This document shows, one piece after another, positions 1-64,000 of a stretch of DNA of 64,000 bases. The notes under the pieces were generated by a model, which had not been told where the DNA came from, did no database searches, and was given only the letters and a program-made list of their open reading frames with translations. Numbering within the stretch: position 1 is the stretch's first letter; each line of letters begins with the position of its first letter. The translations under genes were made by a program, and so were the position numbers. This DNA is from Diacronema lutheri (lineage: Eukaryota > Haptophyta > Pavlovophyceae > Pavlovales > Pavlovaceae), in NCBI GenBank assembly GCA_019448385.1, contig JAGTXO010000008.1:124001-188000 (forward strand). The letters run 5' to 3'.

Positions 1-198
1 GCCGCGCGCGGCGCGGCGCACGCGCAGGCCGCGTATGACTTTGTGCAGCGCTCGGACGGCGTCGCGAAGAGCCGGCGGCTCGCCGAGGTGCACGCGCAGC
101 TCGCCATCAGCAATGTGCGCGCGCTGCCCGGCCGAGACGAGACCGTCAAGCAAGCGCTCACACAGCTCTGCCACGACGTGCTCAATCGGCGTGCCTAG
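1..198 (+). CDS. polyprenyl diphosphate synthase, C-terminal end (partial)
   Basis: Only the last 65 codons lie in the window, ending at TAG 196-198. The peptide contains YDFVQRSDGVAKSRRLAEVH and ends near LTQLCHDVLNRRA. This matches the C-terminal helices of long-chain trans-prenyl synthases (PDSS1/solanesyl or decaprenyl diphosphate synthase), where an F/Y-V-x-x-S-D-G-V segment is followed by a run of small helices and a terminal L-x-x-x-V-L-x-R. By family, the enzyme makes the side chain of ubiquinone or plastoquinone. The Asp-rich catalytic motifs would lie upstream of the window, so exact chain-length class cannot be judged. It is convergent with the next gene, 111 bp away. Confidence 0.7.
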   Translation, partial: AARGAAHAQAAYDFVQRSDGVAKSRRLAEVHAQLAISNVRALPGRDETVKQALTQLCHDVLNRRA

Positions 199-309
199 GC
201 GCGCCACCCACGCGCGCGCAGGCCGCGCGAGAGCGGCACGGCCCGCTGACGCACGTGCCTCTGTCAACCCTTGTCTCCTGTGTTCTGATCAGTCAAAAGG
301 GGTCGTCTC

Positions 310-1065
310 TCAGCGCGTCGCACTCGCAGCCTGGATCGCCGCCTTGGCCTCGAGCTCCTTGGCGAGGGGCACGAGCGCCTCGTGCGCGTACAGCAGGCGC
401 TCCCGCGTGTCCCGCGTGACTAAGAGCGCCTTGCTCGTCATGAGCGGCACGTCTGCGACGCCGAGCGCGACGAACGAGAGCAGCTCGGCGCTCCACGGCT
501 GCGCCAATTGTTGGTCGAGCTCGAGCGCACGCTCGTGGCACAGCGGCACCGTGGACGTGCCCGCGGCGGCGAGGCGAAGGCGGAGCTCGGCGATGCGCGC
601 AACCAGCGCCCGCACGTCGGCGCGCAAAGCCGACCCGCCCGTGCCCGGCCTGAGCCTCCACACGTCTCGCAGCGCCCGCGCGCGCATCACCTTGTGCGGC
701 TCGACCTGCACCGCGTCCTCGGGGACGAAGCGGCCGCCAAAATCGACGGTGACCATGCTGCCAGTGCCGTCTGCGCACGCGTCACACCTCGCGACCCGCG
801 CGAACACGCCGACGGCCAGCGGCGTGCCAAAGGCATCGCACGTGAGCTGGCCAAATCCGCACCGCCTGCGCTCGCTCTCGCGCGTGATCGTGTCGACAAA
901 GTCGCTCGCGCGCTGCCCAAACTTGTACCGGAAGCGGCCGCCCGGCAGGTGGCAGAGCCCGGACGTCGTGAAAGGCTCCTCGAACACCACGATCGTCCGG
1001 CTTCGAGGCAAGGAGGCCTGCGGAAGGGCGACCCCGACGAACGCGCCGACGACGAGCGCCGCCAT
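310..1065 (-). CDS. LON substrate-binding-domain-like protein, possibly plastid targeted
   Basis: A 251-residue single-exon protein. The chosen start (MAALVVGAFVGVALPQ) gives a short hydrophobic segment of signal-peptide type; the open frame extends 23 codons further upstream. Residues about 35-130 resemble the N-terminal LON domain: a compact beta-rich block with R-R-C-G-F-G-Q, then AVGVFARVARCDACADGT and SMVTVDFGGRFVPED, which correspond to the G-x-x-A-x-I ... D-G ... V-x-x-x-G-x-x-R-F pattern of the family. The remainder is helical, as in small LON-domain proteins of algae and plants that lack the protease. The function is unknown. Its start codon is only 44 bp from that of the divergent panB gene, so the two probably share a promoter region. 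The LON assignment is by pattern only. Confidence 0.55.
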   Translation of the reverse strand: MAALVVGAFVGVALPQASLPRSRTIVVFEEPFTTSGLCHLPGGRFRYKFGQRASDFVDTITRESERRRCGFGQLTCDAFGTPLAVGVFARVARCDACADGTGSMVTVDFGGRFVPEDAVQVEPHKVMRARALRDVWRLRPGTGGSALRADVRALVARIAELRLRLAAAGTSTVPLCHERALELDQQLAQPWSAELLSFVALGVADVPLMTSKALLVTRDTRERLLYAHEALVPLAKELEAKAAIQAASATR

Positions 1066-1109
1066 CGTGTCACACGGCCGCTCAAATTGCGGAGGGCGTC
1101 GACCAGTCC

Positions 1110-2267
1110 ATGCTTGGCGCGAGCGGTGCGGCACGCCGGCTCATCGCCGGCTCGACAAAGGCCACGGGGCCGCTTGTTGGCGGGCAGGCCGCGCGCTCGC
1201 GTGGGCCGCCGCGCTGGGGTGCCCTCGCTTCGACGCGCATGCATGGCAGGCGCGTCTACGGGCAGGCGGGGCCGCGCGAGCGCGACGCTGCCGCGCCGCG
1301 CGAGCCCGGCGGTGAGCCCGGCGGCGCGCCCGCCGCTGCGCCTCGACCTCAGTCTATCGCACCGCCCGGTACCAAAGCGACGCTCCGCCACCTGCGCGCC
1401 AAGTACGAGGCCGGGCTGCCGCTCGCCATCGTGACGGCGTACGACTACCCGTCGGCTCAGCTCGCCGAGCGCGCGGGCGTAGACGTGGTGCTGGTCGGCG
1501 ATTCGGTCGGCATGGTGGTGCTGGGGTACGACTCAACAACGCCAGTCACCATGGACGAGATGATCCACCACACCAAGGCGGCGCGCCGCGGCGCTCCGCA
1601 CTCGTTGCTCGTCGCCGACCTTCCGTTTGGCTCCTACCTCCACGCCCACGACTGCGTGCACAACGGCGCGCGGCTGCTCAAGGAGGGCGGCGCCGACGCG
1701 GTGAAGCTGGAGGGCGGGCGGCGCGTCCTCGCGCAAGTGCGTGCCCTCGTCGACGCGGGCATTGCGGTGATGGGCCATGTTGGACTGACGCCGCAGACGC
1801 ACGCCTCCCTCGGCGGCTACACGGTGCAGGGTAAGACGACCGTCGCCGCGCGCGAGCTCCTCGCGGACGCGCGCGCGCTCGAGGCGGCGGGCTGCTTCTC
1901 CATCGTGCTTGAGATGGTGCCGCACAAGCTCGCCGCGCTCGTCACAGCGCAGCTGCGCGTGCCGACGATCGGGATCGGCGCGGGCGTGTCCACGAGCGGC
2001 CAGGTGCAGGTGATGCACGACCTCCTCGGCCTCTACGACAAGTTCCAGCCAAAGTTTGCCGCGCGGTACGCGGCGGTCGGCGCGATCAGCGGCAGGGCGC
2101 TCGCCGAGTACGTGGCCGACGTGGCCGCGCGCCGCTTCCCCGGCGCGCAACATTCGTTCGCGATGCCGGACGCCGAGCTGCACGCGCTCGAGGACGAGCT
2201 GGCCGTGGGCGCGGTGGATAGCGACGGCGAGCGGCGTGGTGATTTAGAAGCCAGGGCAGAGCCGTGA
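1110..2267 (+). CDS. panB: 3-methyl-2-oxobutanoate hydroxymethyltransferase
   Basis: A 385-residue protein whose residues from about 89 on match PanB (ketopantoate hydroxymethyltransferase), which transfers a hydroxymethyl group from methylene-THF to 2-oxoisovalerate in pantothenate/CoA synthesis. Family landmarks in order: IVTAYDYPSAQLAERAGVD, VLVGDSVGMVVLGYDSTTPV with the metal-binding DS, VADLPFGSY, AVKLEGG, GHVGLTPQ, GCFSIVLEMVP with the catalytic Glu, and PTIGIGAG. Bacterial PanB is about 265 residues, so there is an N-terminal extension of roughly 90 residues. Starting at 1110 this is Arg/Ser/Ala rich with no acidic residues early on, consistent with a mitochondrial presequence (inference). 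A second in-frame ATG at 1239 would shorten it. Confidence 0.95.
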   Translation: MLGASGAARRLIAGSTKATGPLVGGQAARSRGPPRWGALASTRMHGRRVYGQAGPRERDAAAPREPGGEPGGAPAAAPRPQSIAPPGTKATLRHLRAKYEAGLPLAIVTAYDYPSAQLAERAGVDVVLVGDSVGMVVLGYDSTTPVTMDEMIHHTKAARRGAPHSLLVADLPFGSYLHAHDCVHNGARLLKEGGADAVKLEGGRRVLAQVRALVDAGIAVMGHVGLTPQTHASLGGYTVQGKTTVAARELLADARALEAAGCFSIVLEMVPHKLAALVTAQLRVPTIGIGAGVSTSGQVQVMHDLLGLYDKFQPKFAARYAAVGAISGRALAEYVADVAARRFPGAQHSFAMPDAELHALEDELAVGAVDSDGERRGDLEARAEP

Positions 2268-2356
2268 GGCCCGGCGGCAGACTCTCGGCTGGACGCGCAC
2301 GGCACACACTGCTGGCACGCCTTGTGGCCTTCATTGGGACGTCGAATCAAGCTGGG

Positions 2357-3812
2357 TCACTCTGACATCGAACACGCGGCCGCAAAGATTTTGTGCAGGT
2401 CGGGGTCCATCCGTACACATGTTACGAGCGCGAGCTTGTCGAGCGCACCGGTGCACAGCTCCGCGTCAGTCGGCGCTACCTCGCCTTGCCCCAGCCCGCT
2501 GCTCGTCTCGCTGTACGCCATGGTCGCAACCGTCTCGACCAGCTCAGCCTGAGTCAGGCGCACACCGAGCAGTTGGGGCGCACGGGGGGGGGGGGGGGGG
2601 GGGGGGGGGCGGTGCAGCACAGGTGGCGTGAGCGAGCGGCTGTCAAATCGCACATCGCGCCTCACGCGCGCGCAGGCGGGGTGGCGGCGGGTAGTGGGGA
2701 GGGAGCGCACGAGAAGATAGTCGAGGGCGACCGCAAACGCGTGCGCCGCCTCAGGGGAGAGCGCGAGCTGCTTGGCGCTCTCGACGTGCGCGGCAAACTC
2801 GGCCACCTCCGCGTCGGTGAGCAGGAAGAGCGTCGCGTGCTCGGACGAGCGCGCGGCCTCAGCGACCGCGCGCCGCTGCACGTCGCACGCGGGCAGGGCC
2901 TCTTCGATGGCAACGCACATGGTGGAGGCGCTCAGCGGCGAGCGGCTGTCCGCCTTGCAGTGCTGCAGTACGCGGTCGGCCACGCTCTCAAGCATCGAGT
3001 GCAGCTCCTGCCCGGGCACAGGCGCGCGAACGCGTGGCGCAGGGCGGACGTGTGCGCAGCGCCGTGAGCCCACGGGGACGTGCGCGTGAGCACGAGCACG
3101 GCGCGCGCCCGTGCCGGTCGAGCGCGCTGCCGTGCTGTCGCGAGAGCGCGCGCACCTCACGCGCGTCATGCGTGAGGCGCACGTTCTTTGCGTTCACGTG
3201 CGACGGCCCCATGAAATTCGGGCTCTTGGCGAAGAGCCGCTGCGCGACGAGCTGCGAGACGAGTGTGCGGTAGTAGCCCTCGGCGCGGGAGATGACCGGC
3301 TGAAACGGCGACGCGGGCAGGTGGGACGCACCGCCCTCACCGTCGATGAGCACGCCGTCGCGGTTGTGCAGCATGAGCCCGCTCGTCCACGCGGCGGTGG
3401 CGCGCAGCCGCTTCATGCCCGCGCGTGCGAGCGCGGCGGGCGGCCTTGCATCCGGCGCGACCACGAGGAGTGCCGTATGCGGCTCGAGCCGAGTCTCGGG
3501 CGGGATGGTGAGGGAGATGACGCTACCGCTGCGGAGGGTCCAGCCGTCAATTGCAACGCCCGTCCGGCCATCGTTCGTCAGCACGACGAAGCCCTCGTCG
3601 AGGCTCACCTGCTTGATGTTCACGCGCGAAGAGCCCACCGGCCGCGGCGGCGGCACGCTCCGAGACCGCCGTCCCTTGAGCTTCTTGCGCGCCTCGCCGA
3701 TCAATACGGACGACTGTCCGGCGCCCGGCAACCCCGGTCGCAGCCACTGGTTCTCGTCCTTCGGCTCCTCATCGCGCCCGCGCTTGAGTGTGCGCAGAAT
3801 TGCGGCGAGCAT
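2357..3812 (-). CDS. lamin-tail-domain protein, three exons
   Basis: Predicted exons are 3812-3156, 3007-2666 and 2548-2357 (396 residues). The joins are phase 0 with GT-AG borders and introns of 148 and 117 bp. After a basic N-terminus (KKLKGRRSRSVPPPRP), residues about 65-140 form a lamin tail domain: NIKQVSLDEGFVVLTNDG, then IDGWTLRSGS and hydrophobic strands, the fold of an Ig-like LTD. A conserved-looking tail (SPNFMGPSHVNAKNV) follows. Exons 2 and 3 encode helical segments I do not recognise. The second intron carries a 26-base C run on the sense strand just before its acceptor. A DNA/nuclear-envelope role is possible from the LTD and basic tract, but is inference. Confidence 0.7.
2584..2609. 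repeat. G26/C26 homopolymer inside an intron
   Basis: The run reads as C on the sense strand of the lamin-tail gene and ends 36 bases before the predicted 3' splice site, taking the place of the polypyrimidine tract. Confidence 0.9.
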
Positions 3813-3920
3813 CGCTCAAATCGCCCGCGACCGTTGGCACACACGGCCGAATATTTCATGTCGCTGGTGCTGACCCCGCTGTCCTGACGCAAGCGCCGTT
3901 AGTATATTTCATGTCGTCTA

Positions 3921-6219
3921 TCACACTCGGACCCTGGCATCCACCATCTCAAACTCGATGGGCGCGCCGTCCGACGAGTGAAAGCCGATCCACGCAACGT
4001 ACTGCCCCGCGTCAACGCGCCGCGCGCCGTCGCGGTGGCAGTAGGCGAGCGCGCGCGCCTCCACGCCGATCTGCAGCTCGCGGCTCGCGCCGGCGTCAAG
4101 GCTCACGCGCATGAAGGCCACGAGCCTGCGCACCGGCTGGCTGAGTTCGGCAACGGGATCGGCCACGTACACCTGCACGACCGTCTCTCCGGCGCGCACG
4201 CCCGCATTGGCGACAGTGCACGACAGCCGCACGCCCGCCTCCGCGTGCGCGCTCAGCACGCGGGCCTCGCGTAGCGCAAACGCCGTGTAGCCATGCCCCT
4301 CGCCAAAGCGCCATTTTGGAGCACCTGCGCAGTCGAGGTAGCGCCGGCCTCCGTGCGCGCCAGGCTGGCGGTGGTATTCGCCCAAAGGGCGACCGGTGGG
4401 CGTATGGTCGTGGAAAATGGGAATCTGGCCGCCATGGCGAGGAATTGTGATCGGCAGACGGCCGCCGGGCTCCGCTGCGCCGAGCAGCACGTCGGCGAGG
4501 CCCAGCCCGCCCTCCGAGCCGGGGTGGAATGACCAGAGCACCGCGCCGAACGCGTCGGCGCACGCGGGCAGGACGAGCGGCCGGCCGGCGATCACGACGA
4601 GCACGAGGCGCGGCGGGCGCTGTGCGCGCGCGCGCGCGAGCTCGAGCACGTGCTCGAGCAGTTCGGGCTGGCCTGCTCAGGCGTGAGTTGACACGGGCAC
4701 GCGCGCGACGATCAGCGCGAGCGCGCGTGCGCGGAGCGCGGCGGCCCGCACCTGCTGGCAGCGACGGGTCAACGACACTGTTCGCCTCGCCCGACCGATC
4801 TGGCCGCTCGCCGACGACGACGATGATCGCGTCGGCGCCGTCGGCCGCGCTTGTCGCGCTCGCGCCATCAAACTGAGCAGGCTTCGCGTCGTCTGCCCAC
4901 GAGGTCGCGCCCGTCGTAACGGCCCTGCCCGCGCGCTCGAGCGCCTGTGCAAGGCTCGCCACTTCGGACACAATCCCGTCGAGCACCCACGTGCCAAACA
5001 GCTCGGCCTTCGCGTCGGCGAGCGGACCGACGAGCGCGAGTCGGTTGTGCTCCGCCGCGAGTGGGAGTGTCTCGTGCGCGTTGGCGAGCAGCACGGCGCC
5101 GCGCGCCACACATCGGCGTGCGAGCGCGCGGTGCGGCGCGCGCTGGACGCACGGCCGCTCGCCGGTGAACGGGCGCTCAAAGAGGCCGAGGCGCAGCTTG
5201 AAGCGCAGCACGCGTGCCGCGGCCTCGCGCACCGCACGCTCGGCTACGCGCCCGCGCGCGACGAGGCCCGGCAGCTCCGCGCGGAAAAGGCGCGAGACCA
5301 TGTCAACGTCAGAACCTGCGAGAAGGCACTGCGCGGCCGCGTCAGCAGTGTCTGCCGCGGTGCCGTGGTCGCGCGTCTCGGCCACGGCGTTCCAATCGGT
5401 CACGACGAGCCCGTCGAAGCCCCACCGCTCGCGCAGCACGCCCGTGAGCAGCGCGCGGTTCGAGCCGGCGGGCAGGCCATCGACCGTGTTAAAGGCCGCC
5501 ATCACGCTCGCACAGCCCGCGAGCGTCGCGGCGTGGAAGGGCGGGAGGTACACGTCCTCGAGCGTCGGGCGCGAGATCTCGGCCGTGTTGTGGTCGCGCC
5601 CGCCCTCCGCCGCCGAGTAACCCGCAAAGTGCTTGGCGCACGCCGCGATCGCGTCGGGCGCGGCGAGGTCGGCCGTCTGGAAGCCATGCACGGCCGCCAC
5701 GCCGAGCGCGCCGGTGAGGTGCGCGCTCTCGCCGTAGCTCTCTGCGACGCGGCCCCACCGCGGGTCGCGACACACGTCGAGCATCGGCGCGAACGTCCAG
5801 CGAATCCCGTCCGCGCTCGCCTCGACGGCCGCCGCGCGGCACGAGGCCTCGACGAGCTCCGCATCCCATGACGCCGCCTGCCCGAGCGGGATGGGGAAGA
5901 TGGTGTGGTGGCCGTGAATGACGTCGCGCGCGAAGACGAGCGGAATGCCGAGGCGGCTGCGCTCCACCGCCACGCGCTGCAGCGCGTCAAGCTGCGGCGC
6001 CGAGCTCGCGGGCTGCGCGTCGTTGCCCGCCGTCGCCGACGTCGCGAGGATCGCAGAGCCGACGCCTTCGCGCACGTCGTCCTCAGTGATCTCATCGATG
6101 CGAAGCTGATCAAGCTGCGCAGCGCACTCGTCGATGGACATTGCTGCTACGAGCAGCTCCGCGCGCCGATGGATTGGCAGCGTCACGTCGAGCCACGGAC
6201 GGGCGGACGACGCGGTCAT
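3921..6219 (-). CDS. glycoside hydrolase family 3 beta-glucosidase
   Basis: Two exons, 6219-4752 and 4672-3921, joined in phase 1 across a 79-bp GT-AG intron, give 739 residues. The join restores the family string LPAGQPELLEHV. It is a full-length GH3 enzyme of BglX type, hydrolysing terminal beta-D-glucosyl residues. The N-terminal TIM-barrel region has RDVIHGHHTIFPIPLG, RDPRWGR and KHFAGY. The nucleophile is Asp275 in GFDGLVVTDWNA. The C-terminal alpha/beta sandwich carries VIAGRPLVL and GAEPGGRLPIT, and a final fibronectin-III-like domain includes GETVVQVYV. There is no signal peptide, so a cytosolic enzyme acting on storage or imported glucans is likely (inference). The downstream (left) neighbour is the convergently spaced lamin-tail gene start at 3812. 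Confidence 0.93.
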
Positions 6220-6298
6220 GCTGGAGTCGCTCTGGCAAAATATTCTGATTTCAGAAAAGAAATTCCAAAAATATTTGCAATTATTGGTCTTGTCAAAT

Positions 6299-7275
6299 TC
6301 ACGCGGCGAGCATCGCTTTCGATGCGAAGCCGGCTGCGAACACGCTGCCGATGCGTGCCGCGCGCTTGGCCGCCTCCGCCTTGCGCAGAGCGTTGCGCTG
6401 CGACACAGCGCGCCGCGCCGCGCGGATCGGCAGCCGGAGTGGCACGGTCGCCCAGTTGAGCACCGTGCCTGTCCGCCGGACCTGTCGGATGACCCAGCGA
6501 ACGGGCACGAGGCGCTGCTTGACTTGGCGTAGCAGCTGTCCGACCTTGATGCGTCTGAGCAGCATCCACACCTGCGGCCAGGACGCGCGCAGCCGCGCGA
6601 GGGAGGTGGGAGACAGAGAGGTCAAAATCGGACGATGCGGACGAGAGGAGGGGCACAGGCGGGGCGGTAGGTGCAGGTTGGCGAGCGAACAGAGAGGGCA
6701 CGGCAGGAGCATGCAGGAGTTCCAGGGGGAGGGGGGAGGGGGAGGGCCTGAGTGACGGCTGCGTCGTTCGCATCACGCGCACGGCGAGGCGCAAGTCGGG
6801 AGCACGGCGAAAGCGAGGCGCTAAGTGGCATGGACCATACCTTGACCCCGCGGTACGTGAGGATCACGTTGAACGTGATGATCAGCGCCTGCACCACCAC
6901 GACGCGCCCAAGCCAGCCACGGTTCTGACGCACCTCCTCCACGACGAGCTCCTGCGCGCCTCGCGTCGTGTGCTCGAGGTAGGCGAGGTGTGTCACGTTG
7001 ATGGCGAGCATGGCAAGGCCAGCCACCACCGCCGTGTAGAAACTGCGGCGCCACAGCGAGCGCGTACTGCGCTCGCGTCGGGGGTGCGCTTCGCCGGCGG
7101 TGGCGTGCGCCGGCGGCGCAGGTGGCGGCGCTGCGGCGGGACCGATGCCAAGGCTAGCAGCCTCCTTAGGATGAGACTGTAGGAACGCGTGGATCTGCTG
7201 GATCAGCTCCTCGCTGCCCCTCGTCATCGTACGCGAGAGCCCCGCTCCGACACTCGTCGTCGGGCTCTCCGTCAT
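6299..7275 (-). CDS. two-TM membrane protein of unknown function
   Basis: Exons 7275-6841 and 6571-6299 join in phase 0 across a 269-bp intron (donor GTATGG, acceptor GCAG) to give 235 residues. The N-terminal 70 residues are polar and Ala/Pro rich. Two hydrophobic helices follow: SFYTAVVAGLAMLAINVTHLA and VVVVQALIITFNVILTYRGV, separated by an amphipathic linker. Exon 2 is strikingly basic and helical (KVWMLLRRIKVGQLLRQVKQ, then more Arg/Lys to the end). I do not recognise a family. The topology suggests a helical hairpin anchored in a membrane with a long basic tail. Confidence 0.6.
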
Positions 7276-7293
7276 TGCCTGACTTTGTGAACG

Positions 7294-7378
7294 TCCTGTT
7301 ACGCGGGCGTCACATCGGGCTGGGCAGAGTTCGTGACGGGCCTGTTACGCGGGCGTCACATCGGGCTGGGCAGAGTTC
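7294..7378. repeat. 46-bp direct tandem repeat in the 5' region of the V-ATPase H gene
   Basis: Two adjacent copies share CCTGTTACGCGGGCGTCACA and the following CATCGGGCTGGGCAGAGTT, offset by 46 bp. They lie between the divergent two-TM gene and the V-ATPase subunit H gene, so they may carry duplicated promoter elements (inference). Confidence 0.8.
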
Positions 7379-7485
7379 TGCCCGTAGGCCGAGGGTCGTC
7401 TCTCGCGGTCGTCTCGGGAGGATGGCGGCACTCGCGAGCACGCAAATCGGGTGCGCGAAGGGCTGGCGCCTGCGCGGACGCGGCA

Positions 7486-9639
7486 ATGTGGCTTCGACGA
7501 GCATCTATGTGCGGAATGGTCCTGACCGTGCACGTCCGCTCTGGCCCACGTGCGCGCGTGCCGCGCCGGCGCAGGTGGAACTCATATGAGGCGGCGGGTA
7601 TCATCAGCCGCGAGCAGCTCGAGATGCTCTTCTGCTACGACAAGCAGCCGATCGCGACGCAGGTCGCGCTTTTCATGCAGGTGCGCGGCAGCACCCGGGT
7701 TGCCCTTTCGCCGCAACGGGCGCAACGCGCCGCCGTGCGGCCACCGACTCCTCGGCCGCGCGCCCATCGACGCTCGTCGCGCGTGCGCCGTGGCGCCCCT
7801 CCTGGCGCGTGCAACGCAGCGTGGCGAGGCATACGTTGAGCTGTTTGTCGTGATTTTGCAGAACGTGAACAAGGAGGAGACCGTCCAGTATGTGCTCGCG
7901 CTGCTCGACGACCTCCTCGTCGGTGCGCGCGCGATATACGCCTGCATGTTTGCGCGCGCGTTCCGCGCGCCGTCCGCCGCTCGACGCTCCGTTTGGGTCG
8001 CGTGAGCACTCGCACGGCGAGAGGCCATGCGCGTGTGCGCTCTCACGTGTCCAGCAGCTTTCTGCTCCTCGATCGAGGCCGAGGCCTCACCGGCCCTCGT
8101 GCGGGCCGCGCGCTCGCTCCGCAACGGTCCGGATGGTGGCGCCGCGCAGCCAAGCCCGAGGTTGGCCTCTACTGGCACGAGCTGCTGCGCAACTCGGGCG
8201 CAGAGGTGGATCCATTTGCGCCAATCATGCGCTTGCTTGGGCGCACCAACCCGTTCATCCTCGAGAAGGCTGCGCTCGTGCTTGGGCGGATCCTGTCGCT
8301 CAAGGTGCACACGCCCGGCGTCGAGGTCGAGGAGGTGACCGAGGCGGACGAGGTCACGCAGCGTCACCTGCTCACCTTCACCGAGTGGATTTTCCACCAG
8401 CTCAACTCGGCGCATTCGCTCGAGCTCTCGCACGTGCGCTGCGCGCGCGCTCGCGCCGCTGGCCTACCGCTTGCGCACTGAGCAGTCCGGCCACGCGCGC
8501 ACGGCGCCACGGGCAGCGCGCGCGGCCCAGCGACGCGTGCGCGCGCCTTGACGCGTGCGCGCGCCTTGACCACGTGCGCGCTCGCGGCGCGCATGTTCGC
8601 CGTGTTTACTCCGCGCACCGCCATCCGCTCGCCGCGTGCCGCGCAGTGCCCCAAGCTGCACTTCGCGCTCTCGGCGATGATGACGCTGCTCGTCTCCGAC
8701 CATGGCCGGCACGCAGTCATGGACGTCGATGGCCTGTCGGTGATCGCGCAGATGCTCACGCGCGCGACGGCGACGATGCACGACGCCATGTCGCCGTCGA
8801 CGGTGCAGCTGCTCTACCAGCTCGTCTTCTGCCTGTGGTGCCTCTCCTTCAACAAGGGCATCGCCAACCAGATGGCGACCGGCCAGCACAAGGTCATCCC
8901 GCAGCTCGTGCACGTCGCGCACACCATCTCCAAGGAGAAGGTCTCGCGCGTGTGCCTCATGACGCTCAAGAACCTGCTCGGCCACGGGCTCGGCCACGCC
9001 AACGATCAGATGGTCCAGGCGGGCATCATGAAGGTGCTCGGCTCGCTGCAGGGCCGCAAGTGGGCGGACGAGGACATTGCGACCGACATCGATCAGCTCC
9101 ACGCCTCGCTTGAGATTGACGTCGCGTCGCTCTCCACCTTTGACGTGTACAAGGCGGAGGTGCTCTCCGGCGCGCTCGAGTGGAGCCCGAGCCACAAGTC
9201 TGCGCAGTTCTGGAAGGACAACATCAACAAGTTCTCCGAGGGCGGCTACACGCTCGTCTCCACCCTCGTCGGCATGCTCAAGGTGCATACACGGCCGCGC
9301 CGGCGCGCGCGCTGCGGCGCGCAGGCGGGCCGCGTTTGCTATGTACGCGCGCGCGCCCGCGCCCACGTCGCTCACACTGCCGTGCGGCTGCCCTCCCCCC
9401 CCCCCCCCCCCCTCCCGGTGCAGTCCGAGTCAACCCCTGCGACCAGCTTGGCTATCGCGTGCCACGACCTTGGCTGCTTCATTCAGTACCACGCGGACGG
9501 GCGTAAGATCGTCTCGTCGATGGGCGCCAAGACCCCGCTCATGGGCCTGCTCACGCACGCGGACCCGCAGGTGCAGAAGCACGCGCTCTCTACCACGCAG
9601 AAGCTCATGGTGATGAACTGGGAGATGCTCTCCAAGTAG
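7486..9639 (+). CDS. V-type proton ATPase subunit H
   Basis: Predicted exons 7486-7680, 7820-7922, 8150-8433, 8647-9282 and 9424-9639 keep phase through four GT-AG introns and give 477 residues, normal for subunit H (Vma13). This HEAT/armadillo-repeat subunit regulates and couples the V1 and Vo sectors. Family landmarks are RWNSYEAAGIISREQLEML, NVNKEETVQYVLALLDDLL, QLVFCLWCLSFN, VIPQLVHVAHTISKEKVSRV, LEWSPSHKSAQFWKDN, CHDLGCFIQYHADGRKIV and a C-terminal TTQKLMVMNWEMLSK. The start is uncertain: an in-frame ATG at 7486 is used, but the acceptor-like AG just before TGGAACTCATAT (about 7575) could mark an earlier first exon. The last intron has an 18-base C run before its acceptor. Confidence 0.92.
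9395..9412. repeat. C18 homopolymer before a 3' splice site
   Basis: Located in the last intron of the V-ATPase H gene, 11 bases upstream of the predicted acceptor CAG at 9421-9423. Confidence 0.9.
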
Positions 9640-9992
9640 GCCGGCGCGCCACGTGCGCGTGTGGCGGGTGGCTCGGCCGCGCTTGGACGATGTGGGTGTA
9701 GCGCGTGCGCAGAGGGGCGGACGCCCGACGCGCGCGCCAACCAGCGAGCCCTCTACTCCATCGTCCTGCGCCGGGCCGGAATGAGCTTCACACGGCGAGG
9801 TGCCGCACGCGCGTCTCACCTTGTCCAACGTTCAGCAACAGACGAGCGCACACAGGCAAGAGCGCAACCCAGCGCTGGAAGGCGAGCGCCAAGTCAATCA
9901 GGAGCCAGTCACATCAGGTCAATGAAGGAACCACGGTGCTCAAAACTGCTCAACATGTGAAATCGTGGACGGACGGCAGGCGTGCAAAGTCG
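9640..9992. other. intergenic region
   Basis: Between the V-ATPase H stop and the next start codon. I see no coding signal, repeat or RNA gene here; it should hold the terminator of one gene and the promoter of the next. Confidence 0.5.
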
Positions 9993-10523
9993 ATGACAGC
10001 AGGCGCGCGTGGCTTCTCGGCGGCGTACGCCGGCCTGTACCGCGCCAACCTGGCCTTGTTTCTTTGCGCCCATGTGTCGCTCTTTGTTTTCGGCTTCTTC
10101 AACCTGTCCTCCTTCGCGCCCGGGAGCGTGACGATGCCGCGGATCATCCACGCCTTGCTCGGTTTCTTTGGCGCTCTCCTCTCCGCATTCTCGTCTTCAA
10201 TTCTCGCCTGCTGCACGCCTGCTGTGGACTGTCCCGCCGATCAGGAGCAGCTGATCTCGTACGTGCTGCTGAATTCCATTTCGGTTTTGGCATACGCCGC
10301 CGCGTCGGCATTGATGCTTCACGCGAGGGCTTCAGGAGTGCAAAGTGGTGGTCTGCTCGAGTGGAGCATCGCGATTGCAATCGTCGACATCGGCCTCGCG
10401 CTGCTCTGCTCCGCAAAGGCGTTTGCCCACGCGCGAGGCCCACACGGTGGGCGCGTCAGAGACCCTGCGCCGCAGTGCGAGCCGCCGGAGGGCTCCGCCA
10501 TGCACCGCATGGCGATGTTTTGA
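9993..10523 (+). CDS. four-TM membrane protein of unknown function
   Basis: A 176-residue single-exon protein starting at the ATG of MTAGARGFSAAYAG. Four hydrophobic helices are evident: about residues 17-35 (LALFLCAHVSLFVFGFFNL), 48-72 (IIHALLGFFGALLSAF), 88-108 (SYVLLNSISVLAYAAASAL) and 122-142 (WSIAIAIVDIGLALLCSA). Both ends are short and polar. This resembles small tetraspan proteins in layout, but no family motif is visible. The in-frame open stretch upstream of the ATG has non-coding composition. The gene is convergent with the TMEM230-like gene. Confidence 0.6.
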   Translation: MTAGARGFSAAYAGLYRANLALFLCAHVSLFVFGFFNLSSFAPGSVTMPRIIHALLGFFGALLSAFSSSILACCTPAVDCPADQEQLISYVLLNSISVLAYAAASALMLHARASGVQSGGLLEWSIAIAIVDIGLALLCSAKAFAHARGPHGGRVRDPAPQCEPPEGSAMHRMAMF

Positions 10524-10728
10524 ATCTGGCGATGTGTGTGTGCCAGCGTGGTCACTGTTTCCATCCATGTTGCCCTTCGTGCTGCAATCGGAGACCGCGC
10601 ACGCCGCCGCCCGCTCAGCTTCGTCTGCCACGGACCTTCTCAGATTTGAGGTCGTGCAACACAAAAAAAGCTTCGAAGGGCCCAGCGCGCGCCGCACAGA
10701 GGCGCCTGACGACGACATACACGCAGTG

Positions 10729-11031
10729 TCAGTCGTCCAGACGTGGTATCATCTCGTACGAATAGCCCGGCCACCCTCTCCACGCGGCGTACGCGATCCG
10801 CGTCTCGTAGAATCCGGGCAAAAAACCGAGGACGCCCACGATGAAGCACGGCAGCGCATTGTCGGCCCATTGCGCGTCGAGCACGCCCGTGGCGATGAAG
10901 AGCCACACCGTGAGCGAGGTGGTGCCGATTGCAAGCAGCAGCGCGGCGAGCGCGAGCGCGCCCCATGGCCGCGTCGACCGCCTGCGAAGCACGCGCCCAT
11001 TCAGCGTCTCCTCCTCGCGAGCGTCCGCCAT
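10729..11031 (-). CDS. TMEM230-family protein (DUF872)
   Basis: A complete 100-residue protein with two TM helices (about 23-48 and 58-80). The C-terminus reads FLPGFYETRIAYAAWRGWPG followed by YSYEMIPRLDD. This is the hallmark of the TMEM230/C20orf30 family (P-G-F-Y-x-x-R-I-A-Y ... G-Y-x-x-I-P-x-x-D-D). Known members sit in Golgi, endosomal and synaptic-type vesicles and affect vesicle trafficking. Length and motif position match the family, so this is a confident call despite the small size. Confidence 0.88.
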   Translation of the reverse strand: MADAREEETLNGRVLRRRSTRPWGALALAALLLAIGTTSLTVWLFIATGVLDAQWADNALPCFIVGVLGFLPGFYETRIAYAAWRGWPGYSYEMIPRLDD

Positions 11032-11181
11032 GTCTTTTTACTACTGACGTCGTGTGAAAACTCAAAACTGAACAGTCGTGGACTCGTGGTGTGATCAAGG
11101 GACGCTGGAGTCTGGACGCACGGTGCGACGTGCGACCGCCCCAGGCGGCCAGGCCCCACCCTCGAAGAGCTCATTTGACCA

Positions 11182-12673
11182 TCACGATTCACGAGTGCGG
11201 ACACGAGGGCCCTGCGAGGTTGAGAGCGCGACAAGCTCGACGGACCTGCCCAACGCCAGCGCCGAGTCTGCGCGCACGGCCGAGAGCAACCGCGGCGCTC
11301 GGCGCGCCGAGAAGTCGTCGGCATTCGGTGGCGTGATGCCGCGCTGCATGATGTTGAGGATGATCGACTTTGAGCGCTTGTCGGCCGGCACGTTGCTGTT
11401 CCGCAGCATCGCAGCGGGCACGGCGCTCGAGACGCACGGGTGGTGCCAGAGCATGAGCGCGATCGCGATGAGATCGTCCTTTGCAAGCGACTGCAGGTTT
11501 TTCCGCTTGACTGTCTCGAGGATCATGTCAATGATGCCCTCCTTGCTGAGCAGCGTGCCCTGCTTCTCGAATTGTGGAACGCCATGCGGCCCGCCCTCAC
11601 CACGGACGACAGTGCCAGCCGCGCCGTCGCGCCGCGCGCACGTGCGGGCGCGCGCCTCTGCGCGCTCCTTCGCCTTGCGCGACTCAAAGTCGGACGTGGC
11701 GAGGAGGTACTTATCGAGCAGGATGGCGATGACCACGTTGGCCATCACGACACCCGCGACGAAGGTGAAGGAGACGAAGAAGACGACGGCGAGAGCGCCG
11801 CCCTGGTCCACGTCAAAGATGAGCGGCCGTGCGATCCCGCTTGCCCAGCCATCCATCGTCATCACCTGCCACATGGTGAACATGGCGCGGAGAAAGGTGC
11901 CAAATTCCTGCGGCGCAAACTCGGCGAAGAACTGCACGCCGATGATCGCCCAGATCCCCATCAGGATCCCGAGGATAATGAAGGCGTTGGCCATGCCCGG
12001 CATGGCTGCTGCCACGCCCTCGACGATCACCTTGATCGATTCGATGCGGCGGAAGAGGCGCAGCACCTTGAGCGCGCGGAAGAGGCGCAGCACCGAGATG
12101 CCCGGCATCTGTGCATTGGCCAGCGACACCCAGCCGACCACCACGATGAACAAATCGAACCAATTCCACGCGCTGGCAAGGGCCCGAAAGGGGGAAGGGG
12201 CAAATGCGGCGTAAGAGACGGGCGAGTTTGCGCGCGCGCGCGCGCGCATCGTGCGCATCATGCGCGCGCTGGGTGCGCGCGCGCAGTCGCCGCGCGCACG
12301 AGCTGAAGAAGGGGCGAAGCCAGTGCGCGTAGAGGTTCGCGATGAGCTCGAGCCCAAACACGGCCGCAAAAAAGATCTCCGCGTTGGCGATTGCGAGGGC
12401 AGTCGGCGAGCCGTCGGCCGGGCGCATCTGCTTGTCAATCGCCGTGGTGACGAAGTTTGCAAAGATGACAGCGGCGATGCCGAACTGCACTGGGTGCCAG
12501 AGATAGGCGCGCCGCACGCGCGCCTGAAAGGGCAGAAGCTGTGGGATGCCGTCGCTTGCGGCAGCATGGGTTGGCAGCCGATCGTCGGGCGCTGCGCCCA
12601 GGTCCGTGCCATTCGGATGGTCATCGCGCGCGTCCCTACTCAGGACGGTCACCGCCGCCCCGGCGCCGTTCAT
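11182..12673 (-). CDS. single-domain voltage-gated cation channel
   Basis: Exons 12673-12300 and 12172-11182 join in phase 2 across a 127-bp intron, giving 454 residues. One six-helix unit is visible: S1 FGIAAVIFANFVTTAI, S2 AEIFFAAVFGLELIANL, S3 WFDLFIVVVGWVSLA, S4 VLRLFRALKVLRLFRRIE with regularly spaced Arg/Lys, S5 about 185-207, pore helix FLRAMFTMWQVMTMDGWASG, and S6 about 250-275. Four-domain Cav/Nav channels are four times longer, so this is the NaChBac/EukCat-like layout that must tetramerise. The filter TMDGWAS aligns with TLESWAS of NaChBac. The cytosolic tail has LLSKEGIIDMILETVKRKNL, which may be regulatory. Ca2+ or Na+ selectivity cannot be decided from sequence. Confidence 0.85.
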
Positions 12674-12769
12674 GCCTTGTCACCGCGCCCTTCACTCCGC
12701 TCCCGCGTTCCTCAGCCCGATGCGTCCAAAACACCGAAATAGATCAATTTTGAAATTTCTCAGCAACGT

Positions 12770-14377
12770 TTAGTCGAGCGGCGCGGGCGGACGCGGCGTC
12801 GAGCGGTCCATCAGATGCGCGGGCAGCGGCTCTGGCAGCCCGGTGTGTACCGTCCAGTCGCCCAGCTCGGAGAAGAGGTCGTTCGCCGCGCTCGTCATCG
12901 CTTTGCGGAACGCGTCGATCTGTCGCTGCTGATACTTGATGTAGTCCTCGAGCTGTGCGACGCGCATCGCGAGGATCCTCTTCTCGCGCGAGATGGCGTC
13001 GAGCGCCACCTTGTCGACTACATCCTTCTGCACGGCCTCGGTCTGTGAGTCGAGCTGCTGCTGCAGCTGCATCGCGAGCGCGTAGTAGTCAACCTCCTCG
13101 TTCTTCATCTCGCGCACCTTTACGTTCATCGCCTGCTTTGCAAACTCAAGCGACGAGTTCGTCTCGGCGACATCGTCGAAGCCCATCGCGCAGCAGACGA
13201 TCAGCGTTGTACGCGCGCCGTGCGTGAACACGTTCGTGAGCATCCGAGTGAGCTTGGACTCGCGGAAAGGCGGGCGGATCTTGTTCTTCGGGTTGGCCAG
13301 CGTGTAGATCACGCGCCCGAGCACCGTCAGCGACGAGTTGATTGCGACGGCTTCGTCAAAGTTGACGCCGACGACCTCCGACTTTGCGGTGCGCTCCGAG
13401 CCAGCGAGGTCGATCATGTAGAGCGAGGAGGTGGTCTTGACGCCGTTGGCGTGCTTGATCACGGTCAAGATGAATGCCGCGTGTGAGCGGCTCGAGTGCG
13501 CGTTCATCTGCGTGAAAGCGGTCGTGCGGTTCTTGGTGCCGGCGGTGAACCACTCGACGCACTCCTGCCACGACTTGACAGCGTATGTGGTCGTACCGGT
13601 GAGGAAGACGCGGCCGGAGGAGTCTTCGCGAAGCGAGACGTTCTGCACCGGGTCGAGCAGGTCTTGGATCAGCTCCATGTAGATCTGCACGTACTGCACG
13701 CTCACCTCGAAGCGCGCATCCTCCTCGCCCGCGTCGATCCGGTCGAAGAGCGCCTGGAACGCGCGCGGCATCACGCCATTCTGTGACGGGTCGCGCCCGT
13801 CGAGATTGGAGAGCGTGTGCGTTTTGCCCGAGCCCGTCTGTCCGTAGCACATGACGCACGCGCTCACGCCGTCGAGCACGGAGAGGCACGTGTCCCTGAC
13901 CGAGTCGAACGCGTCCGTCTGCTTGGCGTCTGGGCCGAGGATGCCGTCGAGCGCGAAGGTGCGAAAGTTGCCGCGGTCAGCCTCGTCCTTGGGCGTGACG
14001 GTGATCGTGCTCTTCGCCTGCTCGAAAACGACCGCCGCCGCGCCTGTCTCGCCGCGCACTGAGAATGGGCGCAGCCGCACGACGACGTGCACACGGTGGA
14101 TCGTGCCGCCGTCGTCTCGCGCGGACGCTGCGCCGCTGCCGCGCGGCGTCTTCTTCCCGGTGGCCGAGCCCGGTCGCTTGAGCTCGCCGTTCGATGGCGA
14201 CCGGCCGACCGGCCGCGGCGGCGTCATCGAGCGCGGCGACGGCGACCCCACGCGCGAGGGCATGGCGCGGCGACGGCACGGCCGGGGAAGCGAGCGCGAT
14301 TCGATTTTCCACGAACTTTCCGCCCCGTCCCCGAGCCGAGGGAAGCCGGGAGCGTCCCCCTCCGTGGCGCGTGACAA
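12770..14377 (-). CDS. kinesin motor protein
   Basis: A 535-residue single-exon kinesin with an N-terminal motor. A Pro/Ser/Arg-rich leader of about 90 residues precedes the motor at 94-435. Motifs are VVVRLRPFSVRGE, P-loop GQTGSGKTH at 179-187, switch I NAHSSRSH, switch II DLAGSERT, and NSSLTVLGRVIYTLANPKNK with PPFRESKLTRML. After the neck comes a short coiled coil (ALAMQLQQQLDSQTEAVQKD and DAISREKRILAMRVAQLEDY). The protein stops without a cargo domain, so it is short for a transport kinesin. The motor is closest by eye to kinesin-1-like and plant KIN-U/ARK motors, but no armadillo repeats are present. A second ATG at 14263 could be the real start. Confidence 0.92.
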   Translation of the reverse strand: MSRATEGDAPGFPRLGDGAESSWKIESRSLPRPCRRRAMPSRVGSPSPRSMTPPRPVGRSPSNGELKRPGSATGKKTPRGSGAASARDDGGTIHRVHVVVRLRPFSVRGETGAAAVVFEQAKSTITVTPKDEADRGNFRTFALDGILGPDAKQTDAFDSVRDTCLSVLDGVSACVMCYGQTGSGKTHTLSNLDGRDPSQNGVMPRAFQALFDRIDAGEEDARFEVSVQYVQIYMELIQDLLDPVQNVSLREDSSGRVFLTGTTTYAVKSWQECVEWFTAGTKNRTTAFTQMNAHSSRSHAAFILTVIKHANGVKTTSSLYMIDLAGSERTAKSEVVGVNFDEAVAINSSLTVLGRVIYTLANPKNKIRPPFRESKLTRMLTNVFTHGARTTLIVCCAMGFDDVAETNSSLEFAKQAMNVKVREMKNEEVDYYALAMQLQQQLDSQTEAVQKDVVDKVALDAISREKRILAMRVAQLEDYIKYQQRQIDAFRKAMTSAANDLFSELGDWTVHTGLPEPLPAHLMDRSTPRPPAPLD

Positions 14378-14443
14378 TTCTCTGTCCTGGGCGGAGCTGG
14401 CACGCGCGTCAAGGTTTACAGGCCGAGCGCGCGCACCCCATGC

Positions 14444-15022
14444 CTAGCCCTCCCCGCCTGACGCGCTGGCCGCGGCGGAGCACCGCTCGCGCAGCAGCTC
14501 GAGGAGCTCGGTGAACGTCGAGTCCATGAAATGCGAGCGACCGTCCATCCGGCGCCAGTCGGCGCGCAGGCTCGTCGCGACGTGCTCCTGCTCTTCAAGC
14601 GGCAAGAAGCAATCGTCCGCCGCGCCAAACTGCACGATGCCAAACGGGCGCGGCGCGACGTTTGCGCGGATTGCATCCCACTGCCATGGCCGCGAAAAGT
14701 AGCCGGCCGCGCGCTCGCTCTCGTGGCCGAGATCCGTGTGGTATGCGCCAACAAGGCAGAGCCCGCCGAGCCTGGTCGTCTCCGCGAGCCGCATGGCGCA
14801 CACCGCGCCGCTCGAGTGGCCGACCACGACCGTGCGTGCGTCGCATGCCAACGCGCCGCGGCACGTCTCGATCCAAAGCCGCTCGCTCGCGCCGTGCGGG
14901 TCAGGCATGTCGACGAGCGCGACCTCGATGCCAGCCGCGGTGAGCTCGCGCGCGAGCCAGCCGTACCAGTTCGACCGCCGCACCTCCACGCACCCGTTGC
15001 CCGGCAGGACGGCAACGCGCAT
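14444..15022 (-). CDS. RBBP9/YdeN-like serine hydrolase
   Basis: A complete 192-residue alpha/beta hydrolase of the small RBBP9/YdeN (Ser_hydrolase) family. It opens with MRVAVLPGNGCVEVRRSNWY. The nucleophile is in VVVGHSSGAVCAMR (G-H-S-S-G), the acid is in FGAADDCFLPLEE, and the base is in GRSHFMDSTF; this is the family order and spacing. Length matches RBBP9 (about 186). Substrate is unknown; relatives are carboxylesterases or aminopeptidase-like serine hydrolases. It is divergent from the copper ATPase, with 135 bp between start codons. Confidence 0.82.
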   Translation of the reverse strand: MRVAVLPGNGCVEVRRSNWYGWLARELTAAGIEVALVDMPDPHGASERLWIETCRGALACDARTVVVGHSSGAVCAMRLAETTRLGGLCLVGAYHTDLGHESERAAGYFSRPWQWDAIRANVAPRPFGIVQFGAADDCFLPLEEQEHVATSLRADWRRMDGRSHFMDSTFTELLELLRERCSAAASASGGEG

Positions 15023-15157
15023 GGTGGACCGCGCAAAAGGCAGCCGCAGAGAAAAATAAATGACGTGCGCTGCCTTTGCCCAGGGAGGAGGCCAAGGCCT
15101 CCCGCCCCGTTCTGCTGATCATCGGCGCGCCGACGGGCGTGGGCGCCGGGCGTCGCG

Positions 15158-18100
15158 ATGGCGGTGGGAGGCGGAAACGTCACGCTGCGCGTCGACGGTA
15201 TGACGTGCGGCCACTGCACCGGCCGCGTGCAGCGCGCGCTGCGCGCGGTGGACGGCGTCGCGGATGCGGATGTGACGCTCGACGGCGGCGGCCGGGCGAC
15301 GGTGACGGGCGGCGCGGCGGCGGAGGCGCTGCTCGCCGCGGTGTCGCGCGTGGGCTTCGGCGCGCAGCTTATTGAGTGCGATGCACGGCCAATCGTCGTG
15401 CTGCTCCGCGTGGATGGCATGACGTGTGGCCACTGCACCGGCCGCGTGCAGCGCGCGCTGCGCGCGGTGGACGGCGTCGTGGACGCAGACGTGACGCTCG
15501 ACGGCGGCGGCACGGCGACGGTGACGGGCTGCGCGGCGGCGGAGGCATTGATCGCCGCGGTGTCGCGCGTGGGCTTTGACGCGCAGCTCGCAGGACCGCC
15601 GCCTTTGGCGGCGCTCACGTCGCCGCGCGCGCGCGCGCCCGCGAGCCCGGCGCGGCACGCAGCTTTGTTAAACGCTGGCGCCGGCGACGAGCCCGTCGGG
15701 AAGAAGGCGTCGCCCTCGCCCGCGCCAGCAGGCGTGGCGGGCCACACGCGCGCGCACGCGCGGGCGCAGCTCTGCGCGACCGAGGCCGGCGCGTCGCCGG
15801 CCTCCCCGCCCCCGGCCAGGCCAGTGTCCCCACCGTCCGCGAGCCGCGCGACGCGCGCCGGCTCGATCGAGCTCACCTTCGACGTGCGCGGCATGTCATG
15901 CGCGGCGTGCGTGGGCGCGGTGGAGCGCGCGGTGCGCGCGCTTCCATGCGTCGATGACGTGCGCGTGTCCCTCCTCGCCGAGCAAGCCATCGTGCGAGTG
16001 GTTGACCGGTTTGAGCCGGACGGCGCGCGCGCGCCCGCGCCGTCGGCTGCGGGCGCGCGCGCCAGCACGCGCCGCGCCGACGAGTTCGCGGTGGAGATCG
16101 AGCACGTGATTCGCTCCGCGGGGTACGAGGCGTCACACGTCCGCGTCACCGAGCATACGGTGCTCCTCCTCGTCAGCTACGCCGCGCACAGCGCGAGCGC
16201 CGGCGCGTGCCCGGATGACCTCGAGAGCGCGAGCGCGTGTGGCGCGCCCGCCGGGCCGTGCGCGCCGCCTGACGAGGCGGCGGCGTGCGCCGCGCTCGGT
16301 GCCTTGCCTGGCGTGCTGCGCGTCGAGCTGACCGAGCGTGCGGAGGGCGAGGGCGATGATGGATGCGTGCCCGTTGGCTGCGCGCCCGCTGGCTGCGCGT
16401 GCGTACGCCACTCGCCCACGCGCCTGCCCGCAAGCGAGCGCGCGGCGTGGGACGAGCCACCGCCGCGCGCACGCGGCGCGAAGCGCACGCTGGCGAAGCG
16501 CACCGCGCTCGCCACGCAGGATCACGCCGTCGAGCTGGCACCCGTCGTGCCGGACGGCGGCGTGGATGGCGACAACCAGTGCGCGTCCACCGGCGACTTC
16601 GCCGTGTGGCTGACGTACGACAAGCAGTACACGGGCCTGCGCGCTCTCCTCGAGCGCGCGGCGGCGGAGCACGCGTTGCAGCTCGAGCTGCCCGCGGCAG
16701 GGCACGAGGACGAGTTCACGCGCGCCACTGGCGGCGGCGCGAGCGGCGGCAACGGCGGCGCGCGCCGATCGGACGGGCTGGCAGAGGTGGCGCTGTGGAG
16801 GCGGCGGTTTGCGTGGTGCGCGCTGCTGAGCGCGCCCACCTTCCTCCTGTCGATGGTGCTGCCAATCTTCCCGCCCGCGCACGAGGCGCTGCACGTCGAG
16901 CTCGCGCCGGGCCTCACGCTGACCGCCGCCCTGCTGTGGGCGTTGTGCACGCCGATCCAGTTCGCGCTCGGCGCCCACTTCCATGCGCGCGCCGTCAAGG
17001 CGCTGCTGCGCGGCAGCAGCAACATGGACGTGCTCGTCTCGCTCTCAACGACCTCGGCGTACGTCTATTCCGCCGTCTCGGTCGTCGCCGGCGCGCTCGG
17101 CGCGCGCGCCGCGCGCGCGCCGCTGCGCGTGGCGGCGTCGGGAAGCACGGGTGCGCATGGCGGCGTGCACGGCGGTGCGAGCATGGCCGAGGCGCTCGCG
17201 AGCCACGACCCGATGGTGGAGCACGATTCGCACTTCTTCGAGACGGCGGCGATGCTCATCACCTTCGTCACGCTCGGCAAGCTCGTCGAGGCCTCCGCCA
17301 AGCGGCAGACGTCGGAGGCGCTGCGCGCCCTCGTGGCGCTCGCGCCAAAGTCGGCGACGCGCTGCGTGCGGCCGGCCGCGCCGCCGGCCGCGCCGCCGGC
17401 GGACGACGCGGACGCACCCGCGTGGCGCACGGTGGAGTGCGCGTGTGTGCTCCTCGAGCGCGGCGACGTGGTCAAGGTGCTGCCCGGCGCGTCGCTCCCG
17501 GCCGACGGCGCGGTCGTGAGCGGTGTGTCTCGCGTCGACCAGTCGATGGTGACGGGCGAGTTCACGCCCGTCACGCGCAAGCCGGGCGACGCGGTCGTGG
17601 GCGGCACGCTGAACGCGGGGAGCGCGCCGCTCTACGTGCGCGTGCACGCGTGCGGCGACGACTCGGCGCTCGCGAAGATCACGCAGCTCGTCGGCGCCGC
17701 GCAGCTGTCCAAGCCGCCGATCCAGGCGTTTGCGGACGCGGTCTCGTCGCATTTCGTGCCGCTCGTGCTCCTCCTCGCACTCGCGACGTGGGCGGCGTGG
17801 TTCGGCGCGGTCTGGCTGCGCGCGCTCCCCGCGCACTACTACGAGCACGCGCACATCCAATCGGACGGCGTCTTCGCTTTCATGTTCGGCTGCGCGGTGC
17901 TCGTCATCGCCTGCCCGTGCGCGCTGGGACTCGCCACGCCCACGGCCGTGATGGTCGGCACGGGCGTTGGCGCGCGGCTCGGCATTCTGGTCAAGTCGGC
18001 GGACGCGCTCGAGGCGTGTGGCTCCGTCGGCGCCATCCTCTTCGACAAGACGGGCACGCTCACGTCTGGCGCGCCATGCGTGAGCGACTTTTTAAACCTC

Positions 18101-19849
18101 TCGCCCACGCGCCTGCCCGACGCGCACATCTGGCGGCTGCTCGGTGCGGCCGAGTCCAACTCGGACCACCCGATCGCAAAGGCGCTGCACGCGCACGCGC
18201 GCGCCGCCGTCGAGCGCGCCGCCGACGCCGCCGAGCGCGCGGACGCCGACGCGAGTGGCGCGGCCGACGCCGACGCCGGCGGCGGCGGCGGCGGCGGCGG
18301 CGCAGCGGCAGCAGCAGCGGCGGCGGCGGCGTCGCCTCCGCCGCGCAGCGGCGGCGCCAGTGGCGCGCGCGCGACGCTGCCCGTGCCGATCGAGTACGAG
18401 GCGGTCGTTGGGCAGGGCGTGCGCTGCGTCGCGGATGGCGTGCGCGTGCTGCTTGGCAACCGTGAGTGGGCGACGTCGCAGGGCGTGCCACTCGGCGCTG
18501 CGGTCGACCACTGCATGGCGGGGCTCGAGGGCGAGGGCAAGACGGCTGTGCTCTGCTGCCTCGATGGTGCCGTGCACGCCATCGTCGCCGTGTCCGACAC
18601 GACAAAGCCCGAGGCCGCCGCTGCGTTGCGCGCGCTGCGCGAGCTCGGGCTGCGCGTTGGTATGATCACCGGCGACAATGCGCGCACGGCCAATGCGCTC
18701 GCGCGTGAGCTCGGCATCGAGCCCGCGCTCGTGCACGCCGAGCTGCTGCCAAAGCACAAGGCGCTCGCCGTCGCCGCGCTGCAGGACGAGGGACACCGCG
18801 TCGCCTTTGTCGGCGACGGGATCAACGATGCGCCCGCGCTCGCTCGCGCGGACGTCGGCCTCGCGATCGGCTCAGGCACGGAGGTTGCGCTCGAGGCCGC
18901 GGACATCGTGCTCGTCAGATCATCGCTCGCGGACGTGCTCGGCGCCGTGCTGCTCTCGCGCGCGACCATCTCGCGGATCCGGCTCAACTTTGGGTGGGCG
19001 ATGGCGTACAACCTCGTCGGCATCCCGCTTGCCGCCGGCGTCTTCTACCCGGCATTCATGATCCGGCTGCCGCCAATGTTCGCCGGCCTCGCAATGGCGC
19101 TCTCGTCCGTCTCCGTCGTCTGCTCGTCGCTGCTGCTCCGCACCGTCGAGACGACGATCCGACGCGTGCGCGCCACCATCGACGATGATGGCGGCCCAAT
19201 CCGGCGCGCGAGCGGTGCGGGCCTGCGCGGCGCGCTCGCGCGCGCCGCGCCGCTCAAGGGCGTGGCGGCGAGCAAGGCGCTGCCGTGCGAGAGCACATTG
19301 CACATGTTGCGCCGAGTGGGCGGCGGCACGTCCGACTGGGAGCTGGGCGAGTTCGACGCCGACAATGCCGAGCAGCCGATCGCCGTGCCGCCCGAGACGC
19401 GCGCCACAGCCGCGCGCGCGCGCGAAAAGCGCGGCGTCGGCGCCGCCGACCGGCCGCTCCTCGTCGACGCGCCGCGCGCGAGCGTGCAGGCGTGGCTGCG
19501 GCGCAGGGCGCGCGGCGCGCCGCCCGAGTGCAGGCGCTCGACCGTCGTCGGCGTCGCGCTCGTCGTCGCGATCGTGCTTGGTGTGGTCATCGTCGGCGCG
19601 TCGGTCGCGAGGCCGTGGCGCGAGCCCGCGGCCGATGCGTCCGGCGGCACGATCAGCAGCGTCGGCTACGGCCGCGCCGCGCCGCGCGCATGCTGCCGCG
19701 CGCTCACCGCGCGCTGCATCGCCTGCTCGCAGGATGCGACAATTCAGCGCGTGTGCGCGGCGATCCCATCGCTCGCGGGCTGCCCGGGCACGCATGCCGA
19801 CGCGCAACCGCATCCCGATGCACATAGCATCGCCCCGGGCAGCCCTTAG
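15158..19849 (+). CDS. copper-transporting P1B-type ATPase
   Basis: A 1,563-residue uninterrupted reading frame. Heavy-metal-associated domains with GMTCGHC near residues 14 and 87 and GMSCAAC near 246 precede the ATPase core. The core has eight predicted TM helices, the copper-binding CPC in VIACPCALGLATP near 918, phosphorylation motif DKTGTLTSG near 963, the SNSDHPIAKAL His-Pro motif and GDGINDAPALARADVG near 1220. This is the Cu+-exporting class (ATP7/HMA5/RAN1). Features beyond the family core include long Ala/Arg/Gly-rich linkers, a Gly/Ala tract inside the N-domain, and a C-terminal extension of about 220 residues with one extra TM segment (VVGVALVVAIVLGVVIVGAS) and Cys pairs. The stop codon overlaps that of the convergent Yip1-family gene. 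Confidence 0.95.
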   Translation: MAVGGGNVTLRVDGMTCGHCTGRVQRALRAVDGVADADVTLDGGGRATVTGGAAAEALLAAVSRVGFGAQLIECDARPIVVLLRVDGMTCGHCTGRVQRALRAVDGVVDADVTLDGGGTATVTGCAAAEALIAAVSRVGFDAQLAGPPPLAALTSPRARAPASPARHAALLNAGAGDEPVGKKASPSPAPAGVAGHTRAHARAQLCATEAGASPASPPPARPVSPPSASRATRAGSIELTFDVRGMSCAACVGAVERAVRALPCVDDVRVSLLAEQAIVRVVDRFEPDGARAPAPSAAGARASTRRADEFAVEIEHVIRSAGYEASHVRVTEHTVLLLVSYAAHSASAGACPDDLESASACGAPAGPCAPPDEAAACAALGALPGVLRVELTERAEGEGDDGCVPVGCAPAGCACVRHSPTRLPASERAAWDEPPPRARGAKRTLAKRTALATQDHAVELAPVVPDGGVDGDNQCASTGDFAVWLTYDKQYTGLRALLERAAAEHALQLELPAAGHEDEFTRATGGGASGGNGGARRSDGLAEVALWRRRFAWCALLSAPTFLLSMVLPIFPPAHEALHVELAPGLTLTAALLWALCTPIQFALGAHFHARAVKALLRGSSNMDVLVSLSTTSAYVYSAVSVVAGALGARAARAPLRVAASGSTGAHGGVHGGASMAEALASHDPMVEHDSHFFETAAMLITFVTLGKLVEASAKRQTSEALRALVALAPKSATRCVRPAAPPAAPPADDADAPAWRTVECACVLLERGDVVKVLPGASLPADGAVVSGVSRVDQSMVTGEFTPVTRKPGDAVVGGTLNAGSAPLYVRVHACGDDSALAKITQLVGAAQLSKPPIQAFADAVSSHFVPLVLLLALATWAAWFGAVWLRALPAHYYEHAHIQSDGVFAFMFGCAVLVIACPCALGLATPTAVMVGTGVGARLGILVKSADALEACGSVGAILFDKTGTLTSGAPCVSDFLNLSPTRLPDAHIWRLLGAAESNSDHPIAKALHAHARAAVERAADAAERADADASGAADADAGGGGGGGGAAAAAAAAAASPPPRSGGASGARATLPVPIEYEAVVGQGVRCVADGVRVLLGNREWATSQGVPLGAAVDHCMAGLEGEGKTAVLCCLDGAVHAIVAVSDTTKPEAAAALRALRELGLRVGMITGDNARTANALARELGIEPALVHAELLPKHKALAVAALQDEGHRVAFVGDGINDAPALARADVGLAIGSGTEVALEAADIVLVRSSLADVLGAVLLSRATISRIRLNFGWAMAYNLVGIPLAAGVFYPAFMIRLPPMFAGLAMALSSVSVVCSSLLLRTVETTIRRVRATIDDDGGPIRRASGAGLRGALARAAPLKGVAASKALPCESTLHMLRRVGGGTSDWELGEFDADNAEQPIAVPPETRATAARAREKRGVGAADRPLLVDAPRASVQAWLRRRARGAPPECRRSTVVGVALVVAIVLGVVIVGASVARPWREPAADASGGTISSVGYGRAAPRACCRALTARCIACSQDATIQRVCAAIPSLAGCPGTHADAQPHPDAHSIAPGSP
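15183..15583 (+). repeat. recent tandem duplication of a heavy-metal-binding domain
   Basis: Two consecutive units about 220 bp apart, near 15183-15364 and 15402-15583, each encode one HMA domain and are almost identical at the DNA level over the metal-binding loop and following helix. Most differences are silent third-position changes, pointing to recent duplication or ongoing gene conversion. Confidence 0.85.
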
Positions 19850-20871
19850 AAGAAGCAGACTTTCAGCACGAGCCCGAAGATGGCATGCGCCACGCCCATG
19901 GCGCCGAGCAGCGCGTAGCCACGCCGCATCGAGTCAGAGTCCGCATACGGGAAGCAGTCCTGCAGGTGCATGTCCACGTTGCTCACCAAGAATGCGGCCG
20001 ACGCGGCGCAGCCGAGCGAGATGAGAATCCATCGAAGGAGCGGCGAAGGGAGCACACAGAGAAGTGAGATGGGCACGAATGACGCGAGCGAGTAGCCGTA
20101 CATGCAGACGACGTCAACGAGCCGCTTGTTGGCCTGCATGTAGCGCAGCGCGGCCCACACCGCGACTGGCGCGCCCGACGCGTACATATAGACCGCCGTG
20201 CTCGCGCCCGAGAGTTTGGTGAAGTCGTAGGTCCAGTGCGGCTGCGCGTCGGTTGGCGTAAATGAGAGCCACTTTGCGAGGTTGCCCGAGACGCCGATCA
20301 CAAAGATGAGCGTCGTCGAGATCCAAAAAGGGCCGTACAGGTCCGGGTTCGATGCGATCACCTCGAAGAACTGGGCGCGCGGCCGCGGCAGCAGCGCGTG
20401 GATGCCGCGCGTGAGGATGTGATGCGAGTCCACGTCGAAGAGCGGCTTGTAGTAGGCGAGCTGCCACACGTTTGCGTTGGCCGCCGCCTCGCCTGCGTCG
20501 ATCGAGGCCGCGCCCGCCGTGCCGAGCGACGCCGAGCTCGCGCCCACGCTGCGGATGGGCGAGGTCATGTGGAGCGATTTGATGGCACTGTCATTGCCCA
20601 GGTAGGGCGCGGAAGACAGCTCGCTCACGCGCGTTCCGCCGGATACGTCGCGGCCCGTGCCCGCGCCAACTGGCGTCGCGGCGCCGACCGAGATCTCCTC
20701 GAAGGCGAGCGACTGCGGGTTGAGCTCGTTGACGCTGAGGTCATCGACAGCGGGCATATCCACGAGCGAGGCCGACGACCCAACCCCTCCGCCCCGCTCC
20801 TCGCCACCCCCGCCCTCTGCCGGGCCTCCGTAGACTGACCCGAGCTCGTCCGCGCTGAGCCGGAGCGACAT
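19846..20871 (-). CDS. Yip1-family membrane protein (YIPF1/2-like)
   Basis: A 341-residue protein chosen to start at MSLRLSADELGS; an open extension of 26 codons upstream runs into a palindromic promoter region and is not needed. The first 140 residues are acidic and Ser/Gly rich, typical of Yip1 cytosolic heads. VWQLAYYKPLFDVDS leads to DLYGPFWISTTLIFVI, the Yip1 signature (D-L-Y-G-P-F-W). Five hydrophobic helices follow, including YMYASGAPVAVWAALRYMQ, MYGYSLASFVPISLLCVLP and the C-terminal YALLGAMGVAHAIFGLVLKV. Members bind Rab GTPases and act in ER-Golgi traffic. Its stop codon (TTA on the plus strand) overlaps the stop of the copper ATPase. Confidence 0.9.
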   Translation of the reverse strand: MSLRLSADELGSVYGGPAEGGGGEERGGGVGSSASLVDMPAVDDLSVNELNPQSLAFEEISVGAATPVGAGTGRDVSGGTRVSELSSAPYLGNDSAIKSLHMTSPIRSVGASSASLGTAGAASIDAGEAAANANVWQLAYYKPLFDVDSHHILTRGIHALLPRPRAQFFEVIASNPDLYGPFWISTTLIFVIGVSGNLAKWLSFTPTDAQPHWTYDFTKLSGASTAVYMYASGAPVAVWAALRYMQANKRLVDVVCMYGYSLASFVPISLLCVLPSPLLRWILISLGCAASAAFLVSNVDMHLQDCFPYADSDSMRRGYALLGAMGVAHAIFGLVLKVCFF

Positions 20872-20883
20872 TCTTCTCCAGGT

Positions 20884-20949
20884 CGGTCCGGTTCCCTCGA
20901 ACCGGACCGCCGCAATTGCGTTTCGGGCTATTCGATTGCCGAAACGCAA
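20884..20949. promoter_or_regulatory. two adjacent perfect inverted repeats in a divergent promoter
   Basis: The first is CGGTCCGGTTC at 20884-20894 with its exact complement at 20899-20909 (11-bp arms, 4-base loop). The second is TTGCGTTTCGG at 20916-20926 with its complement at 20939-20949 (11-bp arms, 12-base loop). Both lie between the start codons of the Yip1-family gene (20871) and the DUF2358-like gene (20985). They could be paired operator-like sites or cruciforms; function is inference. Confidence 0.75.
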
Positions 20950-20984
20950 GTTCTAGGGTCCTCGCCGTCGTGTCCGAGGCCCAG

Positions 20985-21977
20985 ATGCGTGGGGCCATCC
21001 TCCTGCTCCTGGGCGGGTTCGCGACGCTCAGCACGCGCAGGCCCGCGGTACGGCATGTGCTTCGCTCGTCGGTGAGCCCGCCGGCCGTGCCGACTGTTCC
21101 CTCGCCCGCCGCCTCGACCGTCAAGCAAGAGGACGGCGCGCCGTTCTTCAACTCCAACGGGCCGCATGACGACGATGAGCGCAAGCGGCAGACAGAGTTC
21201 CGGCTCAACGTGGGCAAGGTGATCGACACGCTGCAGACGGATTACCCCGTGCTCTTCGAGCAGTCGCCGGACTTCAGCATCTTCGAGTCGTGCATCGAGC
21301 TCACTGATCCGTCGGGCGTGTCAATCCGCGGGCTGAGCATGTACCGCAGCTGCTTCACGCTCCTCCGGCTGATGCGCTACACGATGGCCTCGGCGGAGAT
21401 GAAGTGCAAGGTGTGCTACGCGGGCTGGGACCCGTACAAGGTGCGCGTCCGTTGGAATCTCGCCTTCTCGAGCGCGCTCAGCCCGGGCCGTACGTACTTC
21501 ATCGACGGTGTCTCGGCGTACACGCTCTCCGAGCGAGGGCTCGTGCGCCGGCACTCGCTGGACAACATCATCGTCAACGGGCGCGAGGTGGAGCAGCCGT
21601 TTCTCACGTGGATCAACCCGCTAAGCCGCCGCGGCGCGCTGCCCGTGCCGACGCTCTTCCGGCCGCTCGTCGGCTCGCTCCGTGCGGCTGCACGCCCTCG
21701 GCCGCTCGCGCTGCCGACTACCTTCCGGGCGTCCGCGCGTGCTTCGCGGGACGAGGACGATGCGAAGCGTGACACGGCCAAGAAGCAGCCGTCGAGGCCG
21801 CTCTTCAGACCCAAGGCCGACCTCGAGTTCTGCGAGGAGACGTTCGACTGCGAGTACCCGCTCTTCTGCTGTGACTTGCTGCTCGCAAAGGTGTGCTGCT
21901 CGAACGGCGCTTTCGCGCCCGTCCCGCAGAGCATCCCAATCCCGATCCCTGTCGAGCCCGACGTGTGGTCAAGGTGA
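20985..21977 (+). CDS. DUF2358-like plastid protein
   Basis: A 330-residue single-exon protein. The start at MRGAILLLLGGFATLSTRRP gives a hydrophobic leader then a Ser/Pro-rich stretch, as in bipartite plastid targeting. Residues about 65-190 look like the DUF2358/SnoaL-like fold: NVGKVIDTLQTDYPVLFEQ, then FESCIELTDPSGVSIRGLSM, YRSCFTLLRLMRY, and VRVRWNLAF ... YFIDGVSAYTLS, matching the L-x-x-x-I ... D-P ... G-x-x-x-Y ... W pattern. The C-terminus has EFCEETFDCEYPLFCCDLLL followed by KVCC, a Cys-rich tail also known from plastid proteins of other complex algae. The function is unknown. Confidence 0.6.
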   Translation: MRGAILLLLGGFATLSTRRPAVRHVLRSSVSPPAVPTVPSPAASTVKQEDGAPFFNSNGPHDDDERKRQTEFRLNVGKVIDTLQTDYPVLFEQSPDFSIFESCIELTDPSGVSIRGLSMYRSCFTLLRLMRYTMASAEMKCKVCYAGWDPYKVRVRWNLAFSSALSPGRTYFIDGVSAYTLSERGLVRRHSLDNIIVNGREVEQPFLTWINPLSRRGALPVPTLFRPLVGSLRAAARPRPLALPTTFRASARASRDEDDAKRDTAKKQPSRPLFRPKADLEFCEETFDCEYPLFCCDLLLAKVCCSNGAFAPVPQSIPIPIPVEPDVWSR

Positions 21978-22186
21978 ATCGGGTGTCTCACGCGCGCACC
22001 GACGGCGACCGATCGGCCATGGACCGCTTCCCGCCTCTTGCACTTGCTCTCTGCCTCTGACTTCTGAGTCGCCTCGCCCTCGGGCCTGTGCCACCTCTGC
22101 CACCTCGGCTGGCGGCCACGGGCTTGAGCCGGGCGGCGCCTTTCCGCTCACATTCCTTCGATTCGGGGAGCTTCTGGGTGACACCA

Positions 22187-22219
<33 letters not shown>

Positions 22220-22290
22220 ATCCCCAGCCCCTCGTGAGAACCTCCCCCTCCCCCTCTGGGGAACCTCCGAAAACAAGAGAGTACGGCGCG
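21978..22290. other. convergent intergenic region with a C32 run
   Basis: Lies between the ends of the DUF2358-like gene and the PhyH gene. It contains an uninterrupted run of 32 C at 22188-22219. No further coding signal is seen. Confidence 0.6.
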
Positions 22291-23523
22291 TCATGCGGTG
22301 GCGGCACGGCGCGCAGCTGCAATGAGTGCCCCGTCCTCTGCAGACAAGCCTGCCAGATCAAGCTGCAATTCGCCGAGGTCAGGCGGCGGCGGCAGCTCGT
22401 CGTCGGGCGGCACGCACGTCGCCTCAAATGGCCAGTGCGTGCACGCCTGCGCGTTGAGCACGGCGCGCCTCCGCGCGAGGAGCACGGCTGGCGTCGCGCG
22501 CGCACGAGGCGCCATGGACACGTACGCGACGACTCTGAGAAAGTCCGGGAAGTTAGGGGGATGGGGCTCGAGGGGCGGGGAGGGAAGCGCCGACCCGTCC
22601 GGTCCAAACGACCCCCTCGCCATGCCGCTCTGCCGCTCGACAGTCGGCCGCCACGGCACCTCGCGCGTGAGCGGGGGCGTGTTGCAGTGCACGGTGCGGC
22701 TGTCCCAAACCACCGCATCGCCTGCCCGGCAGCGGATCAGCCTTGGCCTGCGCGCGGTGAGGATCGAATCGTCGGGCGGCACGAGCAGGAACTGCTGTGT
22801 GCGAGGCGTGCCCGGCGCGGCCCTCAGCGCTCGCCGAGTCACGGCGGCGTGCTCGAGGTGCGAGCCGGGCACGACGACAAAGGCGCCGGTGGTCTCGTCC
22901 TGGTCGTGCAGCGAAGTGAAGGACTGCACCGTCCAGAGGCCGGGGCGAGAGGCGCCGTTCTGGTCCGTGTGGAACCAGCCCTCCGCCAACGCGCCCCACG
23001 AGCTCTCGAGCTCGGTGGGCGGCATCACGCCAAAGCCCTCGAAGCTCGTGAGCAGCTCGGCACGCCCCACGCCCCAGAAGGACGAGAAAAACTCGAGCAG
23101 CCGCGGTGCTGACCGAACGTGCCACATGAGCTCGCTCTGGCCGGCGCCAGAGTTCCACACGATGCCAAACTGGTTGGGGCCGATGCGATGCCACGTGCGA
23201 GGGTCGGCTCTGCGGATGCCCTTGCGCGTCCCTTCCATAAAGCGCCAGAGAAGCTCGCGCGCCGTCCGCAGCTCCGTCTCGTTGAGCACGCTCGCGAGCA
23301 CGGCGTACCCATGCTCCGCCAGGTGCGCGCGCGCCTCCGCCGAGCCAGGCTCGAGCCGCGGCGCGTCGTGCTCGAGGTCGAAGGACATGGCCACGCCGCC
23401 GTGCCCGCCGACGAGGAAGCGCGAGTCCGTGGCCGGCACGGCCGCCGCGATCCCGACGTGGAGCAAGGACATGGCGACGGTCGTCGTCCAGGACGGCCGC
23501 CGGCCATTCCGATCGTCCGCCAT
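22291..23523 (-). CDS. phytanoyl-CoA dioxygenase (PhyH) family oxygenase
   Basis: A 410-residue protein starting at MADDRNGRRP; an ATG three codons upstream (23532) is also possible. It has the Fe(II)/2-oxoglutarate dioxygenase core of the PhyH family: iron ligands His185 and Asp187 in WFHTDQNG, and His279 in VVWDSRTVHCNTPP, with GAFVVVPGSHL between them. The N-terminal helix AEHGYAVLASVLNETELR is typical of the family, and the GFGVMPP segment precedes the first ligand pair. Substrate is unknown. The start codon sits 11 bp (or 2 bp with the upstream ATG) from that of the divergent SDR gene. Confidence 0.85.
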   Translation of the reverse strand: MADDRNGRRPSWTTTVAMSLLHVGIAAAVPATDSRFLVGGHGGVAMSFDLEHDAPRLEPGSAEARAHLAEHGYAVLASVLNETELRTARELLWRFMEGTRKGIRRADPRTWHRIGPNQFGIVWNSGAGQSELMWHVRSAPRLLEFFSSFWGVGRAELLTSFEGFGVMPPTELESSWGALAEGWFHTDQNGASRPGLWTVQSFTSLHDQDETTGAFVVVPGSHLEHAAVTRRALRAAPGTPRTQQFLLVPPDDSILTARRPRLIRCRAGDAVVWDSRTVHCNTPPLTREVPWRPTVERQSGMARGSFGPDGSALPSPPLEPHPPNFPDFLRVVAYVSMAPRARATPAVLLARRRAVLNAQACTHWPFEATCVPPDDELPPPPDLGELQLDLAGLSAEDGALIAAARRAATA

Positions 23524-23534
23524 CTTGAGCATCG

Positions 23535-24620
23535 ATGCGCGTGCTCGTCGCGGCCGCGCTCCTCGCGGCGTTGCCGGCCGCGTGCGCGGTCGTGAAGTTC
23601 CCGTCGCGCGTGCTGGTCGCCGGCGCCTCTGGACGCGTGGGCACGCGCGTGGTGCGCACGCTGCTCGAGCGGACGGACACGACCGTGCTCGCGCTCTCAC
23701 GCTCAAAGGAGTCGGAAACCAAGATCATTGAGGCTATTTCGGCGTCGCGCCCGGCGCTGCGCGCGTCAAAGTCGCGGCTCGAGATTGTGGCGTGCGACCT
23801 GCGCAACGAGCGGCAGCTGCGTACGCTCGCATCGAGCTGCACGGCCGCCATCTGGTGCGCGACGGGCTTCACCGACAGCTCGTCGCCCATCAACAAGCTC
23901 AAAGGGCTGATCACGTTGTACTTTGGTCGGACGGTGGACATCGACGGCATCTCGACGCTCGGCAAGTGCATGCGCGAGGCGCGCCCCTCGCGCGGTGCCG
24001 GCGCCGAGTCTGACGGGATCGATGTCGTGATGTGCTCGAGCGCAGGCGTGACGCGCACACAGTGGCCGGAGGCCAAGGCGCTCGCCTTCCCCGGCTCGGC
24101 CGACATCCCCATCGTGCGTCTCAACCCGTTCGGCATTCTGGACCAGAAGCGCAAGAGCGAGGACGCCTTGCGCGCGACCGGCTGCAGCTACGCGATCGTG
24201 CGGCCGACTGGCCTGAACGACGCGTGGCCGTCGGGCCGGACGGTCTTATCGCAGGGCGACATGGCCGTTGGGCGGATCAACCGCGATGACGTGGCCGAGC
24301 TGCTGTGCGCGCTCGTCGCCGAGCCCGCGGCGGCGGGCAAGACGTTTGAGGCGATGGGGCTTCCCACCTACCCCAAGCTCCGCTCGCTCAAAGGCGTGCT
24401 GGGACGCCTGAGGACCGACGCGCAGCTCGCACCGACCGGCGGCACGCTGAGCGATGCCGAGCTCGCCGTCGAGTACGCGCTGCTGCAGCAGCTGCTGCCA
24501 GGCGAGACGGGTGACGCGGCGGCCCTCGCCATGGGGCAGACGTACGAGCAGCTCGACACGGGCGAGCAGGGGCGCCTCGGCGCGCGCGGCGAGGAGCAAG
24601 CGCCGCTCGTCCCGCAGTGA
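23535..24620 (+). CDS. atypical short-chain dehydrogenase, NAD(P)-binding, plastid-like leader
   Basis: A 361-residue protein. MRVLVAAALLAALPAACAVV is a clear signal-peptide-like leader. The Rossmann motif is RVLVAGASGRVGTRVVRTLL (G-A-S-G-x-x-G), followed by VACDLRNERQL and the strand IDVVMCSSAGVTRTQWPE. Further on, RKSEDALRATGCSYAIVRPT and NRDDVAELLCALV are characteristic of NmrA/atypical SDR proteins of the plastid (HCF173/TIC62-like class). The usual YxxxK catalytic pair is absent, as in that class, so a regulatory or assembly role may be more likely than catalysis. The C-terminal 80 residues are polar. Confidence 0.8.
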   Translation: MRVLVAAALLAALPAACAVVKFPSRVLVAGASGRVGTRVVRTLLERTDTTVLALSRSKESETKIIEAISASRPALRASKSRLEIVACDLRNERQLRTLASSCTAAIWCATGFTDSSSPINKLKGLITLYFGRTVDIDGISTLGKCMREARPSRGAGAESDGIDVVMCSSAGVTRTQWPEAKALAFPGSADIPIVRLNPFGILDQKRKSEDALRATGCSYAIVRPTGLNDAWPSGRTVLSQGDMAVGRINRDDVAELLCALVAEPAAAGKTFEAMGLPTYPKLRSLKGVLGRLRTDAQLAPTGGTLSDAELAVEYALLQQLLPGETGDAAALAMGQTYEQLDTGEQGRLGARGEEQAPLVPQ

Positions 24621-24806
24621 GGGGGTCGCGCCTTCCACGCACAATCATGCATGCGCGAGAGGAGAAAGGAGAAAGGGCGGACCGAGGGGGTTCCGGCGGA
24701 CGACGCCCAGTAGAACCCCGATGCGGATGCGACCCCCTTGGAGTGCGCGGGCTCGGACAGTGTTCGCGACCTGGCAGCTCGCTGCGGCAAAACAACTGCG
24801 CCGGCG

Positions 24807-25208
24807 CTACTTGCTGTGCTTGGCGCGCTTGAAGCCGAGATGCGACGGCTCGGAGGCGCTCGAGACGACCGTCAGCGCGCGGCCCGACTTGCGGCGCGGC
24901 GGCTCCTCCGACGACTTGTGCACGACCAGTGCACGACTCGGCGCGCCGACGCGAAGAGTCAGGTCGAAGGACAAAGGCTCGGGCTCGGGCTCGGGCTGCT
25001 CGAGTGGCTCGAGCGGCTCGAGCGGCGGCGCCTACGCGGGCGGGCGTGGCGGCAGGCGTGGCACGGGTGGCGGCGGCGGCACCCACGGCCAGTCGATGAG
25101 AGTGCGCACGGCCTGCGTGAAGTCGTCGAGCGGCGGGTTGACGTGCGCGCTCTGTGCCGGCGACTCGGCCTCGAGCGGCTCGAGCGGCGGTGCCTGTGCA
25201 GGCGGCGG

Positions 25209-25250
<42 letters not shown>

Positions 25251-26414
25251 GCTCTTTTTGAAGTAGTCCGGGTCCGCTCGGGGACGGGTTTGCGAGCGAG
25301 CGCACGCGCGCGTTCGCGCCGGCGCCGCCCGCCGTCTCCGGCCGTTGCGGCGGGTATGCCGTCGCGGGGAGCACGGTGCTGCCCGCGCGGCTGACGGCCA
25401 CCGGCGCGGCCGGCAGCAGCCGGCTCGCCAGCACCGGCGCGCGCGGCGACGGCGGCGAGCCGCCGGGCCCTCTCGCCGCCCTGCGGCTGCGCGCTCGCCG
25501 CCGCGTGGGCTGCTTGGCGCCCTGCGCCGCGCCTCCGCCCAGGGCGAGCGTCGTGCCCGTCGCTCGCACGCCCAGCCCGTCGTCCCCCGCGAGCACGCTC
25601 TGGAACTCCACAAAGCGCACGACGCCGTCCGAATCGGTGTCGTAGCGAGAAAACAGGCCGCCGATCTCTTCCGGGCTCGCGTAGAGGCCAAAGCGCTCCA
25701 TCGCCTTTGCAAACTCGGCGAGCTTGATCGACAGAAAGAAAGAGAGACAAGGAGAAACGGAGAAGGGAACGAACAGGAGAAAGGGAGCGAGCCGTCCGTG
25801 TCGAACTGCTTGAACACATCCTCGAGCACCTTGCGCTCGTTCTTGGCGCGCGTGCTGCGTGCGTCGGCCGGGGCGCGCGGGGGGGGGGGGGGGGGAGCAT
25901 AGGTCGGGCGCCCGGGCACGGCCGGCGCGCGGCGCGGACACAGAGGCGCGCGCGCCCGCGCGCACGTCTTTCGCCAGATCTTGGCGCGCAGCATCATCTC
26001 GAGCGCGTTGATCGCTCGCTCCGACGTGTAACGGATCACGGGCACCTCGCGCCCGCTTGCGTCGAGCGTCTTGAGCGCACTCCACACCGAGACGACCATC
26101 GCGCCAAAGGCCTCGTCCGTCTCGATCGAGCCCGAGTCCTCCTCGTCGTAGCGGATCCACTCCTCGAACGTGACGACGCCGTCGCGGTTGCCGCTCGAGC
26201 CCTCGAACGCTCCGACGAACTCGTGCAGCACCTCGCGCTCCGACTTTCTGCCGGCGATCACGTTGGGCGAGGAGCGCGCGTCGAACGCGTGCTTGACGTC
26301 CTCCACGTCGAGCGTGCCGTTGCCGTCGCCGAGCGAGTCGAGCGTGTGGAACACCTTCACGACGAGGTTGCGGCGCGTCGCGGGCAGCGGGCCGCGGACC
26401 TGCCGCAGGAATTC
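24807..26414 (-). CDS. calcyphosin-like EF-hand protein, 5' end not found
   Basis: Visible exons: 26414-25966, 25854 to about 25788, about 25734-25306, 25193-25083 and 25031-24807. The first encodes EFLRQVRGPLP, then EF-hand loops DSLGDGNGTLDVED and GNRDGVVTFEEW. The next two share a loop beginning FDTDGS and ending SIKLAEF, then RYDTDSDGVVRFVEF follows. Calcyphosins have a further N-terminal EF-hand pair that I cannot find upstream, where repeats begin. The junction between exons 2 and 3 lacks clear GT-AG bases. The last two exons each open with APPLEPLE. Two introns contain long C runs (17 and 38 bases, sense strand), and one intron is only 51 bp. The end is GFKRAKHSK. Ca2+ sensing is inferred. 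Confidence 0.7.
25210..25247. repeat. G38/C38 homopolymer inside an intron
   Basis: This is the longest run in the window. It reads as C on the sense strand of the EF-hand gene, shortly before the acceptor at 25195-25194. A second run of 17 lies at 25879-25895 in another intron of the same gene. Confidence 0.9.
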
Positions 26415-26442
26415 CTTGCAGGGTTACCCCCATATGGGTATT

Positions 26443-26631
26443 ACTAACGACGCTTACAGGCGGGTCAGCAGGAGGGGCGCGCACGGGGCCGAGGCTGGAC
26501 AAACGGAGCGAGCGAAAGGGCGCACGCAACATCAGGCCGAAATCACTAACGACGCTTACAGGGGCGCGCACGGGGCCGAGGCTGGACAAACGGAGCGAGC
26601 GAAAGGGCGCACGCAACATCAGGCCGAAATC
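26443..26631. repeat. tandem repeat carrying a branch-point-like and 3'-splice-like string
   Basis: Two copies each begin ACTAACGACGCTTACAG (26443-26459 and 26545-26561) and continue GGGGCGCGCACGGGGCCGAG through to GGCCGAAATCA. The first copy has a 14-base insert after TTACAG. The plus strand reads TACTAAC followed by TTACAG, the form of an intron branch point and acceptor. Confidence 0.85.
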
Positions 26632-26721
26632 AGGGCGTCGACCCTGTGCACGCCGGCAGCGGGAACGGCCGGGACGGCAAGGACGTGGCAGGACGCGTCA
26701 TGGGCGGACACCCACACACGC

Positions 26722-27642
26722 CTAGCCACCCCTCGCCGGCCCCCGCCGGCCGCCGCCGCCGTCGCCGCGCCGGAAGCAGAGGCCGTCCACACCGCCGCAG
26801 GCGTCCACATCCGCCTGGACGCCGTGAGCCGCGTGGCGGTGCGGCGGCGCCTGTCCGCGCGCCATCTGCGCGCGCGCGAGCAGGAGCTGCGCGTGCCCAC
26901 GCACGACGCACGCGGCGAGCTGGAGGCGCATGTGGCGCTCGAGGGCCGCGCGGGCGACGTCGCGCGAGGGCGCGCCCATGCGCGCCATCCACGCGTCCGC
27001 GCCCATGTGCGAGAAGGTGACGAGCAGGTCGGCGAGGCCGGCCGACCACTCGCCGAACGAGCCGATGACCAGCGCGCGGATCGGCGGGAACGAGTTGAGG
27101 CGCGCCTGCATCGGGCCCACCTGGCCCGGCTGCATGCCGAAGAGCTCCTCGTCGAGTTGAGCGCACGCACGCCGCCGCTCGCCGCCGACGGCCGCCGCCC
27201 GCCGCTCAGCGGCCTGGCAGCGGCGCGTGTCCAACTGGCCGTAGCGCGTGGGGCAGTACGAGATCGACTTGAGCTCGCACAGTGTCTGCACGAGCTGAGG
27301 GGCCGAGCCCGCACCGTTGAGCACTACGACGAGATCGACGGTGGGCACGCGCCGACGACGCAGGGCCGCGCGCCCGGCCGGCGGCACGCCGGCGAGCACG
27401 GAGCCAAAGATGTCCGCGTCCTCGCGCCGCGCGTAGGTCCCGGCGTATCCGCGAGCCAGCGAGGCGAGCAGGTTGAGAGCGGGGTCGTGGCGAAGCTTCG
27501 CGACGTGGTCGTGGGCGACGCCCGGTGCCGCCGCGAGCGCGTCGCCGAACGCATCGACCGGGATCGGGCGCTGGCTGCCGCTGCGCGCGAGGCGCGCGCC
27601 CGCCGCCGCGAGCTGCGCGCACACGGGGCTCGGCAGACCCAA
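26722..27642 (-). mobile_element. fossil mobile-element protein with PD-(D/E)XK-like core
   Basis: A stretch of about 300 codons with non-host-like composition. VPTVDLVVVLNGAG followed by LCELKSISYCPTRYG has the D ... E-x-K spacing of PD-(D/E)XK nucleases. Downstream RLNSFPPIRALVIGSFGEWS resembles a conserved tail I associate with high-copy element proteins of marine algae. No terminal repeats or partner genes are visible. It looks like an isolated, decayed fragment; age unknown. The element class is not identified. Confidence 0.4.
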
Positions 27643-28289
27643 GTAGCGCGCAACCGCCTCGGCCCACTCCGCCAGTCACCGGTGCTTTGCGGTAGACGTA
27701 CGGAGCGCGCAAGAGCATGGACGGCGGTGCGGGCGTGCCCTTGTCGTCTGAGGCTCAGAACTTCTTGGATGCGCGGAGGTGAAGAAGTTCGACGCCTGCG
27801 GTGAGCAGTGAGACGGTCCTGTACGAGGCTACACATCCTATATACGGCGCGGTCCGGGCTGGTCCGGCCAGTGTAAGGCTGAGAGTACGACCCGGGTCGT
27901 ACAATCAATGGTTAAAAGCCAGCCAATGAGCGCTCGAGGGGTCGGGGCGAGGCTTATGACGAGCCTAGGACCGAGACACCCTCCTGACCGGCCGATTTGG
28001 AGTAGAATTCGGGGTCGAGCGGGCGCGGCGGACGGAGGGCCCGAGCCGGGCCGACGGAGGGTCCGACCCCGGAATGCGGGCGACCGGAAGGGCTTGGGTG
28101 ATTTACGCCTAGTAGAATAGAATGGCGGATTCCGGGGGGGCTCGCAACTGGCATCGCGCAAGCTGAGGCCCCCTGACTGACCGGACCGCGCCGAGTGCGC
28201 GTGCACCCCGTGGAGGGCGCGGCCAGTCGGACACTCTTCGCGACTGAGCTCGCCGCGGCATACCGTGCGCTGCGCCGGCGCGCTACTTG

Positions 28290-28556
28290 CCGTTGGCCGA
28301 GCTGCGGGTGTTGCGCACCGCCGTGTTGCGCAGCCAGCGGCTGGATGCGCCGGTGGCCGGAACCTTGGCGCGCTTTGGCTAAGCGACCTCGGCCTGCACA
28401 GACTCGAACGCGTGCGTAAACTCGAGGCGTTGCAGGTGGCGAGCACGTGAGTTCGCGTAGGAGGTCTTGTACTCGGTGGCCTGACTGTCGACCGACGAGA
28501 GCTTGGGCGAGTTCGGCGGCACGTTGGCTCACTTGGGCTCGGTGCGCGGCTCTGCC

Positions 28557-28589
<33 letters not shown>

Positions 28590-29430
28590 CTTCGGACTCG
28601 CTGCCCGGCTCTGCCTGTGCGGGCGCGATGCACTCGGACTCGATGCCCGGCTCTGCCTTCGTGGGCGCGGTCGCGGGCACGGGCGCGCCCTCGACCCCGT
28701 CGCGGTTGAAGACATCGAACTCGACGCACACGCCGTGGTCCTTGAAGTCGGTGGCCTCGCTGTCGTTCGCGTAAGCCTCGGGCGAACTCGCAACGAGCGA
28801 CGACATCTCGGCGTGGAGCCAGCACATCTCATGCTGCACCGCGTGTTCAGGTTCTCGAGCGCTCCGTTGAAAGAGTCACTCTCACCGAGGCGCTCGCTGC
28901 ACCACACCAGATAGCCATCGAGCTTGTGAGCGTGCTCGTGCGCCCGTGCGAGGTCCTTGGAGAGCGCGTCGGCGCGCGCGCACATGCCGTCGCATGACTT
29001 GGCCGGTGTCATGCTGTGCTTCCAAGGCCTGGTGCTCGGCGCTGAGCGTGTCGTGATCCTCGCGAACGAGCTGCAACCAGCTGCAGCAGCCGCGCGACGC
29101 CGCTGTCGCCGACGATGCGCTGGAGCATGTGGCCCATGAGGTGTGCGCGGCACGTGGCGAGCGCCACATTTTTGCGCAGCAGCGCGAGGATCCGGGCGCC
29201 GCGGACGAGCCGGCCCATGCACTTGAGCGCGTAGATTCGGCCGCACATGCACGCGCCGACGACCGAGTCGGCGGGCCCGCCGTCGAGCCAAAAGTTGGCC
29301 TCGGCCGCATCGCGGCGGCGGGCGACGCGCTGAAGGATGCGCACGCGGTAGTGCCGGTCGACGAGCAGCTCGTCGCCGAAGATCTCGTCGGGCAGCAGCT
29401 CGGAGACGTTCTGGGGGTACATGCTGTGCG
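28290..29430 (-). pseudogene. frame-broken coiled-coil gene copy
   Basis: Coding-like peptides occur in order along the minus strand but in different frames with no convincing introns between them: MYPQNVSELLPDEIFGDELL and IYALKCMGRLVRGARILALL near the 5' side, then REDHDTLSAEHQALEAQHDT, DLARAHEHAHKLDGYLVWCS, and WLHAEMSSLVASSPEAYAND. A Glu/Pro/Ala-rich tail and a last segment PKRAKVPATG ... RSSANGK ending at a TAG near 28290 follow. About three frame changes are needed, so I read it as a decayed copy. The final segment and the DNA after it resemble the 3' end of the EF-hand gene. The family is not recognised. Confidence 0.45.
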
Positions 29431-29850
29431 AGCGTGCACGCGACGAGATCTCGTCGGGCGTGCCGTCCGTTCGTTCAGAGCAGAGCGCGTCGGACCGGCA
29501 GACAGACGATGCAGCGCGCGAAGGCACCTGCGGCGCGCGGCGTGGCCTCGCGTGCCGTCACGAAGCCGCCTGCGCGCACTGCGGAGGCGGCGAGCGCGAC
29601 GAGGGCGGGCGCGGACGAGGTGCTGAGCGGCGTCACGTACGCGCCCTCGCTCGCCGAGCTCGACGCCGCGGCGCTGACGATGCGCGCGGCGTACCACACC
29701 GACCGCCCCTGAGACGATGCGCGGCGCCCGCGGAGGACTGGTCCGTTGGCGCGCAAACCGTGGGCGAAAGGGCGCGAAGCCAACGGCCGTCCGCGCACGT
29801 TCAAACGCGCGCATACGGGTGGCATCCTCCCACCTTCGGCGCCGCTTTCT

Positions 29851-30142
29851 AAAAGGGTGTAGGGTGTAGGGTGTAGGATGCAAAACAAGCCCTCCCCACA
29901 TTTGGGCCCGACGTCATTCCTTCTTCGAAGCCGTGACGTTACTCACATACGAGTACTTTTACTTAGTGTAGGATGTATCTATTCTCTAAGTATTTGCATA
30001 GTGTAGGGTGTAGGATAAGTACGGTTACGAAAGTCCTACAGGGAGTGAAGGAATGACGCTGTGACGAAAGAAGGAATGACGTCGGGCCCAAATGTGGGGA
30101 GGGCTTGTTTTGCATCCTACACCCTGCACCCTACACCCTTTT
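29851..30142 (+). mobile_element. palindromic MITE, copy 1
   Basis: About 290 bp with near-perfect terminal inverted repeats of roughly 75 bp, beginning GGGTGTAGGGTGTAGGGTGT and running through CAAGCCCTCCCCAC and CGACGTCATTCCTTC. The interior is AT-richer than the genome (for example CTCACATACGAGTACTTTTA). No coding capacity, so a non-autonomous DNA element. Confidence 0.8.
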
Positions 30143-30400
30143 AGAAAGCGGCGGCGCCTCAAAGCATGGCGGCTCGACAGCATGGCGCCTCGACAGCATG
30201 GCGTCGTCCAGCGTGGCGTCCAGGATGGCGACTGCGCCCGGGCCGTGACGCCGCGACGTCGTTCGGCTGCGTCACGGAGGAGCGCCATCCGTGCGCCACG
30301 GAGGAGCGGCAGGACCACGACGCGGCGTGACGCTGGACGACGCCATGCTGTATAGGCGCCATGCTGTCGAGCCGCCATGCTCTGAGGCGCCGCCGCTTTT

Positions 30401-30693
30401 CAAAAGGGTGTAGGGTGTAGGGTGTAGGATGCAAAACAAGCCCTCCCCACATCTGGGCCCGACGTCATTCCTTCTTTCGTCACAGCGTCATTCCTTCACT
30501 CCCTGTAGGACTTTCGTAACCGTACTTATCCTACACCCTACACTATGCAAATACTTAGAGAATAGATACATCCTACACTAAGTAAAAGTACTCGTATGTG
30601 AGTAACGTCACGGCTTCGAAGAAGGAATGACGTCGGGCCCAAATGTGGGGAGGGCTTGTTTTGCATCCTACACCCTACACCCTACACCCTTTT
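30401..30693 (-). mobile_element. palindromic MITE, copy 2 (inverted)
   Basis: Nearly identical to the copy at 29851-30142 but reversed. The same terminal GGGTGTA repeats and interior are present with only scattered differences, so the two copies are young or are kept alike by gene conversion. Confidence 0.8.
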
Positions 30694-30803
30694 AGAAAGC
30701 GGCGGCGCCTCAGAGCATGGCGCCCGCCCGCTCGAGCCGGACCTCCGCGCAGCCGGACTCGCCCCGCCCCGGGCTGCTCTGGCTGGGCGACGTCGTGCGC
30801 GCC

Positions 30804-31289
30804 TCAGAACGCCGCGCTCGCCACGCGCACGTAGCCCTCGTCCGGGTCCGGCTCGGGCGCCGCGTCGCGCACCGAGCGCGACGCGGCCTCGACGCCCGGC
30901 GTTTCGGCACGCGAGGCGACGGATGCCTCGTCCGGCCGGCCCCACGGCAGCTGCAGCTCGAGCTGGCGCTGGATGATGCGCGGCGTCGCCACGCGCCCGT
31001 GCTGCACCTCGCGACGTCGCGCGCGCACGTAGAGCACGATCGCCACCGAGCCGCTGAGGCCCATCATCGCGCCGAGCAGCACCGAGATTGTGGTCTCATT
31101 GTCTGCTTGGGCGCGAACGGAAAACGCGCGAAGGGTGGCGACGAAGATCGTTGGGTTGGGTTGGGCCACCGGCTCCCGAGGATTGCTTGTGGCGCTCGAC
31201 TGACCGTTGGCCCAGCTTTTTTTTTTCTCGAACCTACTGTGGAGCCGCCTGCAGCGTGATCTCCCGCGCACAACGACCATGGCCGCCAT
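30804..31289 (-). CDS. single-TM protein, start uncertain
   Basis: About 160 residues. The convincing part is the C-terminal 100: NETTISVLLGAMMGLSGSVA, then IVLYVRARRREVQHGR, a single TM helix followed by a basic stop-transfer stretch, and an acidic tail with EPDPDEGYVRV. The upstream part is Arg/Ser rich and crosses the start of the plus-strand helicase at 31279. An acceptor-like AAGCAG just before ACAATGAG (about 31108) suggests the real gene has an earlier exon, lost or displaced by the neighbouring element. No family recognised. Confidence 0.4.
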   Translation of the reverse strand: MAAMVVVRGRSRCRRLHSRFEKKKSWANGQSSATSNPREPVAQPNPTIFVATLRAFSVRAQADNETTISVLLGAMMGLSGSVAIVLYVRARRREVQHGRVATPRIIQRQLELQLPWGRPDEASVASRAETPGVEAASRSVRDAAPEPDPDEGYVRVASAAF

Positions 31290-33650
31290 CGACCTGCGCG
31301 CCTTCGACGCGGCGCTCGTCAACTGCGAGATCGTGAGCACGCGGCCGGTCAAGCCGAGCGAGCAGGCGCGCACGGTCGACAAGCTGAGCTACGGGCCGTC
31401 GCGCCGCGCGCTCGCCTTCGTCTCGCCGCCCTGCGTCGTCGACTGGCCCGAGCTCACGGGCGACGGCAACTTTGGCACCATGTACGGGCCGACGGACGTC
31501 GACAAGGCGGCGTACACGGCCGGCGTGACCGACAAGGAGCTGCCGATTGAAGGCGCGCCGCTCGCGCAGATGGACGCCTACTTTGGCGCCCTGCGCGCCA
31601 TCGACGATCAGCGCGTCGAGACGGTGCACGCGCGCCAGAAGGAGCTGCTCAACACGCGCGGCCTCTCGAAGGAGGAGGTGCGCGGCAAGCTCTCGCCCGC
31701 CGTCAAGCCCAAGTACGAGGACGACACGCTCGCGCACACGCGGCTGAACATGTCGACGCGCACGTTCACGTGGGCGGGCTCCGAGCGCGTCGTGCCGCTC
31801 GTCGACGCGCGGCGCGAACCGGTCGACGAGATCCGGCACGAGGACGTCTGCGCCATCGCCACGCAGCTCGACCGCGTCTACACGGGGCTCACGGGCTCGA
31901 TGTTTGGCACCAAGTGGAACGTGTGCGGGGTCATGCTCCTGAAGCGCGCCGAGCAGCGGCCGCAGCCCGGCTCGGACGCCTTCGCCTCGTACGGCGTGCC
32001 CGCCTGGGCCGACACGTTCGACTCCACGGGGCTGTACGTGCCCGACGAGCGCGAGCGCGCGGCGGCGCTCGCGGCGGTGGCCGGTCTGCGCACGGCGCGC
32101 GCGCCGGCCGGGCCGGGCGGGCGCGAGCTCGCGCGCGCGCAGGGCTACCATCGCGCCGAGCGGGCTGCGAGCGCGGCGGCGGCGCGCGCGGCGATGGCCG
32201 AGGGCGGCCAGCAGTGCGCGCTCCACGGCGCGGTCGTCAAATCGGCGCTGCGCGGCGTGGGCAACCGGCTGCATCTTTGCGACGCGCCGGGCGGAACGGG
32301 CAAGACGTTCGTCGAGCGCGCCATTATCGCCGCCGTGCGCGCGGATGGGCACGCGGTCGTCGTGGGCGCGTCCTCGGGCGTCGCCGCCACGCTGCTGCCC
32401 GACGGCCGCACCTTCCACTTGACCTTCAAGGTGCCCGGCGGTGCCGACTCCGACGGGCAAGCCGTTCAATGGCGTGCCGCGCTCCGAGCGCGGGCGCTCC
32501 CTGGCCGCCGCGGCGGCTGGTCGTGTGGGACGAGGCGCCGATGCAGACGCGGTGCCACCTCGACTCGCCTGATCGGTGTTTGCGCGACGTGACGGGCGTC
32601 GACGAGCGCTTCGGCGGCGAGACGCTGCTGCTCGCCGGCGACTTTCGCCAGTGCTTGCCGGTGGTGCGGCGCGGCTCGCGCGCGCAGATCGTGCGCTCCT
32701 GCCTCAAGTACTCGGCGCCGTGGCAGCACGATCGGCAGCACGCCTTGGTCGAGAACGTTCGCGCCTCGAGCGCGGCGCGCGACACGGGCGACGCGCTCGG
32801 CGCGGGCGAGTGGGCGGAGCTGCTGCGCAGCCCCGGCGACGGCGCCGTTCCCGCGGCGGTGCCGGCGGCCGGGGCCATGCCCGGCGCATTCCCGCTCGAT
32901 CCCGTGCAGCTGCCCGAGGCCGTCGGCGGCGTCCCCATCCGCGTGGGCTCGGCCTACCCGACGGAGCTCGTGACGACTTTGTCCACGGCGCGACGTGTTG
33001 GACCGACGACGGCTCGCTGTGCGACCGCGCGGTGCTCTGCGCCAAGCAGACGGACGTGGCGCGGATCAACTGGCTGGCGATCGGCCGCTTCCCGGGCGCG
33101 GCGGCGAGGTGCGCGTCGGCGGACGAGCTGGCGCGACGACGGGGCGGGCAAGCAGATTGCGCGGGCGTCGGTCGAATTCCTCGACTCGCTCGAGCACGCG
33201 CAGATGCCGCACCGCGTCCTCGACCTGAAGCCCGGGATGGTGGTGATGCTGCCGCGCAACCTCTCGCCCGGCGAGGGGCTGTGCGGCGGCACGCGGCTGA
33301 TCGTGCGCGGCGTGCGCGCCGGCGGCCGGCTGCTCGAGTGCGCACGCCCCGGCGCGGCCGCCGGGCGCGACAGCACCGTGCTCGTCGCGCGTGTCGACCA
33401 CCACTCGCCCGACGACGGCACGTTCGCGCTTGTGCGGATGCGCCGCCAGTTCCCCGGTGCGGCCGGCGTAACGAGGCGCAGGGGCAAGCGCTCGGGTGCG
33501 CGGGCGTGTGGCTCGCCGAGCCGTGCTTCACGCACGGCCAGCTCCACGTGGCCGCTTCGCGCGTCGGGCACACGTCGCGCGTCCGCTTTGCGCTCGGCCC
33601 GGACCTCGTGACGCGCAGCGTCGTCTTCAAAGAGGTGCTCCGCGCGGTCA
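31279..33650 (+). mobile_element. element-type ssDNA-binding-like domain plus PIF1/Helitron-like helicase
   Basis: From MAAIDLRAFDAALVNCEIVS, the first 280 residues resemble the ssDNA-binding-like proteins of large DNA viruses and transposons: a long beta-rich block with ALAFVSPPCVVDWPELTGDG, the segment KELLNTRGLSKEEVRGKLSP, then FGTKWNVCGVMLLKR. A superfamily 1 PIF1 helicase follows: CDAPGGTGKTF (Walker A), VVGASSGVAATLLPDGRTFH, then VWDEAPM, LLLAGDFRQCLPVV, VVMLPRNLSPGEGLCGGTRL and a C-terminal FTHGQLHVAASRVGHTSR. GRTFH and the GLCGGTRLIV block are Helitron-style. It reads in more than one frame, through introns or a few breaks. No HUH Rep domain or capsid gene was found, so the element class stays open. 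Confidence 0.65.
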
Positions 33651-34308
33651 GCGGTGGCGAGGCGGCGGCGGCGGCGCTCGCCGCGGCCGCCGTCGCCGCC
33701 GCGCGCGAATGCGCGGCGGCGGCGCGCGGTGGCGGCGGGCGCGGACGGCGCGCGCGGCGCCGGCGGCGGGCGGCGCGCTGGCGGCGGGCGCGCCGCCGGC
33801 GCGCGGTGCTGGCCAGCACCCGCCGGCGCGACGCCCGCCGCGCCGCTCGCGCCGACGCGCAGCCGTCGGGTGCTCGCCAGCACCGCGCGCCGCGCGACCG
33901 GCCCGCGTACCTGCGCGCCCTTCTAGGGCGCGCAGGGCGGCGCCAATGCGGCCGGCGCGCAGGGGCCTCACGCTGGCGCGCTGCCCGCCGCCGCGTGGGT
34001 CGCCGCTGCGCGCGTGCCGTCGGCGCTGCCGCCGCCCGGCGTCGCGCTCGCGCCGCAGCCGCAGCCGCCGCCGCCGCCGTCGCCGCCGCCTGCCGCCTGC
34101 CGGCAAGCTGGGCAAGTGCGCAGCGGCGGCGACGGCGGTGCGCGACCCGGCGAGCAGGCGGCGCGCCGCCGAGCCGGGGGCGGGCTCCGTGGGCGACGAG
34201 GCTCGCCCGCCACTCGCACTACTCGCGCGCCAAGTGCGCACAACGCGCCCCCCCCCCCCCCCCCCCCCCCCCCACCCCACCCCCCGATGAAATTATTGCT
34301 CATACCAT
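33651..34308. other. Ala/Arg-rich GC repeat region with a C26 run
   Basis: Follows the helicase motifs. All frames read as Ala/Arg/Gly low complexity, with short imperfect CGGCGGCG repeats and 26 C at 34248-34273. An ATG in good context lies at 34309, but no recognisable domain follows it directly. Confidence 0.5.
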
Positions 34309-35220
34309 GGCGTCGCGCCACGGCAGTACGCCCGTGGCCCCGGCGGCCAGCCTCGCGCCGCTACGCCGTGTCGTCGCGGCCGGCGCACACAGCGAACTGT
34401 GTTTCCGCGGCACATGCCCGGCTGCTCGCGCGCTGCAAGCTTGCCGAACTGCTCGCGCTGGAATGGCGCGTTGCGGGCGTGCCCGCGCACCGCGCGTGTG
34501 CCATGCGCGTTCCGGGAGCGCCGCGCCGCGCGCCAAAGCGGCGCGCGGCGGACGTGCGGCCTCGGGCCGAAGAGGGGCCGGCGCGACCGGCCGCGAGGCG
34601 GGCGCAGACGCTCGGCGTGCCGGTCGATGCGTCGTCCAAATCCGCGTCGGGCGGATGCGCGCCTGGGCCGGCGCTGCGTGCAGTCGGCGGGGCCCGGCCA
34701 CGCGCTCGGGCGTAACGTTCGCGCCTGTTCGGCCGAGGCGCACTCGCCGTCCCCTCGCGCCGGCAACGTGCGTGCGGGCCAGCACGCAGGCAGCGTACGA
34801 TGCCACGGCAGCGGCGAGCGCGTCCCCGCCGGTGTGCCGCTCGGCGCCCCGTCACGCGCAACGTGCGCGCCGCCCGCTGCATGCGCACGCATACGCGCGC
34901 TGGCAGCGTGCGCAAAATTGCCCGGGCAAGATCGTCCCGCGCTCGCGCCGCCGACGCATCATTCCATGTGTCCGTTTCGGCATCTGCCACCATCCACCAG
35001 CCCTCGAAAGCCGGCTTGCGCGTGGGCGCCCGTCCGGTGCGAGAAGCGGCTCGCGTCCTCGCGCGGGGCGCCTCCGCGCCAGGCGCCCGGCGCGCGCTCG
35101 TCTTGCCGCGCCACCACGCTGATCTGCGCCCAACCCTCGCTCGCCAATTCCCCCGTCGTCCCTGCTGCGCAGCCCGCAACAGCGCGCGCATGGCGCGTGC
35201 ACGGCGCGGCGCCTTGAGCA

Positions 35221-36856
35221 AGTTTTACGTCGTCGGTCGGCAGCCTGTGGAAGACGCGTTTGACGGCCCGATGTGGCCGGTGAGAGTGCCCGGCGTGCCG
35301 CGTGGTGAGCGCCTGCACGGCTTGCCGGGCTCGGCGCGCGCCCAGCCAGCCTCCCTCCATCCCGCCGCAAACCGTGCGTGCGCACCCCGCACACCCGGCG
35401 CTGCGCGGCGCGGCGCAGGCGCGAAAAACGAGGGCAGCGCGTGCTACACGACCGTCCTTATGCAATCGCTCTTCGCCCTGAACATGCTCCGTGCGATGCT
35501 TCGCTCCGCTTCGCGCCGTGCCAACAGCGTCGAGAGGGCGCGTTTTCGGGACTTTGGCACGCTGATCGAGGACACCAGGGCGCCGACACGGCTGTGTCTT
35601 GTGTCCGTCATCGACGTCATCTCGGGCCGTGGCGCGCGAAGGACGCCGCAGGATGCCGCTGAGTTCTTCCGGTTGCTGCTCGGCCGAGTGCCCGGGCTCG
35701 CTGCGGCCTTTGAAGCCGACACACGCGTCGGGCCAGTGCTCGAGCAGATCGCCGTGCCTTCAGAGGCCGGCGAGGGCATCGCCGTACTCGTCAGCGTCGG
35801 CGGCGATGCGGCGCGCGCGCTTGCACACGCTCTGGGGGGCGCCGCTGGGCCGCCGCGGGATCGCCACACGAACGCGGGCCACTCGGGCGTGCTCACGCCA
35901 GCCAGCATTGCTGTCGAGGCGCCGCGCACGACGCGCGGCAATGGCTCGCAGTGCAAGAACAACCGCGCGCTCGTGTGCGCGCCGCGGCTGCTGCTCGGCG
36001 GGCGCGACCACCTCCCCGTCGCCGGCGTGGTGCACGTGGGCAAGGGGCCGATGAGCGGGCACCTTGTCGCCATCGTGCTCCGCAACGAGGCTTGGTTTCC
36101 GTGCGACGACTACAACGTGCGGCGGCGCGCACGGTCGCTCGGTGCCGCGACCGGCGGTCGAGCGCAGCCGCGACCGCCCCGTCCTCCCGCGCGGCACGCG
36201 CGCGTGGCCTGAAAGCTCGCGCGCGCGCCTGCCGCACGCACGCGCGTTGCCCGCGCAGATCTACAACGTGCCTGAGTCCGACGCGCTGGCGTGGGCAAGT
36301 GGTGCGAGCATGCTCGTTCACAGCCGGCTCGACGTGGAGCCGTTGGACCCGGCGCTGGGCTCAGCGTCACCGCCGTCGGCCGCATCGCCTGCGTGGCCGA
36401 GCTCGGAGCCCGACGCGCCGACCTTGCCGGCAGCCTGGCCGCGGGTGCGGCAGATGGCAGCGGTGCCAACAGATGCGACGATCGGCATCGCGGAGACGGC
36501 TGCAGACATCTCTACGGCGGCGATCGGCCCAGCTGCGTGCGAGGCCCGCCAAGTTGTCTCCGTGACGCGCGCATTGCCAACAGCGGTGAGTGCGTCCTCG
36601 TCTCCGGCGGCCGCTGTGCCCCCCCCCCCCCCCCCCCCCACACACACACACAACTCTCCCTACCTTCTTCCTCCTTTCGCACCTCGCACGCGCACGCCGT
36701 CCGCTGTCCGCTGTCCGCGGCCCAAATTGCCTTGCGGAAGCCGAGCAGGCAGAGCCCTGCTTGGATGGCTCCAGCGCGCATCTTGTGGATGGCGACGCTG
36801 TGGGCGAGCACGGACGCTCAAATGTGACCAGTGGCGCGCACGTGCACGTGCGCTAA
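35221..36856 (+). CDS. ubiquitin carboxyl-terminal hydrolase (USP, peptidase C19)
   Basis: Predicted exons end at 36116, then 36259-36585 and 36749-36856, all phase 0. The catalytic Cys box is NEGSACYTTVLMQSLFALN, a variant of G-N-T-C-Y. RTPQDAAEFFRLLLGRV is the QDA-E-F motif. The His box is VAGVVHVGKGPMSGHLVAIV followed by WFPCDDYN with the Asp. The C-terminal block PESDALAWASGASMLVHSRL is on the next exon. The donor at 36586 is GTGAGT, and that intron holds a C21 run and a (CA)n stretch. Cys, His and Asp are all present, so it could be active. The 5' end is unresolved: upstream sequence to about 34309 is open in several frames but not domain-bearing. Confidence 0.72.
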
Positions 36857-37080
36857 CTGGACGTCGAGCGTGTGCGCCTTGTCCGCACGTGTGCACTCAC
36901 GTGCGACTGCGGCGATCTGCCCGGCGTAGTAGTCCGCGCGCGCGGGAGCCGCGTCGGCAGTAGGAGCAGGATAACGTACTTGCGCCTGACGAGGACGGCG
37001 AGAAGTGCGGCTTTTCGCTCGGGGTCTACCATGCCGCCGAGGTTGGCGCTGGCGCGCGTGAGGCAGTCGGAGCGCGCTGG
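36850..37080 (-). mobile_element. possible LINE endonuclease N-terminal relic
   Basis: The minus strand reads RASANLGGMVDPERKAALLA followed by VLVRRKYVILLLLPTRL. This resembles the start of APE-type LINE endonucleases (N-V-R-G-L ... R-x-x-L-L-x-x-L ... D-V-x-L-L-Q-E-T-H). The catalytic Glu position reads Pro here, and nothing recognisable follows. No reverse transcriptase is visible, so at most a short decayed fragment. Confidence 0.35.
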
Positions 37081-39543
37081 GCCCGGGTTGAAGGCCTCAC
37101 CCCGGGGGACGGGAGGATTCAAGGCGCCGAGCCGCTGCGGGTGCGGCGGGAGGCCCCGGGCGGGTGTGCTAATGCGGCTCGATGGCCGCCTGCCGGGGGG
37201 GGGGGGGGGGGCGTTGGGCCGCCCGCGGAAACGGAGGTGAGCGTGTGGGAGCGGCGCGCGTCGGCGCGCGCGGCTGGCGTGCAGCACGGATAAGTCTTGT
37301 GTGGACTTCGCGGGGCGGATCCCGGTGCAGGGATTGCCGACGTAGGCCGCGAGCGCGAGCAGGGCGGGGATGAAGACGGATGATGGGGTTGGGGCCAAGG
37401 CCGCCGCACCCGCAGCTATCACGGTGGCAGCGACCGCCACGGTCAGTGCGAGGCTCGCGTGGCCGCTGCGCGGGCAGCTCGCCCGCCAGGTCCAGGAGGG
37501 CCGGCCTGCGGCCTCAGTGCCCAGCGTTGGGCATGTCAGCGTCTGCGTCTGCGGGCCCGCCACTGCGATGGCGCATTGAGCCTGGCGCACCAAAACGCAA
37601 TCGGTCCGCCGATCGGGGGGGGGGGGGGGGGGGGGGGGGGGCGAGGCGTGCGCGGGGGCTTGGGGTGGGCTCCGGGTGCCGGCGCTGTGCCAGCGGCGGG
37701 CTTGGTTGACGCCGTCTCGCCGGGGCCCTTGCGCCTTGCGGCGCGAGCGTCGCGGAGGGGCGTCGGCTGCGCTGGCTCCGCGTCGGCGGTGGCGTGGGGC
37801 AGGCTCTTGTGGAGGGCGGAGCGCTCGCGCACGAGTCGGTTGCCAAGGCGGGCTGTCTGCGTGCCGTTGGGCTGCGCTTGGGCAGGTAGGACCTGCGGCC
37901 TCGGGGGCGGGCGGGTTTTCGTGTTGGGCCAGGCGGCAACGCGCACCGGCCGTGTTCGCGGCCGGCAGGCGGACGTCCGCAGCGGGGCGGAGAATGCGGG
38001 TGAAGCGCTTGCACGGGCGCGGTTCGCACCTGGCGGCCAGGCGATCACGAACCGTTGGGTCGCCCGGCTGTTTGGTGGAGCCGAGGGCAGCAAGGATAGC
38101 GAGCTTGGCCGCCTCATCGGTGACGAGCGGCACTGTTGCCCAGCTCTGTACCTCGAAGCCCTGGATGTGCAGGCGTCGGGGAAGTTCCCGGCAGCGTCGC
38201 CTGCGTCCGTCGAGAGGCGGACCGAAGTCGCGCCCGTGCCCCCGTTGGCGACACCGAGCTCTCGCTCGTTCACACCGGCCCGCCGACGCGGGCGCGTGGT
38301 GCGCGCGCGTTGGGTGCGTGTCTGCCTCGAGCAGCGTGCCCAGTCGCAGTGTGGGCGCGTGTCCGTCTGCCTCAAAACGCCACGTGGAGGGGAAGGCGCG
38401 GGGCGGGCTCGCCGAGGAGGTGCCGCCGCTCGCTGCCACCCGGCGCGGGCTCGGGGCAGCCGTCTTCGGGTGCCGCGCTCTTCGCGCCATGCACGAACGT
38501 TCCGCCGCGCTCGCAGCGCGCGAGCGCACACACAGAGCGCGCGGCGACCCCGGCGGGGGCAGTGCGTCCCGGTGGCACTCGCGGGCGCGCGCCTGGCCTG
38601 GGCGCAGCTGGGCGCGTTGCCGCCCGCGCAGCGAGCCGCCCGCGCGCCTCGCCGCGCGCGCGCTTCGTCGCACGCGTGCGCCCTGCATGCACGCGCACAG
38701 CGCGCGGCGGCTCGGCGCAGTGCAAGGCAGAGCGTGCTGCAACGGTTGCGAGGGCGCGCACGCGCGGCGCGGCGCGCCCCTGTGTGGTCGCCTGCGCGCG
38801 GCGCGTGGTCCGGACGCAGCTCGGTGGCGTGATGCCGTTCGTGCAACACAGTGCGCGTGAGAGCCGCACGTGCACACCTGCAGTGCAACGCGGCATTGCG
38901 CGCGTTGCGTGGGCGGAGCGCGGCTGGATGTGCTTGAGGTCGCGCAGCATGCCGCGCGCCGCGCGCTGTGCGGCGCAGCGAGTCGGCCATGCCCCTGGTC
39001 CTCGTCTCCGGGGGGGGGGGGGGGTGGTGGTGGCAACCAGGATCCGCCAGCGCGTGGTGGGCGCCGTCCAACTCCCAGCCAGGATGCGCCCCGTTCTTCC
39101 CGGACACTCTCCGTCCAAACCCGCCGCCCAGCCTGCCGCCGCACCCGCCGCCAACGCCGCCGCGCACCCATCCGCCGAGCTCACCTCGCGCGCGCTCGCG
39201 CTCACGCTGCGCGACGAGGCTGCGCAGGCCGGCGCGCGGCCGTGCAGAGCAGCGCAGGCCGGCGCGCGGCCGCGCGCGCGCGCTCACGTTGCGGCCGCGC
39301 AGCGAGCTTTCGCCGCGTCGCAGCCCCTCCGAGCAGCCACGATGCACGCCCCCGGAGGACGTTGGCCGCGCTCGGAGGCCGCGCTCGGGCGCGCAAAGAG
39401 AGGCGGCGCGGGCAAACGAGTAGGCTCGGCGCGCTGGCGGGTCCTGGTTGTGGGAGAGCGGGGCATTCTCCAGGGCATCATGTAAATTCTCCCAAGTATC
39501 ATCCGGGCCGCCATCCGGACACTGACGTGCCCACAGTCTGCAG
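37081..39543. other. gene-poor GC-rich region with three G runs
   Basis: All six frames are open for long distances but are Arg/Ala/Pro low complexity with no domain motif I trust. It contains G runs at 37195-37211 (17), 37615-37641 (27) and 39010-39024 (15), which would be C runs on the minus strand. Short direct repeats of GCAGGCCGGCGCGCGGCCG lie near 39225-39273. It may be the remains of a minus-strand element. Confidence 0.45.
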
Positions 39544-42500
39544 ATGGAGGACTCCGTGAAGGACGCTTTGCCCGGCGGGCGGGGCGGCTCGGACAGTTTC
39601 TCGCTGGCCCTCAGCACCATTCTGTCGCCGGGAGATACCCACCCCCACGTGGTCCCATCCACTTGCCTCATCGCCCTGCTGCGTTACGCGGATTTCGGCA
39701 CGAGCAGGGTTAGGGTGGGCGACACGGGGTGCTCGCAGCATGCGCTCAAGGTGGCGCTGCGCAACCTGCGCAAAGCATGCGCGGATGCGGACCGGTTTGG
39801 GCAGGTGCTCGTGGTCGTGCTACCGCTCTGCCTCCGCGCGTCCAGCGGCCTCGTGCACTGGACGGCGGCGTACCTGCTCCTCGCGCCGCCCGCGCAGCGC
39901 GGCGCGCCGCCCGGCGCCGCGCTCGCCCTGCTCGCCGATTCGCGCACCTTGGGCAACGGCGAATCGGCGTACGCCACGGCGGCCGGCGTGCTCATCAAGA
40001 AGCTTGCGCAGCGCATCGGCAGAACAGCGCCGCCCATCGATGCCTTCAAGGCGCCCCCGCAGAGTGGGGCCGCGTGTTGCTTCGCCGCGGCAACAGTCGC
40101 GGCCGAGGTCGTGGCGAGCGCATCGACGCTCTACGGCCGCCGCGCGAGTGTCCTTGTCGACATCAAGAAGGCTTTGGACGCGCGCCTCGCGCGCCTCACG
40201 ACGGCCGCGTACGAGGAGACCCGCGCGCGCACGCTCCGCGCCGCCATCGGCGCTCTGCTCGGCGACCGCGCCAGGCGCTTCGGCCCGTTCACCCGCGAGG
40301 CCGCGCGGCTCGCCGAGGCCGCGCGGCTCGCCGAGGCGTGCGATGCCAGTGTCGGCGGATCCGCGCCCGACGGGCTGCTGCAGGCCGTCGAGGCGGCGCT
40401 GCGCGCGCCCGACGACCGCATCGCACGCACGGCCGCGCTCGACGCGCTCACGGGCGCTGCAGGCCGCGCGCTGTCGACGGCGGCCAGGCCGCGCGGCGCG
40501 GCGGCGCCAAGGCCGCCGTCGCGAGCGCCACCGCCGCGTGCGCCGCAGCGGCGCGCCGCCTCGGCGTGGGGGCCCCGACCATTCAGCAGCCTCGGCGGGG
40601 GCGAGGGCGACGGGGACGATGGCGACGCCACCACCGCTGACGACGGGGAGGGCGCGGAGGACGGGGACGACGACCCCGCGGGCGCGGCGGCTGCGGCGGT
40701 GGCGACGGGCACGGCGGCGACGAGCGCGGTGGCGGCGGGCGCGGCGCCAACCTCGCCGGCGGCGGCGGACGGCGGTGGCTCGGCGCCGCTCGAACGCCGC
40801 TGCGTCTACACTGCGCCTGATGAGGGCGACGCGGACGCGCGCGTGTACGACGCCAAGGACCCCGAGCAGCTAAAAGCGGGCAGGGCGCGGCTACGGGCGA
40901 ACAGCGGGCGCGCGCCCGCCGTGGTCGACACGCTTTTCGCGCACGCGACGGGCACGATCGTCACGCGGCAGCGCACGGAGGGCGTGACCGGCGCGGGCAT
41001 GCACCACCTCGCCGCCCCGACGCAGGGCGCGGGGTACGGTACCGTCGTGCGGGCCGAGCTGGGCGAGCCCGGCTTCGCGGGGACGACATGGCACATGACG
41101 TCGGGCGTGGAGAACCAGCCGCGCGCGGTACGAGCGGCCGCGCGCGCGTACGCGCACGACGGCTGGGGCGGCGTGTACAATGCGCACGAGGACTTTGCCG
41201 CCTTCGAGGGCTTGCCGCGGCTCGCCGCGCCCGAATCGCTCGCGGCCATCGCCGGCGGGTCGGCGGACGCGGTGTTCTGCTGGCGGTCCGGCCGGTCCGT
41301 CATCGGCGAGGTGACGACGGTTCACTTCAATGGCGACCGCGCCGCCGCCATCGACCACGCGCGGGCGCTGCGCGTCAGGCCCGATTGGCGCTCGCAGCCC
41401 AGGATCTACGAGGCGGCGTGCGGCGCGGAGGGCACGGTGCTGCTCGTGTGGGTCGTGCCCGACCGTCACAAGAACCCGCGGCTGGACTGGGCGCCGATTC
41501 TCGTCGTGATCCACCTGCCCGCCGACCCCGACTGGCTCGCGCGCGCCACGCCGGCGATCGCGAAGGCGCGGCGCGAGGTCGAGGACGGACGCGCGCGCGC
41601 GGAGGCGCGCGGCGTGCCGCAGCACCTCGCCTACACGCTGAGCCCACGCTTCCGAGGCACCGCGCCGCGCGGAGCCGCGCGCGTGCCGCCGCGCCTCGGC
41701 GCGAGCGACGCGCGCGAGGCGCGCGCGCTCGCGGCGCTCGAGCCGGCGCTCATGTTCGCGCCGGCCTGGCGGCGCGCGGTGCGCGCGGCGAGCCGCGCCC
41801 CCGGCAGTGGCGCCGCGGCCGTCGAGCGCGCGCTCGCGCGCCTGCACAACGCGCTCGAGCCCGATGACGAGAGCGCGCCCGAGTCGACGCGCGTCGCGCC
41901 GCTCGCCGCCGCGCTCGAGCAGTCGGCGGGCTGGCCGGCGGGCACGGCGCGCATGGCGGCAAGCGTGACCAAGGGCCCCGGCGTCGGAGATGGCGCAGGT
42001 GGCGACGAAGTGACCAAAGTGGAGGAAACGGCGAAGACGAGCGGCGACGGCTGCACCGGCACGCCTCCTCTGCGCCCGGCCGCGCGCGCGGCCGGCGCGG
42101 CGGACGACGGAGGGGCGGCGGTCGTGGCGGGCGTCGAGGGCGAGCGCGACGCACTCGCCAAGACGGGTGCCGGCGGCTGCGACGACGACGCTCGCGAGCC
42201 GCTGTCGGCCGGCAAGCCCGGCGCACTCGCCGCCGCGGCGACCGTCGGGGGTCTCGGCGAGCTCGTCGGCAGCCTATGCGCGTGGCTGGCGCGCGGCGCG
42301 GCTGGCGGCGCCATCGCGGCCATCTCCCCCGGGACGGCCGCGCGCGGAGCAAACGGCACGCCGCAGCGCGCCGAGCCGCCGGCCGCCGGCGATCCCGTCG
42401 CTCCGCACGCGCGCGTCGCCGCTGCGGCGCCCTTGGCGGGCAGCGCGGCGGCGCCGTCGTCGGCCGCGCGCGACGCGCAGCGCGGCGTCGCGGGATTCGA

Positions 42501-45500
42501 CGCGGCCGCGCACGCGCACGCGCGCGACGGCAGGCGGGCGGCACGGCGGATGCGCGAGCAGGAGGGGGCGGTGCACAGGGCCGTCCGCATGTCCCTCTGG
42601 CGCGACGCGACGTTTGTCGAGTTCGTTGAGAAGCTGCGCCCCGACGGCGGCGCGCAGCTGCTCGCGCGCGAGCCCACGCGGCGCGCGGCGGCGGTGCTGT
42701 GCGAGCTCGCGCGCGGCCGCGACGGCGCGAGCGGCGCGGCCGGGCTGCTGCACGAGATGAGAGCCGCCGATGCGCGCGCGCGCGAGGCCGCCAAAGCGGC
42801 GGAGGCAGCGCGGCCTGCGCACGGGACGCTGCGCATCGTGGCAACCGTGGCGCTGGGCGGTGCGGTCTTCGCCGGCATGTCAGCGCTGGTCGTTGCTTGC
42901 GCGGCGCGCACGGCGACCGGTGCGCTTTTTGGGGCCCGCCGCCCGCGGGCGGCCGCGCGCGGAGCCGACGACGCGCTCGGCACGCTGCAGCGCGCCAAGC
43001 CGCCGCCCGCCGACAAGGGCAAGCGCAGGCGCGCCAGAGCCAACGACGACCCCGTCGACGCGGCGCGCAAGGCCGTGGGCAAGGCGGAGGGCAACTGCCG
43101 CGAGGCAGCCCGCCGGCTGCACCTCGCTGCACTGGGCGAGGAGGAGGCGCAGCAGCGCGTGCTCGACGCCGAGGCGGCGGAGCAGCTGGCGCGCTCGCGC
43201 GAGCCGGCCGGCGGCTGGGTAGGCAGCGCGCGCGCGCGCGCGCGCGCGCGCCCCGCCGCGCGCGCGCCCGTCGATTGGCGTGCGCGCAGCGCAGAACGGC
43301 GCGCCAGCTCCGTCACCTGCGCGCCGCCGCGCCCGTGCCCCTCGCGCGCAGGGGCGCCCTGCGGACCTGCGGCTGCAACAGGCGCACTTTGGCATGCGCG
43401 AAGATGCCGACGCGGATGTGCGCCGCGCGCACGAGGCGCTGCGCCGGGCGAGAGAGGGTGTGGCGTGCGCCAAGGCCAGCGTGCGGCAGATGGAGGCGGC
43501 GTTGCTCAACGCGACGCGCTGCGCCACCGCGGTGCTCGCGCCGCGTGGCGTGCCGGAGGGTGACGAGCAGGCCGCGGCGAGAGAGCAGGCGGCGCTGGAC
43601 CGGGAGGCGCCGCCGGCCGCGCAACGCGCGGCGCCGACGGCGCGCTCGCCCTCGGAGCCGCCGTCCGAGTGGGGCCCGCCAGCGGTCGGCCGGCGCCCGA
43701 CGCCGCGTGCACTGTCGCACGCCGCGGGTCGCGGGGACGACAACCCGTTTGCGCCGCTCGCAACCGTCAGCGGCGATTGGTCGCCCACGCCGAGCTCGCG
43801 CTCGCCGTCCTCGCCGCCGCGGCAGCCGCCGTCCGACCGCCGCAGCGCGCAGCGTCGCAGCGCGCGCGCGCGGCCGCCGAGGCCGACCGTTTCGCCCGAG
43901 GACGCGCTCGCAGCCGAGCGCCAGGCGCGCGCGCTGTCGGAGCAGGCGGAGCAGAGGCGCGCCAAAAAGGCCGCCGCCAAGGCCGCGCGCCGCGCCGCGC
44001 GCGCCGCCGACAAGCGGACGGCGCGCGTCGTCCACGCGTGCGTAAGCGCCGCCTTGCGGCGCGTCTGCACGAGCGTCGCCACGGGCACGCCGCTCGCCGT
44101 GCTCCGCGAGCGCGCCGAGGGGCCGCGCGCGCCGAAGCCCGCGCCCGCGCCGCCACGCCGCGCAGCGGACGGCGGCCGCGCGCTCCGCCACGCGCGCCGT
44201 GCGGCCGCCGCGGCGGCGGAGCGCGAGGCGGCGGTGGCGGCCGACGCCGACGAGCGGTTCGAGCGGCAGCCCTCCGCCGCCCGGTTCGACGGCGGCGATG
44301 GCGGCGGAGGCGGCCACGTCGAGGCGAGCGCGCGACCGCGCGCCGGCGAGGCCGGCGAGGCTGGCGCGCACGGCGCGCCTGGCGCAGCGGGGACCCCGGC
44401 GGCGTCGCTCGCGTCGCGCAGCCCGTGTGATGCGCGCCGCACGGCACGCCTCCCGCACGCACGCGCCGCAGCCACCTGCGCACGCAACGGCGGCTGGGGT
44501 GGCAACGTCGGCGGCGACGTGTGCGGCGGTTGTTTCGGCGGCGGCGGCGTCCGTCGCGACGCCTGCGGCGGCGGCGACGCCACCTGCGGCTGCGGCGATG
44601 GCGGCGTCGGTGCTGGCGCTGGCGAGGCCCCTGCACACGGTGCGCCGGCGCGCGCGACGGCGTCGCGCTTGCTGCGCTTGCTCGGCGCGCCACGCGCCGT
44701 GCTCGGTGCGATGGCGCACGCCGCGGCCGTGTTGGCGCGCGGCGTGGCCGCAGCCGTCGCTGGCGTGCGCGCCGCCGCGCGCGCCGTGCGGCGCGCGCGC
44801 CGCCGAGCGCCTCGCGCGCGCCGCACGGCTGCGCGGCGGGCTCGCGGCCCGCCGATGCGCGACGTCGACGGCGCCCTGCGGCCCTCGCCGTCCTGGTTGC
44901 GCACACGCCTCGTCTGCGGCCGGCGCCTCGCGCCTCTGCGCCGCGCGGGCGCGCGCCCGCCGCCCGCACACGCCGCGCCGAGTTCCCGCGCGCGCGCTGC
45001 GCAACCCGACAGCGACGCGCCGGCGTGCGCGCCGCGGCGCTCGGCGCCTGTCGGTGCGCCGCCGCGCGCGCGTGGCCTGCGCGCGGCGCGCGCACGGCGC
45101 GTCCTCGACGTCGCCGGCCGCGCGGCGCGGAGCGCGCGCCTCGGCGCGCGCATCACGCGCCAGCGCACGCCGGGTTCGCCATCGGAGCCCTGCACGGCCG
45201 AGAGCGGCGACGGCGCGGGCGCCGGCGGCGTCGGCGCGGCGGCGCCTGGCGCGGCGACGATGCGCGCCACCGGCGCGCGCGCAGCGCGCGCTGCGGCGGC
45301 GGCGGTCGGTGGCGCCTCGCGTCTCGCGCGCCGCGCGATGGCAAGCGCCGCCGCCGCTGCCAACTCCATCGCCGGCGCTGCCGCCTCCACCGTCGCCGCC
45401 GCCGCCGTTGCCATCGGCGCGGCCGTCACGTCACCGGCGTTCGCCGCGGCGCGCGGCATGGCGGCCGCATGCGTCGCTGCCTGCGCCCGCCCCACCGCCG

Positions 45501-47799
45501 CGCAGGCGGCCGCGTCGCGCGCGCTCGGCGCGCTCTTCGTGCTCGTCGACGCGGCCGACGCGGCGGGCGACAGCGACGCCGCGCTCGGCGCGCTCGCGGC
45601 CGCGGTCGACGCGACGGAGCTGCGCCCGCCGCCGGCCTTTTGGCGCGCGGGCCGCGCCGCGGCGTACGCACCGCGTCCGCCGCCCCTCGACTCGGCGCGG
45701 CCGCGCTACAACCGGCGCGCGCGCGCACCTAGCCCTCCCGTCGCGGCCGCGCGGCGCAATCTCGCGCGCGCGGTGCGCGAGCTCACGCGCGCCGCGCGCG
45801 CTGAGCGCGAGCGCGCGCCGGCGCCGCGCGGCGCGCGCGGCGGCGTGCTCCACGCGCTGCGCGCGTCGCTCCCCGTGCACGCGCGCGCCGCGCTCGGCAC
45901 GGACGCGGAGCTGCGCGCGGACATCGCCGCGTTCGCGCGCGCGCGCCGCGAGCTGCACAGCCTCACCGACGCCGAGGTGGCGGCGCTCGCGCGCCCGGAC
46001 GGGCCGCCGCTGCCCGTGCGGCTCGCGTGCACGGCGGTCGCGCGCGCGCGCGGCGTGACCGTGCTGCTCGACATCGTGCCGCGCGGCGGCGGCGCGCCCG
46101 AGCGGCTCGTGTGCCGCGCCCGTCGCCGCGGCGCCGCCACGCGCACGCCACGGCCGACAGCCGCCGTTATCGCGCGCGCGCCTTGCATAGCGGCGCGCGT
46201 TGGCCACACTGAGCCGGCGCGCGCGTGCGCGGGCGGATCGATCGGGGTCGCGCGCCTCCGTTCAGCGCGCCGCCGCTCTTGGCGTGGGGCGCGGCTCGAC
46301 GTGCACACCCGCGAGCGGCTGGCCACACCGGTGCCAGGCCACGTCGTGGCCTGCGCCGCCGCCTCGGCCATCGGCGCGTGCGTCGCTCGCGCGCGGCTTG
46401 GGCTTGCACGGCTGGCGCGCGCGTGGCCCTGCGCCTCCGCTCCACTGGCCGCTGCTGCTGTCGCCTTCGCGCCTGCCGCCGACGGTGTTTTCTGCGCCCC
46501 GCTTGGCGCTCCTGCATCCGCCTTCGCGCCTGCCGCCGACGGTGTTTTCCCCGCCGCACTAGCCGCTGCTGCATCCGCCTTCGCGCCTGCCGCCGATTTT
46601 CCCGCCCCACTAGTTGCTCCTGCACTCGCCTCCGCGCCTGCCACCGACGGCGTTTTCCCCGCCCCACTAGCCGCTGCCGCTGCCGCGTCCGCGCCTGCCG
46701 CCGCGGGCGCGTCTTCCGCCCCACCAGCCATCGCCGCCGCGCCCGCCGCCAACGCGCGCACCGCCAACGTGCCCGTTGCCAACGAGGCTACCGCCACCGA
46801 ACCAGCCGCCCTTGAGCTTCCCCTCCAACCCGCCAACTCGGCGCTGCTTGCGTGGGCGGGCGACGCGGCTGCGCGCCGGCTGGCCGCCGCCGCCGCGAGC
46901 GCCGGCCTCCCGCAGGCAGAGGTGGAGCGCATCGCCAGCGGCGACATGCTCGCCTCAACCGTCGACGCGTGCTGCGAGGTCGTGCTGCGCGTGCACGGGC
47001 AGGCCGGCGGCGGGCATGTCTGCCACGTGCCGCTCGCCGCGCAACCCGCGGTGTTTCAGGACGACGCCGAGCGCGCCGCGCTGCTGCACCGCCTGCGCAG
47101 CGAGGCGACAACGCAGGCTGTCATCGGCGTGTGGAGCCCGTCGGACGAGCGCGGCGGCGCGGGCGGTGACGACGGCGCGCAGCTCGCCTCCGGCCATTTC
47201 ACCGCGTTGCGCCTTGTGCGCGTCGCGCGCGCGGGCGAGCATCGCTACGACGCGGTGCTCGTCGACACGCTCGCGTCGCCCTGCAGGCAGGCGCTCATGC
47301 TCGCCAAGGCGATAACTGCCACGCTGCACGCGGCGGGTCTCGACATTTCGCGCGTGCGCCGCGCGCTGCTGCTCAACGAGGCGGCGCAGCGTGGCGCGAC
47401 GTGCGGCCTCGCGATAGTGGGCGCGCTCAACGACGCGCTCGCCGCGGCGGGCTGCTCGTCCGCGCCGCGCACGTTCAGCGTGGCGGACATGTACGCTGTC
47501 GGCGAGCGCCTCCGCGTCGCGCTGACCGGCGCGGCCGGCGATCGTGCGCCGGGCGGCGTCTGCGCGGTCACGAGCGCGGTGCGCGGCGGGGGCAGCCCCG
47601 ATGGCGCCGAAACGCCGCCGCAGACGCGCGGCGCCAAGGCCGCCGCTGGCGTCACCGCCGCCGCCACCGCCGCCGCCACGCCGCCGCCGCCCGCGCTGGG
47701 CGCCGCCGCCGCCGCCACCGCCGCCGCCGCCGCTGCTGCCGCCGCCGTGGCCGCGCCGCCACCGCCGCCACCGCCGCCGCCGGCCGGCGACGCGGGCGA

Positions 47800-47872
<73 letters not shown>

Positions 47873-50800
47873 GCCGCGCGCACGTTCTTGAAGCTCGCGC
47901 CCAGGGCGCGCGCGGCCGCCTCGGCGCGTGAGGCGTTGCGCGCCGCGTGTGCGCGCGCGGACGCGGCGGCGTCGTCACACGCGTCGGCGCCGCACGCGCC
48001 CGCCGGTGCGCGCCGCCGGCGGCGCGCGGGCGCAGGCGAGCTGGCGCTCGCGGCTGCGCGCGCGCTCGCCTCGACGGAGCACGGCGATTTGACGGACGAC
48101 GCGCTCGAGGCCGCCGTCGAGCAGGAGCTGGGCGACGAGCGCGGCCAACTGCTGCTGTGCACGCGGGGCGCAGCGGCGCAAAGGCCCGCGCTTTGCCGGC
48201 TCCTGAAGCACGCGTGCGCGTCGGCGCGCGCGGCGAAGCGCGCGCAATTCACGGTGTTCGTCGTGCGCGCGGCCACGCGCGGCGAGCGGGGGGGCGCCGC
48301 CGCGAGGCGCGTGGACTCGGTGGTCGAGCTGTCGTGCGCGCTGCACGAAAAGGCGGGCGCGCTCGGCGGCCTCCAGCGCGTCTGTGTGCGTGGCTTCGCC
48401 CTCGAGCGCCGCCGGACACTCGACGGTGGCGCCGAGGCCGGCGCGTCCGCCATCGGCCAGGACGAGCAGGTCGAGGCAGAGGCGGGCGAGGCGTGCGTCG
48501 CCGGCGTGACGATGGCCAAGCAGCTGCGTCAGTTTGCCGAGCAAGCTGCCCGCGACGACGTGCTCTTCCGCGTCGCCGTGTCCGAGGCCGACGCCCACGC
48601 CCGGCTGGCGCGCGTTGCGGGTGACGATGTCGGCGCGTACAGCGTCGTGCTCGCAGTCGCCGGGCTCGTCTGGCTGGCCAAGGCCGACGAGGTTGCGCCG
48701 GCGGCCGCCCGGTCCGCCGCCGCGCCGCCCGCCGCCCCGCCTGCTGCCGCCACGTCCGCCGACGCCGAGCGCGACGCCTCGCCTTCCGACCGCCTGCGCG
48801 CGCTGACGCTCGCCGTGCGAGTCGCGCTCGCGCGCGGCGTGCTGCGCCACCTCCTCGCCGACGCGTCGCCGGGCGCGTCCGCGACCGCTGGCGGTAGTTG
48901 CGCGACGCCCGTCGAGGCGGCCACGTCCGCCGCCGCGCCGCCCGCCACGGGCGTCGTGACGAGTGGCGTCGCGGCGGGCGCTGTGGCGGCCGCACCGGCT
49001 GCTGCGGGCGGTGCGACGGCGGGTGCATCGCCCATCACGCGGCCGGCGAAGCGCGCGCGGCGCACGCTCACCGCCGCTCCAGCCGCCTCGGCCGTTGCGG
49101 CCGCTGGAGGCGCACGCGCGGGCGCACGCGGCGCGGCCGGCGCGCCTCGCGCGCGCGCCGCGCGCGCGCCGGCCGAGTACGTCTGGCTTGCCATCGCGCG
49201 CCGGATGCTGGCGGCGCGACACGCGGCGGCCGCGGGCGGCGACTTTGTCGCGTCGTGCGTCGCCGCGATGCAGGCCGAGTACGGCGACGGCTGTGCCGTC
49301 GTCGTCGGCGACGCGCCTGATGACGCCTTGGTCGAGGCTGCGGCGGCGGCGCTGCTCGAGGGCAAGCACGCGGCGGTGAGCCTCGGCTGCGTCGACCGGC
49401 CGGCGGTGCTCGTCGTGCAGCGCGCCGTGGACGCGCCCACGTCGCGCGTGCACGGGTGGTGCGCGCACGCGGCGGGCGCCGCCGAGTTTGACGAGGGCGC
49501 CGCGCACGGCGTGTTCAACGCGATCGTCGAGCGCGCGTGGGCGCTGCGTCCGGACCCGGCTGACGGCAGCCCGCCGCCCACGCGCACGTGGGAGGTCGAG
49601 CAAATCGCTGGCGACGCGCCCGACCAGGCGGGCGTGGCCGCGCTGCGCGTGCTCTACGCGCTCGTCGCGGCGCACGGCCGCTACCGCTCGGCCGCCGCGC
49701 TCTTTGGCGCGCTCGCGCAGCTGCACGCGCCCGACGCCGCCGGCGCGCGCGCGGAGGTCGTCGCGGCGGCGTGCGCGGTGCCGCACGGCGCGCGGCCGGG
49801 CGCCGCGCCGGCGGCCGCGCGGGACGACGCGAGGGAGCGCGCATGGGAGGGCGCTCAGATCGCCGCGCTCGCCGTCGGCGCGGACGCTGCGCGCAGGCGT
49901 GTCGCGCCCGTGCGCGCGCTCGTCGACGCGCTCGGCACGCCACCGACCTCGGCGATCACGGGCGGGCCGGCGGTCCGGCTCGCGGGCGCGGGCGACGGCG
50001 GCCACGGTGCACGGTGGGTGGGCGGGCAGGCGGCGACGCCCGCCGAGCAGCTGCCGAGGGAGCTGCTGCGCGCCTACCACGAGGCGGTGCTGTGCGTCAC
50101 GCCCGGCAGCCTCCAGCTCGGCCCGGCGGCGCTCGACGCGGTCACGCGGCCGCGCGAAAACGACACGCTGGAAGGCCTCCTCGCGCGCGTCAGCTGGCAG
50201 TGCGGCGCGAGGGCGAGCACGTGCGCCATGCTCGCCACGTTTTCCGAGCAGGCGGGCACCGGCTCGCGCGTCGCGCTCAAGGCCCTCCGCACGAGCTCCG
50301 ACCTGGCCGGGCTGACGGCGGCTGCGGTCGGGCAGCAGGCGCCACAGACGCCGCCGCCGCCGCTGCTCGTGATGCTCGGCCGCTGCCCCAGCCCGCTCGT
50401 CGGCGGCGGCCTCTTCCCGCCCGACCGCGCGACGGGCGAGCCGGCGGTGCACGCGGCGACGTCCGAGCTCGCCGTCGAGCTGCTGCGCGACGCGCGCGCG
50501 CTGGCCGGCACGGACGGGCGGCTCGTCGTGCTGTGCCTCGAGGCGTCCAACCCGCTCTGGTTCTGCCCCAAGGTGCGCGAGCTCGAGCTGCCGCGGACGC
50601 GGTCGGACGGCGTGCGCGCGTCCGGCTGCACCTGCCCTGCGACGTGCGGCGATGCGCGCGGCGCGGCGGGTGGCGCTGCCCGCGGCGCATCGACGCGGCC
50701 GGCGGCGCGCGCGATCAACAAGGCGGTGCTCGACCACTTCGTCGCGCTTTTCGGCCGCGAGGGCTTCGCGACCTTTGAGTTTGCGGGCGGCGGCGAGGCG

Positions 50801-53800
50801 AGCTGGCTGTGCGACAGCGCGGCCGGCACGACGACCGTCGCGGCGTGCGCGTCGCTGCCGCCGCGCATGGGCGATGGGCAGCTGGCCATCCGGCGGCACA
50901 CGCTCGGCACGGGCGCCGACGCGCCGGCGCACGCCGTCGTCTCGCTCCGCGTCGCGCACGTGAGCCACGCCATCCGCCGCGCGGCGGACGACGGCGGCGC
51001 GCGCGCCGAGCGGATGGCGCGCGCCGCGCGCGCGTTTTGCGATGTGGCGGCCGCGCTGCGCGTCGACGCGATCCTGGCGGAGGTGCCCGAGGACCGCCCG
51101 ACGGGCACGCCCTTCCTTGGCGGGCTGCTCGAGTTTTGGAACAAACGCCACGGGAGCTCGACGGCGCCAGCCACGCTCGCGCTCGGAGACGTGCGCGAGG
51201 TGGCCAAGCGGACGGCCGACGCAGCGGCCGGCCGAGCGGACGAGGTCCCTGCGGCTGGCCGTCCGCAGGTCGCGGCGCGCGCGTGCGCTGGCGCGATTGG
51301 CGGCGGCGCGGGCGCGGCGGGCGCCTCGGACGCTGCGCCGCGTGCACTGGCGGGCGCGTCGGGTGCGCGCACGGACGGCGGCCCTGCCGACGCACCGCGC
51401 CAGCTGGAGAGCCGCTACGGCGAGGCGAGCAAGCTCGACCTGCCCCAAGATTCCACTACGGGCTGCGTCCTCGACGCTCGCGAGGCCCAGGACCGCGCGC
51501 GCGTGCCTGCTGCGCCCGACGGCACAGCGCTGCGCCGCGTGCTCGACGCCGTCGGCGCGGGCGCGCCCGCGCAGCGCAGCCCGCGCTGGCACGACGAGCG
51601 ATGGGAGGAGGTCACGGGCAGCAAGGTTGGCGACGTCGTGAACGACAACGCCGGCGTCGCGCACGAGACGCTCACCGACGAGTACGTGCACCGGCGGCGG
51701 CGCGAGGTGCGGACCAAGGCGACGACCGCGGGCATCCTCGGCGAGGCCGTCGCGCTGCGCAAGCTGGCGGCCGCGTACGGCATCACCGTCGTGTGCAACC
51801 TGCCGATGGTGCGTGCGGACCCGCACGACAAGAGCGCGCCGTTCGCCTTCTCGCCGGACGGGCTCGCCATCCTCCCCGAAGACAACGAGCAGGTCCTCGT
51901 CGAGGTGAAGACGCTCACCAAGGCGGACGCCAAGGCGCACGAGGACGGGCCGCCGCAGCCGTACCGCGATCAGCTGCAGCTCGGCATGCACGTCCTCGGC
52001 GTGCGCAAAGCGCTCTACGTGCAGTACCTCAGGCACGAGGACCGGATCGTCGTGCACGTCGTGACGCGCGGCGCCGGCTGGCTTGCATTCGCGCAGCCGA
52101 GGGTGCAGGCCTTCTGGGCGCGCGTCGTCGAGCGGCGCGCGCGGCTCGAGCGCGCGCGCGCCGACCACCCGGCTGCGAGCCGGCGGCACCGGCGGCAGCA
52201 GACGCCGGCCGGGCCGCCGCTCGTGCTCGCGCTGGACGGGCGCATCCCCGCCGCGCGCGCCGCCGCGCTGCACGCCGTCGCGCACGGCACCGCGAGCGCG
52301 GCGGCGGTGGCGGCGACGGCGGCGACGGGCGACGCGACGGCGTTGCAAGACGCGATCGCGGCGCTGCGCGCGCCCGTCGGCAATGCGGCGATCGACAGCG
52401 CAGCGCGTGCGGAGGGCGCGGCCGTCGAGCGGGCGATCGCGTACCTCGGGCAGCCGGCAGGCGACGCCGCCGCCCGCGGCACGGCCGAGGCGGCCGAGGA
52501 GGAGAGGACGGTCGACGCCGACATCTGCGCGTTGCTGCACCAGCTCGGCGCGAGCGTGGCGCACGTGCACGTCGAGGACGCGGATTGCGTCACGCGTGAG
52601 CACTGGGGCGGGGCGGTGCTCGCTGCAGCGGGCGACCCGTCGAGCGCCCCCGCCATTTCGAGCGTCATCGTCGCGCACATCGTGCGGCTCGCCGGCTTTG
52701 GCGTCGAGCTCCCGCAGTCGATTCGCGTCGCCCCCAGCACGGCCGACTGGCACGAGGGCTGGCTCGACGTGCAGTGCGTGCTGCTGCGCACGCGCCGGCG
52801 CGGGCGGCGCGACGACGACTTTGTGGCCGTCGTCAGGCGCGGTGGGCGCTGGTTTGCGTGCGAGCCCGGCCGCGCGCGGCGGCTGCAGTGGCGGTCGGTC
52901 CTGCGCCGCGCGCGCGGCGGCGTCGACGGGACCGGCGAGGAGGCGTTCGCGGTCGTCTACGTGCGGCGCGGCGACGCGGCCGGCGACGCGGCTGGCGACG
53001 CGCAGGCCGAACGGGCGCGCGGCGGGCGCGCGCGCAGGCGCACGCGCGGCGGCACGCGCAAGCGCAAGCGCGGCGCCTCCGCCGGGCTCGAGGCGGCCGC
53101 GCCCGCCGGCGCGCCGGCGGGCGCTGCTCACCGCCCGCCCGCCAGGCGTGCCACGGTCGCCGCGCGCACCACGCGCTCTGTGACCGACGCGCGGCACTCG
53201 GCGCCTGCCGCCACGGTTGCACCTGTCTTCGACTGGCGCGCCGGCCGCCCGCCCCCTGCCGCCGCCGCCGCCGCCAAGCGCGGCCAGGCGCTCGAGCCGG
53301 GGCAGTTCGCGCGGCCGCGTGGGCGCGCGCCATGGGGCAAGGTCTGGGACAGAGTCTCGGGTGCGTGGGCGGACAAGCCGACTGGTGCTGCCGTCGCCGC
53401 CGCGCCGCCGCCGCTGCCGCCCGCCGCCGCGCCGCCGCCCGCCGCCGCGCCGCCGCCCACCGCCGCGCCGCCGCCCGCCGCCGCGCCGCCGCCCGCCGTC
53501 GCGCCGCCGCCCGCCGCCGCGCCGCCGCCGCCGCCGCCACCGGCGGCGCTCGGCCGCCGGCAGCACGTCGGCGCGGGCGGCAGCGCGGCGGGCCGGCGGC
53601 TCGCGGCCATCGCACGGCGGCAGCGCGGCGTGCGCGCGCCGCCGCCCGCCGCGCGCTTCCTCGCCACGCTGCCGCCACCGCCACGCGACGGCCTCGCGCG
53701 CACGAGCAAGCAGGCGCGCGCGAGGCGCAACGCGGACGGACGGCCGGCGCACGCGCGCGCGGCCAACGCGCGCGCCTTCTACCGCGGCGTGGAGCTCGGC

Positions 53801-56800
53801 GTGCACGCGACGCGCGCCATCGTCGACGCGCGCCACGCCGACCTGCCGCAGGCCGTCTTCGTGGCGGAGGCGCGGGCGATCGTCGCGCGCTCCGCCGGCG
53901 GCGGCGCGCTGCTCGCGCCGGACGACGTGCGCGACCTGTGCGACGCGCAGACGGACGCCGATCGCGCTGCGATCTGGGCGTCGGTGGGCGCGCACGAGGC
54001 GACGCGCATCTTCGCGCTCGTCACGCGCAACGCGAGCTTGGCGGGCGCGGCGCTGCTCGTGCTGCACACGCCGGCGGGCGCGCCGGCGCGCGCGCTCGGG
54101 CTCGTGGCGACGCGCTCGCGCGCGCCGTCGACGGGCGCGCCGCGCGACGCGCACAGGGCGCTGGTGCAGCGGTTGGACGTGCTGATGGACGCGATCGCCG
54201 CGGCGCGAGGCGCGTCGCCGCTCGAGCTCGAGCTTGCGCTCGCGCCCGAGCCGCAGAGCGCGTGCAACGCGCGTGCGGCCGCGCTGCTCTGCCTGCAGGC
54301 CGTCGCGGACGCGAGCGGCCGTCCCGCCGCTGAGGACGCGCTGGCCGCGCTCGACGACGCGCGCGGCATCGACCGGCACTGCCACGCCGTCCGGCAGCAG
54401 ATCGAGGCGAAGCTCGCGTGGCGGCGCGCCGACGGCGCCGTCGGCGTTGACGGCGCCGACGGCGCGCCCGCGCTCGCGCCTGCCGCCGCACCGCCGGCGT
54501 GCGCGCCGGCGCACGCTGCCGGCGAGGCGGCGGTCGACCAGGCGATCGTCACGCGGGTGCGCGACGCGCTGCGCGCGTGGGCGACGACTGGCACCGCGCC
54601 CAGCGCGGCGGTGCTCGACGACGCCTGCGCCGCGTACACGGCCCGCGCACGCGCGCGCAAGGACGCGCGCACGGCGCTGGGCCCGACGCGCGCGGCCGAG
54701 CTGCTCGCCGCGGCCGCGCGCGGCGGAGCCGACGGGGCGGATGCCGCGCGCGCGCTGCTCGGCGGCACGCCGCGCCTGCTCGTCGTGCTCCTCTGCGTGC
54801 CCGTCGCCGCGCCGTCCGGCGAGCCGCCGCGCCCGGTCGGGCTGCTCGTCGCCGACCGGCCGACGGACGACTCGCGCCCGGCCGCGCTCGTGCGCTACGA
54901 CTTTGCGCCGCTCGACGCGGACGTGGCCGTCGCGGTCGGCGCGCATGCCGTCGCGCTGGCCAGTGCGATCTGGCCGCTGCTCGCGGCCGAGGGGGAGCCG
55001 CGGCCATCGCCCGTCGTGCGCTCGCAGCCGCGCGGCGGCGACGATGGCGCGCGTGCGCTCGCAACGTTCGCGTGCCTCGACGCGCTGATGACCGCCAGCG
55101 TCGGCGCGCACGGCCTCGCGGGCGGCGCGGGCATGCTGCCCGCGCTGGTCGCGCGAGGCGCCGCGGCCGCCCAGCGCGAGCGGCAGCTGCGCGCGGCCGC
55201 CGAGAGGCTGGGCGGCACGGTCGCTGGGTGGCCGGACACGGGCGCGAGCGCGGCGGGCGCGAGCGTCGACGAGGAGGCGCGCACGTACGAGGTCGAGGCG
55301 GTCGTCGACGAGCGCCGCAAGGCGGGCAAGAAGGTGACGTTCCAGTTCCGGATCAGGTGGCGGGGCTACGACGAGAGCGCCGACACGTGGGAGCCTGAGG
55401 CCAACGTGAGCAGCGACCTCGTCGCCCAGTTCCGCAAGACGCGCGACGAGCAGAAGCGGCGCGCGGGCGTATCGGGCAGCGGCAGCGGCGGCGCGGGCGC
55501 GGCGTCGGCATTGGCGTCGGCGCCGCTTCGCGCGCACGGCGAGTCGGGCGCCGCGGGCAAGCGCGCCGCGGCGGGTGCCGCCGCGAGCGCGCGCGACGCC
55601 GCGGGCGCGCGCGCGCCGAGCGTTCCCCGCGCGCGCGGCGTCGAGCGCGCGCGCGTGGACGAGCCCGCTGCGCCGAGCGCGCGCGCCGCCGGCGGCGCGA
55701 CGGCGCGCACGCGCGGCAGCGTGCTCCCGGGCTTCGTGGTCAAGCGCTCGACGCTCAACGCGGGGCCGCAGGCGGTGACGGCGCAGCCCGGTGCGCGGAA
55801 GGAGCTGCGGCGCATCGCGGCGGCCGTGCACAGGCTCACGACACAGGCGTACCGCGTCATCAACAAGGTGGTGCGCGACGAGGCTGCGGTGGCGAGCGCG
55901 CAGGCCGTCGGCGCGGCGTCGGGCGGCCCGTCGACCAGCGTGCACACGTCGACCACGATGGACAAGGGAACCGTCCGTGCGATCTTCTCGGCCATCGGCT
56001 GGCACAAGGACGAGAGCACGTACGGTGCAGCGCCCCGAGGCAAGCCCGCCGAGCAAGCCGCCGCGCAGACCAAGGCGGCGACGGCGCGCGCCGTCGGCGA
56101 GATGGCCGAGGGCGTCCAGCCCGTCTGCGCGGTGGGCCTCACGGAGATCCTCGAGGCGGAGGCGACGCAGGTGTCCACCGCGTGCCTGATGCATCCATCG
56201 CGCGTCGTGAACGGGCTGCTCCGCGACGTCGTCCGCGCGGCAGTCGAGCGCGACGAGGCGCTCGTCGCGCTGCCCGAGATGCAGCGAAACGCGCGCGTGC
56301 GCGAGCTGTGCGAGCGGCTGCTGCGCGGCGACGTGGAGGGCGCGCGCGTCGGCTGCCCCGCCGCGCTCGACCGCCACCTGCCCGACATGGTCCTCCACAA
56401 GATCGACTACAAGTGCACGCCCACGAAAAGGTGGAACTACGACCGGCACACGACGCGCTACTTCCTCGTGCAGATCCGCACCCTGCAGCACGTGGCCGAG
56501 GGGCAGGCGCTGCTCTGCCGGCTCGCGCACATCCACACGCAGCTGACCGGACGGCCGCCGCGGTACAATGTGGCGCCGCTGCGCACGCACAATGTGCGCG
56601 CGAGGCGTGGCTGCCGCTGCCGCCGCCGAGGGCCCAAGCGCGCGCGCGCCGCCGCCGTGCGCGCCGCCCCGCGGCCAGGTTGGTCACGCGCCCGCGCGCT
56701 CGCGCGCCGCGCGCTGCGCGCAGGTGCCGCGCAACGTGCGCCTCGCCGCGAGCGCCATCTGGGTGACGCTTTCGGATGACGAGCGCAAGGAGCTGCGCGC

Positions 56801-58448
56801 GCGGCTCAAGGCGCTGGACCTGCGCGACCACGATGGCGAGCCGATCAAGTGGACAGGCACAAACGGCAACACCCCGCCGATGTCGGACGTGCGCGTCAGG
56901 TACGCGGTCTTTGCGACGCGCTTCGACATCTCCAACCGCGTCTTCGACTACGCCGGGCGCGAGCGGCCGCCGGCCGATCTGCCGTGGCACGCGCGGCGCT
57001 CGTGGGTTGGCCTCGCGCCGCTGCCGCGCGTGCCGCTCCCGGGCCGGCAGCCCGTCAAGTCGGTGGTGACAGATGGCGTCGCCGTGCACGCCGTCGGGAC
57101 CGTCCTCGTGCCGAAGGCGCAGGCGCCGGCCGGCGGCTCGGGCGTCCTGCACCGCTGGCGCCGGCCGGACGGGCGCATCGCCGTCGCGCTCGGCTCCGAG
57201 CTGCGGCGGGCGATCGACGTCGAGGCGGCGGTCGTCGTCGCGGCCGACCCGAACATGGGCAACATCACCACCTACTCTGCGCACGTCGGGCGGGCGGCCG
57301 TCTGGCGGCAGTTCACGCAGCGCGCGCGCGCGCGCGCCGCGGGCTTTGCGCGCGAGACGGCCAAGACCAACGCGGCGCGGCGGCGCGTGCGCAAGGACGG
57401 GCGCGGCGAGGAGTTCAGCGTGGAGGCGGACGAGGCGCGGCTTGGCGAGGCGCACAGCGCCAAGGTGCTCGGCGAGGGCGAGTTCCACGCCTTCCACCGC
57501 GAGAGCGCGCGGGTGCGCGAGCGCGCCGCCGAGCACGTGTACGACGCGCCGGCGCGCCGGAAGGAGCGCTGGCGGCGCGACAGCGGCGGGCGGTCCAACG
57601 CGGCGCGCGTCGCCGAGGCGCTCATCGCGGCGCACTGTGTCGACGGCGTGACGCGCGACCGGCTGCTCGTGTGCGTGGGCAAGTGGCTGCGCGACCACAA
57701 GGGCGCGCAGCCCAAGGGCGCGCCGCCCGCCTTCCAGGTGGGGCTGCTGCGCGAGCTGCGGCGGCGCGGCGTCGCGGCCGTCTTCGTGCCCGAGCCGTAC
57801 ACGTCGATGCACTGCTCGATGCCGCGGCTCGCCAAGGGCGGCAGGCTGCAGCGCTGCGGCGCGGAGCTCGCGCAGAACCCGCGCCTGCCCGTGGCAAAGG
57901 GCGGCACGCGCACGGTGCACGCGCTCGTCATCTGCCCGGCGTGCAACGGCGGCAAGAAGCCCGTGCACCGCGACTACAACGCCGCGCGCAACATCTTCTA
58001 CGACGTGCACGACATGGCGGCGCACGCGGCCGGGCGCGACACCACGTCGACGCCTGAGCGCTTTGCCCTCGTGCTCGCCTGGTGGGCGCGCGGCGAGGTG
58101 TGGGAGCGTGAGGAGCGCATGGTGCACGGCGAGGGCGACGACTGCGACGACGAGTGCGACGGCGACGACGAGGGCGACGACGAGGGCGACGACGACGACG
58201 ACGACGATGGCAGCGGCGACGGCGGCGGCGGCGAGGGCGACGGCGACGGCGACGGCGACGGAGGCGGCGGCGGCGACGACGACGATGACGGCGGGGGAGG
58301 CGGCGGCGGCGACGGCGGTGGCGACGACGGCGGCGGGCGCGGCGGCGGTGGCGGCGGCGGCTCTCGCGCCCGCACCCCCGCCCGCGGAGCTGCCAGCGCC
58401 AGTGCCGGCGGCGGCAGCGCGCGCGGGCCGAAGCGCGGCCGGCGTTGA
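39544..58448 (+). CDS. giant multidomain protein: Ulp1-like proteases, YqaJ exonuclease, chromodomain, Fanzor nuclease
   Basis: Predicted exons 39544-43218, 43352-56593 and 56724-58448 join in phase 0 across 133- and 130-bp GT-AG introns, giving about 6,213 residues. Order: Ulp1-like protease (80-200), nuclease-like unknown (420-665), TM helix (about 1096-1122), coiled coil (1150-1320), low-complexity Arg/Ala region (to 2340), second Ulp1-like protease (2380-2640), poly-Ala (2652-2734), unknown alpha/beta domains (2780-3840), YqaJ exonuclease (3955-4160), more unknown domains, an Ala-Pro repeat (about 4575-4625), chromodomain (5204-5260), Fanzor (5350-6090) and an acidic Gly-rich tail. The exon 1/exon 2 join continues one coiled coil. 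It may instead be several genes; no internal stops or clear gene ends were found. Mobile-element origin is likely, with no capsid or envelope gene seen. Confidence 0.6.
39780..40145 (+). other. Ulp1-like (C48) cysteine protease module A
   Basis: Residues 80-200 of the giant protein show the C48 order His-Asp-Gln-Cys: His105 in GLVHWTAAYLLL, Asp132 in ALLADSRT, Gln173 and Cys178 in APPQSGAACCF. Hydrophobic strands precede the His and Asp as in Ulp1/adenain folds. All four positions are filled. Confidence 0.6.
46455..46720 (+). repeat. coding minisatellite, about 60-bp unit
   Basis: Inside the giant gene. Imperfect copies of a unit around CGCGCCTGCCGCCGACGGTG encode repeats of the type SAFAPAADGVFPAPLAAA, roughly four to five copies with drift. 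Confidence 0.75.
46815..47600 (+). other. Ulp1-like (C48) cysteine protease module B
   Basis: Residues about 2380-2640. His2507 lies in ASGHFTALRLVRV, Asp2530 in YDAVLVDTLASP, and Gln2571 and Cys2576 in NEAAQRGATCGLAIVGAL. The Gln-Cys spacing of five equals that of module A, and the H-to-D distance is similar. A related but possibly inactive copy may lie near 49170-49770, where DAPDQAGVAALRVL has the Gln without the Cys. Confidence 0.6.
47640..47875 (+). repeat. GCC trinucleotide expansion (poly-Ala)
   Basis: Near-pure GCC/CCG repeats encode poly-Ala with Pro inserts in the giant protein. They separate module B from the next domain and are likely length-variable. Confidence 0.85.
51540..52160 (+). 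other. YqaJ/lambda-exonuclease-type nuclease domain
   Basis: Residues about 3955-4160 of the giant protein. AQRSPRWHDERWEEVTGSKV is the YqaJ N-terminal signature (R-S-x-x-W ... R ... T-G-S). GILGEAVALRKLAA provides the conserved Glu helix. The catalytic triad is Asp4061 in FAFSPDGLAI and Glu4076/Lys4078 in VLVEVKTLTK, then DQLQLGMHVLGVRKALY. All catalytic residues are present. This family resects DNA ends in phage and element recombination. Confidence 0.85.
53395..53550 (+). repeat. 18-bp coding repeat (Ala-Pro)
   Basis: Repeats of GCCGCCGCGCCGCCGCCC encode about seven to eight AAAPPP units, a flexible linker between domains of the giant protein. Confidence 0.85.
55280..55450 (+). other. chromodomain
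   Basis: Residues about 5204-5260: TYEVEAVVDERRKAGKKVTF followed by QFRIRWRGYDESADTWEPEA and NVSSDLVAQF. This is the canonical Y-x-V-E ... I-R-W-x-G-Y ... D-T-W-E-P-E-x-N-V pattern, with the aromatic cage positions Tyr, Trp and Tyr/Trp kept. By family it would read methylated histone lysine. Confidence 0.9.
55720..58448 (+). other. Fanzor (eukaryotic TnpB-like) RuvC nuclease module
   Basis: Residues about 5350-6213 across the last intron. RuvC-like catalytic residues: Asp5814 in VVVAADPNMGNITTYS, Glu5996 in AAVFVPEPYTSMHCS, Asp6056 in KPVHRDYNAARNIFYD. A four-Cys zinc ribbon lies between the last two (MHCS, QRCG, CPAC), as in TnpB. The upstream part has KCTPTKRWNYDRHTTRYFLV and a conserved WVTLSDDERKELRARLKALD helix. 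By family, Fanzors are RNA-guided DNA nucleases whose guide RNA comes from the element's end, so the DNA just past 58448 is of interest. The tail after the RuvC domain is Asp/Gly rich and ends GPKRGRR, nuclear-localisation-like. Confidence 0.85.
58140..58370 (+). repeat. GAC/GGC repeat encoding an acidic, Gly-rich tail
   Basis: Consecutive GACGACGAGGGC-type units give a Asp/Gly/Glu tail after the Fanzor RuvC domain. The composition is unlike the rest of the protein and suggests slippage expansion. Confidence 0.8.
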
Positions 58449-58881
58449 CGCACGGCCGAGCCGCGCAGCGGTCGACGCTTTGCGGGCTCTGCCCAGGTCG
58501 CGCGCGGCTGGCGACGCGTGCCGCGCGCGGCACGACCGTGCACGCCGCCACCCGTGGCCGAGCGCGCCGCACCAGCCGGCCCGCTCCAACCGCCGTGCGG
58601 ATCACGGACGCTCGCTACGGCTCGTCGGCGCGCGTCACCTGCGCCGGCGGCCACGGCGCCGTCTGCTCCGGCCTCGTCGCGAGCAGCCCGACCGCTGCTC
58701 GCCGCCCGCACGCCGCCGCAGCAACGCTGCGCGTCGTGCTCCCCCGCTCGCCAAACGCGAAGAGCTCCCTCACAAGGACGTCCTTCCGAACGGCCCGCGC
58801 TGCACTCGGGGCGCGATCGTGCCCCTGATCGGATTTGGCTTGACCATCTATACGCAGCGGCATAGTAGTACGTAGTGTGCC
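58449..58881. other. right flank of the giant gene
   Basis: GC-rich at first, then falling toward normal after about 58780. No coding signal I trust. This is where a Fanzor guide RNA and an element end would be expected; no obvious terminal inverted repeat was found by eye. Confidence 0.4.
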
Positions 58882-59760
58882 TCACATCCTCTTGACCTTG
58901 AGGTCAAACGTGCTCGTCGCCAGCCCCTCAGGCGCGGGCACGTCTTGCTCAAGATACGCGAGCACGGCCTCCCCGTCGCGCGGTGCTGTCGCCGGGTCAT
59001 CTGCCGTCCTGTTCTCGGCTGGGAGCAGCGCGTCGAGCTGCCGCTCGAGCTCATCCAGCTCGCACGACACGACCTCGTCCACGTACTCGACGGCCTCGCG
59101 CATCTCCAGGTCGACGTCATCGAGGCCGACGCGCGGCGTTGCGGGCGCGGCCACTTGCGCGGGCGCGGGACGAGCGGACGGCGCCGCGCCGTGATTCGAC
59201 ATGTTTGCGCGGATGAGCACCGTCGCGCCAGGCTGCGGCGTGTCAAACGCGCCGCGCGTCACGCTCCAGTTGGATGGGAGGCGCGCGCGCGCGGAGGAAG
59301 CCTCCTCAATGCTCGTCCGAATGGCAACGTCCGTCATCTGGCTCCACTTGAGGCTGAGCTGCGTCACGTCGTCCCCGCGTCCGCCCGCACCCCGCGCGGC
59401 GCGCCGCTCGCACACAAAGTTGTACGCGTCGTCCTCGGACATGTGGTGGTCCTCGATCGCGCACATCCACTCGTGCACAAAAGTCCACACGTTCGATTTG
59501 CGCAGGGCCTTGCGCGCGCCGAGCGTCAGGTCCAGTGGCTCCTCCACCATGTGCGGGTTGCGCGCGAGGAAGACCCGCCTCAGGCGGTCCTCGCGCTCGA
59601 ACGAGGTGGGCGCGGCCGAGCGCGCGCCGAGCGCGGCGGGCGGCGGCTGCGGCACACGCTGAAGAGCGCTGTACCACAGCGGCGGCGTCGTCAGCTTTCC
59701 CTGAATGTTGCTGCGCATCCGCGCCATCAGCGACGAGTGGAACACGGTCTTCTTCCGCAT
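58882..59760 (-). CDS. mitochondrial small ribosomal subunit protein mS23
   Basis: A 292-residue protein; a second ATG 11 codons in (59727) is possible. MARMRSNIQGKLTTPPLWYS then ALQRVPQPPP matches the mS23 N-terminus (short basic helix, G-x-L-x-x-x-P-x-W-x-x-x-x-x-x-P-P). EREDRLRRVFLARNPHMVEE and NVWTFVHEWMCAIEDHHMSE with DAYNFVCERRA fit the conserved core. The C-terminal 170 residues are less conserved, with an acidic helix (DDVDLEMREAVEYVDEVVSC) probably specific to this lineage. It is divergent from ispH, with 80 bp between start codons. Confidence 0.72.
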   Translation of the reverse strand: MRKKTVFHSSLMARMRSNIQGKLTTPPLWYSALQRVPQPPPAALGARSAAPTSFEREDRLRRVFLARNPHMVEEPLDLTLGARKALRKSNVWTFVHEWMCAIEDHHMSEDDAYNFVCERRAARGAGGRGDDVTQLSLKWSQMTDVAIRTSIEEASSARARLPSNWSVTRGAFDTPQPGATVLIRANMSNHGAAPSARPAPAQVAAPATPRVGLDDVDLEMREAVEYVDEVVSCELDELERQLDALLPAENRTADDPATAPRDGEAVLAYLEQDVPAPEGLATSTFDLKVKRM

Positions 59761-59840
59761 GTCCCCCCCCCACTCCTCGTCAAACAGCCAGCCTGCTGCT
59801 GGGACAGGGGCGAAGAATTAATCGGGGTCCGGCGGCCGCG

Positions 59841-61601
59841 ATGGTGGCACTCGCAGCGGCGGCCCTGTGGAGCGCACTCTCGGCGGTCGCGCCACCGCAG
59901 AGTTTGCTCGCGGGCAGCGTGCGGGCGCGCGTCGCGCAGCGGGGAGCGCCCGTGATGGCGGAGGACAAGCGCGCCGAGCGCCGAAAGATCATGAGCGCCG
60001 ACAGGTACTACCGCGGCGCGCGGCCGTTTGACAAGGGCGTGCACGAGTCGGTCACGAGCCAGATGGTCGACCGGTTCAAGAGCAAGCTGGTGCAGGAGAT
60101 GCGCGACTCCACCTTCCAGACAACGCAGGGCGACGGAGCTGAGCAGGTCACCTTCGTCCTCGCCAAGGAGTACGGCTTCTGCTGGGGCGTTGAGCGGAGC
60201 ATCGAGCTCGCGTGGGCGGCACGCGAGGCCTTCCCCGACAAGCGGATGCACCTGACGAACGAGCTGATTCACAACCCGCAGGTGAACCAGCTGCTTGCCG
60301 ACATGGATGTCAGCTTCATTGAGAAGACGGCCGACGGCGGCAAGCGCTTTGACGCGGTCGAGGACGGCGACGTGGTGATCCTGCCCGCGTTTGGCGCCTC
60401 GCTCGAGGAGATGCAGCTCCTTGACAAGAAGGGCGTCAAGGTGGTGGACACGACATGCCCGTGGGTGACCAAGGTGTGGAACACCGTCGACAAGCATGTC
60501 AAGCTCGAGATGACCTCAATCGTCCACGGCAAGTGGGATCACGAGGAGTCGATCGCGACCGCATCCATGGCGGAGCACTTTTTGATTGTCAAGAACATTG
60601 ACGAGGCGGCGCTCGTGTGCAAGTACATCCTGGGCGAGCCGGACGCGTTGAGCAAGGAGCACTTTCTCGAGCGCTTCAAGAACGCAATGTCTGCCGGCTT
60701 TGACCCGGACGTGCACCTGAAGAAGCTCGGGCTCGCAAACCAGACGACCATGTACAAGAAGGAGACGACGGCCATCTCCAAGCTCTTCGAGAAGACGATG
60801 ATCCAGAGGTACGGGCCGGAGCACGCCGCGCAGAACTACGCCGCCTTCGACACCATCTGCGACGCGACGCAGGTCCGACAAGACGCCATCACGGTGCGCA
60901 GCCGCGCGGGGCCCCTCGCCTCCGCGCGCTCTGCCCCCGCACGGGCGCCGCTTCCCACGGCGCGCAGCTGCTTGCGCGCGGACAGGACGCTCTCAGCGTG
61001 GCTGCGCGCGCTGGTTTGGTTGTGCGCCAAGGGCGCGCCTCGCTCACAGCCGACGGGAGCGCCAATTCCCCCCCCCCCTTTCCCCCGCCCGAAACCTCTC
61101 CTTCGAGCAGGAGATGACGGCCGACGCAAAGAGCGGCAGCGCGCCGCTCGACTTCATCCTCGTCGTCGGCGGCTGGGACTCGAGCAACACAGGCCACCTG
61201 CTTGAGATCCCCGTGCACGAGGGCCTCACCGCCTACCACATCAACTCCGCGAGCTGCATCAAGCAGGACAACTCGATCATGCACCGCACCGTCGACGGCA
61301 AGGTTGAGGTGCGTGGGCCAGCGCGAGCAGCCGCCGGGCAAACGATGGCGCGGACGCGTCGGGCTCAGGCGGTGCGACCGATGCTCCCCGTCGTTGACCC
61401 AACTGCCCGCGCGCGCTCCGTGCATGCCCTGCCGCCCCCTCCCATGCCTCGGGCGCACAGCTCGCCAAGGATTTCTTGCCGCTCGACCGGCCCGTGCGCA
61501 TCGGCGTGAGCTCGGGCGCGTCCACGCCCGATTCGTCGGTGCAGGACGTCCTCGACTCGGTGCTGCTCCTCAAGAAGCTTGCAAAGAAGGTTGCGGCGTG
61601 A
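59841..61601 (+). CDS. ispH: 4-hydroxy-3-methylbut-2-enyl diphosphate reductase
   Basis: Exons 59841-60893, 61111-61308 and 61461-61601 join in phase 0 across GT-AG introns of 217 and 152 bp; 463 residues. This is the last enzyme of the plastid MEP pathway, making IPP and DMAPP with a 4Fe-4S cluster. The three cluster Cys are Cys114 in EYGFCWGVERS, Cys206 in VVDTTCPWVTKV and Cys400 in NSASCIKQDNS. NELIHNPQVN and VHGKWDHEE carry the substrate His residues. The leader MVALAAAALWSALSAVAPPQ is signal-peptide-like, fitting a complex plastid. It is of plant/cyanobacterial type in length and insert pattern. The first intron has an 11-base C run. Confidence 0.96.
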
Positions 61602-61704
61602 GCGGAGCGACCGGAAAAGGAGGCTTTTAAAAAGGAAAAGAAAAAGAAATGAAGGGGCGAATAATTCTGGGAATAGTGATGGATACGGGACATGTTTGCG
61701 CTCT

Positions 61705-63402
61705 TCACCCCAGCGTTGTTGCCGACAGCGCGCGCATCATCTCTGGCGCAGCGGCCTCTGCGCGCGCGCTGGCGACGGCGGGCACAGGCGCAAAGCAGCG
61801 CCGCACGATGTATCGAGCGAAGTCGATGCACTCCGAGACAAGCGGCAGGTTCAGGACCTCGCCCACGTAGTAGGTGTTTCGCTCACCCTGCAGCGCGTCC
61901 ACTCGCCGGTGAAAGCCGGCGCGCAGCGAGTCGGCGTTCACGTGTGGGAAGTAATGCGCGTATCGCTCCACCAGCTCGACACGCCCAAACGTGCCACCGA
62001 GCCGCTCCACCGCCTCCCGCGCTTGCGCCTCCAACTGGACGCGCTCGCGCGCCGCACGCTCTGCGTCCTGCTCTGCAGTGAGAGCAGATGCGCCGTCGGC
62101 CTCCTGTGGGGGCGCTCCGTATGCCCAGCTGATGAGCACGTCAGAATCCGCGTACGGCACGAGCATGATGGTTGGCGCGCAGAGGCGCTCGCTCGTCTGG
62201 TGCCCGCTCACATAGTGCACACGTCCGGGCGTGAGGGCGGGCACGCGCGCGCGAACAACGACGGTGTAGTACGTCAAGTGGCGGATCTGAGCGAAAAGCG
62301 CGGCCTCCGCGCTCTCCTCCGCCACGTCCAAAAAAGTGAGCGCGAGCTTGAGATCCGTGGCAACGATCAGCCGGTCGAACGCAAAGTCGCCCGCGGTCGT
62401 GCGCACCTTGACTGAGCGGGGGCGCGCGGGCGCGTCTCGCGCTGGCCGCTGCACGGCAAGGACGCGCGCGCCGGTCCTCACTCGCAGCGCGTCGCCCGCC
62501 TCCGCGGCGGCGCGCGCAAAATGGGCGTTGTGCTCAAAGCCGCGCAGCGCGGGGCCCGTCGGGCCGCCGGGCAGGCCCGCGCCGTGCCGCCACCAAAAGC
62601 CGAGCCGCGCGCAGTTGGTCGCCTTCTGCGCGAAGCGCACCCAGTAGTAGAGCGGCGGTGTCGCGTCGCCATCGAGCAGGCCGTAGCCGTGGGAGGAAGT
62701 AAAAACGAGCGGCCAGTCGCGCTGCGCGTCCCCCCAGTGCGCCAACCGATCCACGCCAGCCGGCGACGCGAGCGGCGCGTGGGTGCGGTCGAAATCGAGC
62801 GTGTGCGCGTAGAAGCGCTCGGGCGTGCCCTGCGGCTCGAAGGCGTCGCGCCATGCGCGCGCAGCCGGCTCGACGCCAGATTCGCCGCCAAGCGCAAAAG
62901 GATTGGGGCGGAGCGGGCCGCTTGCTTGGCCGTCGGTCGTGCTGAGCAGCGCGTTGGCCGGCAGCAGCTGCAGCCGCGTGCGCGAATAGGTGGCGAGCTG
63001 CGCGAGGAACTTGAACGGCCGCTCGAGCACCTGTGCGGCGGCGAACGAATTCTCGCGCAGACCAAACGGCGTCATCACTGCGCCGAGCGGGTACGAGCGC
63101 CCGTCCAGCTCGAAGGATCGCGCCTTGCCGCCGAGTTCCGCGCCCGCCTCGAGCACCGTCACGTCGGTGTAGCCGAGGCGCGTCAGCTCAATCGCAGCCC
63201 ACAGCCCTGACACACCGCCTCCAATCACGCCGATTGCCTCGGCCCGGCCAAAGCCACCATTGGCTCCGGCGGCGCGCGGCGCGTTGGCGGCCAGGCGCGG
63301 CACAAATCGCGCGCCGCGCAGATGCGCGCCGAGTGTGAAGGTGAGCACGGCGACGAGCATCTGCAAACCTTCGTGCGGTTTCGAGGCAAAACTTCCCTCC
63401 AT
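61705..63402 (-). CDS. FAD-dependent amine-oxidase-like flavoprotein
   Basis: A 565-residue single-exon protein. After a hydrophobic leader (MLVAVLTFTLGAHLRG, possible start at 63360) comes the FAD Rossmann motif IGVIGGGVSGLWAAIELTRL and ELGGKARSFELDG, the NAD(P)-binding_8/amine oxidase signature. A second FAD-contacting strand is RLIVATDLKLAL. Near the C-terminus NTYYVGEVLNLPLVSECIDF takes the place of the usual GD-x-x-x-x-P-x-x-x-G-A-x-x-S-G motif. Close relatives in algae and plants are called plastid flavin oxidoreductases of unknown substrate; carotenoid desaturase-like or polyamine oxidase-like roles cannot be separated here. The start is 26 bp from that of the divergent CNH gene. Confidence 0.8.
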   Translation of the reverse strand: MEGSFASKPHEGLQMLVAVLTFTLGAHLRGARFVPRLAANAPRAAGANGGFGRAEAIGVIGGGVSGLWAAIELTRLGYTDVTVLEAGAELGGKARSFELDGRSYPLGAVMTPFGLRENSFAAAQVLERPFKFLAQLATYSRTRLQLLPANALLSTTDGQASGPLRPNPFALGGESGVEPAARAWRDAFEPQGTPERFYAHTLDFDRTHAPLASPAGVDRLAHWGDAQRDWPLVFTSSHGYGLLDGDATPPLYYWVRFAQKATNCARLGFWWRHGAGLPGGPTGPALRGFEHNAHFARAAAEAGDALRVRTGARVLAVQRPARDAPARPRSVKVRTTAGDFAFDRLIVATDLKLALTFLDVAEESAEAALFAQIRHLTYYTVVVRARVPALTPGRVHYVSGHQTSERLCAPTIMLVPYADSDVLISWAYGAPPQEADGASALTAEQDAERAARERVQLEAQAREAVERLGGTFGRVELVERYAHYFPHVNADSLRAGFHRRVDALQGERNTYYVGEVLNLPLVSECIDFARYIVRRCFAPVPAVASARAEAAAPEMMRALSATTLG

Positions 63403-63428
63403 TTTTTCTTCTTCTCCAACGCAAAACG

Positions 63429-64000
63429 ATGGAAGTTGTCGCCCTTGACGTGGAGGTGACGAGCCTCGACGCCCATGGGACGTGGCTCGCGGTGGGCACG
63501 CGCGATGGCCGCGTGCAAATTTATTCGTCCGCGACGTGGCGCGCGCCTGCGAGACTGGTCGCTGAGGCGTTCGCGGGCGCGGAAGGCGGCAACACGCCGC
63601 GGTCGGTCGCTCAGGTCAGCTTGCAGGCGGCGCACGGCGTCGTGCTCGCGCTGTGCGACGGCGTGGTGTCCGTCCACTTGCTGGACGGCGAGCTCTCGCG
63701 CTTGGCCACACTCGGCGGCGAAGTGGCCAGCCACGGCGGCGCGAGTGCGTTCGCGCTCAGCTCGGACGAGCCGACGCTCAGGCTCGCGGTCGCGATGCCG
63801 CAGTACATTGCGCTGTTCGGGCTCGGCTCGCCAATCGAGCAGCTCGGCTCGTTGCCGACCGTCGAAGGCCGAGTCTATGCACTCCACTGGCTCGCTGGCG
63901 TGCTCGCCTGCGCGCATCGGCGGGAGCTCATCTTCATCAGCGTCGTGTCGGGCCGGACGGTGCACGCGCACGCGTTTGCGCCCGACTGCGGCACGAGCGT
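63429..64000 (+). CDS. CNH-domain protein, N-terminal part (Vps39/TGFBRAP1-like)
   Basis: Open from ATG 63429 to the window edge (190 codons, no stop). The protein starts MEVVALDVEVTSLDAHGTWL and continues AVGTRDGRVQIYSS, VAQVSLQAAHGVVLALCDGV, VSVHLLDGELSRLATLGGEV and LRLAVAMPQYIALFGLG. These are successive blades of a citron-homology (CNH) beta-propeller as found at the N-terminus of Vam6/Vps39 and TGFBRAP1, which tether endosomes and vacuoles. The clathrin-repeat part would lie outside the window, so the exact member is undecided. Confidence 0.75.
   Translation, partial: MEVVALDVEVTSLDAHGTWLAVGTRDGRVQIYSSATWRAPARLVAEAFAGAEGGNTPRSVAQVSLQAAHGVVLALCDGVVSVHLLDGELSRLATLGGEVASHGGASAFALSSDEPTLRLAVAMPQYIALFGLGSPIEQLGSLPTVEGRVYALHWLAGVLACAHRRELIFISVVSGRTVHAHAFAPDCGTS

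Follow-up and report, generated by a model that had tools for sequence, protein, structure and literature searches.

Within the window, a 64,000-nucleotide stretch of the Diacronema lutheri genome (contig JAGTXO010000008.1, positions 124,001 to 188,000), a giant predicted gene occupies the right 19 kb of a transposon with sharp boundaries. The positions of all features are compiled in Table 1.

Table 1. Features of the giant gene and of the transposon that carries it, in window coordinates.
Feature	Position	Strand	Basis and remarks
Whole transposon, 31,016 bp	27838..58853		Copy comparison
Left terminus	27838..27845	+	[C/G]TATATA[C/G], then GGCGCGGTCC in most sampled copies
Open reading frame near left end	29009..29557	-	Codon-position GC signal
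Imperfect palindrome, about 0.87 kb, 104-bp units	29837..30704		Inverted matches at 91-92%
PIF1 helicase gene, Helitron-type	31279..33700	+	Pfam; end and splice sites approximate
Ubiquitin-specific-protease-like gene part (UCH)	35427..36110	+	Pfam UCH 33.5 bits, cut-off 23.9; limits approximate
Exon 1, giant gene	39544..43218	+	Open frame, splice sites, codon model
Possible cysteine-protease motif (His box, Asp, Gln, Cys), exon 1	39853..40080	+	By eye
Possible degenerate PD-(D/E)XK/YqaJ-like domain, exon 1	41044..41450	+	By eye
Intron 1, GT-AG, phase 0	43219..43381	+	Codon signal lost, then regained; acceptor before 43382 chosen, 43352 also possible
Exon 2, giant gene, 4,404 codons	43382..56593	+	Open frame, frame-GC plot, codon model
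Possible clan-CE (Ulp1-like) cysteine protease domain	46844..47530	+	His-Asp-Gln-Cys order by eye
YqaJ exonuclease domain	51587..52000	+	Pfam 26.9 bits, isolated segment
Chromodomain	55286..55438	+	Pfam E 5.7e-12
Fanzor N-terminal part in exon 2	55700..56593	+	By position, start approximate; codon signal up to donor site
Intron 2, GT-AG, phase 0	56594..56723	+	Codon signal; 2-bp deletion inside in some copies
Exon 3, Fanzor RuvC and TNB part, acidic/glycine tail	56724..58448	+	Pfam PF07282; relatives P0002-P0004 at 39-45% identity
Right terminus	58831..58853	+	GGATTTGGCTTGACCATCTATAC, GC-rich hairpin upstream

Structure of the Giant Gene

Three open frames (39526-43563, 43223-56779 and 56547-58448) follow each other on the plus strand, each in a different frame. 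Splicing of the segments 39544-43218, 43382-56593 and 56724-58448 gives a stop-free predicted product of 6,203 residues. The exon limits were examined with a codon model whose training set came from core stretches within the gene's own exons; it therefore tests the location of a signal change and not its existence. According to this model the frame-1 signal, which begins at about 39.55 kb, is lost near 43218, though frame 1 is open to 43563, and the frame-2 signal begins near 43380. A switch from frame 2 to frame 0 between 56594 and 56724 and a frame-0 signal from 56.72 to about 58.1 kb are seen in the codon model as well as in the frame-GC plot. Both introns can be read as phase 0, with GT at 43219 and 56594 and AG ending at 43381 and 56723; for intron 1 alternative phase-0 acceptors are present, e.g. 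at 43352. With a local GC content near 80%, random stop-free runs are estimated to average roughly 110 codons, so that the 4,404-codon frame of exon 2 is not due to chance. Linkers of weak signal in the frame-GC plot (44.3-45.5, 46.1-46.7, 47.6-47.9, 48.8-49.1 and 53.0-53.6 kb) remain within one open frame. A preliminary description had proposed a single three-exon gene for about 6,200 residues with two phase-0 GT-AG introns. Codon signal, intron sites and frame support this predicted gene model well, and the changes in signal fall on the two proposed introns.

A 30-mer at the exon-1 start has 173 copies in the genome at up to two mismatches (control 0), and the portion of exon 1 that was examined is open in 30/30 copies. 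Searches with the middle of the chain (960 residues) and with the chromodomain-Fanzor join revealed no relative at E 0.001 among proteins of about 2,500-7,900 residues.

Domains of the Predicted Chain

The chromodomain reaches 45.8 bits in Pfam against a curated cut-off of 25.1, and the positions that we take, from HP1, to form its Tyr/Trp/Tyr cage look conserved. The YqaJ domain gave 20.7 bits (E 5.4e-4) within the whole of exon 2, under the Pfam cut-off of 22, and passed it with 26.9 bits (E 6.6e-6) when the segment was scanned alone; a sequence search of the PDB gave no match to it. For exon 3, the Fanzor TNB domain (Cas12f1-like, PF07282) was found with 28.3 bits, the cut-off being 26.3. 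The published Fanzor motif (PMC3627910), in our own rendering, is present in exon 3 and in 0/2000 shuffles of its residues 1-470: RuvC Asp, TS..zinc finger and RD follow in the published order and spacing, with D175 among the fitting Asp residues. Exon 3 matched four proteins, all on contigs shorter than 3 kb. P0001 is 99% identical and may come from the same species as the window, and P0002-P0004 are 39-45% identical. The finger part recurs in P0001 and P0002, not in P0003, where the finger is incomplete, nor in P0004, which ends earlier. The N-terminal Fanzor part in exon 2 gave no Pfam match of its own. A structural model of the Fanzor is of low confidence (mean pLDDT 43.5), and its top four fold matches in the PDB are Cas12f structures with E 0.075 or worse.

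That YqaJ exonuclease, chromodomain and C-terminal Fanzor are joined in a single predicted polyprotein is well supported, and these three domains of the preliminary description stand. The two Ulp1-like proteases that it also named are candidates. Their motifs, like further degenerate protease-like copies in the chain, were recognized by eye. No protease family matched any of ten chain segments in Pfam at E up to 10, and the domain at 46844-47530 had no relevant sequence match in the PDB and gave a model (pLDDT 39.3) without significant fold match. The degenerate PD-(D/E)XK/YqaJ-like region of exon 1 likewise had no match in Pfam.

Limits, Copy Number and Other Genes of the Transposon

The limits of the element were confirmed by comparison of its copies. 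All 38/38 scored long matches to the left part begin at 27831-27840, and identity to the window stops after 58853 in 8/8 loci (L001-L008). In most copies sampled the left end reads [C/G]TATATA[C/G]GGCGCGG and the right end CCATCTATAC. Motifs were counted in the assembly (43,492,796 bases in 103 contigs, one of 3,042,068) with 2 or 3 mismatches allowed. At up to two mismatches the 28-mer adjoining the left terminus has 230 copies and the right terminus 219; the YqaJ motif was counted 218 times, the Fanzor RuvC-III motif 235 times and the helicase Walker A motif 203 times, with all controls at 0. Pairing of ends among the matches listed (98 right, 100 left) gave 64 pairs, of which 26 measure 30.9-31.2 kb and 13 measure 21.3-21.7 kb; the remaining 25 have other sizes, 16 of them 26.0-29.5 kb, and 36 left ends are without partner among these matches. 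If the paired copies are typical, their mean size of 27.7 kb and 219 copies correspond to 13.9% of the assembly. A genome search with exon 3 gave at least 76 scored copies at 99-100% identity, 75/76 of them stop-free. Since the compared copies are mostly 99-100% identical, the spread is recent.

Besides the giant gene, the element carries a helicase gene with Pfam matches to PIF1 (E 3.7e-14 and 1.8e-24) and Pif1_2B (E 6.2e-13). The best PDB match of the helicase is Helraiser with E 8.7e-7; in a second search Helraiser reached 1.2e-19 in comparison to 1.1e-3 for PIF1 entries. Its N-terminal part matches no family and by eye resembles single-stranded-DNA-binding domains. The UCH-like gene is perhaps decaying in the window copy; its N/S ratios against a 21.5-kb form of the element are 0.86 (136 codons) and 2.27 (49 codons). 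No Pfam match was obtained for the minus-strand frame at 29009-29557. Another minus-strand frame with coding signal, at 30804-31388, lies head to head with the helicase gene, and its product appears by eye to be a small single-pass membrane protein; the frame near 30.8-31.2 kb had no family match. The palindrome at 29837-30704 also occurs in other copies of the element.

Pfam scans of all six frames of 27838-39545 and of the three exon frames revealed no Rep, DDE transposase, tyrosine or serine recombinase, polymerase or capsid, and thus no serine recombinase partner of the IS607/Fanzor2 type; a search for Rep by the HxH pattern gave no convincing site. The only Helitron_like_N match in the genome (L140, G000:C63:35738-36019) is open over 326 residues, and by eye the reading around it seems to shift frame. 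Compared with the window, this locus gave no blastn match and short scattered matches in tblastx.

Ends and Flanks

Target-site duplication was assessed in 37 usable copies (of 41). In 36/37 at most 5 flank bases match, much like in shuffled pairs; since full-length copies exceed the subread N50 of 23.5 kb given for the genome data (PMC8379373), flank pairing could be wrong in some, and ten shorter copies (16.0 to 22.2 kb) gave the same result as full-length ones. One of the 37 copies has 12 matching bases, a direct repeat on both sides (L069/L070, G000:C9:2907808-2938842). No target-site duplication recurs consistently among the insertions. Duplications of variable length (7-19 bp) were reported for Fanzor1 Helitron2 elements of Chlamydomonas (PMC3627910). 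In 23/37 copies the left end is preceded by A or T, the A+T content of the window being 27%. Another repeat, with TTAGTATATAATACTAA in its palindromic end, harbours some of the copies at that end. This recipient repeat lies at 26439-26733 of the window and at L006, and the giant element has inserted there repeatedly.

Several contigs (C1, C3, C8, C12, C14, C32 and C33 as examples) end at or within 1 base of the right end of the element, and these assembly breaks were probably caused by the element. A telomeric element was considered and rejected, because in other contigs, which start inside the element, the right end is internal, a pattern consistent with breaks of the assembly in a near-identical stretch.

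With STATATAS and CATCTATAC the termini show neither 5'-TC nor CTRR-3'. An asymmetric inverted repeat is at chance level (62-65/500 shuffles for 10-14 bases, 263/500 for 16). The fold of the left end has a z-score of -1.93, with 8/200 shuffles as good. At the right end (58654-58853) a hairpin lies about 30 nt from the end, with z -1.29 and 23/200 shuffles as good. A search of the right end for a guide RNA gave no Rfam match and a hairpin energy not beyond chance.

Variation among Copies

One 21.5-kb copy was examined in part (C14; L116-L117, G000:C14:231740-244600). Its left 2.4 kb are 99% identical to the window, it lacks the 5' part of the helicase gene, and the UCH-like protease gene is 87% identical. 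It has a different N-terminal module, 666 codons from its own ATG, in frame with the part shared from 46.73 kb on. The protease-like domain at 46844-47530 exhibits 85% amino-acid identity to the 21.5-kb form over 229 codons with an N/S ratio of 0.47, and from 47.9 kb on the two differ at 1 site in 700 codons. One C-terminal chain with two N-termini supports a single frame from the protease-like domain on and shows that modules are exchanged.

Over the stretch compared, 132 substitutions separate a 26.3-kb copy from the window, among them 93 non-synonymous and 36 synonymous changes. With N/S ratios of 1.73, 0.99 and 1.22 for exons 1-3 it gives no sign of purifying selection. It also has one insertion, which is 6 bp long and in frame, and lacks 2 bp within intron 2.

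From the exon-1 start to the YqaJ motif the length difference to the window is a multiple of three in 35/45 paired copies. Among those that differ from the window the proportion is 23/33 (chance 2e-5 if copies are independent), and with each distinct non-zero value counted once it is 13/22 (chance 0.012); tandem repeats with three-base units could add to this excess. The net change is not a multiple of three in 10/45 copies. In 9 of these it lies outside intron 1, so that some copies are frameshifted or mis-assembled; the assumption that all odd-length changes fall in intron 1 was wrong (1/10). From YqaJ to RuvC-III, 42/53 length differences equal minus two plus multiples of three, 8 are multiples of three and 3 are neither. 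Intron 2 was examined in five copies, four of them readable. The 2-bp deletion is present in 2/4, one of which keeps an odd change elsewhere, and the fifth copy has an internal inversion. In L176 (G000:C9:427150-427380), a full-length copy, an inverted internal segment brings 52.5-52.7 kb beside exon 3.

Discussion

On balance we lean towards a giant Helitron-like DNA transposon, young and 31 kb long, with the giant gene as its main gene, a Fanzor at the end of the polyprotein, and a spread that probably proceeds by cutting, resection and copying. The observed part of this reading consists of the sharp ends, about 200 copies, no consistent duplication, the Helitron-type helicase and the Fanzor-ended chain. 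The chain would be made as one polyprotein and perhaps be divided by the protease-like domains that it contains. The chromodomain may tether the complex to marked chromatin, and host ubiquitin marks could be stripped by the product of the ubiquitin-protease-like gene. The Fanzor would be directed by a guide RNA that, like that of TnpB, starts in the element's right end and extends into the flank, and would cut empty or sister sites. After resection of the break by YqaJ, the element would be copied in, by helicase-driven single-strand or repair synthesis. A candidate for the strand-cutting transposase that starts a move is an unrecognized domain of the polyprotein. A transposition without conventional transposase, in which Fanzor break, YqaJ resection, chromodomain tether and break-induced copying of 31 kb by the element's own helicase suffice, appears improbable to us. 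According to Saito 2023, single-strand transposons could be promoted when Fanzor cuts at the sister chromosome (PMC10432273); as the element carries a resection and a helicase function, it would be a good place to test this idea.

The strongest competitor, which we nevertheless judge rather unlikely, is that the element is a passenger, mobilized in trans by a transposase whose gene lies elsewhere, with the polyprotein serving only in homing, repair or host control. In accordance with it, no transposase was recognized in the frames scanned, and shorter forms have spread as well (13/64 pairs of 21.3-21.7 kb among the matches listed), the one examined lacking the 5' part of the helicase. The 31-kb class is, however, the largest among these matches (26/64), and the only Helitron_like_N locus of the genome, on C63, shares no blastn match with the window.

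A different doubt concerns the gene itself. The 19 kb could hold two or more genes, exon 1 reading on to the stop at 43563 and a second gene running from a frame-2 ATG between 43394 and 45458 to the Fanzor. Seven such ATGs are found there, the codon signal is weak at 44.3-45.5 and 46.1-46.7 kb, and the other N-terminal module of the 21.5-kb relative indicates that the N-terminal 2,400 residues are exchangeable. We consider this division unlikely, given that frame 1 has no codon signal after about 43218 and exon 2 is one open frame over 13.2 kb. Furthermore, no frame-2 ATG occurs from 45458 to 46946, the latter being inside the protease-like domain, and the open frame of the relative leads without a break from the ATG of its N-terminal module to the shared part.

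An integrated virus or virus-derived element is very improbable. Fanzor is known in large DNA viruses (PMC3627910), and a giant-virus paper mentions both YqaJ and Ulp1 (PMC3620924). Against such an origin, the frames scanned contain no capsid, polymerase or packaging family, with a single insignificant phage match (E 0.32), and IMG/VR scans with the Fanzor and with the helicase N-terminus gave no relative; in its sharp ends, its many copies and its shorter forms the element resembles a transposon. A host defence gene family can practically be dismissed in view of the copy number, unique flanks and precise ends, even though nuclease and protease domains generally occur in defence proteins.

The self-contained mobile or defence system of the preliminary description is retained in one respect: with about 200 copies and precise ends the element is mobile. 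Nothing found points to defence, and the protein is not self-contained, being one gene of a 31-kb transposon that also has a PIF1 helicase and a ubiquitin-protease-like gene.

The published genome of D. lutheri NIVA-4/92 comprises 43,502,671 bp in 103 contigs with 73.25% GC, and repeats account for 22.9% of it (PMC8379373). Among annotated repeats, LTR and LINE are ranked first there, and the main text contains no word beginning with "transpos" (PMC8379373); the element family was thus probably not recognized. Should the prediction of one polyprotein be correct, we would know of no earlier case of an RNA-guided nuclease sharing one chain with an exonuclease and a chromatin reader; the element that encodes it has recently come to occupy roughly a seventh of a small genome. 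It would offer an apparently young natural system for testing what Fanzors do for their transposons.

Comparison with Known Systems

IS200/605 and IS607 elements with TnpB resemble the element in having an RNA-guided nuclease at the right end; the element is far larger and has no recognized TnpA or serine recombinase. KDZ, EnSpm and Sola-1 transposons make target duplications, and none is consistent in the element. These giant algal DNA transposons are similar to it in that more than 30 kb and accessory genes are possible, and differ in having DDE transposases, none of which was recognized here (PMC12477816).

With Helitron, Helitron2 and Helentron the element shares a PIF1 helicase, here closest to Helraiser, and the absence of a target duplication. 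Helentrons are known to carry accessory cysteine proteases, and Helitrons of up to 39 kb occur in maize (PMC6431247). In contrast to these groups, no Rep was found, the ends have neither 5'-TC nor CTRR-3', the helicase has a separate gene and a giant second gene is present. A canonical Helitron was rejected on account of the missing Rep in the frames scanned and the missing Helitron ends. In the portion covered of the open-access literature on Fanzor-Helitron, Fanzor-Ulp1, Fanzor-haptophyte, Fanzor-chromodomain, giant-transposon and YqaJ-Ulp1 combinations, no such element is described.

To our knowledge, the known eukaryotic Fanzor1 are proteins of several hundred residues. One example has 633 residues, and Fanzor1 in Helitron2 elements of a green alga was already reported (PMC3627910). 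The same D...TS..finger..RD motif, the right-end gene and the DNA-transposon host are shared with Fanzor1 as described (Bao and Jurka 2013, PMC3627910; Saito 2023, PMC10432273). In comparison to these proteins, the Fanzor reported here forms the C-terminal end of a predicted chain of about 6,200 residues, in which it follows a chromodomain and a YqaJ exonuclease.
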